A stretch of 64,000 nt of DNA, from NCBI GenBank assembly GCA_921293015.1, contig OV121092.1:34231764-34295763 (forward strand), given 5' to 3'. This DNA is from Phorcus lineatus. Its lineage: Eukaryota > Mollusca > Gastropoda > Trochida > Trochidae. The position numbers and the translations under genes were made by a program. Shown here piece after piece: positions 1 to 64,000 of this stretch (position 1 is the stretch's first letter; each line of letters starts with the position of its first letter). The notes under the pieces are model-generated. The model saw only the letters and a list, made by a program, of their open reading frames with translations, was not told where the DNA came from and searched no databases.

Positions 1-99
1 AAAGTAAATAATATGTTATAAAAATCACGGAGTGGCTCTTTAAGCTTCATAATATTAACACCCTTCGTAATATTATTCACGTTAAACCTATAAGGTGAT

Positions 100-290
100 A
101 TGGAATCAGTAACATCGTCCCGGAAATGGACAACCAGATGGGACACAGATTCCCAAAACAAATTTGTAAACACTTATGTTTCTGTTGAAAAGCCATTCTC
201 AGAGACTGAAACCGAAAGTGACAGCTGTATTACCAGCAAATCCAAAACTCAATACAGAAATAGAAAATCATCAACATCAAAATCATCTTC

Positions 291-354
<64 letters not shown>

Positions 355-3300
355 TCAAGTTCAATATCAAGATCAATTACACGAACATCAAGTTCAAGGT
401 CAAAAGGACTGTCATCAACAAGAAAATTTTGTCGAACATCAAGGTCAAGATCATTGTCAAGAACATGCAGATCAAAATCTATATCATTTCCAAGTAGATC
501 CATTTCAAAGTCAAGATCAAGATCGAGATCAAAATCTTGGCAAATAAGCAGATCAAGGTCAAGATTAAGATCAATTGCACAAAGGGAGCAAAGGTCAATC
601 AGAAGATCAATGTCAAGAAGATCTAGGTCAATGTCAAGAAGAACTTCTAGATCAATTTTGAAAAGATCCGAATCAACTGTGAGAAGATCTAGATCAGTTC
701 TAAGAAGATCTAGATCTAGATCAGTTCTAAGAAGATCTAGATCTACATCAGAAAGAAGAGGATCTAGATCAATGTCAAGAAAATCAAGATCCTCATCAAG
801 AAGAAGAAGAAGATCTAGATCAATATCAAGAAGAAGATCTAGATCAATATCAATAAGAATACAATCTAGATTGATCACTAGAAGAACTCAATCTATTTCA
901 AAAAGCAGATCTACATCAATTTTAAGAAGATCTAGATCTATATCAGCCAGAAGAGGATCTAAGTCAATGTCAAGAGGATTAAGATCCTTATCAGGAAGAA
1001 GATCTAGATCACTATCAAGAAGAATACAATCTAGATCAAGGTCAAGAAGATCTTGCTCGATATCAAGAAGGTCAAGGTCAATATCAAGAAAAAGAAGGTC
1101 AAGATCAAAATCAAGAAGATCAAGATCAATATCAAGAAGATCAAGATCAATATCAAGAAGATTAAGATCAATATCAAGAAGATCAAGATCATTAGCAAGA
1201 AGACAGCGATCATTATCAAGAAGATCATTATCAAGGAAATCATTATCAAGAAGATCATTATCAAGGGCAAGGAGATCTAGATCAATATCAAGAAGAAGGT
1301 CAAGATCAATATCAAGAAGATCAAGATCATTTTCAAAAAGACCAAGATTAATATCAAGAAGATCTAAATCAATATCAAGAAGAATGAGATCTAGATCAAG
1401 GTCAAGTAGATCTCGTTCAAGAGAGAGAATGTCTAGATCAATATTATTAAGAAGATCAAGATCATTATCAAGGAGAAGATATGGATCAGTTTCAAGAAGA
1501 TCATTATCAAAAAGGAGGAGATCGAGATCATTTTCGGGACAACCTAAAGCAATAACAAGAAGATCAAGGTCAATATCAAGAAGATCGAGGTCAATATCAA
1601 GGTCAATATCAATAAGATCAAGGTCAATATCAATAAGATCAAGGTCAATATCAAAAAGATCGAGGTCAATATAAAGAAGATCAAGGTCATTATCAAGACG
1701 ATCAAGGTCAATATCAAGAAGATCAAGGTCAATATCAAGAAGATCAAGGTCAATATCAAGGTCAATATCAAGAAGATCAAGGTCAATATCAAGTTCTTCA
1801 CGTACTTTGGATGTTGATAAAGAGTTATTCCCTTTTGTTGCTGAAGATGATTTGTTCTACTTTAAAAATCTTTTGGTAAGTATTCTTACTTTTAATATGA
1901 GTTAATTACTGTGTTTAAATTTGAGCGTTAGCTTTAGTGAATATTTTGAGGGAAAGATAATTTGTAATTCTATGCACCAAGTTACATTTTTTTTTGACTT
2001 GTGACGCTTAAAATCTAGGTTTGAAACTAATCATGTCATGATGTGCATCATTTAATTTTAATGGACATTTCACTCTCACTTAAATCAAGCCATTGAGTAA
2101 ACACCCAAAAAATCATTGTACAAAAACTACAATTTTCGGAACTGATTGTCACTATGACAACAACCATTGTCACTTGCCATCAAGGCAGCCGTGCCATCAC
2201 TTGACCACTGGCACTCAATAGACGAGACGTCATAATACCACAATGCTCTCAGTCCAACCCACAGTTACGTCAGATGAAAGAGGTAAAACTTTTTAAAATG
2301 TACTATCTTTTTTGCAGGCCTGTCACAACTCAGTGTTGTCATACATGGAGCAAGAGAAGAGGGAACTGATCAGTCTTGTGTTGAAGATAAAGAATGGTCC
2401 GCTGGAAGTTGCCAAGGTGATAGTATCTATCATTATTTTTAATAGTTCAGTTGTAATATTTATTGGCATTCATAAAGGTATTCGTATTTGTAAATTGTCC
2501 TAACTACTGTAGATAACTGAGGGTGGAACATTTGCTTGTTTCTCATTTTCTAAATTTCAAACTCAACCAAAATCTTATAATTTATATTTTTTACACAAAG
2601 AGAAATGGATGGGGTCCTTTCACCTGTGCGTCAAATGCATACCTTTCCATTTTTAGATTTTTTAAAAGTATTTCCAGAAACATTTGACAAATTTTTTCCC
2701 CAAATCAGGTTTTTCTTGTATCTGGGTTTCAAGTAACCTCTCACCAACAGCAGCTTGTAATTTATGCTGTTGAAAGAGAGGTACCACCTCCAAATGCCGC
2801 ATACTTTGCGATCTCAATCACCTTACCTTATTAATAGGCTTTGTTTTTAATCAGATATCAGTAAAGTGTCTTCAAAGACTTGCCCGAAGGATGGATACCT
2901 GCTTACTGCTAAACACACTTCTTCCATTTTTGGAGAGAACTTTTGATGATAATGCAAAAATCAAGATTATGGGATGTTTCGACGCCATCGTGTTTAAACT
3001 GGGACGGGAGATGAAGCCGTATCTACGCCAGGTGTTGGTAGCTCTGAAGGTTAAATCGTATTCTGAAAAAGATACAAGAGGACAAAAACTCTTCTTCCGG
3101 ATCATCAGCAGAATTACAAAGGTATCACTTTTTTAAGTTTTCCATTTTCAGGGTTGACCAGTGAATTGTTGCAATTGAGTCACATATACCAAATTTAATC
3201 AATGTTGTTACTGTTCAGCTTATTGACTCAGTAGATTAAAGTATAAAGTCATATTTGGACTGAAAACCAGACATGCAGCTGCTGGCATGTGACAACACTG

Positions 3301-6300
3301 TTTATTACTCAACTGTTGTGAGATCACTCATTAGATAACAAAGAGTTGGTAACACACATGTGTGATAATGTTATCACATTACCATTTGTTTAGTATTCTC
3401 TATGTAAAGCCCATGCCATGGTGTTTGCACCTGGATTTGAACCCAGGCCTTTAGCGTGAGAAGCCAGTTCTATGAAAAATACAAAAGGTTATAAAAAGAA
3501 CAAATTCTGCAACCATGATATGTTCACAATTGTTTAGCATTCAAAGTTTTGACACTCTGGTACATGCTAGACTATACTCGAAATGCATTTGCTTAACTAA
3601 TGATACAAAGATCAAGACTAAACACTTTATCAAACAGGGAAAGTTATTAGATTAGGGACGCTAAATATTATTTTGTGAGTTCCAAATGTTGTTAGGGGGC
3701 GCTTTTAGGGTGAGAGCACCTATTGCATCGTATATGGTATATATTGTATAAAGCACTATTCCCATTATTCACCTGAAGTGGCCCAGAAATATGTCAAATA
3801 GATAAAGAAGGTTTCCTCCATAATATTGTCATTAATTGATATGAAATAATGTTGGCAGGTGTGTGGTTTTAACAGCATTATAGAAAGTCTGAAGGACGAT
3901 TTGGACATAGTGGATACACACATGAGAGAACTTTCCTGTTCAACCCTTGCTGTCGTCACAGACATTGTAGGATTTGAGAAAATGCTGCCATTTATTCGAT
4001 CACTGATTACTGGGTTGTCTCCCTTACTGAGAAGATCTGGCATTAAGATTCTCCAACTTTCTGTCAGCCAATCAGGAGACAAGGCTAGACCTTTCATTAT
4101 GCAGATTGTGAAATTGCTTGAACCAGGTAAATGTGTTTTTAGCAAAAAAAATTTTTTTTTCTACACAGATCTTTCATGATTTTAGATTTTGAACCTCTGA
4201 TATTAGGTACTCACCTATACTTAAGTCTTTAAAGCAAAATCCCAAAACTGTTTTGCTTGGTTACTAACTTTAAGTATTTAAGCACCTTTGAGTCTTTTAT
4301 CATGAATATATATATATATGATTAATAATAAAAGACTCAAAGGTGCTTAGATATTATACATATATATATATAAACATTTGTTGAAGAAAACCAAGATGAT
4401 TTATTCACAAGTACTTTCGACCATAAGGTCTCATCAGGTGAATGACGTTGAGTCGGTTATTGCAACTTAATATATATGTGGCACCAATTATATTTCTATC
4501 GCTCTTTTTTTAATTAAAGAAGCTAATTCATAACAATTATTCTATGGATAAATTGACAAATTAGAAGTGATATTCTGACCTGACTTGTATTTTGGTTTTA
4601 CAGAGCTGTGTGACACTTCTTCCCCCAAGGGTTCTGATCATGATCTTATCAATGCAATATATGCTGTCGCTGGTATTGCACAGAAAAGTGATGAACAATT
4701 ATTCAAGAGGATTTGGAGTTCACTTCTCTCAATCTACAGTAATCTTTCAAAATTTCAACGTTATCAGGTAAATCAATTATAATTAATAATATATTAAATC
4801 CACCTTTTGATGTTCGAATTAAAGAAAAACTTGTAGGTTGCATAAACAATAAAAAAGTAGTTTAGGTAATGTTAATGGATAAACTGTATCAATCAAATAA
4901 AATCAAACATTTTTTGTTGTATTACAAATAAAAGCCTAATGAAAAATATATCATCAATAAAGGAATAGTGATTGTTCAAACAGTTCATATAATAAATTTT
5001 ATTAAACACTTTATTTACTGCATAAAGATTATTGATTACAATTAATGCCTCTTTGGCAAGCTTATGATGAAAAAATTAGCTGCATTGTCACATCTTATTG
5101 CTAGGAGACAAAAAGGCCTCAACCCTCTTATGTGTTGAAAGTGTGGGTAATTTATCTTTATATCATTCTAAGAATATTCAAAATTCACTTTCAACCAATC
5201 ATATTGGCATCGTTATATTTTGAATTAGATATGACCAACGTAGCTGCGAAAGCAAATTCAGAATTAATTATTTACTTTTCTTTACTGCAAATGAAAAATG
5301 ATAATTGAAACCATCTGAAATTTTCAACACTTAAAATTTCAGAACATCAATAATATACAGAATGCTTTGAGTCGTCTACTAAGATTAAAATCAACACTTA
5401 CTGAAGAAGAACTCCAAAATCTGGAAACTGGCTTAATGGCTGATTGTTCTACCCTGGAAGCTGGTGTGAATGTAAGTACTGCTTCATGATGTAGTGATTC
5501 TGATCAACTTCCACGAAGATGAAAATATTATTATCAAAATACAGAAAGAATGTTTGCACATTAATTTGCATTGTTAATGAGTTTCTCTCCTAGAAAATTT
5601 TTTCAGGGTCCGGGTTCACTGAGATGCGTCTAAGTAAAATTTATCCCGGAACAGTCTGGGCCTCGCACATGAAGGGTTAATACTGAAATTAATTTTTCCC
5701 AGAACCAATGAAACTGAGTAATATGGCTCCTTTGTTACAGAGGTCTACACTGAAAGATACAAATTGAGAAGCTTCTGAGGTGACAGACTATCTAATTTTC
5801 TGTATTTCAAAAGAACCTTAAATGTATGTAGCGCTGATAGTTCAATGTACAGTATCAAATTACATTGCTAAGTTGGTGACTCAAGTTTTTTTCCTTTTCT
5901 TTCAGATGATGTGGATATTAAGTAAATGTAACCTGGTGAGCATTGATCATTACAGCACAAGTTTCCTTCAGCCCTTCATTACCAAGTTCATCACATACCA
6001 GTTGAGCCTTAGTGCACAGCTAGAGGAAAAGGTATTTAACATTGCATTCTTTTGCTACCAAATTTTGAAAATAATAATTCAATTTCTTCAGCAGCCCTTT
6101 ACACTGCCTATTGACATTTGAGTTTAGGTTTAACGGATTTAAATCTTAGTACCATTTTGGGTGAAATTTCTGTACATTTTATCCATTGAAGGAGTTAGTA
6201 GTAGCAGATCAAGAGGTGGTGAAATGGGATTCAAATTCCCCTTTTGGAATTAAAAAAAAGATTTCCATAAAAATGGTGACTTACCCCCATTTCTAACTGA

Positions 6301-7727
6301 TCCACACCCCTTTCCAAAAATTTTGGATTCTGCCATTAGTTGGCGAGGTACTCTGAAAGTCTATGTACTTTCACAATAAAAAAAAGATTCGCACTTCTTT
6401 TGTCAATTTATGAAAATTAGTTTGCCGCGTTGACTTTACTGTTTCTCAAGTGCAACAGAAACTTTGACAGATTCACAAATATATTTCACTAATGGCGTGC
6501 TTTGTACAACTTTTTAAAACCAATTCAAAAATGAGACTCTACCTTTTATTTGTTTAATCATATAAATATGTAATTTTTTCTTGCAGTTCCAGGAAATGTG
6601 TCTGAGATCCTGTAGGAAGGTCACGGCTGAAGGTGTCATCAGATATCTTCTAGCATTATACAAAAACTCCTCCGCACATCAAATACACGTAGCTTCGGAG
6701 ACCATTTCTCACATTTTGCTTCACTATGGAAGCAATCGCCTGTCTTATGATACGGAGAAGGAGATACTGGTGTTATTATGTGGAGCGATTAATCCACTGG
6801 ATCCACTGGTAAGATGAATATTCCTGATTAATGCCATATTCTTAACCCTTTCCCCCCTAAGAAACCAGACCCAAATACTTTAAGAGCCTGAGTTTAGGCT
6901 TGTAGGTGTTCAAAGGTTTTAAAGAGAGGTTTTTCCCCCTAGCTTTGTGTCCATAAATGTAATACGATCTTAATGCAATATTGTTGAGTGGTTACCCTAT
7001 GAAAAATTATATATATAAAGATTAAGATAAAACATTCCTAATTATTGTCACATTCTTAAGTTAGCGTTGCATATAATTGTACTAGATCCTCAGGTTAAAC
7101 ACCCTTATGATAATCACTGGCATTTTCTTCACTTGGCGCCACATGGGAAACAATAAGTATTCAGGATTCTCTGGTTTAGATAAAGAATTATAAATTATCA
7201 TAATCTTCTTCAGTGGCTCAAACATTAAAAACAATAATAATTTAGAATCTCAGGTTTATTTAAAGCAATCCTAATATTCTTAATTATATATATATTAATA
7301 TATAATAATATTTCTTAATAGGCTGGAGGAGGACGTGGCATTATTTTATTTTACAATTTCGAAATTAGTTTTGGGCACCAAAACAAACATTAAAAGTTTA
7401 TGTTAATCACACAAGTTTATGTTATTGGCCAAAACAGAGATTACAACGCATATGTAAGCCTGAAAACCTCAAGAAATATGCTGTCTTATGTTTCAGGCAG
7501 ACAAATCTTTACAGGCTTTGCTGAATGTGATGAAGGCAATTGGAGATCATCTGTGTTTCCATGTCGCAAACATCAATATGTCACTGAATTACGAACCATC
7601 CTCTACAGATCAGCGCCACCTATTGGAACAGATTAACATGTTGCTCAATAGATCTAGCCAATCAGAGCATTCAATGTTGGGACTTGTTACTGATGGGTCT
7701 GTTTTCAACATGAGAGCCTCTGTGTGA
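100..7727 (+). CDS. RS-domain protein with truncated SF3B1-like HEAT repeats (SF3B1 tandem paralogue)
   Basis: Exons read from splice sites: 100-1875, 2318-2416, 2855-3121, 3859-4126, 4604-4767, 5343-5471, 5906-6031, 6587-6808, 7497-7727. The ATG at 100 follows an in-frame TAA at 91. Exon 1 encodes a W-containing start (SRKWTTRWDTD), a poly-Ser run, then RS/RSRS repeats to about residue 580. From VAEDDLFYFKNLL on, every exon aligns with SF3B1 exons 8-16: for example LKIKNG, KMLPFIRSL and SGIKIL match SF3B1 [16 protein letters not shown] and TGIKIV. By eye, identity to SF3B1 is roughly a fifth to a quarter. It ends in the counterpart of SF3B1 exon 16, so the C-terminal HEAT repeats are absent. 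One in-frame TAA (1672-1674) interrupts the RS tract; all else stays open (1093 residues if counted through). Homology is secure. Function is inferred (U2 or pre-mRNA binding), and partial decay is possible. Confidence 0.85.
292..351 (+). repeat. (TCA)20 microsatellite coding poly-serine
   Basis: Twenty uninterrupted TCA triplets lie in the serine frame of the RS gene. The same DNA reads as poly-His in another frame and poly-Asp on the opposite strand, which produces misleading long ORFs. The tract is likely length-variable between individuals. Confidence 0.95.
600..1795 (+). repeat. Degenerate tandem repeat coding the RS domain
   Basis: About 1.2 kb of imperfect units of the type AGAAGATCAAGATCAATATCA (periods of 12 to 24 bp), all in frame and mostly coding RRSRSIS. 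The units at 1560-1795 are most alike, which suggests recent expansion at the 3' end of the tract. The in-frame TAA lies in this more homogeneous part. Confidence 0.85.
1672..1674 (+). other. In-frame TAA inside the RS repeats of exon 1
   Basis: Neighbouring units read TCA-ATA-TCA-AGA-AGA, and here the second TCA is TAA, a single C-to-A difference. The frame stays open for 67 more codons to the exon 1 donor at 1876 and joins the HEAT exons in frame. It could be a true stop, an allele, a read or assembly error in a repeat, or be removed by splicing within the repeat. Confidence 0.9.
3412..3475 (-). repeat. tRNA-like SINE remnant
   Basis: On the minus strand there is a T-arm-like hairpin, CCTGG-GTTCAAAT-CCAGG, with a recognisable polymerase III B box and a possible anticodon-side stretch before it. 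No A box or complete cloverleaf is visible, so this is a SINE fragment rather than a tRNA gene. It sits in intron 3 of the RS gene. Confidence 0.5.
4273..4356. repeat. Inverted repeat, arms of about 25 bp around a TA-rich loop
   Basis: The arm near 4279 (AAGCACCTTTGAGTCTTTTA) recurs as its reverse complement near 4326-4350, separated by a TATATA run and followed by another. It lies just beside the hammerhead-like motif and may belong to the same retroelement relic, or be a very small palindromic MITE. Confidence 0.7.
4403..4443 (-). ncRNA. Candidate minimal type I hammerhead ribozyme
   Basis: On the minus strand the order is ATTCAC (4443-4438), CTGATGA (4437-4431), GACC-TTAT-GGTC (stem II, 4430-4419), GAAA (4418-4415), GTACTT (4414-4409), GTGAAT (4408-4403). 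ATTCAC and GTGAAT pair perfectly as stem I. Stem II is a perfect 4-bp stem with a 4-base loop. AGUACU gives the two-pair or dimer-forming stem III, and CUU fits the NUH cleavage rule. Every conserved hammerhead core base is present. Minimal type I hammerheads of this sort are known in Penelope-like retroelements. No reverse transcriptase is visible nearby, so this is probably a relic terminal fragment in intron 4 of the RS gene. Confidence 0.7.
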
Positions 7728-7990
7728 TGTCAGTGATTATTTCAAAAGAAGCAACCAATCAGAGCGCTTGATGATTCAGTGTAGTTAAGAGTCACTTTTA
7801 TAATAGAAGCAGCCAGTCAGAATTGTTGATTTTGGGACTTGTTACGAGAGCCTCGTTATGATGTCTGTGATTCTTTCAACAGAGGCAGCCAATCATAACG
7901 CTCGATGTAGGGACTTAAATTGCTGGGATGGGTCTGTTCTAAACATTAAAGAGCCACAGTTATGACAAATGATTCAGTGTACTAAAGGGT
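7650..7990 (+). repeat. Imperfect tandem repeat spanning the RS gene's stop codon and 3' UTR
   Basis: Three or four diverged copies share the blocks CCAATCAGAGC, TTGGGACTTGTTAC, GGGTCTGTT and GAGAGCCTC. The first copy lies inside the last coding exon and codes the final 25 or so residues (RSSQSEHSMLGL onward). The rest lie in the 3' UTR. The protein's C-terminal tail is therefore repeat-derived rather than SF3B1-like. Confidence 0.65.
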
Positions 7991-9304
7991 CACCATCCTG
8001 CTCTTGCTCCTTTCTAATATCCTGATCTCTTTTATGGCCAAATTCTTCGAACAACTGGATGACGGCTTAATATTCGTTGCTTAGTTATTATTTCAACCAT
8101 TGGAATGTCGTTATCCATTCGGGTTGTGCCATTGTTGCTGGATGCGAGTCCTCTCATTGGGTGGCAATACGAGGCTCTTGGCTTGAATGAGATCAGGGAA
8201 GGAGCGAGAGCAGATTCATGTACGCTGATGTAGCAGGATGAAGGGTCACATGCAAAATTGTAATTAGTGAATAATATTATTTTAACAAGTTTTAAGAAGT
8301 TTACCATACCATGTTTGCTGAGCTCTTATTTTATGTTTCCAAGGTTTGTATCTTCAGGCGTTTTTAATGAAATGGCTTGCCTTGTTTTTCTGAATATTAA
8401 GTGTAATACTTAAACTTATCTAACTTGCCTTGTTCCTCTCAAATCAATGAGTGGCTGAAATGCTCTTGTTTGTCGGATGCTCAGAAAAAAATACCTGAAC
8501 ATATTTGACTGAATCAATGATGAAACTAACCTCGAAGTTCTAATGCTCAGAAATTTTTTAAAGATTATTGTCAATGCTCAGCTGGTTGTTGTAGGGCTCA
8601 GGTAACTATCACTGAAATGTGTGGATAGTTTAATCATATTTTTATTCATGCAAGAATCTGGTAAGGCAAACAAGCAAAGCTTTGCTTTTATGAATACCTC
8701 ACCTGTACAAAACATAATATGCAGAGTTCACAAGAACATGACTAAATGATATGTGCGGGTACAAAACTATGTGTATGTGGTATTTCATTATCTAAGTAAC
8801 CAACCAATGAACATCAAGAATCACTAAAGAGCTCATGTGCGGATATAAAAAATATATCCTTGGATAATATCAAAATGAATCTCATTATTTTTGACAAAAA
8901 AATATTTGATTGTCTAATTTTAGTCAACTTGTCTATGACTGCATGGTCCCAGTTGCAATTCTGTTTTAAAGAATAATGATAATAAAGCATCTGTGTTAAA
9001 CCTGGACTGGTAAATGAGAATACTGGTCAGGTTATTTGTGAATCATGCTACGTTTTTACAGGTGATCAAAAAGATATGCCTTTGTTATGTGATATTCAAA
9101 CTTTTGAAAATTCATGTCTGAATGTTTTGCTGTTAAATGCAGTTGATATTTTAGTGTTGTTACTTCATTTGAAATGTTGGCTCATTCGTGTGATATTTTA
9201 TATGATGTTAAGATTATATTTGTTGTTTAAAATTAATTTTTACTAGATTTCTACATGTATATTTGCAATACTTCTCATGTAGAATATGTCATTTTGGGAA
9301 AAGT

Positions 9305-9310
9305 AATAAA
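9305..9310 (+). promoter_or_regulatory. Likely polyadenylation signal of the RS gene
   Basis: An AATAAA lies 1.58 kb past the stop, before a T-rich and GT-rich stretch. A second AATAAA at 8991-8996 would give a shorter 3' UTR. No other gene intervenes between the stop at 7727 and here. Confidence 0.45.
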
Positions 9311-9499
9311 CATTTTTTATTCATGATGTATTTGTTATTTCTTTCTGGTGGTTAGGAAGAACACCAATCACATTACACGACATGGTTTAAATACAAAATG
9401 AATTCTTATCACCACATGTCGGAAATACTGTTTCATTTAGAAAGTAAATTGTTGACAAGCTTATATACACCACCCTATATATATGGGATTCAATTGATA

Positions 9500-9600
9500 A
9501 GGATTTTGAGATCACCTCCAACTCGATTCGAACCAGGGAGCTCACACTTTAGAGTCAAACACTCTACCGATTTAGTTGAAGATATATCGCTCTGGGTCAA
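9500..9600 (-). repeat. tRNA-derived SINE head
   Basis: The minus strand reads a tRNA-like head with an A-box-like GGTAGAGTGTTTGACTC and a B box GGTTCGAATC at the expected spacing. No clean acceptor stem is visible, so it is scored as a SINE rather than a tRNA gene. Confidence 0.55.
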
Positions 9601-11121
9601 TATCAGTTAAGGGATACATTTAACCTCACTCTCTCACATTCACAATGGTTACGACTATACTTGTTTATCATGGCCTTAGTTCCCAGACAATATATCCTGA
9701 TTCCAGTTTTTTACGGCGAGACGCTATATCAATTGGAAGTATTGCTGAGGAAGCTGCAAGACGTTTATCATCATGATATAACCTGGTTGCGATACAATAC
9801 CAATCCTGATGCTTTTAAAAAGCAGAATAAATATCACATAAAAAATACCAACCTGTCATAAACTGTCATACATTAATGAAAGCAATAAAATCAAAGAGAC
9901 TGTGAGTTTGTGGATAAAGTATCAGAGATATATATTTTCTGTTTGACTAATCTCTGTTCATGTCTAAAATAGAATAAAAACTTAACTTTGTCAGTTTATA
10001 AAAATTATTTGTTTTTAAACAAATTTGGTAAATAGATATTGGAATATATTGTCTCTTGTGGTGATGCATCGATGTATCATGGACACTAAGGATATATATA
10101 ATGTACATATTTTCTAAGAGTGTTTTGCATTGATCGTGTAGCAGACGATGCATTTAACATTCAATACTATCGATAATTCGTTACACCACAACTTACAACA
10201 ATACAATTTTACTATTGTGGCTGAGTCCTGGCTTCTGATAGAGGAAAGATGATTAAAGCTGAAAAAGTAATATTCAAACTGAAAGAAATCAATTTCTTTT
10301 ATAATTTCAATTACACAAAAAAGTCTGTAATTGAAATTAATCATAACAATGATATTATGAAAATGTATATAGCTCGGATAATTTGTTGCCAGATTTGATT
10401 TTATCATCTTACAAGTATTGAAATAAACATAATTGATTTTATGATGATACAAATCATATTTATAACCAAAGGCTTTAATGCAATTGATGTATTTGTTTAA
10501 TTACAGGTAGCCTAATGAAATTTTGAAATAAACTCTTATATTGAAATAAAAGGAAAGTTTTTGTATCTTGATTTAAGATAATGATGAAAGTTATGCAAAT
10601 GTATTATTTCACTTTTACTTTACTTTAAAAATCTAAAGAGTTTTAGTATTTTGTTTCAGAGAAAATAACTTAAATAATAACCGTTCAAAGTATGCATGCT
10701 TTTTTTAATTCCACAAATCAAGAATATTTGGATATGAAATAAAAAAATTATTTTAATGTATCCGTGTAATCAACTATAAAAATAATATGATATATTTCTT
10801 TTATAAATATGTGGCCCTCATTTGTTTTTTCTTGTGGCAAGGCAAAAGAGAGGTATAATCCTTAAAATTATATATTAATTCATTTGTAAAACGGTACTAA
10901 AACCCTAAAACATATTTATTCATAATCATTCGTTTTCGAGGAAACTAAAATAAATACTTGGAAAATGTCATTTGATTTCTTATATATATATTTATATTTA
11001 CAACAGTTATTCGATTATTCATATTTCGGGAATAACATAATTCCTATTTTGTTACTTTCCATATTTTGATTTCCGGTTCGAAACTGCATTGTGGGAAACA
11101 GATCGTCGGCCATATGCAAGG
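9601..11121. other. Intergenic DNA and SF3B1 promoter/5' UTR
   Basis: AT-rich DNA with only short chance ORFs. The last 70 bases before the SF3B1 ATG are less AT-rich and hold an ETS-like TTCCGG and a TGTGGGAAA-type motif. This is the likely promoter and 5' UTR. No TATA box is evident. Confidence 0.5.
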
Positions 11122-14100
11122 ATGGCTGCCACAACAAGAGAAGGTAAACTATTTTGAAATCGCAAACTGGGGACGCTGGTATCTTAACGCAATGTTAATA
11201 AATTCAAATCTTTAGATTCCAATGCCTACGAAAACTAAATTGTCAGCACATTAAAGCGAATACTTATTGAACATCATAATCTTTAAATTTGAAGTCAAAC
11301 ACATTTTCTTTTTATCACGTTTTGTTTTCATACGTTTTACCTACGCTGCTGATTCTATGCTGTGCCTTAAACAAATTAGATAATCAAAACCCACGTATAT
11401 TTATATATTTTTGAGAAGTTGTTTCTATTCGAATCGTTCGCTCAAAGAGCTTATGGAGACTGCGTTTTAGATCATGTCAATTTCGTTCCTATTTTTCAAG
11501 CCCTCAGGTTCCTAACACTTGATAAATTCAATATATACTGTAGAGGTCATTTTTTGACGGTAGGCCGCAACCATGGTTACGTTTGTGGGTCGAATTTAAA
11601 TATTTGGTAAACTTTAATCACTGAAATAATCATTACATTACATAAATAATAATAATCGAGTTTTATGCTTGACATTGTGCTAGTCTAATGATTATAAACT
11701 GCAACACCAACCCTTACACTAGACAAGCTAACCCTATATATAAGCTATAGCAATGTATTTAAACATGTTTTCTATTATCAAACTGTTGTTACCATGTGAA
11801 AATCAAATGTTATCTGCATCTGTACTTGTACTATAGGCCTAATGGCCCGAAATACTGAATAAACTGAATCTGAAATCTAACCCTATTGTACAGGGAAGCA
11901 AAGGTTAAAAAGATTGTCTACAAATATTTCAGGGCTAATGAAGACAATCAAGAGAATCTTACGTTAAACAAAATAGTATGAAATGAACACAATCTTTGTG
12001 TGACAGGATTAATGCAGTCCAGCCAATAATAATGATAAACTAATGATTAATCTTTATTGTCTGGAATACATTGCCAGGGATTGGGAAAGGCAGGGGCCAT
12101 GGGCCATTTTGCACATTGGATGAAAAAATGGCCCATTCAAATTTGAAATTTTACCATTGCTTCTAAGGGGAATGGCCCATTCAAAATTCTGAAAATGACT
12201 AAAAGTTCTATAAATGGCCCATTATCAAAGGTGTCTTTCCCAATCCCTGCATTGCACATTGGAATTTAAATTTTATTTTGCACAGCAGCCACAGTTAAAG
12301 TGTATCATGATCATTAGCAAAAATCTACAGTGGTTGAAATATTTCAGCATGAGAGTTGTGATATATTTCCTTGATTGTATTCCAATTTGAAATAGAACAT
12401 ATTCATATCCAATTTGATTATGTATTTCAGAGATAGAGGAGCAAGTGCGAAATATCCAGGCAAAGACAGCTCAACTGGTTGAAGTCAGGGATGATGGAGA
12501 AAGAGTTGGTCTTGGAGCTGAGGGTCATTATGATGTCGACATTTATGACTCCAACAAATTTGCCGGATACGTGACATCAATTGCGGCTACAGATGAACCA
12601 GATGTAAGACAGCTTTATTGACATTCCTTTAAAACTATTATAATAAACCCCATACAAGTGTTTTGGATGAATTTCATAAGTTTTTGTTTACAAAATTCTC
12701 AATTCATATGATTAATTTAAATGGAAATATGTGTAATAATGCATTTGATAACAAATGAACTTGGTAAGTCTTCAGTAACTTGATTAGCTTATTCTCAATT
12801 AAATCTTTGTAATTAAAATAAACTTGTTGTAATTTCTCTTTTCAGGATTTTGAAGATGTAGGGCCAGCTTTCCCTAAAAGATCGAGCTACACAGCACCGT
12901 TGAACTTACTCCATGAAACTGCAAATGACAAGGTACACTAATGTTGTGATTGTTTCAATTCATATCTTATAGTTTAATCGTAATTGATCATTTTAGATAG
13001 TAAATTGCTTTTACAATATTGTCAGTAGTAAGTATTGAAAAATATCAACTCTTCCAGTGCAAAGCTAAACTATGTCGTTTGAGTTTATGGAATTCTTTCA
13101 AGTTCTTTAAATATGTTTAAGGATTTTGATCCTTTGGCTGATCACCGAGTGCCAAAGATCGCCGACAGAGAAACTGAATACCAGGCAAGAAGACGTCAGA
13201 TGATAATATCACCAGAGAGATATGATCCATTCGCAGACGGTTAGTATATATCTCTCGTCATGACTCTTTGTTTATTTTTGTTAAATATTGTTTTTATTCT
13301 GACAATGAATGAGAGATGATACCATAATATGATCTGATGCCACGAGCAACCGCAGATTGATCAATTCTAAATTGTTGTGATACATTCAGTTTTGGGAAAG
13401 GGTTTGTTTTGGAAAAGGTTATTATTTACTTATAATGTTTAAGTTGTAATCATTTCATCTTAATGTAAATGTTTCCTTTACTGATTATTATGGTATCATC
13501 TGTTTTGACTGCACTGTCGTGTAACTTGAGCATTTGATTGTAAAAAGGACAATTGTTGCTAAGAGGCTAAATGGATGTGGAAATGTGTTGAAAAGGTTTT
13601 CCAGCAATGTTTTTGAATTGAGTTAAAATGAAATTCTATCAGAATTGGTAGTTCTGAAGGGGTAATGAGAAAAAAGAAGAAAAAACCATGTTGATTATAA
13701 ACCCTAAAACAATCAAAACTTGTCAAGAGTTGTTAAACATTGATCTGAACGTCATAAGAGATTGTCAAAAGTTTGAAGATCAGGGGGAACAAGAAAGATT
13801 AATTAATTGATTATTACAGTTTTTAATCCTATTCAAACTTCAAGAAGAAAATGCAAAAACAATCAAATATCTTACCCAGGAGATGTTGAGAAAAGTGATT
13901 CGTTTATAATCACTATTTCTAAACAAGACAAGTTTGTGTTGACAGTTTGCATTCCAACAAATTGAAATTGGTTTGGAATGTCTAAAGCATTGAAGAATGT
14001 GACTGCAGAGTATGAAAGGAATGAAATGGGAGTCGTGAAAGTGAGATCAGTAAATGAAAGATGAGTTCTTGGTTTCTGGTTACATAGGGATGTCATTGGA

Positions 14101-17100
14101 CTCTTATTGAGTTACCCAAAAAGCCAATCCGAGACTAATGTCAACTATTTTCCTTTCTAGCTTCCATTGAGGACATTGGCCACGCACCCGACAACTATGT
14201 TTGATATTTGTTCAAGCTGTAAATAAACTGGCATATATATCATTGCAAAATTACTCATATCTGAATTTTAAATCATTATTGCCAGATTTGAAGAAAAATT
14301 GTTTTTATGGTTTCAATACTAAGTGTGTAATATGATTGATAATGTATGTCTTAAACACTGTAATTTATGCTATTTGCATGCTAAATCTGAGGTTTATGAG
14401 AGACTATTCATGTTCTGAATGATGTTTAGATTGTGTGAGTGGTGGTACACAACTACACTAATCTGAGACTAATTTTAGGATTTGTGAAGTCTGAGTATAT
14501 CTCAGGGCGGATTTGCGGCGAGATCGGGACTTGAAGACCAAGGTGTACGTATACATTGCCACTGTGCAAACATAGTGAGGCAATCAGACACCAACTTGTG
14601 GGTATTTGGTCAACAATCCTTTCCTAACTACAGTCTCAAGAAAGTCAAGTATTCTCCGAGCTCTCTAAGCAATTACAGAATCCCTAAATGTTGCAATATT
14701 GTGAGTCATCACCAGGAAAAAATTACATTACAAGTACTACCTTTGTAATTAATCTTATAAAAGAATCCATGAAATGTGGTATTCAATGAATGAAGATGAC
14801 ATTACTAAAAAGAAAGTCATTCCTTGTGTTTCTGTTGTTGATTAGAGTTAAGATTTTCAGTGACTGATCAATGGCAATTTACAATCTTTAAAAGGAAAAA
14901 CTGACCTCGATAGTCTGAAGTTGATCTCTGATTGCATCCCCCAAGGACTACATTTCATCCGTGGTGAAGTTAAAATGGTCAGGTGAGATGCCACATGTAT
15001 AGTAGGGATGGAAATAGAGTATCTGGAAATGTATAAATCAAAATTGGAGTCCTCTCCATTCGTCCAATTTGGGCAAACCTTGAAGCTCTTCTACACATTT
15101 GGCATGAAATGTGACCGACAGAATATTTGGAAGTGAAAAGGAGAAAGAAAGAGTATAATACATTAAGCCTGTTAACCTCAGAGCTGTCTGTCATATTCAG
15201 ACAATAAATTTTGGAGGAAACAATAACTTTTGATGGCTACTAGATGGAACATGTCCCCCATGATGAGTTGCAGATAAAGGGAGGTGATTTCCAGATTCTC
15301 TATGTCCGGTGTAGTTCTTGGGTCATTGCAGATTAGGAGAGATAATCTGTCAAACTCGAATCATTTTCCCTGATATTATTGTCTATTTAATCTGTCACGG
15401 CTTGTGTCGTGACACCTCTGCTTTATTTTGTAGGCGGCAAGACACCAGATCCCAAACTTCAAGCTCGAACATTCTCCGATGTTATGACAGAGGTGCATCT
15501 CAGCAAAGAACAGGTCAGCTGTGGAAACTTTGAATCATTTAAAAGACAAAACTGTTACATATGTTAATACAACTATTTGTCAATCTGAAAATTTAAATCG
15601 GGTATACCGATCCTTTCTGTGTGGCGAATTTGCTGAAATATTGCCCAAGTATGTTCAACACTAACTCACACGCGCATGTATTATCATGCAGTAATTTCTA
15701 TTGTCATATATTGACTGTACAGATTTTGATGTCAAGGCTGCTACAAACATTTTAACATCTCTAAATCTATCTCAAACAGCTATTTAATCTTGTTATGTTT
15801 TATCAAGCATATAAAATTTTGACACAAGTAATGTCTAAATTGAGAAATATAGAGATAAATCTAAGTAAAATATGACTTTTCTTCAGGCTGGGTTGCGTCA
15901 ACAAATGCACGAGAAGGCTAAGGCCGGAGAACTGAGATCAAACGGGGCTGGGGGAGATGCAGGACACAAACAACCAACTAAACGAAAGAGATGGGACCAG
16001 TCAGCTGCTCAGGATGATGCTCCTACCAAGAAGAAAGCATCGTCATGGGATGCTGCCGAAGCTGTGACTCCCTCTAACAGTCGATGGGACGAGACCCCTG
16101 GAAGAGCTAAGGGAGAGCAGACCCCTGGTGCTACCCCAGGACAGAGCACCAGACAGTGGGATTCCACCCCTGGACATGCTACACCAGGAGCTGCTACCCC
16201 AGGTCGAGATACCCCTGGACATCAGGGCACACCCAGTGCCAGGAGAAACAGATGGGACGAGACCCCAAAGACTGAGAGAGGTAGAGCTTTTGTATCATTT
16301 GATACATATTTAGTTTTGTTGATTGAACCTGAGTTCTGATCAGTAGTATTTTGAGTCTCTGAATCTTGTACATTAGAAATGAAAATGGTTCACATTGCAA
16401 AGTTAATGTCTTACTGGTAATAATTTAGATGCCCTTTTGACTAGTATCCAAATGAATACTATCTTTCCCTATGAATTCTGATGTAGCTAAATGTTAATTT
16501 CAGAAACACCTGGTCACGGCAGCGGATGGGCAGAAACCCCTCGCACAGACCGCGGTGGCGATCTGATAGAGACCACACCTACTCCAGGGGCAAGTAAACG
16601 CAGATCCCGCTGGGACGAAACTCCTGGAGCCACACCAGGTGGAATGACACCATCCATGACCCCTGGCGGAATGACGCCAAGTATGACCCCTGGAGGTCAA
16701 ACCCCTAACATGACCCCTGGTGGAATGACCCCATCAGGACAAACGCCTGGAGGTATGACACCTGGTGGTTTTACCCCAGGAGGAACTACCCCGACCGGTC
16801 AGAAAGCCATGGCAATGGCGACACCCACCCCTGGTCACCTCATGTCGATGACCCCAGAACAGTTGCAGGCGTATACATGGCAGAGAGAAATCGATGAGCG
16901 GAACAGGCCACTCTCTGATGATGAGCTGGACGGAATGTTCCCACCTGGATACAAGGTCAGTGTCTATAATATAGTTAATATCGGGGTTGTTGCTAGAAAA
17001 AAAATTCCTCATTTACCAATTATGTGTTTGTTATGATACCTCAGATGATTCTCTATCAAGTATATTTTGATGTGTGGAAGGAAACATCAAAGCAGACACA

Positions 17101-20100
17101 ATTAAAATATGTGTGACATTTGAATTTCTATTTGAAAGTAAAACATTTATTTCTCAATGCAGGTCTTTTTATTCAAAATATTTTTCCTATTTCATATGTA
17201 ACTGAATCTTTTCATGATCCATTTTGACAGGTCCTACAACCTCCAGCAGGGTACATCCCAATCAGAACCCCGGCAAGAAAGCTCATAGCCACGCCCACTC
17301 CTATTGCTGGCACCCCCGGGTTCCGCATGCAGACCCCTGACACTAAGACCCAGATCGTTGACATGCAGCCGAAGGGGAACCTGCCAATGATGAAACCGGA
17401 TGATATGCAGTACTTCGACAAACTGCTGGTGAGGACAGCTTTCATATTTTGTATGATGGAGAAATTTTAATCAAATCCTCTGCATCATAACTTTTGGATA
17501 TTTTAACTTTATTAAAGAAATATATGGATTTTATAAAAAAAACTCACTACCTATTAGCCACCTGTTTAGCTGCAAAAGATATCAAGAAGGAAGACCTTAA
17601 TGAAACATCTTGGTTGTCGGACTGCAATATTTTTCGCTCTAAAGCCAGATGTCATTCTATAAACCTGTTCTTATGTTTGAGGTCCCATTTGTCACTTTTA
17701 AGGAGACTTGTTGCATGTTTCTATAAGATCTTAAACTGGGCGATTAATTTGCAGGTTGATGTGGACGAGGAGTCTCTGTCCCCAGAGGAACAGAAAGAGA
17801 GGAAGATCATGAAGCTCCTACTCAAGATCAAGAATGGAACCCCTCCCATGAGGAAGGTAAGATAATGGCCAGATACTGAAAAACGGTTTTTGAAAGTTTG
17901 AAGTTTCAGAATGTATTTTGTTGACATCTGATTAAATTTAATCATGTTCCAGTGTTTTATCTTGAAATGTAATCAATTTTGTCCAGTTAATGTGTGAGAA
18001 AACCTGTTTCTAATTATATATATTTTTTTGTAGTTCAGCTTCCTTTCCTGTATAAGTTAACAGTTAATTAGTTAAGATTGTAAAATTATTATTCTGAAAA
18101 ATGATCTGTTTATTCATTGCTGACAGTAATGAAATTATTTTGAAAAATTCATAGCTTCTGAAGTCCAGGTTATTAATAACAAATTAATTAGATCCTATAG
18201 TTTATGAGTAAATTGACAAAGATAAAATAAAAATTTGTCAGTAAAAAGGAATGTCTATTGTCTTTCTGCATATTAAATGGAAAAATTAACACAACACTTA
18301 CATTCTTCTTGTTATGTGCAGGCTGCTCTGAGACAGATCACAGATAAAGCTCGAGAGTTTGGCGCAGGTCCTCTGTTCAACCAGATCCTCCCTCTACTTA
18401 TGTCCCCGACCCTCGAGGATCAGGAGCGCCATCTGTTGGTGAAGGTTATCGACAGGATCCTCTACAAACTGGACGATCTGGTCCGACCCTACGTACACAA
18501 GATCCTTGTGGTTATTGAACCCCTGCTTATTGATGAAGACTACTATGCTCGTGTTGAGGGCAGAGAAATCATCTCAAACTTGGCAAAGGTGAGAAATGAA
18601 TATTGTCAATTTTGTTGCCATCCTATTTGATGAGGATGTTCATTTCGAATACATATGATAGAGATAAACCTGTGTTGTTCCAGTGTAGCATTAACTTTTT
18701 GTGCTTTTGAATCTTTGGCTTTGAAGCTATGGCCTATATATATTTAAAAGCCTTGAATATAAGGTACTTTGAGTGTGTCTAAGTCAAATGTCAAAGTATA
18801 AGAAAAAGGCTTTAGGAAATGCCAGTCTGGATAAAAAATTAACCAGGGCTGTCATAAGGGTTGTATTGGATTGACAATTTGTCCAACAATACACAATGAT
18901 GACCAATCTTTATTTTTGTTGCATCACATCTATTCAGTAGCTCACTTGTTGGCTTTCTATTGTGAAAATATCAGTGCATAATTAGTATATATATTATTGA
19001 GGAAGATTCTCTGTTGTAACATGTGTGATCATTTCTGTCTGCAGGCTGCTGGCCTGGCTACCATGATCTCCACCATGAGACCTGACATTGACAACATGGA
19101 TGAGTACGTCCGTAACACAACAGCTCGGGCATTTGCCGTCGTAGCTTCTGCACTGGGTATTCCATCTCTCCTACCCTTCTTAAAGGCTGTTTGTAAAAGC
19201 AAGAAGTCGTGGCAGGCTCGGCATACAGGTATCAAGATTGTACAGCAGATTGCTATCCTCATGGGCTGTGCTATTCTCCCTCATCTCAAGAATCTGGTCG
19301 AGATTATCGAACATGGTGAGTTACATTGGAAAAACTGAGCTATTAATTTTCTGTGTTGAAATACCATCTTTTGTAATAGCAGTAATTAAAAGATCTTTTG
19401 AAAGATTAGAAATGACATAGAATATGATTCTCAAGGCATTTGAAATGTGCTTTTATCTTATTTACTTGCAAATGTGTAGGCAAGTAAGTTATTTTTTGCC
19501 TTTGAGATAGTGTTTATTTTTTTAAAACATGAATAATGAATAGATTTTATTCACTAAAAAATGTATGCATTTATTTTATATAATGTCATAAATATTTTAT
19601 CAAAGTTATTGATGTTGTGTTACAGGTTTGGTTGATGAACAACAGAAAGTGCGTACAATCACTGCCCTGGCGCTGGCTGCGTTAGCTGAAGCAGCCACTC
19701 CATATGGTATCGAGTCCTTTGACAGTGTGCTCAAACCTCTCTGGAAGGGTATCAGGCAACACAGAGGAAAGGTGTGGCTTTATGACTTATTTCTTGCATT
19801 GAAATAAATATTGTTATAAATCAGGAATTGGGTAAAAAAAAAAGTCAATGCTTTAAGTTTTACCCTTAATCATATTCCTCTAGGGTTTTGAATCTACTGT
19901 TTCTTCCTTTGTGTTTTCCCAAATAATAACTTATAGTATGTACACTGCATCCTTGCCATGTTAACTCTTCTATGCTCTTGTGCAGGGTTTGGCTGCGTTC
20001 TTGAAGGCGATTGGTTACTTGATCCCGTTGATGGATGCAGAGTATGCCAACTACTATACAAGGGAAGTGATGTTGATCCTAATCAGAGAGTTCCAGTCTC

Positions 20101-23100
20101 CTGATGAGGAGATGAAGAAGATTGTTCTCAAGGTTAGTGGTAATGACTTAGTCACGACAGCTATACCAATTTCAAACTCATTCTTTGGTAATGCAGGTTT
20201 AAGTTGAGTTGTGTGTTTTCAGGAAATGACATTAAGCATTGGTTACTTTGTAGATGCTGTTAAAAATGGTTACCCAATATAGTTTTGTCTTCATAGAACC
20301 ATATTTTTAGCTCCTCTACTGGCTAATTGATAGTTTAGTTATAGCTTTCATTAGCCACTTGAAGAACCTTGATTTTTAAGATAGGAAAACATTTATGGTT
20401 TGCTCTGATACATTCAGCTAGTAAACGGTTAAATTAAATCTTTTACAAACCCTTGCTGATACTGTTGTACGGCTAATTTCCACGTATTGTCCATTCTGCA
20501 GGTGGTGAAGCAGTGCTGTGCTACTGATGGTGTGGAACCCCAGTACATCAAGGACGAGATTCTACCCGCTTTCTTCAAACACTTCTGGAACCAGAGGATG
20601 GCTCTTGACAGAAGGAACTACAGACAGGTGCGTAGCTCTTACACAATCAGTTAGATAGTAGATATATGTCAGATGACAGATAACTCTCCTTATAAAGTCT
20701 TCCATTGAAGTTTGGATCTAAGTTATAACTCTCCTTTAAAAGTCAAGTTGAGTGCAACAAGTCTCGTTGCTTGGCTAATGAAAGCCTTGTTGCATTTCTT
20801 CAAGTGTGTGCAAGCTCTATACATCTTGTTTACATCTTGTTGCTGATAAGGGTAATGCACTCAAACCAAGGTTGGAGGGACAATGGATCAAGGTTTTAAT
20901 GAGCTAGTGATGAAGATGGTTGATAGTTTTGGCTTATAAGGAAGATTTCAATGACCTTGATCAGACCTTACGCTCTCAGCTTGTCAAGACTTTGAGGAAA
21001 TGTCTTGAATTATTCTTGATCTAGTTCAATTTTTCATATCATATCCCCTCTTATTTCAGCTGGTGGACACAACAGTTGAGATTGCTAACAAAGTAGGAGC
21101 AGCAGAGATTGTGGGTCGAGTGGTGGACGATCTCAAGGACGAGGCTGAACAGTACAGGAAAATGGTGATGGAGACGATTGAGAAGATAATGTCTAACCTA
21201 GGAGCGGCTGACATCGACTCACGTCTTGAGGAGCAGTTGATTGATGGTATCCTGTATGCCTTCCAGGAACAGACCACAGAGGTGAGCAAAATGTTTCTTT
21301 CTTGTAGTGGTATGAAATCTGTAAAATTTGCTCCAAGCTTGCAATTTTTTCTTGTTGAGTTTGGAAAATGTTTATTGATGAATATATATACAACAACCTG
21401 AGAAAGCCACTGAGGTTAGAAAATCTTCATTCAGACAATTTGGCTTTGCCAAGAGGTAAAAAATTTATATCATCTTGTTATTTACCTTTTCTGTTTCATG
21501 AGATGAGACAAGCATGGTCAAGAAAGGACAAATAATTAATTAATTTTATCATTTAATCGTAATTTTATGCATTTACATGAGTGGGCCCCTGAAAGTGCCA
21601 TTTACGTAAGTAACGACATGATGTAAGAAGCAATGTTTTGTGATAATAGGTCATTGCTGTTCTAGTGACTGATAACATGTTCCAATGTCTTTTCATTCGT
21701 GACTGACAACAGGGTTAATTTCACTGTTAGGTCACTGTATTTCACCGGCAGTCATATAATTGATCTTGTTTACAATGTTATTAAACAGTATTTTATTTCT
21801 AAAACATTCGCATCCAAAGTTCAGGAACTGTAACAGTGCTACTTTGCTAAGATATCAGAAGAATTGATAGTAAATTTTGGTTACTATATATTTTCTCATT
21901 TAATCACCTGTTCCAAGATTCTTTATTATAACTGCAACCTTTTATAACCTGTCTTCCAGGACGTTGTGATGTTGAATGGGTTTGGTACAGTTGTGAACGC
22001 ACTGGGCAAGCGGGTGAAGCCCTATTTACCCCAGATCTGTGGTACAATCCTCTGGCGTCTCAACAACAAGTCTGCAAAAGTGCGACAGCAGGCGGCCGAT
22101 TTGATCTCAAGAATTGCTATTGTCATGAAGACATGTCAAGAGGTAGGGCTAAAAAAGATTAGTGATGTTGCAACATTTTGCTGCTGTAATTCTTTAATCA
22201 GTTGACTGCAAGCTATCCACACATTAGTTCCTGTTCTCCCCCTCTGTAAATTGAAAACAAACAAAAACATTTAATTTTAATCTCTTGATTTAAAACCCGC
22301 AGAAATTAAGATTAAATTAACAAATCTCAATATCATTATACACATGATTTGAAATAACTTTGGTCAAAATGTTTTGATGTGTAATTAGAACATTCACTTT
22401 ATTTTAGTCTGTATACTAGAAATGATTGCAAACTTTCCACCCTGAAACTCATTTTTGATTGACAAATCTTGTTTATCGTCATGCTTTCAATTGAAATTAA
22501 CTTGTGTTTGCAGGAGAAATTGATGGGTCATTTGGGAGTTGTGTTGTATGAGTACCTTGGAGAAGAGTACCCTGAAGTTCTTGGTTCCATCCTGGGAGCT
22601 CTGAAGGGCATCGTCAACGTCATCGGCATGACCAAGATGACACCACCAATCAAAGATCTGTTGCCTCGACTCACGCCCATCTTGAAGAACAGGCACGAGA
22701 AGGTTCAGGAGAATTGTATTGATCTGGTTGGACGTATCGCTGACCGTGGAGCAGAGTTTGTTGCTGCCAGAGAGTGGATGAGAATATGCTTTGAGCTCCT
22801 CGAGTTGTTGAAAGCTCACAAGAAGGCCATCAGAAGAGCCACTGTCAACACATTTGGTTATATTGCCAAGGCCATTGGGTAAATTTTCATTTTGACAGAT
22901 ATGGTTATCATCTCATTAACTTCTTTTTCTTCTTTAAAAAATCTGTTATCCTGAATTGTAGGGGCTCAAGTCAAACTTCAGTTAAAAACGAGTGCCTCAC
23001 AAAACTGAATCATTAAGTTGACTGAACAAGAGGATTCATGTTGATTGAAGCTTTTGCAACAAACACAAAGTCCCTTTTTTAAAGAGAAAATATTTTGTTT

Positions 23101-24639
23101 TTGAGTCTTCTTTTGTAACTTCGGAATTTAAAGAAGTCCATAAAAATCTCATGTAATGATATCAGCCAAGTAAAGATTTATGTTCTTCTTGATTATTACT
23201 TTAAAGCTGAACTGTCCCCTTTCACTGACACTTCCTATGATAAAATTTACTTAACCCAGTGGTTCACTTTATTCCATGTATTCAAGACTGGTGTCATAAT
23301 GACCTGTTTTGCTTTTTTCAGACCACATGATGTGTTGGCGACCCTACTAAACAATCTGAAAGTTCAGGAGAGACAGAACAGAGTCTGCACAACGGTAGCC
23401 ATAGCTATTGTGGCAGAAACATGTTCTCCTTTCACTGTGCTGCCTGCTCTGATGAATGAATACAGAGTCCCTGAACTGAATGTACAGAATGGTGTCCTCA
23501 AGTCTCTCTCTTTCATGTTTGAGTACATCGGAGAGATGGGCAAGGATTATATCTACGCCGTCTCACCCCTCTTTGAAGATGCACTTATGGACAGGTAGGT
23601 CATTTTTAAAAAAAAGAATTTGGTTTAAATTTGAAAGCGTCGTAATTTATTAACTGAATTGCCACAATATAAGATCGTTACAATGATCTATCAAAGTATG
23701 ATTCTTATTTGCTATTGATATACGAAAATGTTCCTGAATTTAGTTAGTCTCGAAGAATGGTCTGTCTGGTATATCATCACTTGTATGCATATTATCTTTT
23801 ATGTAATGTTGGTCAAAAGCAGTCACTATTTTTCTGTTGAACTGGGTCACGTTCAACCCTAGTTACATGAAACGACGTACTCAACCTCGTTCTCGTCTGA
23901 TATTTAACTGTAACACATGATATATCTCCATGTCAAACTCGCAGACACATGGTAACCTTTATGTATGAATTGATCATTAAACTCATTTTCCCTTCCAGAG
24001 ATTTAGTTCACAGACAGACTTCAATGGCTGCTATTCAGCACATGGCTCTTGGAGTGTATGGGTTTGGTTGTGAGGACGCTCTCACTCATCTCCTTAACTA
24101 TGTGTGGCCTAACATCTTCGAGACGTCGCCACATGTGGTTCAGGCATTCATGGGAGCTGTCGAGGGGCTTAGGGTAGCGATTGGACCATCGAAAATACTG
24201 CAATATGCGATGCAGGTACGTATCAGTTTAATTATGTAATAGTGTTCATGAATATATATGTTTGATGGGGTTTCATTGAATTTCTAAGAAGAAAACTAGC
24301 GTTATTCACCAAAATTTGATGCTTTTAGATATCAATTTTGATTCTTTCACCCGTAGCGTTGCTTGTTCCATATGAATCAAATCTGTTTACTTATAAGGAA
24401 TAGGGTTTTTTTTCAAAATGAAATCTTATCATAAATTTGTCTTTTAACAAGATAATGATTCATTCCATCACTCTTTTCAGGGCTTATTCCATCCTGCACG
24501 AAAGGTTCGGGACGTTTACTGGAAGGTTTACAACACAGTGTATATCGGAGCACAAGACGGGATGATTCCAGCGTATCCGCGCATACCAAACGATGCTAAG
24601 AATCAGTACATCAGATACGAGCTTGACTACATCTTGTAG
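11122..24639 (+). CDS. SF3B1: Splicing factor 3B subunit 1 (SF3b155)
   Basis: Coding exons: 11122-11143, 12431-12603, 12846-12932, 13122-13239, 15434-15513, 15887-16280, 16504-16955, 17231-17428, 17755-17856, 18322-18588, 19045-19315, 19626-19771, 19986-20132, 20502-20627, 21060-21281, 21960-22142, 22514-22878, 23322-23594, 23999-24215, 24481-24639. They join in frame to 1333 residues (human protein 1304). SF3B1 is the scaffold of the U2 snRNP SF3b complex and contacts the branch-point helix in the nucleus. Seen: RWDQ/RWDETP ligand motifs and TPG repeats in the N-terminal third (UHM-partner and phosphorylation region), then near-invariant HEAT repeats ending [10 protein letters not shown]. 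Human hotspot residues E622, R625, H662, K666 and K700 are conserved; K700 is codon 19646-19648 (residue 729 here). A longer GGMTPSMTP-type run (16620-16790) accounts for much of the extra length. No defects seen. Confidence 0.98.
12075..12249. repeat. Non-autonomous DNA transposon (MITE), CAGGG ends
   Basis: A 175-bp element with perfect 15-bp terminal inverted repeats (CAGGGATTGGGAAAG) and CATTGC directly outside both ends, a possible 6-bp target duplication. Internally it repeats ATGGCCCATT several times. It sits in SF3B1 intron 1. A diverged copy lies in a CIR1 intron. Confidence 0.8.
13240..15433 (+). other. SF3B1 intron 4, the longest intron of the gene
   Basis: At 2.2 kb it is well above the other introns (0.14 to 1.3 kb). 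It contains less AT-rich stretches at about 14480-14660 and 14980-15200 with no long ORF, and a small GTCACG/CGTGAC hairpin at 15395-15415. No mobile element is recognised. It could house a non-coding regulatory exon. Confidence 0.35.
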
Positions 24640-25861
24640 AGGGGGATATGAGCTGTTTATATTGAAAGTGCTACACATGACATTAAGAAGCTTTAACATG
24701 TGGAAGGAAAGTCTGACTGTGCCATGTTTGAGTTTGAACTGGTATGAGAGAAAAATAGTAGGTAATACTTATACATGAAGGTACAAAGACTTGATAAATT
24801 TGATACAATTGTCATAGAAGAGAATTTCTTAAAGATGGCCATAATGTTAATGTTGTGAAGAGATTTATGATTTTGAATAGAAAAATGCATGTCATCACTT
24901 GGATTTCTTCATTCTCCGCAAAAAGAGACCGATTGCATCTATTTAGATTATTGAAAAATCCCCAGAGTATGATCAATGTACCACTTCAATCTTGAATGTC
25001 AGGGTTGACTTTATCATTTATGTAAAACACATAAGGGCATATAAACGGTTGTTGTCAAGAGTTGAAATTAATGCACAAAGAACATGAGATGGTTAAAGAT
25101 ATATTTTCTAAAGAAACAATTTCAATCATGAACTAGTGATGTCTGTTTTCAGATATGTTGTTAATACCTTTGTATTCCCTGTAAATCTTTGTCTAGCAAT
25201 TCTACGTGTGTGAAGGTGTTTAAACTTTTTAGTCATCATTTGTTCAAAGTCTTGTAAAACAGGGCAAGAAAACTTTCTTCATCTTTAGCTGTTGTATTAC
25301 TTACTTCAAAGTTTTATACTGTTAAGTTTACTTGTGAATTATTATTTCAATCTAAACATGGCAACATTGATACAAGGTCTGAAAGTTTCAAATTGTTAAA
25401 GGTGTATGTCATTCATCCCATACTTTGCTTCATGTGTTTATGATTCATATTAAGTAAATTGTATCCATTTGTGAGAAAAAGCCCTTTATATCAAAGATAC
25501 ACACACTAATAATTACATTGTGTTTAGCACATTTTATGCAATATATTTGTCTGATGAAAAGTTTTCATGAGCCTCGAAATGTAATTGAAAGTTTTTGCCA
25601 CATACCTCCACGTGGTTGTCTGTTTGGACTTTATAAACCCCTCTCTTATTATTGCATTAACATAAATAATTTCTGAGATACTATCTTCACAAAAATTATT
25701 AGAAATATGCATGAGTGCATTTTAAGGCTTCTATATGTTCAATTCATACTTCATTATTCTTTTCATTACCTGTATGTTTCATGTCAAGCTTAAGCTTCAA
25801 AACTCATGTGTGCACTCATCGTCTGCCTTCAATGTCAAATTGTACAATTTCTGTAAATAAA
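24640..25861 (+). other. SF3B1 3' UTR with polyadenylation signals
   Basis: AT-rich sequence without ORFs of note. AATAAA occurs at 25856-25861 and again at 25902-25907, giving a 3' UTR of about 1.2 kb. Downstream DNA then holds a SINE fragment before the converging OXNAD1 gene. Confidence 0.6.
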
Positions 25862-26180
25862 TCCAAAATCAGTGTGTAAACAGAGTTGTTTGTTTTTAAT
25901 GAATAAAGCAAGTTCAAAATGATAATTATTCAGTGAGCATTTAGAAAATTAGTTGCAAAAGAAACATCCATATCAATTTGGGAAGATCTTTTTTTCTAAT
26001 TTGCTGTTGCTGCCTTCCTTTCATGACATCCAACATCGCCATTTAACATTTCTATGAAAACTTAATGTCTTAAGCTGATCAATTTGGAGAATTCATCCTA
26101 AGGTGTTTGAATAAAACCTGTGACTTCCATATTCCAGGGGATCAGGACTAATGTGCAAGGTAACACCCCTTAAAATGCAG

Positions 26181-26309
26181 TACCACCCATGGTTCGCAGG
26201 TTTCAATGTGCATAGCCACATTTGTGTTGTTGGCTTTCTCCCTGCAATAATACTAGCTGCCTTGGAATACTCTTGTAAGCGGTGTTAAACCCAAAATCAC
26301 CTCACCTAT
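26181..26309 (+). repeat. 5'-truncated SINE, same family as 61790-62107
   Basis: Matches the body and tail of the full-length minus-strand copy: ACCCATGG, CGCAGGTTTCA, GCATAGCCACA, CTTTCTCCCTGCAATA, GTGTTAAACCC and CACCTCACC in the same order. The tRNA-like head is missing. It lies between the 3' ends of SF3B1 and OXNAD1. Confidence 0.8.
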
Positions 26310-26648
26310 AACTGCGCCAACTTGAAAGATGACATTAAGACAAAGGGTAAAGTGACAATATGGATGAATTGTTATAAAATCTGTATATATACTTCAAGAA
26401 ATGAAGTAATAAGACATGAAAAGGTAATTTCTCTTGCTGGAATTTTCTTGTACCATAGTCATAACAACACATTTCTTAGCAAACTTGGTATATTTACTTT
26501 GAGTAATAAAACATGCAAAAGCAAATAATCTATCCCTGATATTTCCTTGAGTACTATAACAACTATACATGAAGAACACATTTCTTCAGCAATCCCTTAG
26601 CCAAGATTTCTTATGTGAGTTGAAACAGCATGTTCTATTGCAGATAAA

Positions 26649-29600
26649 TCACCACCATCTCTCATAGTGTATACTGGAGTCCTGAACACCACACTTATTC
26701 AAAATGGTCTCTACATCCTCTATCATGGGAGATGGACCACACAAATAACACTCTAATTTGTTCGGCTTCAGCTCGTGTACTGCTTCCTGTATGTCTGCTT
26801 CTTGAATCCGATTGCCTGGAAAAACAAAATAATGTTTGACCCATATATCCTACCCTTGTTTCTGTAAACATTTTCTAGCAGCTTTCAAAATTCAGAATTT
26901 TTGGGGGAATCTTGTGTCGATCTCACATCCAAAATAAGGGATCAAAGACCCAAATCTTTTACATTCTTAACATGATTTATCATTGCATTCAAGAAATAAT
27001 GCATTGTTCACAATAACTTTTCTAATGAAAAAGATATGTATCGGGGTTTGAATTATTATCAATGCATTCTCTCACCAGAGCTTAAACAAGTCATTTCTTC
27101 AAACTAAACCTCTGTTACAAGTGAAGCACTAGTTTGACTAGAATCAGATTTCTGATTGGTTATAATCAAAGTAGGCTGTCTTATCATTTCGCTACATTCT
27201 TTCCAAGTGAGTATAACTCTTTCACCATAACAATGACTAAGGATGCGCAGGATTATCAGTATATTGCAATACAGAAACAACACCATACATACTGGTACAC
27301 TCTTCTGAAAATATACAATATACCGGAGGTTTTAATAAGAGAATGGTGGCAATGGTATACATTGAAATTCAAGTTGCAGAATTGTTACTGAAATTCAGAG
27401 AATATGTCCCTGTAAACTCTTCATGGAAACCTTGTCCAGTGACAATGATAATTACACTTATATTATAGTGACTATTCTGTAAAGGTAATTATTCTCTTAG
27501 TTTTGGTGGAAGAGGAAATGAGTTTTAGATACAAGTAACCCCAACTTCTTAGATCCCTTAAAGGCATTTGCTTCTTGTTTGGATTATACTGAAGTTTAAA
27601 GAAGGACTTACACTTAATATCTTTTTCTGAACACTTCTCTGCTGTTACAAAAAGCTTGGCTGAAATTGTTTTCATATTACTGCAGATGTCTTGAATTCTT
27701 TCCTGTAACAAAAGAATAGATATTCTCTTCATATAAAATCTTACAATAAACCAAATTACTTTGATATTATTTCAAGCTTACTGTCAAGTAATTTTACAAT
27801 CTGAAACAAAATCATTGATTTGTTCCCATGTCTCATACTGGGCTGTTAATGGTCACAGATCTATGTTTTAACAGAATTTCTATTTCAGTATGCTCTTTGC
27901 AGCCTTTCTTAGAAAACTTTAAACCAATGTTAGAGCTTTCGAGTTACTTTTTTGAAAGCATGATAGTGATAAATAATATCAAAAATGGTAATGGACACAG
28001 ATTTCTACGGGTTTCCGTCAGATTATAGATGGACGACAGGTGAAAACCCAAATTAAGACCAGGGAGCAAATAAATAATTTGATTTTAATCGAATTGGTTG
28101 TACTTCTTTGTTGAATTTGGAAAAAATTTGGATACAAAAGCTCTTGAAAGAGGTCCAATACAATGAATATAAAGACGAACAAATATGTAAAATTTTACAG
28201 CAAATATCTATACAAAAGTTTTCATACCTTAAATAAAAGTTCTTCAAAAGTTTTTGCACTGAACATCAGAATAACCTTATTGGGACGGAAGACTTCTTGT
28301 TTGTTGTGGAGATCTGATATATGGTTCATCATACTCATAAGGGGGTTGATCCCCACCCCTCCCCCCACCAGCAGTACACTGTGGGGAGGGGCACCTAGTT
28401 GTGGGGAGTAGTAGTAGTCCCCACCTACACGTAGTTCTACCTTGTCTCCCTCCTTGCACTGTGAAGAGAACAACACTTTTTAAGTTGTATTTATTAATAA
28501 ACGCGTGTGACATTTCATCAGGGATTGATCCCTACCCCTTTCTGACCCCATTAACAATAAACTGTTGGGGAGGCACCTATCTGTGGGAAGAAGGTAGTTG
28601 TGAAAATAACACATTTGTAATACATTTTTTATTATGTTATATATATATCTAAATTGGACATACCAAAAAGAGTCTTAATCAAAAGTCAAAGAAAATCAAC
28701 TTAAAACTTTTTCGAGTCTTAAACGTTCACATTCACCTTGGTGTGCACCCAGTCTGCAGGTGGGTGTCGAGTCTTCTTTACAGCAAGCTGTAGAATACCA
28801 TCAGTATGAAGTAGAGATGGAGAGGAACACATAGAGAATCCTCCCACTGTCTCTACACCAGGTATGTGTGTGTCCACCCTGCTCGCACAGACATGTTGGC
28901 ATTTGAATCAGATGCTTTTTTATGATACGTACTTAGAGAAACCTTCTTTGAAATTTCTTATAGTATGAAAATGCTACACTTACGTATCGATGGCAAGGTT
29001 GATTGTATTGGTATATGTTATTTTATAGTTATTACATATATCTATTGTAAATCATCTACTTTCTATTGATTCACTATGGAACATCTGATGCTTGCACGAA
29101 TATGGAAAAGATCTGTGACAACTGATATCTAGAATTCGGCAGTAAAAATGAGCCCAAAAAAATAGCCATTTGGACTGATACATTGTTAAAAGTAATAGCT
29201 TAAATACATTCCAGGTAACTAATACAGCAAGATGATCATATATTCTTTGAATCAAGTAGAATCTTAAGCTACCAGATATTACATTTTAAGAACAACCGTT
29301 GTGCCAGTGAAGGGACACCTAAGGACTAGTGTAAATTTCTAACTATTGATCAGCTGATTTATGCCATTCTACCCAGTCACTTTGATAGTTACATAGGATA
29401 GCTAAAATATGGCTGTTTCATTAGGCAAATGATGAAAAGTAGAGATCATGTTTAACACATTGACGAACTAAAATATCTTTTCAAGAGAACTTTATGAAAA
29501 CGACAGATACAAACAATGGATAAATTAAAAGCACTTTACCATTGGCCAGCTTTGAACGTGAAGTCTGGATTCTCAATTTTCAAGTCAAGAGACTTGACAG

Positions 29601-29872
29601 TTTTTGACTCATTACGGATTCTTACAACAGTTGCAGGGGATATTATCTGAATATAAGAAATATCAAAATGTATGAAATCAGTGAAAAGCATGAAATACAA
29701 AAACTCTTAGAGAAAAAAAATTAAAAACAAAATAAGAATTATTATTTAGAAAAATAATACATGCCTACATACCTTGTGCCTTGTGTTATGTGCAGTCCTT
29801 TGTAAATGATCTGATTTCGAAGACATTACTCTCGATGTTGATAAAAATCTATTTTTGATCGTGTACCTGAAT
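26649..29872 (-). CDS. OXNAD1: Oxidoreductase NAD-binding domain-containing protein 1
   Basis: Minus-strand exons in reading order: 29872-29773, 29646-29540, 28878-28737, 28458-28228, 27702-27612, 26815-26649; phases fit throughout. The first usable ATG is at 29826, giving 263 residues. Upstream of it the exon is open and basic (FRYTIKNRFLSTSR), which suggests a mitochondrial leader continuing into an unseen 5' exon. Ferredoxin-reductase fold: a flavin-side motif GGFSMCSSP, then LLVGGGVGINPL for NAD(P) binding, CGPSPM near the C-terminus, and the terminal ERWW that matches the EKWW end of the human protein. The family is mitochondrial; its substrate is not established. It converges on SF3B1 tail to tail. 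Exact 5' end uncertain. Confidence 0.92.
28521..28597 (-). pseudogene. Decayed copy of part of an OXNAD1 exon
   Basis: Within the intron 28459-28736, the stretch ATTGATCCCTACCCC to GGAGGCACCTATCTGTGGG resembles exon bases 28341-28415 in the same orientation (TTGATCCCCACCCC, GGGGCACCTAGTTGTGGGG). It corresponds to the GGGVGINPL coding segment with several mismatches and small length changes, so it cannot serve as an intact alternative exon. Confidence 0.65.
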
Positions 29873-31058
29873 CTGCAAAACAAATCATAATATTAGACTG
29901 GTATTTGCGAACATTCGAAGCTAGCCAATAGGGTGATTGAAATATATCTAGTGTCCCTGTTAAGACAGATTCACCTTATCTACAATTAAAATATTCACCA
30001 TCTGCCAAGGAATCTTCACAACATTGAAACTTTCTAGGCTTTTCAATCAGGCAAAAAGATGAACATGGCTGGAATAAGTTTATTGGTTTTTTTTTAGACT
30101 TTGTTAAAGAGCAACTAGATGCTTATGTACATTACATCCCATAAATAGTTTATCAGCTAAGTAGACAAATGTTTAAGCTAACTAAATTTAAAAAATCCAT
30201 GAAAAATGTTCCATTTTAAAAACCATTCTCGACAATGAACTATTTAATGCTTGCTGATAAGCAACTCTCTTCCATGAAAAATCCGGGACCAGGATGGACA
30301 ACTTGCAAACATTTGGGCCAATATTTGTCTCAAAGAAGGTGAACAGGATGTTCATGGACCACACAAAGTTCTTGAGCCCAGAACATGTACATTGTGCATC
30401 ATGATTTAACTTGCAAAGTACATGCTCTATACACACGCTAATGTGCTACACACTTCATTCATCCGGCTTTGACACGCAAGAAGCAAGTGCTCCTACACAA
30501 CTTACAGTACTTAAACGGCCAGTTCGACCGGGTATTTTCTGTTCCACAAATATTCGGGAGGGAATTCCCTTTTGCACGCGACACGTAACTTTTTTATATA
30601 TTCGATTTGTTTTCTATTTTCTGTGTTTACAACTTTTTCATGTTTGGTAATTAGTTGTAATCCGTCCTTCAAACTGAAAAAAATAGCGAAAACAATCGAA
30701 GCCACTGACCAGCACTACCAAGGGGCTTAACTCTATTGCGATCATGGCGGCCATTAGATTGTTGTCCGCTGCATGATTGATCTGCGTTGTAGTAACCTTG
30801 TAGTTACTTGGATGTTTTGATTGTTGGGGATTAATAATGTAAATAATGTTTGCATAACTAATTATGACATCTCAAATGGCTAAGCTCAATCAATATGACA
30901 CTGAGGAGAAAAGTGGCTTCGCTCCGGCTTCCCAATATAAACAAAGATTCGTCCAGACTATCGCACTCCAAATTACTCACAGTGCTGCAGTTTTCCGTAC
31001 ATTAAAAACTTTATGTGAAGTAACTTAGATATCTTTCTTAAAAAAGAAGAGTTTTACT

Positions 31059-31217
31059 ATGAGTGAAGTTGTGCGAAGTCGAGGGCGACCGCGAAAGTAC
31101 GATGGAAATTCGCCTGCGAGACGACAACAAGAGAGTCGCCATGTTGTGAAAACATGCAGCGTTGCATTATGGGAAGGGACTTTTCTCATTCTATTTATAG
31201 ATCTACTTAACTGCTGA
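31059..31217 (+). CDS. Short ORF with AT-hook-like RGRPRKY motif
   Basis: 52 codons from ATG, starting MSEVVRSRGRPRKYDG and then basic (PARRQQESRHVVKT). GRP flanked by basic residues is the AT-hook DNA minor-groove motif. The stretch is CpG-rich, unlike its surroundings. After the TGA the same frame runs open about 18 more codons. I do not recognise the protein. It may be the first exon of a small gene, a fragment of a transposon-associated DNA-binding domain, or noise near the OXNAD1/CIR1 intergenic promoters. Confidence 0.3.
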   Translation: MSEVVRSRGRPRKYDGNSPARRQQESRHVVKTCSVALWEGTFLILFIDLLNC

Positions 31218-31456
31218 CGCACTGTATCTAAAAATAGCTTCGTTAGCAGCATAAGCTTATCGCTGAAAACGTAATCGAACTGGCCGTTTAACAATTCATT
31301 CATACATCAGTGGATCAGGGTTCAAAAAAGGATAGAATATTTACATCATGAAAATGCTTCAATTCTTTAGATTACTCTTACTCGGAGCAAGTGAGATGTA
31401 ATCACTTAATTCATTCTGACCCCTCATTTACTCTGGCCAGTTGAATAATTAAATAT

Positions 31457-31515
31457 CACGGACATTTTGTCCTTGAGTTCGTCCTCGGCTACACCTCTTG
31501 GACAAAGTGTCTGTG
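31457..31515. repeat. Imperfect inverted repeat around TCCTCGGCTAC
   Basis: Arms CACGGACATTTTGTCC and GGACAAAGTGTCTGTG are imperfect reverse complements. The loop holds TCCTCGGCTAC, which recurs near 41431 in another setting. Probably part of a dispersed repeat family. Confidence 0.5.
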
Positions 31516-32142
31516 CTATGTACCGATACAACTCAGACACTGTGGTGTGGAAGTAACATTTACTTGTCAGTGTCAATCATTATTTTGTATGATTATACAA
31601 CTCAGAAACATTCTACTCTACCAACCTCAAGCTACAAGAAAATTGAAGAATAAATCTTCTCATGTCGTCTTTTTTTCCACTTGCTAGTAGAAAATTACAA
31701 ATATCTCTTTTGCGTTTTCATATACATTTCAAAAACATTGGCATTGATTATATGTCATATTCACGGCGTCCAACAAGTCTGAATGTGAACATTTCCTTTC
31801 TTGAAGCAGACGCATTATTCACTGCGGGACATATCATACTTAAATGCTTTACAATCTAATTCGTCGATATCAAGAATAATGTTTCTTGGATTATTTCACA
31901 TAATGTATGCTTAATAAGTTAACAGAATTTTGTGTTGATAATTATTTTTGACAATATATTTGCTTCGATTCTGCAAGCAACTTAAGCTCTGTGCATAGTT
32001 TCGACGGCAAAAATGAAACAAGTCTATCGCTGCATAGAGTTTGGATGCAAGTTCGTACTTCCTGTTCCGGTTTAAGTTTCAGAACGACGTCCAGACGAAA
32101 TATCTTACAGTTTCTTGTTCGTAAACACACGTAACCGTCAAG

Positions 32143-35100
32143 ATGGGGAAGGGTTTCAATAATTATATGACCAAGAAGTTTTTCCATCCAGCAAGTAAAG
32201 ACAATATCAAAAGGGTATGTTTTCTTTCTTTGAAATAAATCGAAATGTCATCTTAATCTTATTCTTGTTGAAATTCGTCCTATTTGTCAGAAGAGTCTCC
32301 CTAAAGAGTTAGATATACAAATATACTAAATCTTTGAATTGACATCTGTAAAACATCTCAAATTTCAAGACATTTATAGAATTAACAAGCATTCAGCCAT
32401 CATGTTTGTTTCTTCGGTTATTCTTTGTTATGTGTCTGTTGAATAAATGCCTAATAGTTATTATCCTTTATTTTCAAGGTATGGATGGCTCAACAAAAGA
32501 CTTCGTATGAAAAGAAGAAACAAGAGGATCTAATGAACCAGTATCAAAAGGAACAGGAGATGTTGAGTAACAGGTAGGTGGTGTTAATGTTTCCCTTTAG
32601 TGCCCTTTTGGTCTCTACTAGAAAGACAGCATTTTACTGGCACACATATATATTATATTATATACCTTTAGGCCCATAAGACTGTAAAAGATGTCCTTAG
32701 ATAATTGTAGTCTATCTCTGAACTATTAACTCTTTGAATCTTTTATGATTAGTTTGTCTAGCGTATGACCAAATAGTATATCACCATACAAATAATTCCT
32801 TTTTTCTTTTCATTTTAAATATTTTGTCAATGAAAACCAATGATATTATTCATTCAAATGTTTTTTCTACTACAGGGCACTGCTTGGAGATGAAAAGGCC
32901 AAACTAGGTCTAAGTTTTCTGTATGATGCACCTCCTGGACTAAGCAAGAAAGAGGTATGTTGTCAATCTAGCTTGGAGAAATGTTTTTTTTTCAAAAGAT
33001 CTAAGATAATTTGTTGATACAAGTATTATGTTTGTCATATTTTAGAACTCATAATGCTTGTTGGTGAGCTGTATTCAAGTTATAACTTAATACTTGTCAT
33101 TAAAATTTTTCATGTAAAACTGAATATTTGATTTAAAAGAAACAATACATTAAAATATTAAGTGTTTTGCCTGTATGTGTTAGTTCTCTCAAAACAAAGC
33201 TAGCTCCAATGAGCTTGTATGATAGAGATGAGTATAAAAATTTACGACAGAGCTACCTCTTTGAGGAGAGATTGGTGCATGGTTGAAGTAATTAACTTTT
33301 AAGCACAATAGTAAATATATTCAATTGGTTTGACTTTCCAGAAAGAAGACGAAGGTGAGCAGGAAATCAAGTTTGAGTGGCAGAGAAAATACAACGCTCC
33401 GAGAGAAGCGTGAGTATTTAAACATGATTTGTATTACTACAAAATTGTTGATGATTATGAATTTGCTGAAAGAATAGATGAGTTTTGTAAATTGAGAAAA
33501 GAAATATTTAGAAATAGGCAGTTGACTCAATGTACATCAATTCAGTAAGGGGCATTTATATACCAGACTCATACAATACAATTCTGGATACTCAGCATTT
33601 CTAGTTGAGCTACTGTTAGTCTTACAATGAGAAGTCAATCTGTTTTGGTTTGTGACAGACCACGCTGCTAATAGATGAAATATTGCCCTAGCTGCACTTA
33701 TCAATTTGTCACTAGCTCACTCAAGTGACAGTCACAATTTTGCTGCCTAGAAAAGTAACAAGAATTTACATGACATAAAAATCTTTAAACTGTTCCTGCA
33801 TAGAGAAAAAGCAAAAGTGATGCAGTTATTTAGTTCATCCAGTTTGTTTATTCACATTAAGGTTTTTTACTATTTCTAATCCAATATTATACCATGTAAT
33901 CATCAGTTAAAGTATCGCGGCTATCAGATGGAAGTTTAACTTACAGCTTTATGACATTTGTAATTACTAGATTTATTTTGATTGTTAGTGGTTTTGTTAA
34001 CAGCTAAAAACAACTTTTATTATTTCAAACAGATATGCCAAGAATGATGAGACCATTAGAGATCAACCCTTTGGTATTGAAGTGCGGAATGTTCGATGTA
34101 TCAAGTGCCGCCAATGGGGTCATGTAAACACAGACAAAATTTGTCCTCTGTTTGGAAGAAATCTAACTGCAGAACCACCTCAGCGTAAGTATTTTTATAC
34201 AACACACATTTACTGATTACTATTATTTACTAATCTTGAAATCCTATCATTATGCATTCTGTAGATAGCGATTTCACTTACTTGATATGGATAACCACAC
34301 ATAAGTATACATACATACTGTCATGCTCCGACTGAGTTAAGAGTGAAAAGGGATAGTGTTGTTCCGTACACCTGGGGAATATGTGTGTAGCGCTTTGAGG
34401 ATGCCCCCTTTCGTTGTATACATAGTTCAGCGCAATATACATAACGTCATTATTAATAATCACTGCAAAATTAGAAGAGATTGTAAATCAGTCGTTTACA
34501 TATTATAAATTTCATTATAAAGAGATATAAAGAATTTATTGTAATTCAGGAGTTGAGAGTAAAACTTATCATAGAATCTTTATTTGGACTAATGCATTTC
34601 TGAAAGTTCAAGTAAAACCTCATTCTTTTTTGTCAAATACAATTTTACGATAAATGTAATTTAACTGCTCAATTCTACAAGGCATAACATTTATCTTATG
34701 GTTTAACTCAAAACTTGTGTCAACTCCTAAACCTAAAATTATGTCTGAGTTGTGTAATCATTCAAAGTAAATATAGAGTTCAATAAATTTTTCTGGTTGT
34801 TGGAATTTGGTTTGCAAATTAAAACATTTTGCATTGATTTATCTTTGATTGAAATGTTGTGTGTGGTTTCAGCGGAGAACACAACTGCCTCACTCCTAGA
34901 AGGGCTAAAGGAAGATGGCTTCCAGATGAAGAAAAGCATCATGGGAAGACTGATGGAGGGCGAAGATGAATCTAGAGTTAGTAATTTTCATTTATTATTA
35001 TATTCATTCTTATTTATAACAAGATTCATATAAATCATTTGTTTTGCTTCCATATAATACTAACAGTAAATAATCTCTTCCAAAATTGACTTGCTTTAAA

Positions 35101-38100
35101 CTTGATTCCCATCTCTAACATTTTCATTAATGTAATATTTTATTCTTGTAATAAAGGGATATAAAAATGAATTAAGTCTTTGATTGGATCCTAATGAAAT
35201 AAAGCCAAGTGCATTTGCCCGAAAATATTTCCTGAATGAATGCTGTGATACTTTCAGAATGTTTTGATGGTGAATTAGATAGCTTGGTATTTTTAACAGA
35301 TCGTAGATTCTGTGATGTATGAGGTTGTGAAGAATAAAATAATTCACTAAAGTTCTACTCATGTCGCAGGTTGTTGGAAGTGACAATGAAGATGATCCAG
35401 AGGTCCAGTTCCTGAAATCTCTCACTCCCAAACAGAAAAAGAAACTTTTAAAGTAAGTAACGATAGTAAGACCATGTTCATTAGTTAAGCAAGGAAGGGG
35501 TGAACCAACAAGAGCAAAACAGTAGGTCTTTATTTGTAATGTTTTAGGGCTCATACCAGCCGTCTCAATGTTGCAGGAATTGGGAAAGGTAGAGGCCACG
35601 TGTCATTTTGCACAATTGATGATAAAATGGCCCATTATAATTGGATTACCATTGCTACCAAGGGGAATGGCCCATTCCAAATTCTGAAAATGACTAAAAT
35701 GAAGTTATCGCAATGCCAAGGTTTTTGTATTATCATGGTGTAGTCTTCAGTCGATTTGGACCTGTGGTCTAGAGTGCTGTTACAAGCAGTTTTAGAGTTA
35801 CAATTAATTATAATCATTTAACATTGTTTAAAGATAATACCCTAAAATATTGACTAGCAAAAAGAATGTCAAATAATTGTTAAATTTGAACACTCCAATT
35901 TGATTTAGTGCATGGTTATTATTGTAGGGATAGTTATTTCCACTCAATTCCACTGATTTTCTTGGTTGTTGGTGACCATATTTGCACATAACTGAACCTG
36001 AAAATTGAGCAATTTCAGTCTCTTGGTTTGAAGTCAATATTTTCAGATTTGCAATCTCATTGAAATCAGAAAAATCTATGCCTTGTAACTTGCTGCTTTT
36101 CAGATCTGAAAATTTCTTGAAAGGAATCTGGTCAGGTTGCCTTGTCTGTTACCTTTACCTTCATACAAACAATCAGTTGCCTTATGAAATGTCAAAATCA
36201 TGCCAATAGTTATACAGCCATGTTGCTGATTGGCTAGAGTGCAAAGGTCACCCGACATGACCCCAAGGGAGCAGTCCTCAGAGCAGAAATTTAGTAAAGA
36301 AGGAGTAATTGATAAAATCTGATTACAAAAAGATTGTTCAAATTTGCCGCCTCAGTTATATTTCTAGTTTTGTAGTACACTGCTTGGAGGTAAAATTTCT
36401 GGCTTAATGACCATTGGACATGTTGTAAATATGAAATCCTTTTCTAGGAAACTGAGTAAACTCCAGGCTGGCAAAGGATCTGGGAAGATGAAGAAAAGCA
36501 AGAAGGAGAAGAAGAAGAGGAAGAAATCTAAAAGAGCTGAATCAGATTCTGGTATTCATAAATAAAATATCTTTTTATGAATGAATAAATTTGTTCATGA
36601 AATACCTGAAAATAATAAGGTCATTATAACATATAATGTATACATAAGAAATAGCATTTCTATGGTCTGGCTTCTAATGGTTACAGTCAACTTTCAGTCA
36701 AAGGGAGACAACTTTGCAGTATCTTCCAAAGTATGAATCTAGGTATCACAAAAACTTGTTCGATCAATGATATCTATTCCAGCAATGAGCCCAAAATTAC
36801 CCAAAAAGTAAACTATCAATTTATACATTGATTTAATATTGAACAAATTTTTTGTTGTTGCAGATTCTAACCAGAAAAGCAAGAAAAAGAAATCAAAGTC
36901 TAAGAAACGGAAAGTGGAGTCGACCGATGAAAGTAGTGACAGTGAGGACAGTGAAGAGGGTGAGAATAACAGCCCATTATCGATAGCACTGGTTTTAGTT
37001 CTTTCTACCTTTCATCAAACTGTTCTGGGTTGGCCTGAGTCTTTTAACATTATATGCAACAGAAATATAGTTTACATACTTATTACTCGCCTGTGTAAGA
37101 TACTGCAGTGTAATATTTATTCAGCAATATCAAACTAGTGTAATACCGCTGCACATATGACGTCATAATATTGGATGGTTGTGATGTCACAATGTTAGCT
37201 CCGCCCTCACAATGGCGGCCAAGTCGCGGAAATGTTTCGTTCAGCACAATTTCGGCAGTCATGCTTGATTACTGAGGTCAAGTAATAAACAGAATACTTT
37301 CCCTCCTTTAATACTTCATCATTAACTCGTTAAATAAAAATAGTATTAAATGGAAGGTTGTTAAGTATCCTCTATGTATTATTCAATCTACAGCTACTTG
37401 GAGTGTATCAAATATTGGTTTTGATATTTGTTTGAACATTGCCGAAAATATATAGGAGCAACTTTAGGAAAAAGTGCACACCACATTTTACTTGGCTGTG
37501 CATAATAATCTTTGTTGACCTTTTGTTTCTTCATGTTAATATTGACCTAATCTTTTGTTTCAGAAAAATTCCGTGCCCAAATAGCGCGTAGCGGGGATGT
37601 CAGAGTGAAGGATAGACAGACCCGGAGATCAGACAGGAGCCGCAGTCCAATATATCGAGACTCACGCCACCCAATGTCTCACAGGAGACCTGATCAAACA
37701 AGGTCAAGGCCACAAGTCAATGAAGGTCGACGTGAAAAAGGACGACTTGATTCAGATTCTGAAGATGATCACAGGTCACGGAAAGACAGGAAACAGAGTG
37801 GAGATTTTCAGAAAAGAGGTCATTCTTCTGATAGTAGGAGCCGCGGAAGGGAGGAAAAAGATTTCAAGAAACAGAGACAAAGACAGATGAGTTCATCAGA
37901 GTCTGATTCTTCGGAAGAAAAGATCAGGCCAAGGAGAGAGGAGCAGAGGAGAGAGGAAAGGGGAAATAATTCAAGGAGAGACAAGCCGAGAAGAGAGGAC
38001 TCAAGGAGAGACATGATGAGAGACAATTCAAGGAGAGACGACGCCAGACAGGATGATTCAAGAGGGGGAAGTGGGAGAGAGGACTTTAGAAGAAATAGAG

Positions 38101-38885
38101 ATGTTTCAAGGGAAAAAGGGGAGAGAAAGGTTAACAAAAAACGACAGCCAAGTTCCTCAGATTCTGATCGTGAGAAAACTAAAAAAGCTAAGAGGAAACA
38201 GCAGAGAAGAGAATCATCATCTTCAGACTCGTCTTCTGAATCTGATTCTGATTCAGACTCTTCTGAACAAAAAGTGTCAAGGAAAGATTCAAGAGAAAGA
38301 AATGACAGACAGTCGCAAAGAAAACGACACTATTCGATTGAAAACAGAGGTTTTGCTATCAGAGACAGAGATGGCAGGAAATCTAAAAAAAGAGTGTCAA
38401 GTTCGTCTGATTCAGATTCAGATTCGGAAGATGAGAGAGATAAAGCAAGGAGAAAGAAAATGGATTGTCAAAGAAAAGGAAGGGAATCAAATGATAAAAA
38501 AAGTCATCGACGCCAACAGTCAAGTTCTTCAGATTCAGACACAGAGTCAGAAGATGATGTCAGAAGGAAAATCAAGGAAAAACAAGACAGAAGCAGGGAT
38601 AGATCTCATGAAAATGGTCCTTACATAAAGCGTGATGTGGAGAGACGCTCACGTGATGAGGAGGGGAGAGATATGAGGCGAGATGAGAGAGACGTAAGAA
38701 ATGAGAGGGAAAGAAGAGATAGGAGAGAAGGAAGAGATGAGCGAGACAGGAGAGATGAGAGGGACAGAAGAGATGAATGGGGAAGAAGAGATGAGATGGA
38801 CAGGAGAAATGAGAGAGACAGAAGAGATGACAGAGAAAGAAGAGACGACAGAGACCGGATGGTGGGAAGGAAAGAAAGACGTTGA
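32143..38885 (+). CDS. CIR1: Corepressor interacting with RBPJ 1
   Basis: Coding exons: 32143-32214, 32479-32573, 32876-32954, 33342-33409, 34033-34184, 34873-34976, 35370-35452, 36448-36551, 36864-36959, 37564-38885; all phases fit, giving 724 residues (human about 450). CIR1 binds RBPJ (CSL) and recruits SAP30/HDAC corepressors in Notch signalling; it is also reported in nuclear speckles with effects on splice choice. Seen: the CIR N-terminal domain ([23 protein letters not shown]-like), a knuckle [10 protein letters not shown] at residues 127-142, [19 protein letters not shown], a Lys-rich segment, then a single 1.3-kb last exon coding Ser-Asp/Glu clusters and RRD/RDRRDER repeats. The C-terminal expansion is the main difference from vertebrates. 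Confidence 0.96.
35572..35700. repeat. Second copy of the CAGGG MITE, right end lost
   Basis: Starts CAGGAATTGGGAAAGG and shares AAATGGCCCATT, ATTACCATTGCT and AAGGGGAATGGCCCATTC with the element in SF3B1 intron 1. The right terminal repeat is not recognisable. It sits in the CIR1 intron 35453-36447. Confidence 0.75.
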
Positions 38886-39127
38886 ACAATTATCTTTGAT
38901 TTAAAGTACAGCACTGTTTCTGTGATATTGAAATTACTAACATTGAAACTTAACTTTTAAGTGCAGACGACTCTTAGCTCTTATGATATAAGATAGTGTT
39001 GATCTCTGATTATTTCAACAAGTGATCCTTGAAAAATGGGCTTGAATCATCACTTGTCTTAGAGTATTTTCTTCTGGGTTTTAAAAGATTGAATAAGATG
39101 ATGACATGATAATTTAACAATGTGTCC

Positions 39128-39133
39128 AATAAA
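39128..39133 (+). promoter_or_regulatory. Likely CIR1 polyadenylation signal
   Basis: AATAAA lies 243 bases after the CIR1 stop. A second AATAAA at 39456-39461 could give a longer 3' UTR. Confidence 0.45.
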
Positions 39134-39681
39134 ATTTTCAATTCTGATCTAATTAAATGTATGAGAAATTGAAGATTTTGAAAATAAGATCTTTGGAATG
39201 TTCGTGTAATTTTTTGTACATTTGTATTGTAAAATGTTCATTAAGAGGGCAAATGCTTATATATAAATATGGAAGTACATTGAAGTTATGATTAATGTAT
39301 TTGTCATTGATGATAGTTTTTTTTATTTTCCTCTTTCATTTTCAAATGTCTATTTTTGGGAAATAATTTTTTGTGAATATTTGACCTTTGAAATTAGTTA
39401 AAAATATAATGTTTTTGTGTGATGTAAATTGTTTTCTTTTACAACAAAAATGATTAATAAAAATGAAGTAATTCCACAAATTATTATGTTAAAGATTTTA
39501 AGTAAGCTTTGAAAAAATAGTCAGATATTTTTTTGAACGTCATGCATCCTCATGAATTTCATTCTTTCAAGGCGGTTATGGAATTGTGAAAGTATGACGT
39601 GCCACAAAAGTAAAAAGTAAACTGTTTTTAGCTCTTTATGAAAGTAAGCTCTATCTGGTAAACTTCCTCTCCCATACTTAC

Positions 39682-39789
39682 GGACTACAAGAAGGTATCT
39701 CCATTCTCTCTCATCTAGTAGGTTAAAGTAACGAATTCCTACAATAACCTCTGTTTGAATACTAGCACTTATCAGGTTTCTGGCAGATT
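39682..39789 (-). CDS. Orphan coding-exon candidate
   Basis: On the minus strand, an acceptor-like AG precedes 108 bases that read ISASIQTEVIVGIRYF and LLDEREWRYLLVV without stops, ending at a strong donor (GTAAGTAT). Protein-like composition, but no partner exon is certain. About 250 bases upstream on the same strand an ATG at 40194 opens MSTSWAKKEEARLDAIK and 33 further residues (to 40045), with only weak donors. I do not recognise either piece. They could be exons of one small gene or a fragment. Confidence 0.3.
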
Positions 39790-42379
39790 CTCCAAGCAGC
39801 AAGAAAATGGGAGACTAAGTGTCTACAAAACTTCAGGCTATAAGAACAACTTTTGGATGGAGCACTTGTTGTCAGCCCATGCCATAATTCAGTCGCCATA
39901 TTACAGGACTGTGTTCTGTCAAGTGTAATATGCACAGTCAAATAAATTTAGTTTTTTCAAAACAGGCAGAAGTGACTTATGCTTTTTGATGTGTGTTGTC
40001 AACGAAACCCCAGCGGCCATATTATGTGAATGTCAAGTGCACAGTCAAGTGAATAATTTATATTTTTCCCGAAGCATATGAAAATGACTGGGAGTTATCG
40101 TATGATAACTTTTTAATATTGCATCACTGATTTCACTACTATCTTTGATTGCATCCAAACGAGCTTCTTCCTTTTTTGCCCAAGACGTGCTCATTTTAGA
40201 ACAGAGGTTAGTATAGGATTTGATGTAGCTAATATTTAATATAATAATAATATTTAAGTTGTTTAATCCATTTCTCCACACTGAGCAGGTTTTCCATTTG
40301 GAGCTGTTTCTTGTGACACCAATACTGGGTTTGAAATGTCCAAAAAGTTACATTAGATAAAAGTTACTTCCCTTTGTGCATATGTTTATGTTTGTATTGA
40401 GCTAAACCAAGTTTACCAAAGACAGTATATATTGTATTCAAATGGAGGATTGCTGAGAAGTGATTTGTTTTCAATTCTGAATGAACCCTTAAATAAAGAC
40501 TAAGTTGTGTAGTCATTGTAGAGATTTAAAATCAGTGATGTTCCTGTAATCCGAGCACATATTTTAACAGTTGCAAATGTTGATTGGATAGAAATAATGT
40601 ATGTTTTCAATGTTTTGTGAGAATCAAGAGAAATGTCTTGGGTTTAGTTGCAAAAACTCTTAAGTGAGAATACATTCATACTAAAATATTTTAAGCCAAA
40701 TTTGAAAATGACCCCACAGAATTTTGGTCACAGATGGCACCAAAGGTTCACTACACAGTTTGCCAAGGATGATTTGAGATTACACAAAACCTGGTTCAAA
40801 CAGATAATTAATTCTTTTCATGTATTGCATGTGAACCTACTGCTCAAGTCAGATAAACCCTGTTAAGTTGTACAAGGGTCAAGCAGGGCAATATTCAGAT
40901 AACACTCCATTCTTGACAAATAATGTGCTTCGGTCCACCCAGGACTTTGGATTGGAGGAAAGGACATTACCCTTCTACGTAATGTAACAAGTGAGCTATG
41001 GGAGTCACACTAGGTGAGGTGTTTGCTGTAGTGAAATTAGAATCAATGCTGGAACTCCGAATGATGCATGACAGTTGTATGAAGGAAGTTGTTTTGCAAA
41101 AAAACACTTGATGGTCATTCCGTTGTTTATGGCACAATTGTACAAACAAGAAAACAGATTTGAAGCACTGTATTTATTGAACAATCTAACATGTGCAACA
41201 CAACAGTGACAACAGATAAACAGCAATACTTGTAAGTCTGTGAAGAAACATTGAATAACATAGCAGAGGTTTACAAATCAGCAGACAATCGAGACTGTGT
41301 CTCTGCAAGTTAGAAATCTTTTCCACTGGTCCTTTGTACTGTGAGGTAACCTTCGCTATCAAGCAGAGAAGTATTGTGGGATTTCTCATGGATCCTAACC
41401 TTAAAACATGAAACCCTTCAAGGTCAAATCATCCTCGGCTACCCAGGGGTTAATATTCTCATAATAAACATCTCCCATTCATCCAATTAACTTTTCATCA
41501 GGATAATCTCTGCTTAAAATACCTGCCCTTGATTTGAATAAGCTAATGAAACTGCTTTGTTGATTGGACCTGCGAGCCTCTCAACAGACTCATTAGAAAC
41601 AAGCTTTTTTGATGCATAGGGGAAATTGGCCCGTGATTCCATCTCTTAGCTCTTACTTTCTTGTTTACAGCCAATCAGGAGGGAAGGTTTTCTTTTAAAT
41701 CTTTAATCTAAATGCCTGAGCATGTACTGAAAAGGACTCATTAAAAATCAGTGTTACCAACTATTGTTTCCCTGTTTTCAAATAAAAGCTTATCAATAGG
41801 TCAGGCAAATATTGAGTGCCAAAGATCTTGATGAAAAGTCCCAGGGGTGATAAAATGAACTTGTATTAAATATTGAATTATTTTCAGTCGTTTAAGGACC
41901 TGTTTATATTTAAAATTTGGCACAAAAAGAAAAATTAATGTCTTGATTCTCCATTTCCTATTCAGTCACATTTAAAAACAATCTTGTGAGGTATCGTTAG
42001 GTTATTCAGTAGCTAATTATGGATAAAAATCAAAATCAGCAAGTGTTTTAGTATTAAGATAATAAAAGACCTATCAAATGAGATATTAATTTCAAGCTCA
42101 GCTCGGGACAGGATGTAACTCAAATATTCTATAACGATTACTGGGGATTGTGTCCTTAGAGTGTAAGCCAAATAATGACCTAACTAACTTATTATTTTTG
42201 TTACTTTTGGAAAAAAGTGTTCATTTTGATCCTTTTTCCATTACAGCATCAAAAGGAAGATAACTCTCACCATCTTGTAGTATAAGCCAAATATTGACCT
42301 TATTCTTGCATTATGGCATTAATCTTTCCTTTGCCAAGTCCTCAGTTTCTTTTGATTTTCAACTACATATGCTAACAAG

Positions 42380-42477
42380 ATAACAGAGGATGGACTGGAC
42401 GATATCGTATCACTGTATCACCTGGAGCTGGTACAATATCACAAGTACAAGACTAGGTCAACAAACAACATTGCATG
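42380..42477 (+). CDS. Orphan coding-exon candidate
   Basis: A less AT-rich island reads ITEDGLDDIVSLYHLELVQ and HKYKTRSTNNIA on the plus strand and ends at a good donor (GTAAGAAG). The acceptor is ambiguous (42380 or 42387). No flanking exon was found, and the reverse strand also has plausible splice signals, so the call is weak. Confidence 0.25.
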
Positions 42478-43333
42478 GTAAGAAGATCACACATTGGAAA
42501 TAACAGGACCACCAGAATGTAACGTGTAATGAAAGCTAATGATACAGTTCACATTGCCATAATTTATTATCCTCAACTTGTAAATTCAAATAATCTTGAT
42601 TGTACCAAAACATGTCCACAATCTGAAAATTTTATTTTAACAATATTGAAGTAGTGATAATCCTTAGTCCATTTGTCATAGCTAAGTTTGCCTTATCTGT
42701 GATTTACTTATGAAAAAAGGAACCAATTACAGGGATACAGGCCTTACAGCTTTAGTCTGCTGGATTGTTCCCAGATTTAGTGAGCGCTTGCTATGTAAGA
42801 TTTTAAGAATTACATCACTTGGATGTTCCTCATATACAGCTTTGCTCATAAGTTTTAAAAGTCAACAATATCTTTTATCTGAATGATACATTTGTCCTAC
42901 TAATAATTGTTGTTATTTTTGGACTAATTAAAATTTTCAGCCTGATTGTTTTCCATTACAGTATGGAAAGGGAGATAACTCATATCATCTTAACTTTTTC
43001 ATTGACCTGTAATGTTTTGTTTGAAAGACATTTTCATATTTTGCCCTATATCTGGATTATTATTAAGATACTAAAAGTAAGAAATATCACAATAGTTACA
43101 AATGGTAACATGAAGAAAATATACTTTTTGATAAATTTTCCATTTTGCTTTGCTTTGGGGAAATTCTCACATCTTATCTCAAACTATAACTAGAAACATA
43201 ACACAAATTCATTTGACTTTGATAAAAATGAACGTACCATGTGCTCATTTAAGTATCACTCAACTTGCTACTCCTCCCTAAAGGCCATAGATGTGACAAT
43301 TACTTGTTTACACTGAAAAAGGAGCCAAGGCCT

Positions 43334-43631
43334 AAAGTGACAGAGTATGTTTCATGAATTTTGTACGTGCCCTGAATAGAGCCAAAATACCATATGACCT
43401 GTGTTCATTTCGAATTGTCTATCTAAAGTTGCATCTTTATCGCTTAAATGCCAAAATTATTACATTGTCCGTTTTTTTATCATAAATCTTGTTTTCCCTC
43501 TTTATTGTCACCATGCTAACTGATTAGCATTGAGTTGTTAATTTTCAGAAACAACCACTTTTTCTCAATCAAACAACCCCATTTATGAAGTTTGACATAT
43601 TTGACCCCAACAACATACTCTGTGCCCCTTT
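43334..43631. repeat. MITE-like element, about 300 bp
   Basis: Ends are inverted: AAAGTGACAGAGTATGTT at the left, and the reverse complement of AACATACTCTGTGCCCCTTT at the right. The interior has no ORF. A related copy lies at about 47345-47760, sharing AGCCAAATACC and CATATGACCTG-like blocks. Confidence 0.6.
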
Positions 43632-43905
43632 AATGGTACAGAGGCAGCACTTACACACCCATTTAATATGTTTGCTAGTTAGAAAGCTTTTTAACATTAA
43701 ATGAATTAATGGAATATAATAAATACTACTGCCATGTTTCCTGCAAAAGAAATTTTTAATTTACATAGTCAAGCATTAAAATAGACATTTTCCGCAACAG
43801 TCACTACGTCTTTAAGAATAAACACCATACATAACACCTGACATGTGACAACATTAAGCTAATTTCATAACTATGTGGAATTGCATGGGCGTGAGACTAC
43901 AGAAA

Positions 43906-44246
43906 TTTAAAGGGACCGTATCACCTTTTTTAAAACATTTACTTAAAATTTTCCTCAAACATTAGTTGATGCCAATGTATAATCTTCAGTTGGTCAAACA
44001 TGTCATTACTCAGCCTGGTTATCTATAATCAAGATATAGTTTCAAGCAAAAAACACTCGCAGATATTTTATTGTGAACATCTTTTAATGAGGTAGGAAAA
44101 TGAATTTGCATACCTTAAATCAAAAGTAGTACATTTGTTTTAAAACTGCTTTTTTGATTGATAGGAACCATCTTGCAATTGTTAATTTTTTTTTAAATTT
44201 CCTGATATCACATTTTAACGGAAAAAACATGCTACTGTCCCTTTAA
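43906..44246. repeat. MITE-like element with TTTAAAGGGAC ends
   Basis: A 341-bp AT-rich element bounded by TTTAAAGGGAC and its reverse complement GTCCCTTTAAA. It lies 275 bp from another MITE-like element and has no coding potential. The target duplication is not clear. Confidence 0.6.
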
Positions 44247-44460
44247 AGTAGTTATTTTCAAAAATTACTCATCTGCCATTATAAGTCACTTGAACCAACT
44301 GTAAATGCCCTCTTTGATATCTTTATTTTCTATTATTTCAGTTCTCCTAATATTATTGTCCCAGCATTCTATTGTTTGATTTTAAATTTGTGCCCAAACT
44401 CAGTTAACAGAGATTGTCGTTTAAGATCTTAACGATTGAGATATTGACACTTTGACTGAA

Positions 44461-44552
44461 ATTACCTTCTGAATTTCTTATTACCTTCTGAATTTCTTAT
44501 TACCTTCTGAATTTCTTATTACCTTCTGAATTTCTTATTACCTTCTGAATTT
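44461..44552. repeat. 19-bp tandem repeat, 4.8 copies
   Basis: Unit ATTACCTTCTGAATTTCTT, repeated without a single mismatch. Identity between copies points to recent expansion. It lies about 700 bp downstream of the minus-strand gene's stop codon, possibly beyond its 3' UTR. Confidence 0.95.
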
Positions 44553-45261
44553 AAATGCTGTCAGCATTGCCAAGAGATAGTTTTCAAATGTATTTATTAT
44601 CAACAGGACAAAAAGATACCTTTGAATTTTAATATGGATTCACAAAGGTGACACATCTGACCAATAGATCTAACATCTAGTTTTGATTAATTTTGCAACA
44701 ATAGCATTCATATATGGTAGCTTCTCAAATTTAGTTTTTATCCAAAAAACTGAGACTCTTTAAACTCTACAATTGATAATACATACACTCAAAGAGTTAT
44801 GAAAATCTTTAAACTCACTTTACTGCTTGTTTCTAAATATTGTTGACTTCAACCATTTGAAAATCAAGGGTTTGCGTGATGTAATCTGACAAAACTCCTT
44901 ATCTCTTAAAGGTAGAGTTAACCTTTGGCATGCCAATATCATAAATGTGACCCCTCCTGCTGATGAATCAGAAATGGATTTGGTTTTGACAATGCAGGTG
45001 CTAAATGATATTTTGACGAAACAAATTGAGATTAAACAACTGCCAGCAAGACATAAAATATATTTCTTCATTTCCTGGACTGACAGAATTCTTAAGAAGT
45101 CTACAAAAAGAATCGATAAAATTTCCAGCAGCAAGCATTTTACCAAATGCGATATCAGCATGTCAAGAGTTAACTTTAGAGCATTATTGGCACATATTAT
45201 TGCTGTCAAGAGGTAATTTATGTCACCGGTGGGTTCCTCAAAAGCTGTATCAATATGGCCG

Positions 45262-48200
45262 TCATGTTTTAACTTTACTGAATGTCCATCTCCTTTGTGC
45301 TGGGGATTGGTTCGGGGTCGATTTGTGTTTCCGAAAATTATTGTCACTCGCTGATCGTGGCATTCCTTTTGGAATGTCCAAGTGTTCAATGGATGGAAAA
45401 CGTAACAAGGGTCCCCGAGCAATCCCTTCTGAACTTTTAGCAATTTGAAGTTTTTCACGTTTTTTATTCTCATTTTGATCGATATCAAGATACAAGTCAC
45501 TTCGAGTCAATCTGAATTTTGTATTTGGTGTAAGGGGCATTGCTTGGAGAATACTGTCATCTTCTGGAGTTTCAATGTTTACATCCATATTTCGAATATT
45601 TTCAGAACTTTCAGTTTTGTTAACAGTGATTACTGGACTAGACAATAATTTATCAGTTTCACTTTCACCTCTACCACAGAATTCAGATACATCTCTCTCT
45701 TTCAAAATGTCCTCTGCATCTGTCTTGTCAAACACCTCATCACTTCCACAGGAATTTGTGTCCTCTGTCTTCTTTTCTGTAGAAGTAAGACGGCCATTTG
45801 TAATAAGGGGAGATAACTCTACTGTATTATCATGTCCCACTTTATTGGTTGCCTTTGGGCTGTCCTTGGCTTTGAAATATCCTTTCTTCATGTTAAAATG
45901 GCTACATTTTGGTAGTTCTGTTTGCCGTCGAACACTGACGATTTTTCCACCTTTCATTATCACAACGGAATCATCTTGATGAATAATGGAGTTGCCATTA
46001 CCCCGTTTTGACGCCTGACGCATTAATTCAGTCAGACTTTTCTCCCTCTTGAATTTGTTACGGGGATTATTTTTCAGGTGGATGTTTAGACTTGTGGTGG
46101 AGTGATACATGTACTCCTGGTCGGGTGAGGAAGGGGTACGAGGGGTACTTCTTTTACCCGTTAAGAACGACGACAATCGTCGAAAAGAGTCAATGCCCTC
46201 ATCATGGATTGTGTCTGAAAAGATACAAGTAAAAAATTATGAATAAACTAAGAAAAATTCAAACTGCCGTACTGATACATTTTTCTCTTTTTAAAGATAT
46301 AAAGTGGTTTCATAACAATAGATAAAATATTATTCACAAAATCAATAGTTACACATAAAAAAGGTGTGAATATCTGAAAATTGTATGAGAAATGTCTGAA
46401 CTGGGTCTCTAAATCAATTACAATAAATGTACAAAAACAACAAATTTAAATCTTATGAAGAACATAAAAATTGTCTTATATTAATACAAATATGGAAACA
46501 AAATGTATTGTAGCAGTCTTCATATATAAAAATACACACAAATATAAAGATATATAACTGAAATAATGGAACCACTATAAACTAAAACACATCATACCAA
46601 GTGAAATTTCTAACTATTTTCAAACATCAAACCAAAACTTGAGCATGCAAAAAAAAATCCCAATCAAGATCAAACAAAAGATAAAAATACCCACTACAAA
46701 AGCAGGCTTGATGCCCAAGGTATTCTGTGATACCATTCAATATTTTAAAAGCACAATAGATAAAACAATAATATAAAACTCATAATTTAAACAAAATAAT
46801 AAGCACTTTTTATAACAAAAACAATTGACAAAGGTACAAAAAATTATAGTTGTGGAAACCAAGCATCATAATTTCTCGGTGTTCGTTGAAAACGCCACTA
46901 AATTTATGGAAAAGTCTGTTTCATAACACAAAATTTTTTTATACTGGTTTAAAATTAGTAAAACTGGCACTCATTCAAACAGGATTTGAACTCGGACCAG
47001 AGAAGGTTACCATGCCCCTATGATATATTTTATGATATAACCAATCTCCCTCTTGTTTACTTTATCAGTCTATTTGTTATGCTATTCAAGGTAGATAAAG
47101 TAAACGTAGTGTAAACATTTACAGCACATGTCGATCAAGTGTGAGATATACACTCTTATCTTCTTGCTGGCTGTATTACTGATCAGGTGTATACGAGACA
47201 TATTTACACCTGAAGATATATTGTTAAGTAGCTGCACCTACTATCTGGCATAATATTATATCAGTAACTAAATTTATTCATTGAATTGGGAATAATGAAG
47301 GGATATAATCCAGAAAAAAAAGTTGCCTTTTTGTTGTATGTTTTAGGCTTAAGTGACACATAGTATTTAACATTTTTATAGCCAAATACCGTATGTCCTG
47401 AGTTAAATTCAAATTGCCTCCCTAAACTTGCCTCTCTAAGATAAAATATTTACTTGTTTTCAATTATGTTAGACAAATTTACATAAAGATGTGAGAAGAC
47501 ATTATCCTTTCTACATGAATATTAGTTAAATGACCTACCGGTACTACAAATTCAAACCCCTATTTGTCATAAAGTCTGATCTATACAAGTATTCGAAATT
47601 ATGTTTACATATTTCACTATTGCCATTGTTCGCTTTTCGATCATACATCACGATAATAACCTGCTTATTGTCAATATACTGAACGGATAAGTATTCGGAT
47701 GGTTATTATCAGAAACAATCATAAAGTTTTTGAGACTCCATCAACCTACTGCCCCTTTCAAGGTTATAATTCTTCATGATGTAAGTAAACCTTGTCCTGC
47801 ATCAGAATTCACTAAGAAATTATGGGAACAATAAAGGGTGGGTTACTAGCAACAAAAGTAATTAGGATTTCCTCATATAGAGAGAGATAATGTGGCTAAG
47901 AGTTGTTAAAATTGATAACAAATATATCAGATAACTTGCTTCTCGTGATAATACTCAGAGGTATTTCACAGGTATCTAAGCGAAGGAACATAAGAAACAA
48001 AACATATTAAAACTTCAAAATAAATCTACATTTATATTGTATTATTGTTTAGTGACGGCACTTTCTTTTTAAACTTAACCAAAATATCTATGTGCTAAGG
48101 TTTGAATCTTGCCACAAAACATACTAAAATATCTAAGTTGAAATAATAAGGAGACTATCAGATATTGAAAATGCCGAACACTCATAAGTTTTCTTGGAGA

Positions 48201-51200
48201 CCTGAAACACTCAGAAAAGTTTTCAAAAATACCAGATACATGATAGGTTAATCAAAAAATTAAATGGCCCTCTCCTCCTATCAGCGACTAACAATTTTGA
48301 AATTCAGAACTTAAAATCTTAACTTACCGATTGAAATGTGAAGATGGCAAAGCATACCGAGAGATGAAAGATATTGTAAATTCTGTAACTTAAGTGAAAT
48401 AGGTGACGAAATGCACAATATACTTAAATGTCCAATATAAATGCAGATCGTGAACGATACGTACCCACCATAAAAAGTAATAACGATATATATAACCTTA
48501 ACACCAACTAAAAGATATAAAAACAAGTTGTCAAGCTTCATTATTCGCTTACAAAATATGTTATCAAATGCGATTGTGTCTACATTACTATTTAGCTATC
48601 AATCATTTGTGTATGATATATTACTAATTATCTATGTATTCAATTGTCTGTCACCAAACGCATGCATATGATTTGTAAATATATACTTGTATGTGTGCTC
48701 TTGTACCGCGAAAGATTGTTTTTTGAGTAATAAAAACAGTGAAACAGTGAACAGCAAACTCAAATGTTTTCCAAGAATCCCTTAACGAGAATTCCTGTCT
48801 TAGTTCATTATTTCAGTGACACTCTTAATTGACTTGGCTTTCTTCCAACCTTTATATACCGCACCTGAGAATGCTAGAACAGTAAATTCAGCCATCTTGT
48901 AGTTTCCAGAGAGAAGACGTATTTGTGATTTAATTAGGAGTTTTTGAGACTGATGACTGTGCAACCTGCCAAAATTTCTTGTTTACACAGAAATAGAAAT
49001 AAATACAGATGATGATAAATAAATACTTTCTTTTATCCGAAAAATGAGCAATTCATTTTAATTACATGTATTTTAACTCTACATGTATATAAGACCAAGT
49101 TTCTGTTGACGTTTTAGCTAAATTACCTATCATCTAATAATTAAAGTTGATTGCTTGGGGTCCAGAAAGCTATATTTAAGTATTCACATAAATAAAAAGA
49201 AAAATATCATTTTTAGAGTTTATACTAGAATGATTCTTAAATATTTTCCTAATTTACCTGATCAAACATCATATTATGTTGTATGGTGACAAAAAGCACC
49301 ATATGAATGCTCAACTGAAAATATGTGGATAACCTCCCTTTGGGGAATTAACAGAAGGGGGCCATTTTTTATAAATGTACCAAATAGCAATTAAGTTGCC
49401 AAGAAAGATTATGAAGCTTGATTTAATCTCATTTTGTTCTCATTAATAAAACACACTTGCAACATGTTCACAAGACAAACTAATTAGCATATATCTCCCT
49501 CTATGTGCACCGAGGCACAAAGCAGACGCACTTGCTGATTTCATGTCGAGGAGAAGAAAGATTAAAAATTGAGTTGGAAAGTAATCTTATAATTGAAGCT
49601 AGATTTTTCTGCATAAAAAGAAGTTTGAGAAACCATCAAGTATAAATGTATGATATGGTGAACAATTTCCAGTTGATGCTTCCTAATTTAATTGATAAAT
49701 GGCATGTCAGTACAAAATCTTAACCGTTAATATCCCATAATTTCATTGAATTTCACATTTTTAGCAAGTAGAGGGATGGCCTTTCAAAATTATTCACTGT
49801 TACATTTTATGTTAGGTGATCCCTGTAATTACTAAGTAGCTAAACTATGTGTTAACCAGAAGAACCATTCATAGCTCATTTGATAACATTTTAATGAACT
49901 GAATCCTTATCCTTGAGTTGAGACCAGTTTATCAAAGAGGTCTAGGCGTCTCTCATACAAATCAATATGGCAGGTTTTACATATGTTCTAGAACCAATTT
50001 CCAACAAAAGATTTTGTAATTTAGTTATTCAGTGATATGCTGAAATATTGAGATGAAAAATCTTCAAGAATTTACATGATAATTATCAGTATACACCAAC
50101 CCAAAGCAGAGATGTTTCATGCCAAAACTCAATAGAACATTCATGCATTAGCCAATTGTAAGGGTATTTAGTATTTACACAAAACCAACTGTAAAGCATT
50201 ATCCATGCACAAAAGTCATACAATGGGTAATCAGATTTCAAAATGATCAATTATTAAGTAAAGTCTATGAATGGTTTCTATGTGGAAAATGGTACAAGTT
50301 AAGTTTGTTATAGCCATTTTTGTATCAGAGATGATCAAAGACAATGTAAGCTTTTTTAGAATTAAATTTTAAACGAACACCTTGAAATTCATTTGATTAA
50401 AATATTCTTGAAAAGGATTATGCAAAACCATAAACCATGAACTTGAAATTTTACCTTTGAATTCAAATGAGTTAACATGCGTGGATTGACTGAACCAACA
50501 AAATACAGAGCTCTATCACATTATACCAAAAAGGACATAAATACACAGATTGCTAATTGACAGGGATGGTCAGACAATTGGAAAAACAAAAGATTGTCAG
50601 AAGATTGGACAAAAGAAATATGAAAGACGATCTGACATTATAAGACAAGCATAGGACGGCAGACAACTGGGAAAAAAATGATGGTCGAACAATTGAGCAA
50701 ACCAATACATGATGGTTGGACAACTGGGCAAACCAACACAAGATGGTCAGACATTTGGGCAAACCAACTCAAGATTGTTGGACAATTGAGCAAACACAAG
50801 ATGGTCGGACTATTGGGCAAACACAAGATGGTTGCACAACTGGAAAAACCAAAACAAGAAGTTATGGTCAGTGAACAAACATCTAAGGATGGTCGAACAG
50901 TTGTACTAACATACATGGTCGGACATCTGTACAATCTTAAGAGGGACAATTGGACAAACAGAGATGGTCAGAAATAGAGGACAACGATAAGAGAGGTGGG
51001 CAGTTGAAGAAACTCTGAATGATCAAATCATTGAAGAAACAAAACATAAATTGTCGATCATAAAGTGGCCAGCCTGTTGGGCAAACATAAGGTGAGGTGC
51101 GGTGAGTTGGAGTTTAAGACCGCTTTGAAGAGTATTTCACTTATGCAAAGGATGCTAGTATTATTGCATGGAGAATTCCTGCATCACTATTGTGGCTGTG

Positions 51201-54200
51201 CATTGCAGTGAAACCTGCAAGCATTGGCTGGAACAACTATGTTGAAGTTCAGTGCAGCATAGTACCAAAACCTTACTGCATGTAGAACAGTTCTCTACTA
51301 CAGACAAAGTTCCTTAGCCCCTGACGTGATTCAAACCCTAGACTTTTTTATCCAATGCTGAACGAGCTTACCACTGCACACAAACTATAAAAATGAGCAG
51401 ACAGATGGTTTGACAATTGCACATATATGATGGTCACAACAAGATATACATTTGGTGTTAACAACTGAACAACACATGGTTGGACAAACATGCCAAAAAG
51501 GAAATGGATTGAAAGAAAGCCTATGAACAGAAGCATGCTGTTAGACAATTAGTGACCCTTGTAGATGATTAGACATAACGAAACAAGTCGGCGATCCTGA
51601 CAAGACACTGCAGGTGGAAGGTTGGACATGCAGGACGTAGGACATGCAGGATGTAGGACATGCAGGACATGGGACATGCAGGACGTAGGACATGCAGGAC
51701 ATAGGACATGCAGATAAACACACATGCAGTTGGTCAGACAGACATGCAGGAAGACATACTGATGTCTGCGGGAAGACAGATTGCAGTGATGGAGGGAAGT
51801 GCAATGCAAGGAGCTAACACTTGGGTTTCTGTTGCAGCTCTCTCTCAGTATCCTTCATCGGCCCTGCAACGAGCTCTGCAACAGGAGGGCCACATTACCA
51901 TAGCAATGGGTATATAGAAGGGTCGTAGCACCATAGCAACACACACGATACAGTAGCAACAGGTACATAAGGGTTACATCACTAAGCAACAATATACAGT
52001 ATATCAGGGAGATAACATGTTTTAAAAATTTGAAATAGACTAAAGAAATGTTTATTTGTTTATTTGGTCTGGATAATGTGATATAAAAAACCCATATTCT
52101 TCTAAATTAAATAAGATAGTTATGCTAGGTAGTTTTGGTTACCTGCAAAGATGTGAGAAACAGCATGTACATAACAAGTAGGTTGGCACAACAATTCATC
52201 TAAGTTTTATATAACATAATAATTATAACATACAATAATAATATAGGCTCTCCAAGATTAAGATTATCATATACATCCACTCCTATTGACTAAACTTCTG
52301 ATTATCAAATTCAACTCTTATCTGAGCTCGACTTTCAGAAAGGAACAACAAGCTTCTTCGTATGAAATCAGGTTTGTTGACAGACTGTCTTTTGGTTAAC
52401 TTTTCCTGCTGGAAAAGTATCGAGTCTTTCTATTCTTTAGCTCTTGATTGACATAAGATATTGAATAAAAACTTTTTCATCTTCTTTCATAAACTTATCA
52501 ACAATTGTATCAATTTTTCCTTGACCAAAGCAAACTAAACTCATTGACCTCTTACACTTACTCATTATTAATATTGTTGTTATTAATCCCAATATCTATT
52601 GTACTTCTCAGGCTAATGGCAGTGAGTAAAGTCTAACTTTGTATTTCTTAGGCTAATGGCAGTGAGTAAAGTCTAACTTTGTACTTCTTAGGCTAATGGT
52701 AGTGAGTCAAGTCTAACTTTGTACTAATTCACTTAGATCTTCATTGGTCAACTACCTCATTGCCTCTTATTTCTTGATCATCAGTAACATCTAACTCAAG
52801 GAACTACTGGTACACTTTTTGACCTCCTGGGGTCACGACCTCACTAATATCATCCCTAGCCACGTTTTATTACCTGCCTGCCAACACACCTAAAGACTTC
52901 ACATGAGGCAAAAAACATAAAATCGTTGGAATGTCAGCCATTTTGTGTATCCAACCAAGCACCAATGGTGGGAATTGATTTAAACAGATGGCCAAAATAC
53001 TGCTTTTCACCAGCGCCCAGATAGCATGGTCAGAAAACAATTTGCTCTCACCAAAGATAAACTTAGATATTTGGTTGCGTTGGGAACTTCTTGGTCTGCC
53101 AATGGAAATATAACCAGAGGCAAGTTAGTTTCACCCAGACGAGCTTGGAAAATATTCCACTGGAGCTTGGTGTATTTGATATATCTACAGACAGATGGTG
53201 TCTGATTTTACCTCCAGGATAGAAGAGTTCCACAGATCTAGAAAACAGCATGTAGCTGACGTAACATTGTTTGTGCAGATATATTTTGAATCAGTAAATC
53301 CTTATGCTTTAGAACAGGTGAAATTTACCACTTTCACCACTTGTGATTGTAGTTTATAAATACAATATTATCTTGTTATTAGAAAATTTCATAGGTAAAT
53401 TAAATACACCCCTGTGTGTTCATAATCAATGTAAATATATTCTGGTAATTCTGGCCATGACGTACAAAAATCTATACAAATGAATTAACTTCTTCTTCTT
53501 ATTATGATTACAATTAAGTAAGACTTTCATTAATCAACTTGCAAATAGATCAAATCAATTTCAATTTGGTTGTGACTCATTACACTAATCGCCTATTATC
53601 AAATTTCATTTTTCTTTATAGCAGAATACATAATTCTGAATTTATATGCATAAATATCAAAAGCATCAAGTACTTTACGAAGTTTTATATCATTATATTT
53701 GATCATTGTTGTTATAATCTTTAACTTGCTATCTTAGCATTAAAAGATTACTACTGTATATTCAAAACTGAGATAAACATCTTTATTCATAACAAATATT
53801 CATTATACTTAAAGAACAGTCCTGTCGGGGTATTTTTTGTGAAAACTAAATTCAAGGGTTATAACTGTTTATCCATACATATGTTATACAGAACATTATA
53901 ACACAACACATGAAACATTTTGGTTGATTTTGATTTTTACAACTTGATAAATAGGAGCCCATACTCATAAAAAACCCACAACATTGAAACAGGAAGCCAT
54001 TCATCTGTGCTTGGCTTGAAAAGCCTTGTTGCCGCAGCACAAGGATTGTTGATTAGTCTTATCATAAATCATTTTAAAAGTGTGGATATTTTGTCCTTAG
54101 ATATGGTGGGGTTTTTTAATATTGTGAAATTAGTAAAGTTACAGTGCCCTCTTTTATGATATTCCCCTAAAAAACAACATGGCGGAGCGATTGCCGATAG

Positions 54201-57200
54201 GACAGCCTCTTTAAGCAACTTATTGACACCTTGCACTAACTGCCTAATATCATTATAGCTGGTAATATAACCAATATATTGCTCATTTTGGGAGGAAATT
54301 AATACAGTTCCTAACAAAAAATCCATGGGGATATGTATTAAATTGCCAATACGTGTTCAAATCAGTGATGGTATTGCTTTGTTTAGACACACAATATCAT
54401 TCCAGTTTATTATCCAGGACATCATTATACTTCTATCATATAAACATAATATTATACCAATATTCCAAAAGAGTTTTCAAATAAGCAATGGGCTTGCTTT
54501 GATTAGATTCATATAATGATATTCAAATCTATATAGTTTCCAAAACAGCAATGGACTTGATTTGTTTAGAAATATAACAAAATTCCAACATACCAATAGA
54601 GTTTTGAATTGGTGATTTCACATGTAGTAATTTTCTTAAAAGGTTTCCATATCAGTATTGCAAAATCTTTCAGAACCGACAGAATTTATTTTTCAAGTTT
54701 CATCTTCAGCATAGCTAAAAATAGTGAGGACAGCAATAATAAAACAAAAGATATTTTTGGCTCCATATTTTCATACTGAAAGAGATTGATGCCAATAAAA
54801 GGACTCCAAATGAATATGAAGTATGGTGCTGTAGTGGTTAACATGCCGGCCTTTCAGGCCTCAGTCTCGGGTTTGAGCCCAGGTGGAGTCAGGGGCAAGG
54901 CACTTCCTTCATATGATACTCAGTCCACAGTACAAATGGGTACCTGAACACAGGAGGTATGGATTGATACGGTAATTAAGCTTGGTTGCTGCCTCAAAGG
55001 AAAAACCCTGGCATGTTGATACATGTGAAGCCAATAACAATAATCTAATAATTGTCATTATAATTATTTTTCACTTCAGTCAATTAGTTTAAAAGAAAAA
55101 CTAAGTGACCCATCATTAGGGGCATAACTCACTAACAAAGGGAATAATGAAGGACTGTCCACTGGCTAAATATTGGATTTTCCATAAAACTTGTAGCTAT
55201 TTTGCCATTTTTTACAAAATTATAAAAATATTTGTTATAAAAAATTTACAATTGACTGACCTAAAACTGATTTTTTTGCAAATAAAAAAAGTTATAAGAA
55301 TGAATAAGAAGAAATTGTGATATTCAAAACCGTACAAAAGGTAAGCATGATGGAGAACATGAAAAAATTCCAAAGACAAAAATAGGGGATGGCTTGGAGT
55401 TTCTTATAAACCATGTAAGCAATAAAATTTAAACATCCAAGAAAGATTATGATGACAAAGCAAGTTTTCTTTAAACTTCAAGATTATGTTTAAGAAATAT
55501 ATCAAAAAAATATCATGACCTGAAAATATGTGATGAGAAAACATTACTTTATTCATAGAAGGGACTTTATGATTTTTCTTTTAGTAACAGAGACTTCATC
55601 GAAATAAAGGCAATTTCATAAATACATTAATAACCTCTATGAATAATTTTTTTCATGCAAATATATTATATAGTTTCAAATTATGATCACAATCATAATT
55701 TGTTCACATATACTATTGTATAACTTCAACAAATATATGTTACCCTCATCATGCTTTATTAGTTGATATTTCTAACTTTTACCTTATCAATTATCACTGA
55801 AAAATATCCTTAGAATCATGCTTTCATTTATTCCATTACAAACACAATAGAATCCAAAATTTAGTGCAAAAAAACAATGCTAAATTCACAATCACTAAAG
55901 CAACCAAAATAGGGGAAATAAAAATTCAAAATGAGTTGCCAAACCAAGGGGAATAACTCTACCTGTTACGCTTGTTCATTATCATTATCTTGGGGTTCTA
56001 TGCCGCAAAAAGAGAAAATTGTAAAGTTATAAACATTTCAAACATATTTGTATTAAAATATATGCTAAAATACCATGCCAAGGAACTGGCAAACATATGT
56101 CATCAAAAGAATATTTACAAAATTTAATAAAAAGGATTTATTATCCAAACATTTTTGCTAGCTTCAAATTATTAGCCTACACAAAGATGTCAACACAAAA
56201 AGAAATGTATTTATCATTTTCCTTCAATAATCAAGTATGCAAATCTAAAAAAATGTAAACTAGTCTAAAATCTGAAACAAAGGTAATAATTAAAAAAGTT
56301 AATCTAAAAGGAAGGATTCTACAAATAATACAAAATTCATGCAAATTCTTCTAATTTTTTTTTTTTAGTTGCATGATAATCATTCATAATCAGCACATAC
56401 AAAACATTCATTCTTTACAAAAGATAATTGATTTATACACACACGGAATTATTGTCTTCTTATAGAAATCTAACGTCAGCCAATAGCTACAAGCAGTAAA
56501 TGAAGAATAATTCATAATTCTGATAACTTTCATAAAATTACATCTCCAATCGCAAAAATGAAAGTTGTGAATTGATGAATTACTCCAGTTGTTATTAAGG
56601 TTTGAATTTGCATCATTCACTAATTAGTTGTTTAATTACTTATTAAGCTGCACGCTGATTAATTGGCTCGGCTTACCTCACCTCACTAATTAATTTTGTC
56701 CAACATTTTAAGCTGAAAATCAATTTTTATAAATATTTCTTAACACAAATGAAAATTACAGTTTTTTTGTTAAATAATACATTTCTAATCTACCACTTTG
56801 TATATATTGTTATATTGTTTTGTCTTTCATTTTTATCTTTTATCGATATCTCTTGCTTGATGACATTAGAATCTATGTCGAAACATCACTTCCACAGAAT
56901 AAAGAAGTTGTTTATCAATAAAAATTGTCTTTATCCATCTCTTTCAAATGGTTCACAGACAATCCATCATTCTTATAAGTTATAAAAGATTTATTTCTTC
57001 TTCTAAAAACATATACCAAAAATCCTTGAATAATCAAATAAATGTATCAATTTCCGAAGATAATTATTGAAGGCAGACAATTATTCTTAACAAGAAATTA
57101 TTTATTTGTAGCTATAACGTGTCTAAACATAATATTAAAAAGAACAACACAAAACAATCATTATTGAAGACATCTTATTGTAAAATATAATGGATGCTTT

Positions 57201-60200
57201 TACTGTGAGGTAAAAAGTGTAAAAATTTATCAATATGACAAACATGAGAGATATTTTCAAGTCTATCGATTTTCCTCAATTAAACCAAGCAATTAGTGCA
57301 GGCATGCAATTATTCAAGGATTTTTTAAAGCTCACATTTAAAAAATGACATCAAACAACTTAACAGAATCACATTTTGACACATAGACAAAATATATTTG
57401 AAGTCGATGCATAAAACAAATTTGAAGAGGTGGAATTGACATATTTCTATCTGTGCAAAATTGTATAAAATTGAGAAATAATTTAAATACTTATATACCT
57501 GATTTCCTGATAATCATCACTATCATAATCACAATTACAGCATGCACAAAAATAAATAATTAAAATCACACACCTAAGCTAGAACTTGAACACTGTACTA
57601 ATAATCTAAGTCAGCCAAAAGCTGAAATGTTATTTAGGTGTGTGCTAAGTTATTATTCACTCCAAAATCATGCATTATGTTCATTTGTGCAAAAAAAATA
57701 ATATCAAGAAAATGTGAACATTTTTTATATATTTTCAAATTGTTGAATTGAACCAAAAGCATGGTGCTTCACTAGAAATGAAAATCTGTCACATAAGCAG
57801 GAAGTGAAAAAAAATTGGAATTTATAAAATTATATTTAAACACCTAGAAATAAACATGTGCAATTTGAATTTCACAAATAAACAATATACTGTTGACTCT
57901 CAGAAAAATGTCTTCACATTTTAATTGTTTCACATGTTTGCTTAATTTCACATTTGAATTGTTTCACAAGTTTGCATCACATTTTCATCATCTCATGTTA
58001 TTGTCACATCGAAGCTGCTTCAAATTTCTATTGCTTCATTGTTAGTCATGACAAAAACATTTTAAATGTTTTCTTTCATTTCATAATTCTTTTATTTTGA
58101 CTTAAAAGCTCCATCACTACACTTAAATTTGAAGATAGTAAAGTAGATATAATTCACTAGAGCGTTTAAATTTCATTCCATTTTTTGACAGATTTTGTAA
58201 ATGTTAATAAATAGAATAAATACATTTATGATATATATATAATATATTTTCTTTCTAGAAATCCATGATGTCTAAAAGTCTAATATTTTCCTTATACATT
58301 TAATGTTTCTTGTAATCTTCAACTTTAAACAACTAAACATTACTAGGATTTTTACACTGTCAAAACATTTAGAACTTTCATAATGAATAACATTTTTAAC
58401 AAATTTTATCTCTTAACTTTTATTTTTGAATGTTTTTTTATATGAAAAGACAATTTTTCTGAGAGTGAAACAGAATACGAAGTATATCAAAAGCACCTGA
58501 AGCCAAACTCTTGCACTGAAGACCGACTGACGGAATCTCACCGTACTTTCGAGAATGCCCACCTGTAAATATTACATATCACATGCATGAAATATAACAG
58601 GAGTTGCCATTGGTCAATCTGTTGACCAATAGGTGATAAGTGTTATATTGGTGCATATATATATATTCAATATATATATGATCCATTCAGTGCCTACTGT
58701 TGTTAAATAATTATTCAAAAGTGTTTTACAACATCAACCAATCATTGAGTAGGTTTTGATGATATTGACCAATCAGAGATCAGTGTTGTAACACTTCAAC
58801 CAATCACAGATGTCACAAAACATTGTATATCAATGATAAGAAATACATGCCATTTAGAAAATGAATAAATCTAACATTGTTATATTTGGCATCACACTAT
58901 AGGATCAAGATTCGAACCCATATCCTTAGTGCCAGCATTGATTGAACAAGCAGCTAACTAACTTGCCTATCTCGCTTTTTCGCCTAAATTGATTAGTATT
59001 AAATTATTTGGTACATAAGATCGAGTTACTGTCCAGTATAGTTTTATACAGCATTCAACACTAGTGATTGGCTCTTGTTATCAAACACACACTATATAAA
59101 CCAATCACATATGAATATATATATCGAAACTAATGATAGGATGATTAACTTGATGTGCGAGCCAATCGGGAGTGACGAATAGGCACAACTGACCAATCAT
59201 GAGTGTGAATCTACAACCTGACATGTGCAGACAAGACTATGTTATGTGAAAATGATTATATTATATCATCTTTCAATGATGAAAATGTGAATTCAATGAA
59301 TTAAGCAACTATGTCAACCTCAATTCATTGAACTTGTGAAAGAATTTATTTTTCTTTTCTTTTTTTTGTCTAATTAGAATTTAAAAAACTAATGCTAGAC
59401 AGTGTGTTGTTTATCAGAGTTAACATCTTTTTTATTTTTCTACTTTGCTGAAGTCATTTGGTGAAAGAAGTGTAGAAGTAAATACTGGAGTAAACATGTA
59501 AAATTTCAAATTCAAAATTTTTTGATTTCATTTGATATAAATGTTTTTTCCAAAAATTAAAATAACTTTACCAACTGATTGATCCAATAATTCACCTTTA
59601 TGAAATATTGCCATAAAGAATCATAAATCTAAAACAAATTTATATCTTGATATTAGTGACAACACTGAACAACTGACATGCTTATGAATATCAAAATAGA
59701 CAGAATCTCCACAAGCGAGCAATGCACATAAAATATGTATCTATGAAATAAAAAATTGTAACAAAGAGAGACTTTACTTTTGATTTTCATATGGATTAGC
59801 AATTTAAAAAAAAATATAATCAACATCAACGTCTTTTTTAGTTCCAGAGCCAAAATGCATTTTCATAGTATGCTTCATTTTCAGGTGACAGATCATGTAT
59901 CATACTTTACTTTCAAGGAAATTATTCATATTACTGATTTATTGGAAGGAAATATCAAAAGAGATAGCTTACTGTGTAAATTCTATATATTAAAGAAAGA
60001 AAATTATCTCCATATGCAATAAGAAAGGAAATGAAACATATCGAAAGTAATATATAGGTAATTTAAATGATATAGATTTAAAAAGTCAACTACTAGAGCA
60101 CAATTGAATGGAGATTGTTATTATTAAAAAAGATATAAGAACAATTCAAATTTTGTAAAAAAAAAAATCAAAGCATTATGAAAAAAGATGGGAGATGATC

Positions 60201-61627
60201 TATCCTTTATATTCTCTGATATTTTTTCATAAGAACTCAACCTTTATAAAATTACAATGATAAGTATGCTTTTGAGCATTTAAAGGAACTGATAGAAATA
60301 ATCTGTTCCAACATTTTTTTTAATTCACACTTGAAATATCTTGCATGAAGTTTCAAAATTTTAAAAAATTTACTGCAAAATTGCTATTTGAATTATTGAC
60401 ATAAAGATGCAAAATCCTTTTACCTGTTAGCAAGATGATTGTAACGATAATCATTAATTCATTTTGCAATAATATCACATTTCATATAAAAACAAATACT
60501 TGCTGTTTGTCACTAACAAATTATTTGCCAACACTCTTTGGATGCTAAGGATTTTTCTAAACACGCGAAGGGCCATGGTTAGCATGCTTTTGACAAAAAC
60601 ACGGAGAAACCAATAAAAAAACGTGCAGTTCACCTTGGTAAAGCACACGAAAAACGTGGACAATCAATGGTTGAATCAGATCGCAGCGTGCGTACAGTGC
60701 GACAACGAACTGTACCCATTGGTCCTGCAGAACATTGCCTTTAAATTATTTCTATTCAAGCTCCAGAATGAATTTCCTTAACCCTCTGCCTGCTCAATGT
60801 CTCCTCGGAAGCCAAAAATCTAAGAATGAAATGTTACTAAATTCTGTTTAAAATATATTTTAGCAGATCTAGTTTGGTTTATATGTGGGTTTATGCTGTT
60901 TTTAAAGTTTTAAATGTTATACTTTCATTGCTTTGGTAAATCTTTCCTGAAACCAGCAAAACATAATTATGTAGGACTACAGGGATTGCAATGCTACTTT
61001 GCTTTATAGTAGTTTAGATCTCTACAGCAACATTGGTAAGCTTTTAGGCAAACTAAACATCAAAGCTTTTCACAGTTATCATCTCATTTAATTCATCTAT
61101 CTGCATGTAGTATAGTAGTGTATTTCCCTATTGCAACATTGGTAAGCTTTTAGGAAAACGAAACATCTAAGCTTTTTACAGTTATCATCTCATTAATTCA
61201 TCTATCTGAATGTTGTATAGTAGTATATTTCCCTATAGCAACGAAAGTAAGCTTTTAGGTTAACCAAATATCTACGCTTTTCACAGTTATCATTTCATTT
61301 AATTCACCTATATGCATGTAGTATAGTAGCATATTTCCATATAGCAACAATGGTAAACATTTGGGTACACATTTACATCTAAGCTTCCCCAAAAATAATC
61401 CTCTGAAATTCAATCTGCAAATTTGAAAAGTAATAAATAATTAGGGAACTTTAAATATGCATATACCCATATGGAATGCATACTGAAGGTGCTCCCTGCG
61501 TAAGAACCTTCTTGAATGTCACCACCAACAAAACCTTCATTGACATTTCTTCAGGCACATACTGAATGAAGTCTATAATGCCTATGAGTTGAGTGACACC
61601 GCAAGTTCTCAACTTGTGACTCGTTGC
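45262..61627 (-). CDS. 3' part of an unrecognised multi-exon protein gene
   Basis: Minus-strand exons that chain by phase: 61627-61484 (phase 0 to 0; TCGVTQLIGIIDFIQYVPEE and KVLLVVTFKK), 60724-60634 (0 to 1; DQWVQFVVALYARCDLIQ then PLIVHVFRVLYQ), 58562-58497 (1 to 1; GGHSRKYGEIPSVGLQ), 46214-45262 (terminal; DTIHDEGIDSFRRLSSFLTG, ending FSKVKT). Exons stand out as GC- and CpG-richer islands in AT-rich introns. The first two look alpha-helical, as in a helical-repeat protein. The 317-residue terminal exon is polar, Ser/Lys/Glu-rich and probably disordered, with basic patches (KFKREKSLTELMRQ). Earlier exons must lie beyond the window or be missed. The last intron is 12.3 kb. I cannot name the family. 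Confidence 0.6.
46970..47045 (-). repeat. tRNA-like SINE remnant
   Basis: The minus strand carries GGTCCGAGTTCAAATCC, a B-box-like T arm, preceded by a TTGGTTA A-box-like stretch at tRNA spacing. No cloverleaf is complete. It sits in the last intron of the minus-strand gene. Confidence 0.45.
47345..47760. repeat. Diverged MITE-like element related to 43334-43631
   Basis: Begins TTAAGTGACACATAGTATTT and ends ACTGCCCCTTTCAAGG, resembling the ends of the 43334 element in the same order. It shares the internal blocks AGCCAAATACCGTATG and AATTGCCTCCCTAAA. Longer and more diverged than its relative. Confidence 0.5.
48328..48541 (-). CDS. Possible alternative first exon (hydrophobic)
   Basis: From an ATG at 48541 the minus strand is open for 71 codons (MKLDNLFLYLLVGVKVIY and further hydrophobic residues) to a strong donor GTAAGTTAAG. 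Its phase (1) matches the terminal exon at 46214, so it could be a first exon of a short isoform with a signal or membrane segment. AT-rich hydrophobic ORFs also arise by chance. Confidence 0.25.
50565..51090. repeat. Degenerate minisatellite, units of about 30-36 bp
   Basis: A loosely repeated unit of the type GATGGTCGGACAATTGGGCA followed by AACCAACACAA occurs a dozen or more times with many differences. Related units continue after the inserted SINE at about 51386-51500. Reverse-strand ORFs through it are repetitive artefacts. Confidence 0.75.
51091..51380 (-). repeat. tRNA-derived SINE, older copy
   Basis: Aligns along its length with the 61790-62107 element: the tail GGTGAGGTG at the left, CCTGCATCACTATTGTGGCT, GCATTGCAGTGAAACCTGC, and a decayed tRNA-like head at the right. 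Near-identical flanks CAAACATAA and CAAACTATAA suggest an old target duplication. It is inserted in the surrounding minisatellite. Confidence 0.85.
51624..51713. repeat. 16-bp tandem repeat, 5.6 copies
   Basis: Unit GGACATGCAGGACGTA with one or two differences between copies. It follows the larger minisatellite by about 150 bp and shares the GGACA/ACATGCAG theme, so it may have grown from it. Confidence 0.9.
52601..52725. repeat. 40-bp tandem repeat, 3.1 copies
   Basis: Three copies start GTACTTCTTAGGCTAATGGC (C/T variants) and end AAGTCTAACTTT at exact 40-bp spacing (52601, 52641, 52681), with only a few differences. Confidence 0.9.
53052..53184 (-). CDS. Weak coding-exon candidate
   Basis: The minus strand reads YIKYTKLQWNIFQARLGETN and LPLVIFPLADQEVPNATKYL between an AG acceptor and a GTGAGAGC donor. 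It is richer in GC than its surroundings. Its phases (2 to 0) do not fit between the neighbouring exons of the minus-strand gene, so it would have to belong elsewhere or be a fragment. Confidence 0.2.
54822..55030 (+). repeat. tRNA-derived SINE of a second family
   Basis: A plus-strand head with A-box-like GTAGTGGTTAA and B-box GGGTTTGAGCCC is followed by the body motifs GGGGCAAGGCACTTCC and ACAAATGGGTACCTG, which recur in SINEs of many marine invertebrates. It is unrelated in body to the CACCTCACC-tailed family in this window. Confidence 0.75.
58605..59215. repeat. Cluster of CCAATCA-type motifs
   Basis: About nine copies of (A/G)CCAATCA or its complement occur in 600 bp at irregular spacing, several followed by AGAG or CAGAG. 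Similar blocks occur in the RS gene's 3' UTR. Probably relics of short dispersed repeats; CCAAT-box function is not implied. Confidence 0.45.
58895..58985 (-). repeat. tRNA-like SINE head
   Basis: The minus strand has GGGTTCGAATC as a B box with TAGGCAAGTTAGTTAGCTG upstream as a degraded A-box region. No SINE body is assigned. Confidence 0.45.
61004..61370. repeat. 105-bp tandem repeat, about 3.4 copies
   Basis: Units of 104-107 bp carry GCAACATTGGTAAGCTTTTAG, CACAGTTATCATCTCATTTA and GTATAGTAG in the same order, starting near 61026, 61132, 61237 and 61342, with moderate divergence. It lies in the 0.76-kb intron between two exons of the minus-strand gene, without disturbing the flanking splice sites. 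Confidence 0.9.
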
Positions 61628-61789
61628 CTAAGACTGATGTTGGTAAATAGAGAATCTCATCCAAGTGTCTTTAGATATAAAATAAATCAACATAGAGTTG
61701 ATAGAAGATATTGATAGAAGAGTTGATATCATGTTTTAAAGGGCGACATCTCGTCTGGAGACCAGTATCGGATAATAACTAAACATTTA

Positions 61790-62107
61790 GGTGAGGTGAG
61801 TTGGTGTTTAACGCCACTTTCAAGATTATTTCACTTATATCGTGGTTGCTAGTATTATATTGCAGGGAGAAAGCCCGCAACACCATTGTGGCTATGCATT
61901 GCGGTGAAACCTGCGAGCATCGGCTTGAACTAGCAAACCATGGGTGGTACTGTGCTGAATTTCAGTGTAGCACTGCACACAAACCTGACTGCGTGTAGAA
62001 CAATTCTCTACTGTAGACAAAGTTGCTGAGCTCCTGGCGGGATTCGAACCACGGACCTCTTGATCCGAAGCCGAAAGCTCTAACCACTGCGCTATCCAGC
62101 TAAACTT
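61790..62107 (-). repeat. Full-length tRNA-derived SINE with 12-bp target duplication
   Basis: On the minus strand a clear tRNA-like head (GATAGCGCAGTGGTTAGAG as A-box region, GTGGTTCGAATCCCGCC as B box) leads into a body ending GGCGTTAAACACCAACTCAC. ACTAAACATTTA flanks both ends exactly (61778-61789 and 62108-62119). Length and intact ends suggest a fairly recent insertion. Related copies are at 51091-51380 and 26181-26309. Confidence 0.92.
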
Positions 62108-62119
62108 ACTAAACATTTA

Positions 62120-64000
62120 AGCTTATCACTGGCTCAATTATCTCTGAAGTGTCAAGAAGTTGTGGATACTGCTTTGAATTGTCCTTTTGATCAAAGGTTC
62201 CATTATATATTACTAAAATTTCATTGATATTCTTCTTGAACCATCTAATCAGTTAATTCTGTTATGGAGTATTGGTGTTCCAAAAAGATATAATAAGCCT
62301 TCATTATAGGCAAAACCTTCATCAATATAATGGAAATATAAGCTATTTATCTATCTATATTTGCATATCAGAGAATGTCAAATGTTTCGTGCATGTATCT
62401 TTAGTCACATGAGCTTTATAAAGTTATTTGTTTTAAGTGTCACTTTTTGATTCTGGCAGACAGAGGGTTAAAAATAATATGTTATGAAAATGGGATGAAT
62501 TGAAGAATGAAGTGATGTTTTATGATTTAGATTGTCACATCAAAAGCTTAATTCTTAGTTGTGTGCTTTTATGAAATATAAAACCACAGTGAAAAATTGT
62601 CCATTAAACAATCTGATGATGACAATTTAGTCATAACATTTTATAGCAAATGGAAATAGATGGTCAGTTATGTTGAGAAGGTTTGATATTGTCCAAAAAA
62701 TGAAAATGAACATCATCAGGTGTTTTGATAGAAATTTTCCACTTAATTCATGTTAAATTGTTGTCTTTGAAACATGATATTTCCACACTGTACCACAAAT
62801 AACACTGTAAGCATGCACATTTTATTACCATCAAATTTAGTTAATTATATTTGTCATCAGGAATGATATGACATTATGAGAAATTATGGTAACAAATAAC
62901 CGCAGGCCAAATTCTTAAGGTTTTAAAAAGCTTTTCATTTTCAAAAATTAACTTTAGTGATACAACCAAAATTGAGAGCTTAAATATCTGGCCAAGAGGT
63001 TAAATATTATGAAAGTATCAAATAATATAAAACATAGAAAACACCTGCCCACATCACAATGATAATTTTTCCGCATGCAAAACTGGGCAATAATTCACAT
63101 TTTCCCCAACAAATTATCAAATAAAAGGTGAGTGTGCTTGGTGCGAAACTATAATTCGTTTGCAGACAACATCAAATTACCATGGAAACTATAAATATAA
63201 TGTTTTATGTGAAAACACATATTGAGGGACTAACTAAGACCAAGTCTTAAGTGACTAATTAAAATATAATGTTATCTCACTATTTTCCTTATATCTAAGG
63301 AAATTCCCCATAATTATGTTCTAAAGGAGCAGACATGAATGGCCATAGAATTCTGTGTTCTGTGTTAAATTGGAGCATCCCTCATCCGAATATGTGACGG
63401 TCAGGCCAAAATTAATTTGTTCAAGAGCAAAGCCAATCACAAAATAATATACAAGAGATAAAAGACCTTGCGCTTGAAAAAAAAAAAAACATACAAATAA
63501 CCAATTTCATATTACTTGTTAAGCTTTTTGTTTAGAAATGATAAAGTTATTTCATTTTTTTCACAGTCGTTTGTATTTATTGCAGTGTCAATTTTGTGAT
63601 TATTTTCATGATCTTTTATATTGAACCTTTGACACTTTACCTTTAAGTGAGATATATATTCAGTAAACAGACAGGGTTTTGCTTACTGTAGACATCATGT
63701 TTTTAAAAAATATTTCTTGGTTCAAGGAAAGACTGAATTTATTTGCCACTGAGCATATAAAAAATCTTTACAGGCATGAAAATATCATGTAAAAAAAGAA
63801 TGTAATGATACTTTATTAGGCCAACATGGATGCTTGATATCAACCAATGGGAAACTTCCTTACATGTTTTGAACCTAGTGAAATAACGCTACATTGATTT
63901 AATTGTACATATACTAGTTGATCAAAACTAATCAAGATTTTATAGATGTAAGAACATTTTCCTATACTAATCTATTTGCTCCACCTAAAGAAGAAATGCA
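62120..64000. other. No feature recognised
   Basis: AT-rich DNA without convincing exons, RNA genes or repeats. It is presumably intron or upstream region of the minus-strand gene. Confidence 0.4.

Follow-up and report, generated by a model that had tools for sequence, protein, structure and literature searches.

A locus upstream of SF3B1 in Phorcus lineatus raises the question of whether an RS tract interrupted by a stop codon and a run of SF3B1-like HEAT exons form one gene and, if so, what that gene may encode. Within the 64-kb window (64,000 nt, the whole stretch of DNA analyzed), we modeled the locus as a nine-exon gene at positions 100–7727 of the plus strand, setting the exon borders by hand with the reading frame and SF3B1 as guides. 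The canonical SF3B1 gene (11122–24639, plus strand; 20 exons, 1333 aa), presumably its sister copy, is intact and starts 3.4 kb downstream. Exons 2–9 of the upstream gene join in frame across GT-AG introns and stay open until a TGA at 7725–7727. Scans of the 64-kb window with Rfam (at gathering scores) and for tRNAs gave no matches.

Exon 1 (100–1875; KELFPFVAEDDLFYFKNLL) comprises 113 N-terminal codons with an RWD motif and a serine run, the RS tract (codons 114–568), and a tail resembling part of SF3B1 exon 8. Read from the ATG at 100, which only 99 bases of the window precede, its frame contains a single stop, a TAA at 1672–1674 (codon 525, within the RS tract), preceded by 524 codons. The tract holds 164 serines and 163 arginines in 455 codons (327/455, 72%), with 92 RS and 84 SR dipeptides. 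This composition exceeds the RS-domain criterion of 70% S+R given in the available part of PMC9479744, and in this respect the copy is like the SR-related proteins, which carry an RS domain without the canonical SR layout. It differs from them in that its partner domain is half of the SF3B1 HEAT region and in lacking any RNA-binding family recognized by Pfam; the main text of that SR-protein survey, makes no mention of SF3B1 (PMC9479744). Pfam assigned no family to the part of exon 1 before the stop, and hence no N-terminal RRM as in a canonical SR protein. Derivation of the N-terminus from SF3B1 was also considered, but the first 50 residues align to SF3B1 1–485 no better than shuffles do (1,085 of 2,000 scored as high), and tblastn of SF3B1 against 100–1820 gave no match. 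The RWD motif near the start resembles a U2AF ligand motif, R-W being the ULM core (PMC6633205, partial text), and is a weak lead.

Searches of the PDB with phmmer matched the HEAT part to human SF3B1 (6en4_C; E = 4.6e-37, 131 bits, query 8–435) and to yeast Hsh155 (5gm6_G; E = 1.2e-23, 87 bits). Both the in-frame RS tract with one stop and the SF3B1-like HEAT exons described in the initial annotation were borne out. The corresponding segment of the canonical neighbor scored 1,077 bits to the human and 571 bits to the yeast protein, and from this difference we concluded that the copy has departed from canonical constraint; 118 of 508 aligned residues (23%) are identical between the HEAT part and the neighboring SF3B1. 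Pfam detected no SF3B1 or HEAT family in the HEAT part, the best match being Vps53_N at 23.4 bits versus a cutoff of 26, and exon 8 alone was predicted, with low confidence (pLDDT 58), to be all-helical. Our protein-database searches, each scoring the approximately 8,000 candidates with the most words in common with the query, gave no match, even with a seed alignment that contained the canonical SF3B1 segment, and therefore have no bearing on orthologues.

The eight HEAT exons, all on the plus strand, pair with SF3B1 exons 9–16. Exon 2 (2318–2416) corresponds to SF3B1 exon 9 (99 versus 102 nt; 13/33 residues identical), exon 3 (2855–3121) to exon 10 (267 nt in both; 23/88), and exon 4 (3859–4126) to exon 11 (268 versus 271 nt; 24/89), with equivalents of human R625 and K666 retained. 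Exon 5 (4604–4767) is weakly similar to exon 12 (164 versus 146 nt; 10/46), and exon 8 (6587–6808) pairs with exon 15 (222 nt in both; 11/74). Exon 6 (5343–5471) was assigned to exon 13 solely from its order and phase (7/39), exon 7 (5906–6031) to exon 14 by order, phase and an equal length of 126 nt (5/42), and exon 9 with its TGA (7497–7727) to exon 16 by order and phase (9/61). Exons 6, 7, and 9 show almost no residue similarity to SF3B1 (alignment scores −16, 2, and −17), and the novel tail of exon 9 falls in a degenerate CCAATCA-type repeat. Three of the eight paired exons are equal in length to their SF3B1 counterparts. Six of the eight introns lie at the same residue and phase as in SF3B1, while the other two keep order and phase in a poorly aligned region. 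A retrocopy is ruled out by the presence of eight introns, six of them at exactly homologous positions, and the retention of homologous introns indicates a tandem duplicate made at the DNA level.

The end of exon 1 ties the RS tract to this duplicate. Its final 18 codons (1822–1875, plus strand) resemble the final 18 codons of SF3B1 exon 8, with 7/18 residues identical up to an identical phase-0 intron; 5 of 200,000 shuffles scored equally high, and of the other open 18-mers that stand before a GT on the plus strand of the window, 1,096 in all, none reached this score. This match to the end of SF3B1 exon 8, running up to the same phase-0 intron, shows that the RS exon belongs with the HEAT exons. 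Repeats can give rise to RS open frames, as would suit two separate, never-joined genes, one of them RS-rich (exon 1) and the other a HEAT gene whose start lies elsewhere; however, SF3B1-like residues inside the RS exon, ending at a conserved intron, and the strong acceptor of intron 1 (15.6) make such an arrangement very improbable. Homology across the exon 1/exon 2 junction, together with the shared intron positions, gives good support to the RS/SF3B1 fusion paralogue beside SF3B1 that had been proposed, and we are highly confident of a tandem duplication with RS fusion. SF3B1 would thus have been duplicated with its introns retained, one large RS exon in the upstream copy would have replaced N-terminal exons 1–7 and most of exon 8, nothing would remain beyond the exon-16 counterpart, and the copy, whether quickly or over a long time, would have become extremely divergent under protein-level selection.

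Selection on both parts of the copy can be seen in the distribution of stops. Among the one-step variants of TCA and AGA in the RS frame, of which 71/123 are at codon position 3, one stop was observed versus 21.6 (kappa 1), 16.0 (kappa 2), or 10.6 (kappa 4) expected, in a test that counts related repeat units as separate events. This shows that the RS frame was under selection against stops. We rejected the idea that the open RS frame is a chance product of the repeat, for which one reverse frame that is also nearly open (1 stop) might speak: 0/63 single changes of the consensus unit give a stop in the reverse frame versus 8/63 in the RS frame, so openness is trivial in the reverse frame and not in the forward one. 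In the HEAT exons, no stop occurs in the 501 codons before the final TGA; at intron base composition the chance of 502 stop-free codons is about 9e-18, a value somewhat too small given that the borders were hand-chosen. Identities between the copy and SF3B1 at codon positions 1, 2, and 3 numbered 176, 263, and 145 of 493, in an amino-acid-guided alignment that favors positions 1 and 2.

Taken at face value, the TAA at codon 525 truncates the protein within its RS tract, so that none of the HEAT exons is translated and eight exon junctions follow the stop. A serious rival, and a distinct possibility, is therefore that a once functional RS/SF3B1 paralogue has recently become a unitary pseudogene, the TAA removing the HEAT part and the message being degraded. 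Splice-site strengths bear on this reading. Donors scored −0.1 to 9.5 in the copy versus 3.5 to 12.2 in the neighboring SF3B1, and acceptors −1.2 to 15.6 versus 3.4 to 15.9, with a matrix that was trained on the neighboring SF3B1 itself and favors it; the donors of introns 3 and 7 (−0.1 and 1.3) and the acceptor of intron 2 (−1.2) are weak, in line with this reading. The lack of a good in-frame splicing escape points the same way: of 452 in-frame donor/acceptor pairs within exon 1 that span the stop and cover at least 30 nt, none reaches the lowest SF3B1 site scores. Yet 25/452 match the weakest sites of the gene's own introns (best acceptor at 1761, score −1.0), so a weak intron could remove the stop, which we consider unlikely. 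Against a pseudogene, the TAA is the only lesion in 1,093 codons, and all introns are GT-AG in a model whose borders were hand-set. Moreover, a single substitution separates the stop-bearing repeat unit from one that occurs in four exact copies, and within an array of this kind the TAA might reflect an assembly error or an allele. The same stop could instead yield a short RS-only protein, with the HEAT exons left as a relic or second isoform; the 524-codon frame and the selection on the RS tract accord with this, but the HEAT exons stayed open through extreme divergence. A stop with exon junctions downstream predicts message decay, and with eight junctions following the TAA we regard an RS-only product as quite improbable.

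What the copy lacks is informative about its possible role. No counterparts of SF3B1 exons 1–7 or 17–20 were found in the window. Exons 17–20 were not found in 7728–11121, where the ORF search recovers only 3/8 of the known diverged HEAT exons, and the best ORF match to SF3B1 997–1333 after 7727 was at chance level (9014–9118, E = 8.4). As the copy ends at the exon-16 counterpart, a feature on which the initial annotation is silent, it appears to lack the region where the branch-adenosine pocket would be expected, and the product is probably without that pocket. We also checked 20 SF3B1 positions, mutation hotspots among them: the copy retains two, R625 and K666, and differs at 14, and the remaining 4 fall in a gap or beyond its end. 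At the K700 position the copy has P, with a K one residue further, in the weakly aligned exon 5; Lys700 is fully conserved across metazoans according to PMC8785561 (partial text). A functional SF3B1-like subunit restricted to certain tissues (e.g., the germline), joining an alternative U2 snRNP and not serving as a decoy, would agree with the recognizable N-terminal HEAT blocks and the R625 and K666 equivalents; set against the absence of exon 17–20 counterparts in that incompletely sensitive search and the loss of the K700 position, it seems improbable. The apparent loss of the pocket favors a decoy or regulator over a substitute.

Comparison with known systems places the copy nearest to SF3B1/Hsh155, the U2 snRNP SF3b subunit, with which it shares N-terminal HEAT blocks and intron positions and beside which it lies in tandem, in contrast to which it has an RS tract in place of the N-terminal ULM/TP-rich part, no C-terminal HEATs that we could find, and low identity to its neighbor. 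U2AF2 is a U2-pathway factor with an N-terminal RS domain. The copy is like it and DDX46/Prp5 in having an N-terminal RS tract on a branch-site-pathway protein, a comparison of working principle only, and unlike them in that Pfam reports no helicase or RRM family. DDX46 carries its RS domain at the N-terminus (PMC11482624, partial text). Among the PMC papers listed for SF3B1 with paralogues, copies, duplication, or RS domains, no title or abstract opening mentions an RS-bearing SF3B1 paralogue.

The product of the duplicated and fused gene would consist of a roughly 455-residue RS tract joined to the N-terminal half of the SF3B1 HEAT solenoid. Its RS tract would likely be phosphorylated and speckle-targeted, and could join the SR network, while the half-solenoid might compete for or hold binders of the N-terminal HEAT face, such as DDX42, DDX46, SUGP1, or pre-mRNA downstream of the branch site. 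The retained HEAT part includes the counterpart of SF3B1 630–828, a region that, according to PMC11482624 (partial text), accommodates downstream pre-mRNA and the DDX42 N-plug and is overlapped by the DDX46 loop. The initial suggestion of RS contacts to U2 snRNP, or of competition with SF3B1, fits this domain content. With expression, localization, partners, and direction of effect all presumed, the most likely role of the product would be that of a decoy or regulator working alongside SF3B1, and we offer the decoy mechanism tentatively. The full statement, namely duplication, RS fusion, past selection, and an RS-tethered partial HEAT clamp as decoy or regulator, overlaps partly with the rival readings, and we consider it evenly balanced.

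It is rather doubtful that the gene is a working splicing regulator whose RS domain, on half of an SF3B1 clamp, would occupy N-terminal HEAT partners or downstream pre-mRNA, could not bind the branch adenosine, and would tune branch-site choice by tissue or lineage as a natural dominant modulator of SF3B1. If expressed, the gene would be a natural experiment in which the N-terminal HEAT face of SF3B1 has been split from the branch-adenosine pocket and an RS domain added, and the influence of RS contacts and of the DDX42/DDX46/SUGP1 surface on branch-site choice would become testable.

At 100-7727 on the plus strand, a nine-exon model in which every intron is GT-AG encodes 1,093 codons and a final stop, with exon borders placed manually using the reading frame and SF3B1 as guides. 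Exon 1 (100-1875) begins at the ATG at 100, upstream of which the window holds 99 bases, and its frame is open save for a single TAA at 1672-1674; within its RS tract (codons 114-568), S and R account for 327 of 455 residues (72%), including 92 RS and 84 SR dipeptides. Exons 2-9, which form the HEAT part, stay in frame without a stop up to the TGA at 7725-7727. Using phmmer against PDB chains, the HEAT part matched human SF3B1 (6en4_C, E 4.6e-37, query 8-435) and yeast Hsh155 (5gm6_G, E 1.2e-23), while Pfam reported four families for the copy, none above cutoff and neither SF3B1 nor HEAT among them (top row Vps53_N, 23.4 bits vs cutoff 26). Protein database searches gave no hits, even with canonical SF3B1 in the query, and are therefore uninformative as to orthologues. 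The canonical SF3B1 gene lies downstream at 11122-24639, with 20 exons, 1333 aa and a frame open along its full length. The initial annotation had proposed an RS exon open but for one stop, in-frame HEAT exons resembling SF3B1, and a position next to SF3B1, all of which were borne out, and we conclude that 100-7727 holds a genuine SF3B1 paralogue that is partial, far diverged and fused to an RS tract. Among the titles and abstract openings listed for SF3B1 together with paralogues, copies or RS domains, none describes an RS-bearing SF3B1 paralogue. Passages of PMC9479744, PMC6633205 (ULM) and PMC9023564 were also consulted, the last of which mentions a cephalopod gene cluster including a splicing factor 3B subunit.

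Elsewhere in the window, another, unrelated low-complexity ORF of 444 codons at 37551-38885 (+) is RS/SE-rich and then carries RRDERD repeats; it has no Pfam match at E 0.01 and is perhaps another splicing or nuclear factor. An exon-like ORF at 28222-28479 (-) matches the oxidoreductase NAD-binding family PF00175 (22.1 bits vs Pfam cutoff 22) and may be OXNAD1-like. A perfect 19-bp tandem repeat (4.8 copies) lies at 44461-44552, and a satellite-like 106-bp tandem repeat (3.3 copies) at 61005-61356.

Of the eight introns in the copy, six match an SF3B1 intron exactly in residue and phase, and the remaining two lie in a poorly aligned part, yet with the same order and phase. Judged from the sequence, the copy arose by DNA-level duplication of SF3B1 exons 8-16 and sits upstream of the gene in the same orientation. 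The final 18 residues encoded by exon 1 match the end of SF3B1 exon 8 without gaps (7/18 identical), and both stop at the same phase-0 intron, so that homology spans the exon 1/exon 2 junction; an equal or better score was reached by 5 of 200,000 shuffles and, among the window's 1,096 other plus-strand 18-mers that are open and precede a GT, by none. On this sequence evidence, the RS exon is part of the HEAT gene.

Across 508 aligned residues, 118 are identical between the copy and SF3B1. Identity is 10/21 in the exon 1 tail, and then, with lengths as copy/SF3B1, 13/33 in exon 2 (99/102 nt), 23/88 in exon 3 (267/267 nt), 24/89 in exon 4 (268/271 nt), 10/46 in exon 5 (164/146 nt), 7/39 in exon 6 (SF3B1 exon 13; 129/147 nt), 5/42 in exon 7 (SF3B1 exon 14; 126/126 nt), 11/74 in exon 8 (222/222 nt) and 9/61 in exon 9 (SF3B1 exon 16; 231/183 nt, the 231 counting the stop). 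Because identities are low, exons 6, 7 and 9 were matched by order and phase (exon 7 also by length) rather than similarity. Similarity is not lost evenly along 1822-7727: exons 2-4 and the tail of exon 1 are clearly SF3B1-like, and exons 5-7 and 9 are near unrecognisable. Against the human and yeast proteins, the matching segment of the neighbouring SF3B1 reaches 1,077 and 571 bits and the copy 131 and 87; the copy has therefore diverged far, either rapidly or over a long time.

The first 50 residues of the copy align to SF3B1 1-485 no better than shuffles do (1,085 of 2,000 were as good), tblastn with SF3B1 found no match in 100-1820, and an RWD motif is present in the N-terminal part. No counterparts of SF3B1 exons 17-20 were found in 7728-11121, a moderate negative given that the ORF search recovers 3/8 known HEAT exons. 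A degenerate CCAATCA...GGGACTT-type repeat (7650-7960; at 7658, 7755 and 7889) overlaps the C-terminal tail of exon 9, which is novel and may derive from repeat or intron sequence. We compared 20 SF3B1 positions, mutation hotspots and others, with human numbering equal to that of the neighbouring SF3B1 minus 29, an offset backed by the ungapped alignment of the neighbouring SF3B1 with human. R625 and K666 are kept, 14/20 positions differ, and 4/20 fall in a gap or beyond the copy. Lys700, described in a survey (PMC8785561) as fully conserved in metazoans, aligns to P.

The HEAT exons contain no stop in 501 codons, for which the chance is about 9e-18 (502 codons, intron base composition), a value somewhat flattered by the hand-set borders. 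For the RS tract, we examined codons one step away from TCA (n = 64, 37 at codon position 3) and from AGA (n = 59, 34 at position 3), its two most frequent codons, excluding ATA from the latter set as a consensus codon in its own right. Stops numbered 1 and 0, against expectations of 14.2 and 7.4 at equal rates, 10.7 and 5.4 at kappa 2, and 7.1 and 3.5 at kappa 4. Since related RS units are not independent, unique 15-nt contexts were counted instead (57 and 51), giving P = 1e-5 to 0.0099 for TCA and 0.0011 to 0.045 for AGA. We infer that the RS frame was guarded through most of its past, and that the lone TAA is therefore young, an allele, or an error. Taken literally, this TAA costs the gene all its HEAT exons, as expected of the main rival reading, a gene broken recently; the splice sites of the copy also score below those of SF3B1, on a matrix trained on SF3B1. 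None of the 452 in-frame donor/acceptor pairs spanning the TAA reaches SF3B1-like scores, but 25 reach the weakest scores among the copy's own sites, so a weak internal intron removing the stop is possible, if unlikely.

The half-copy seems to lack the branch-adenosine pocket, which lies in the C-terminal HEATs of SF3B1. According to a review (PMC11482624), the branch adenosine sits in a pocket formed by SF3B1 and PHF5A, SF3B1 630-828 is the site of downstream pre-mRNA and of the DDX42 N-plug, the DDX46 acidic loop overlaps there, and DDX46 bears an RS domain at its N-terminus. The half-copy retains the counterpart of SF3B1 630-828, and its product may thus be best viewed as a putative RS-tethered decoy or regulator.
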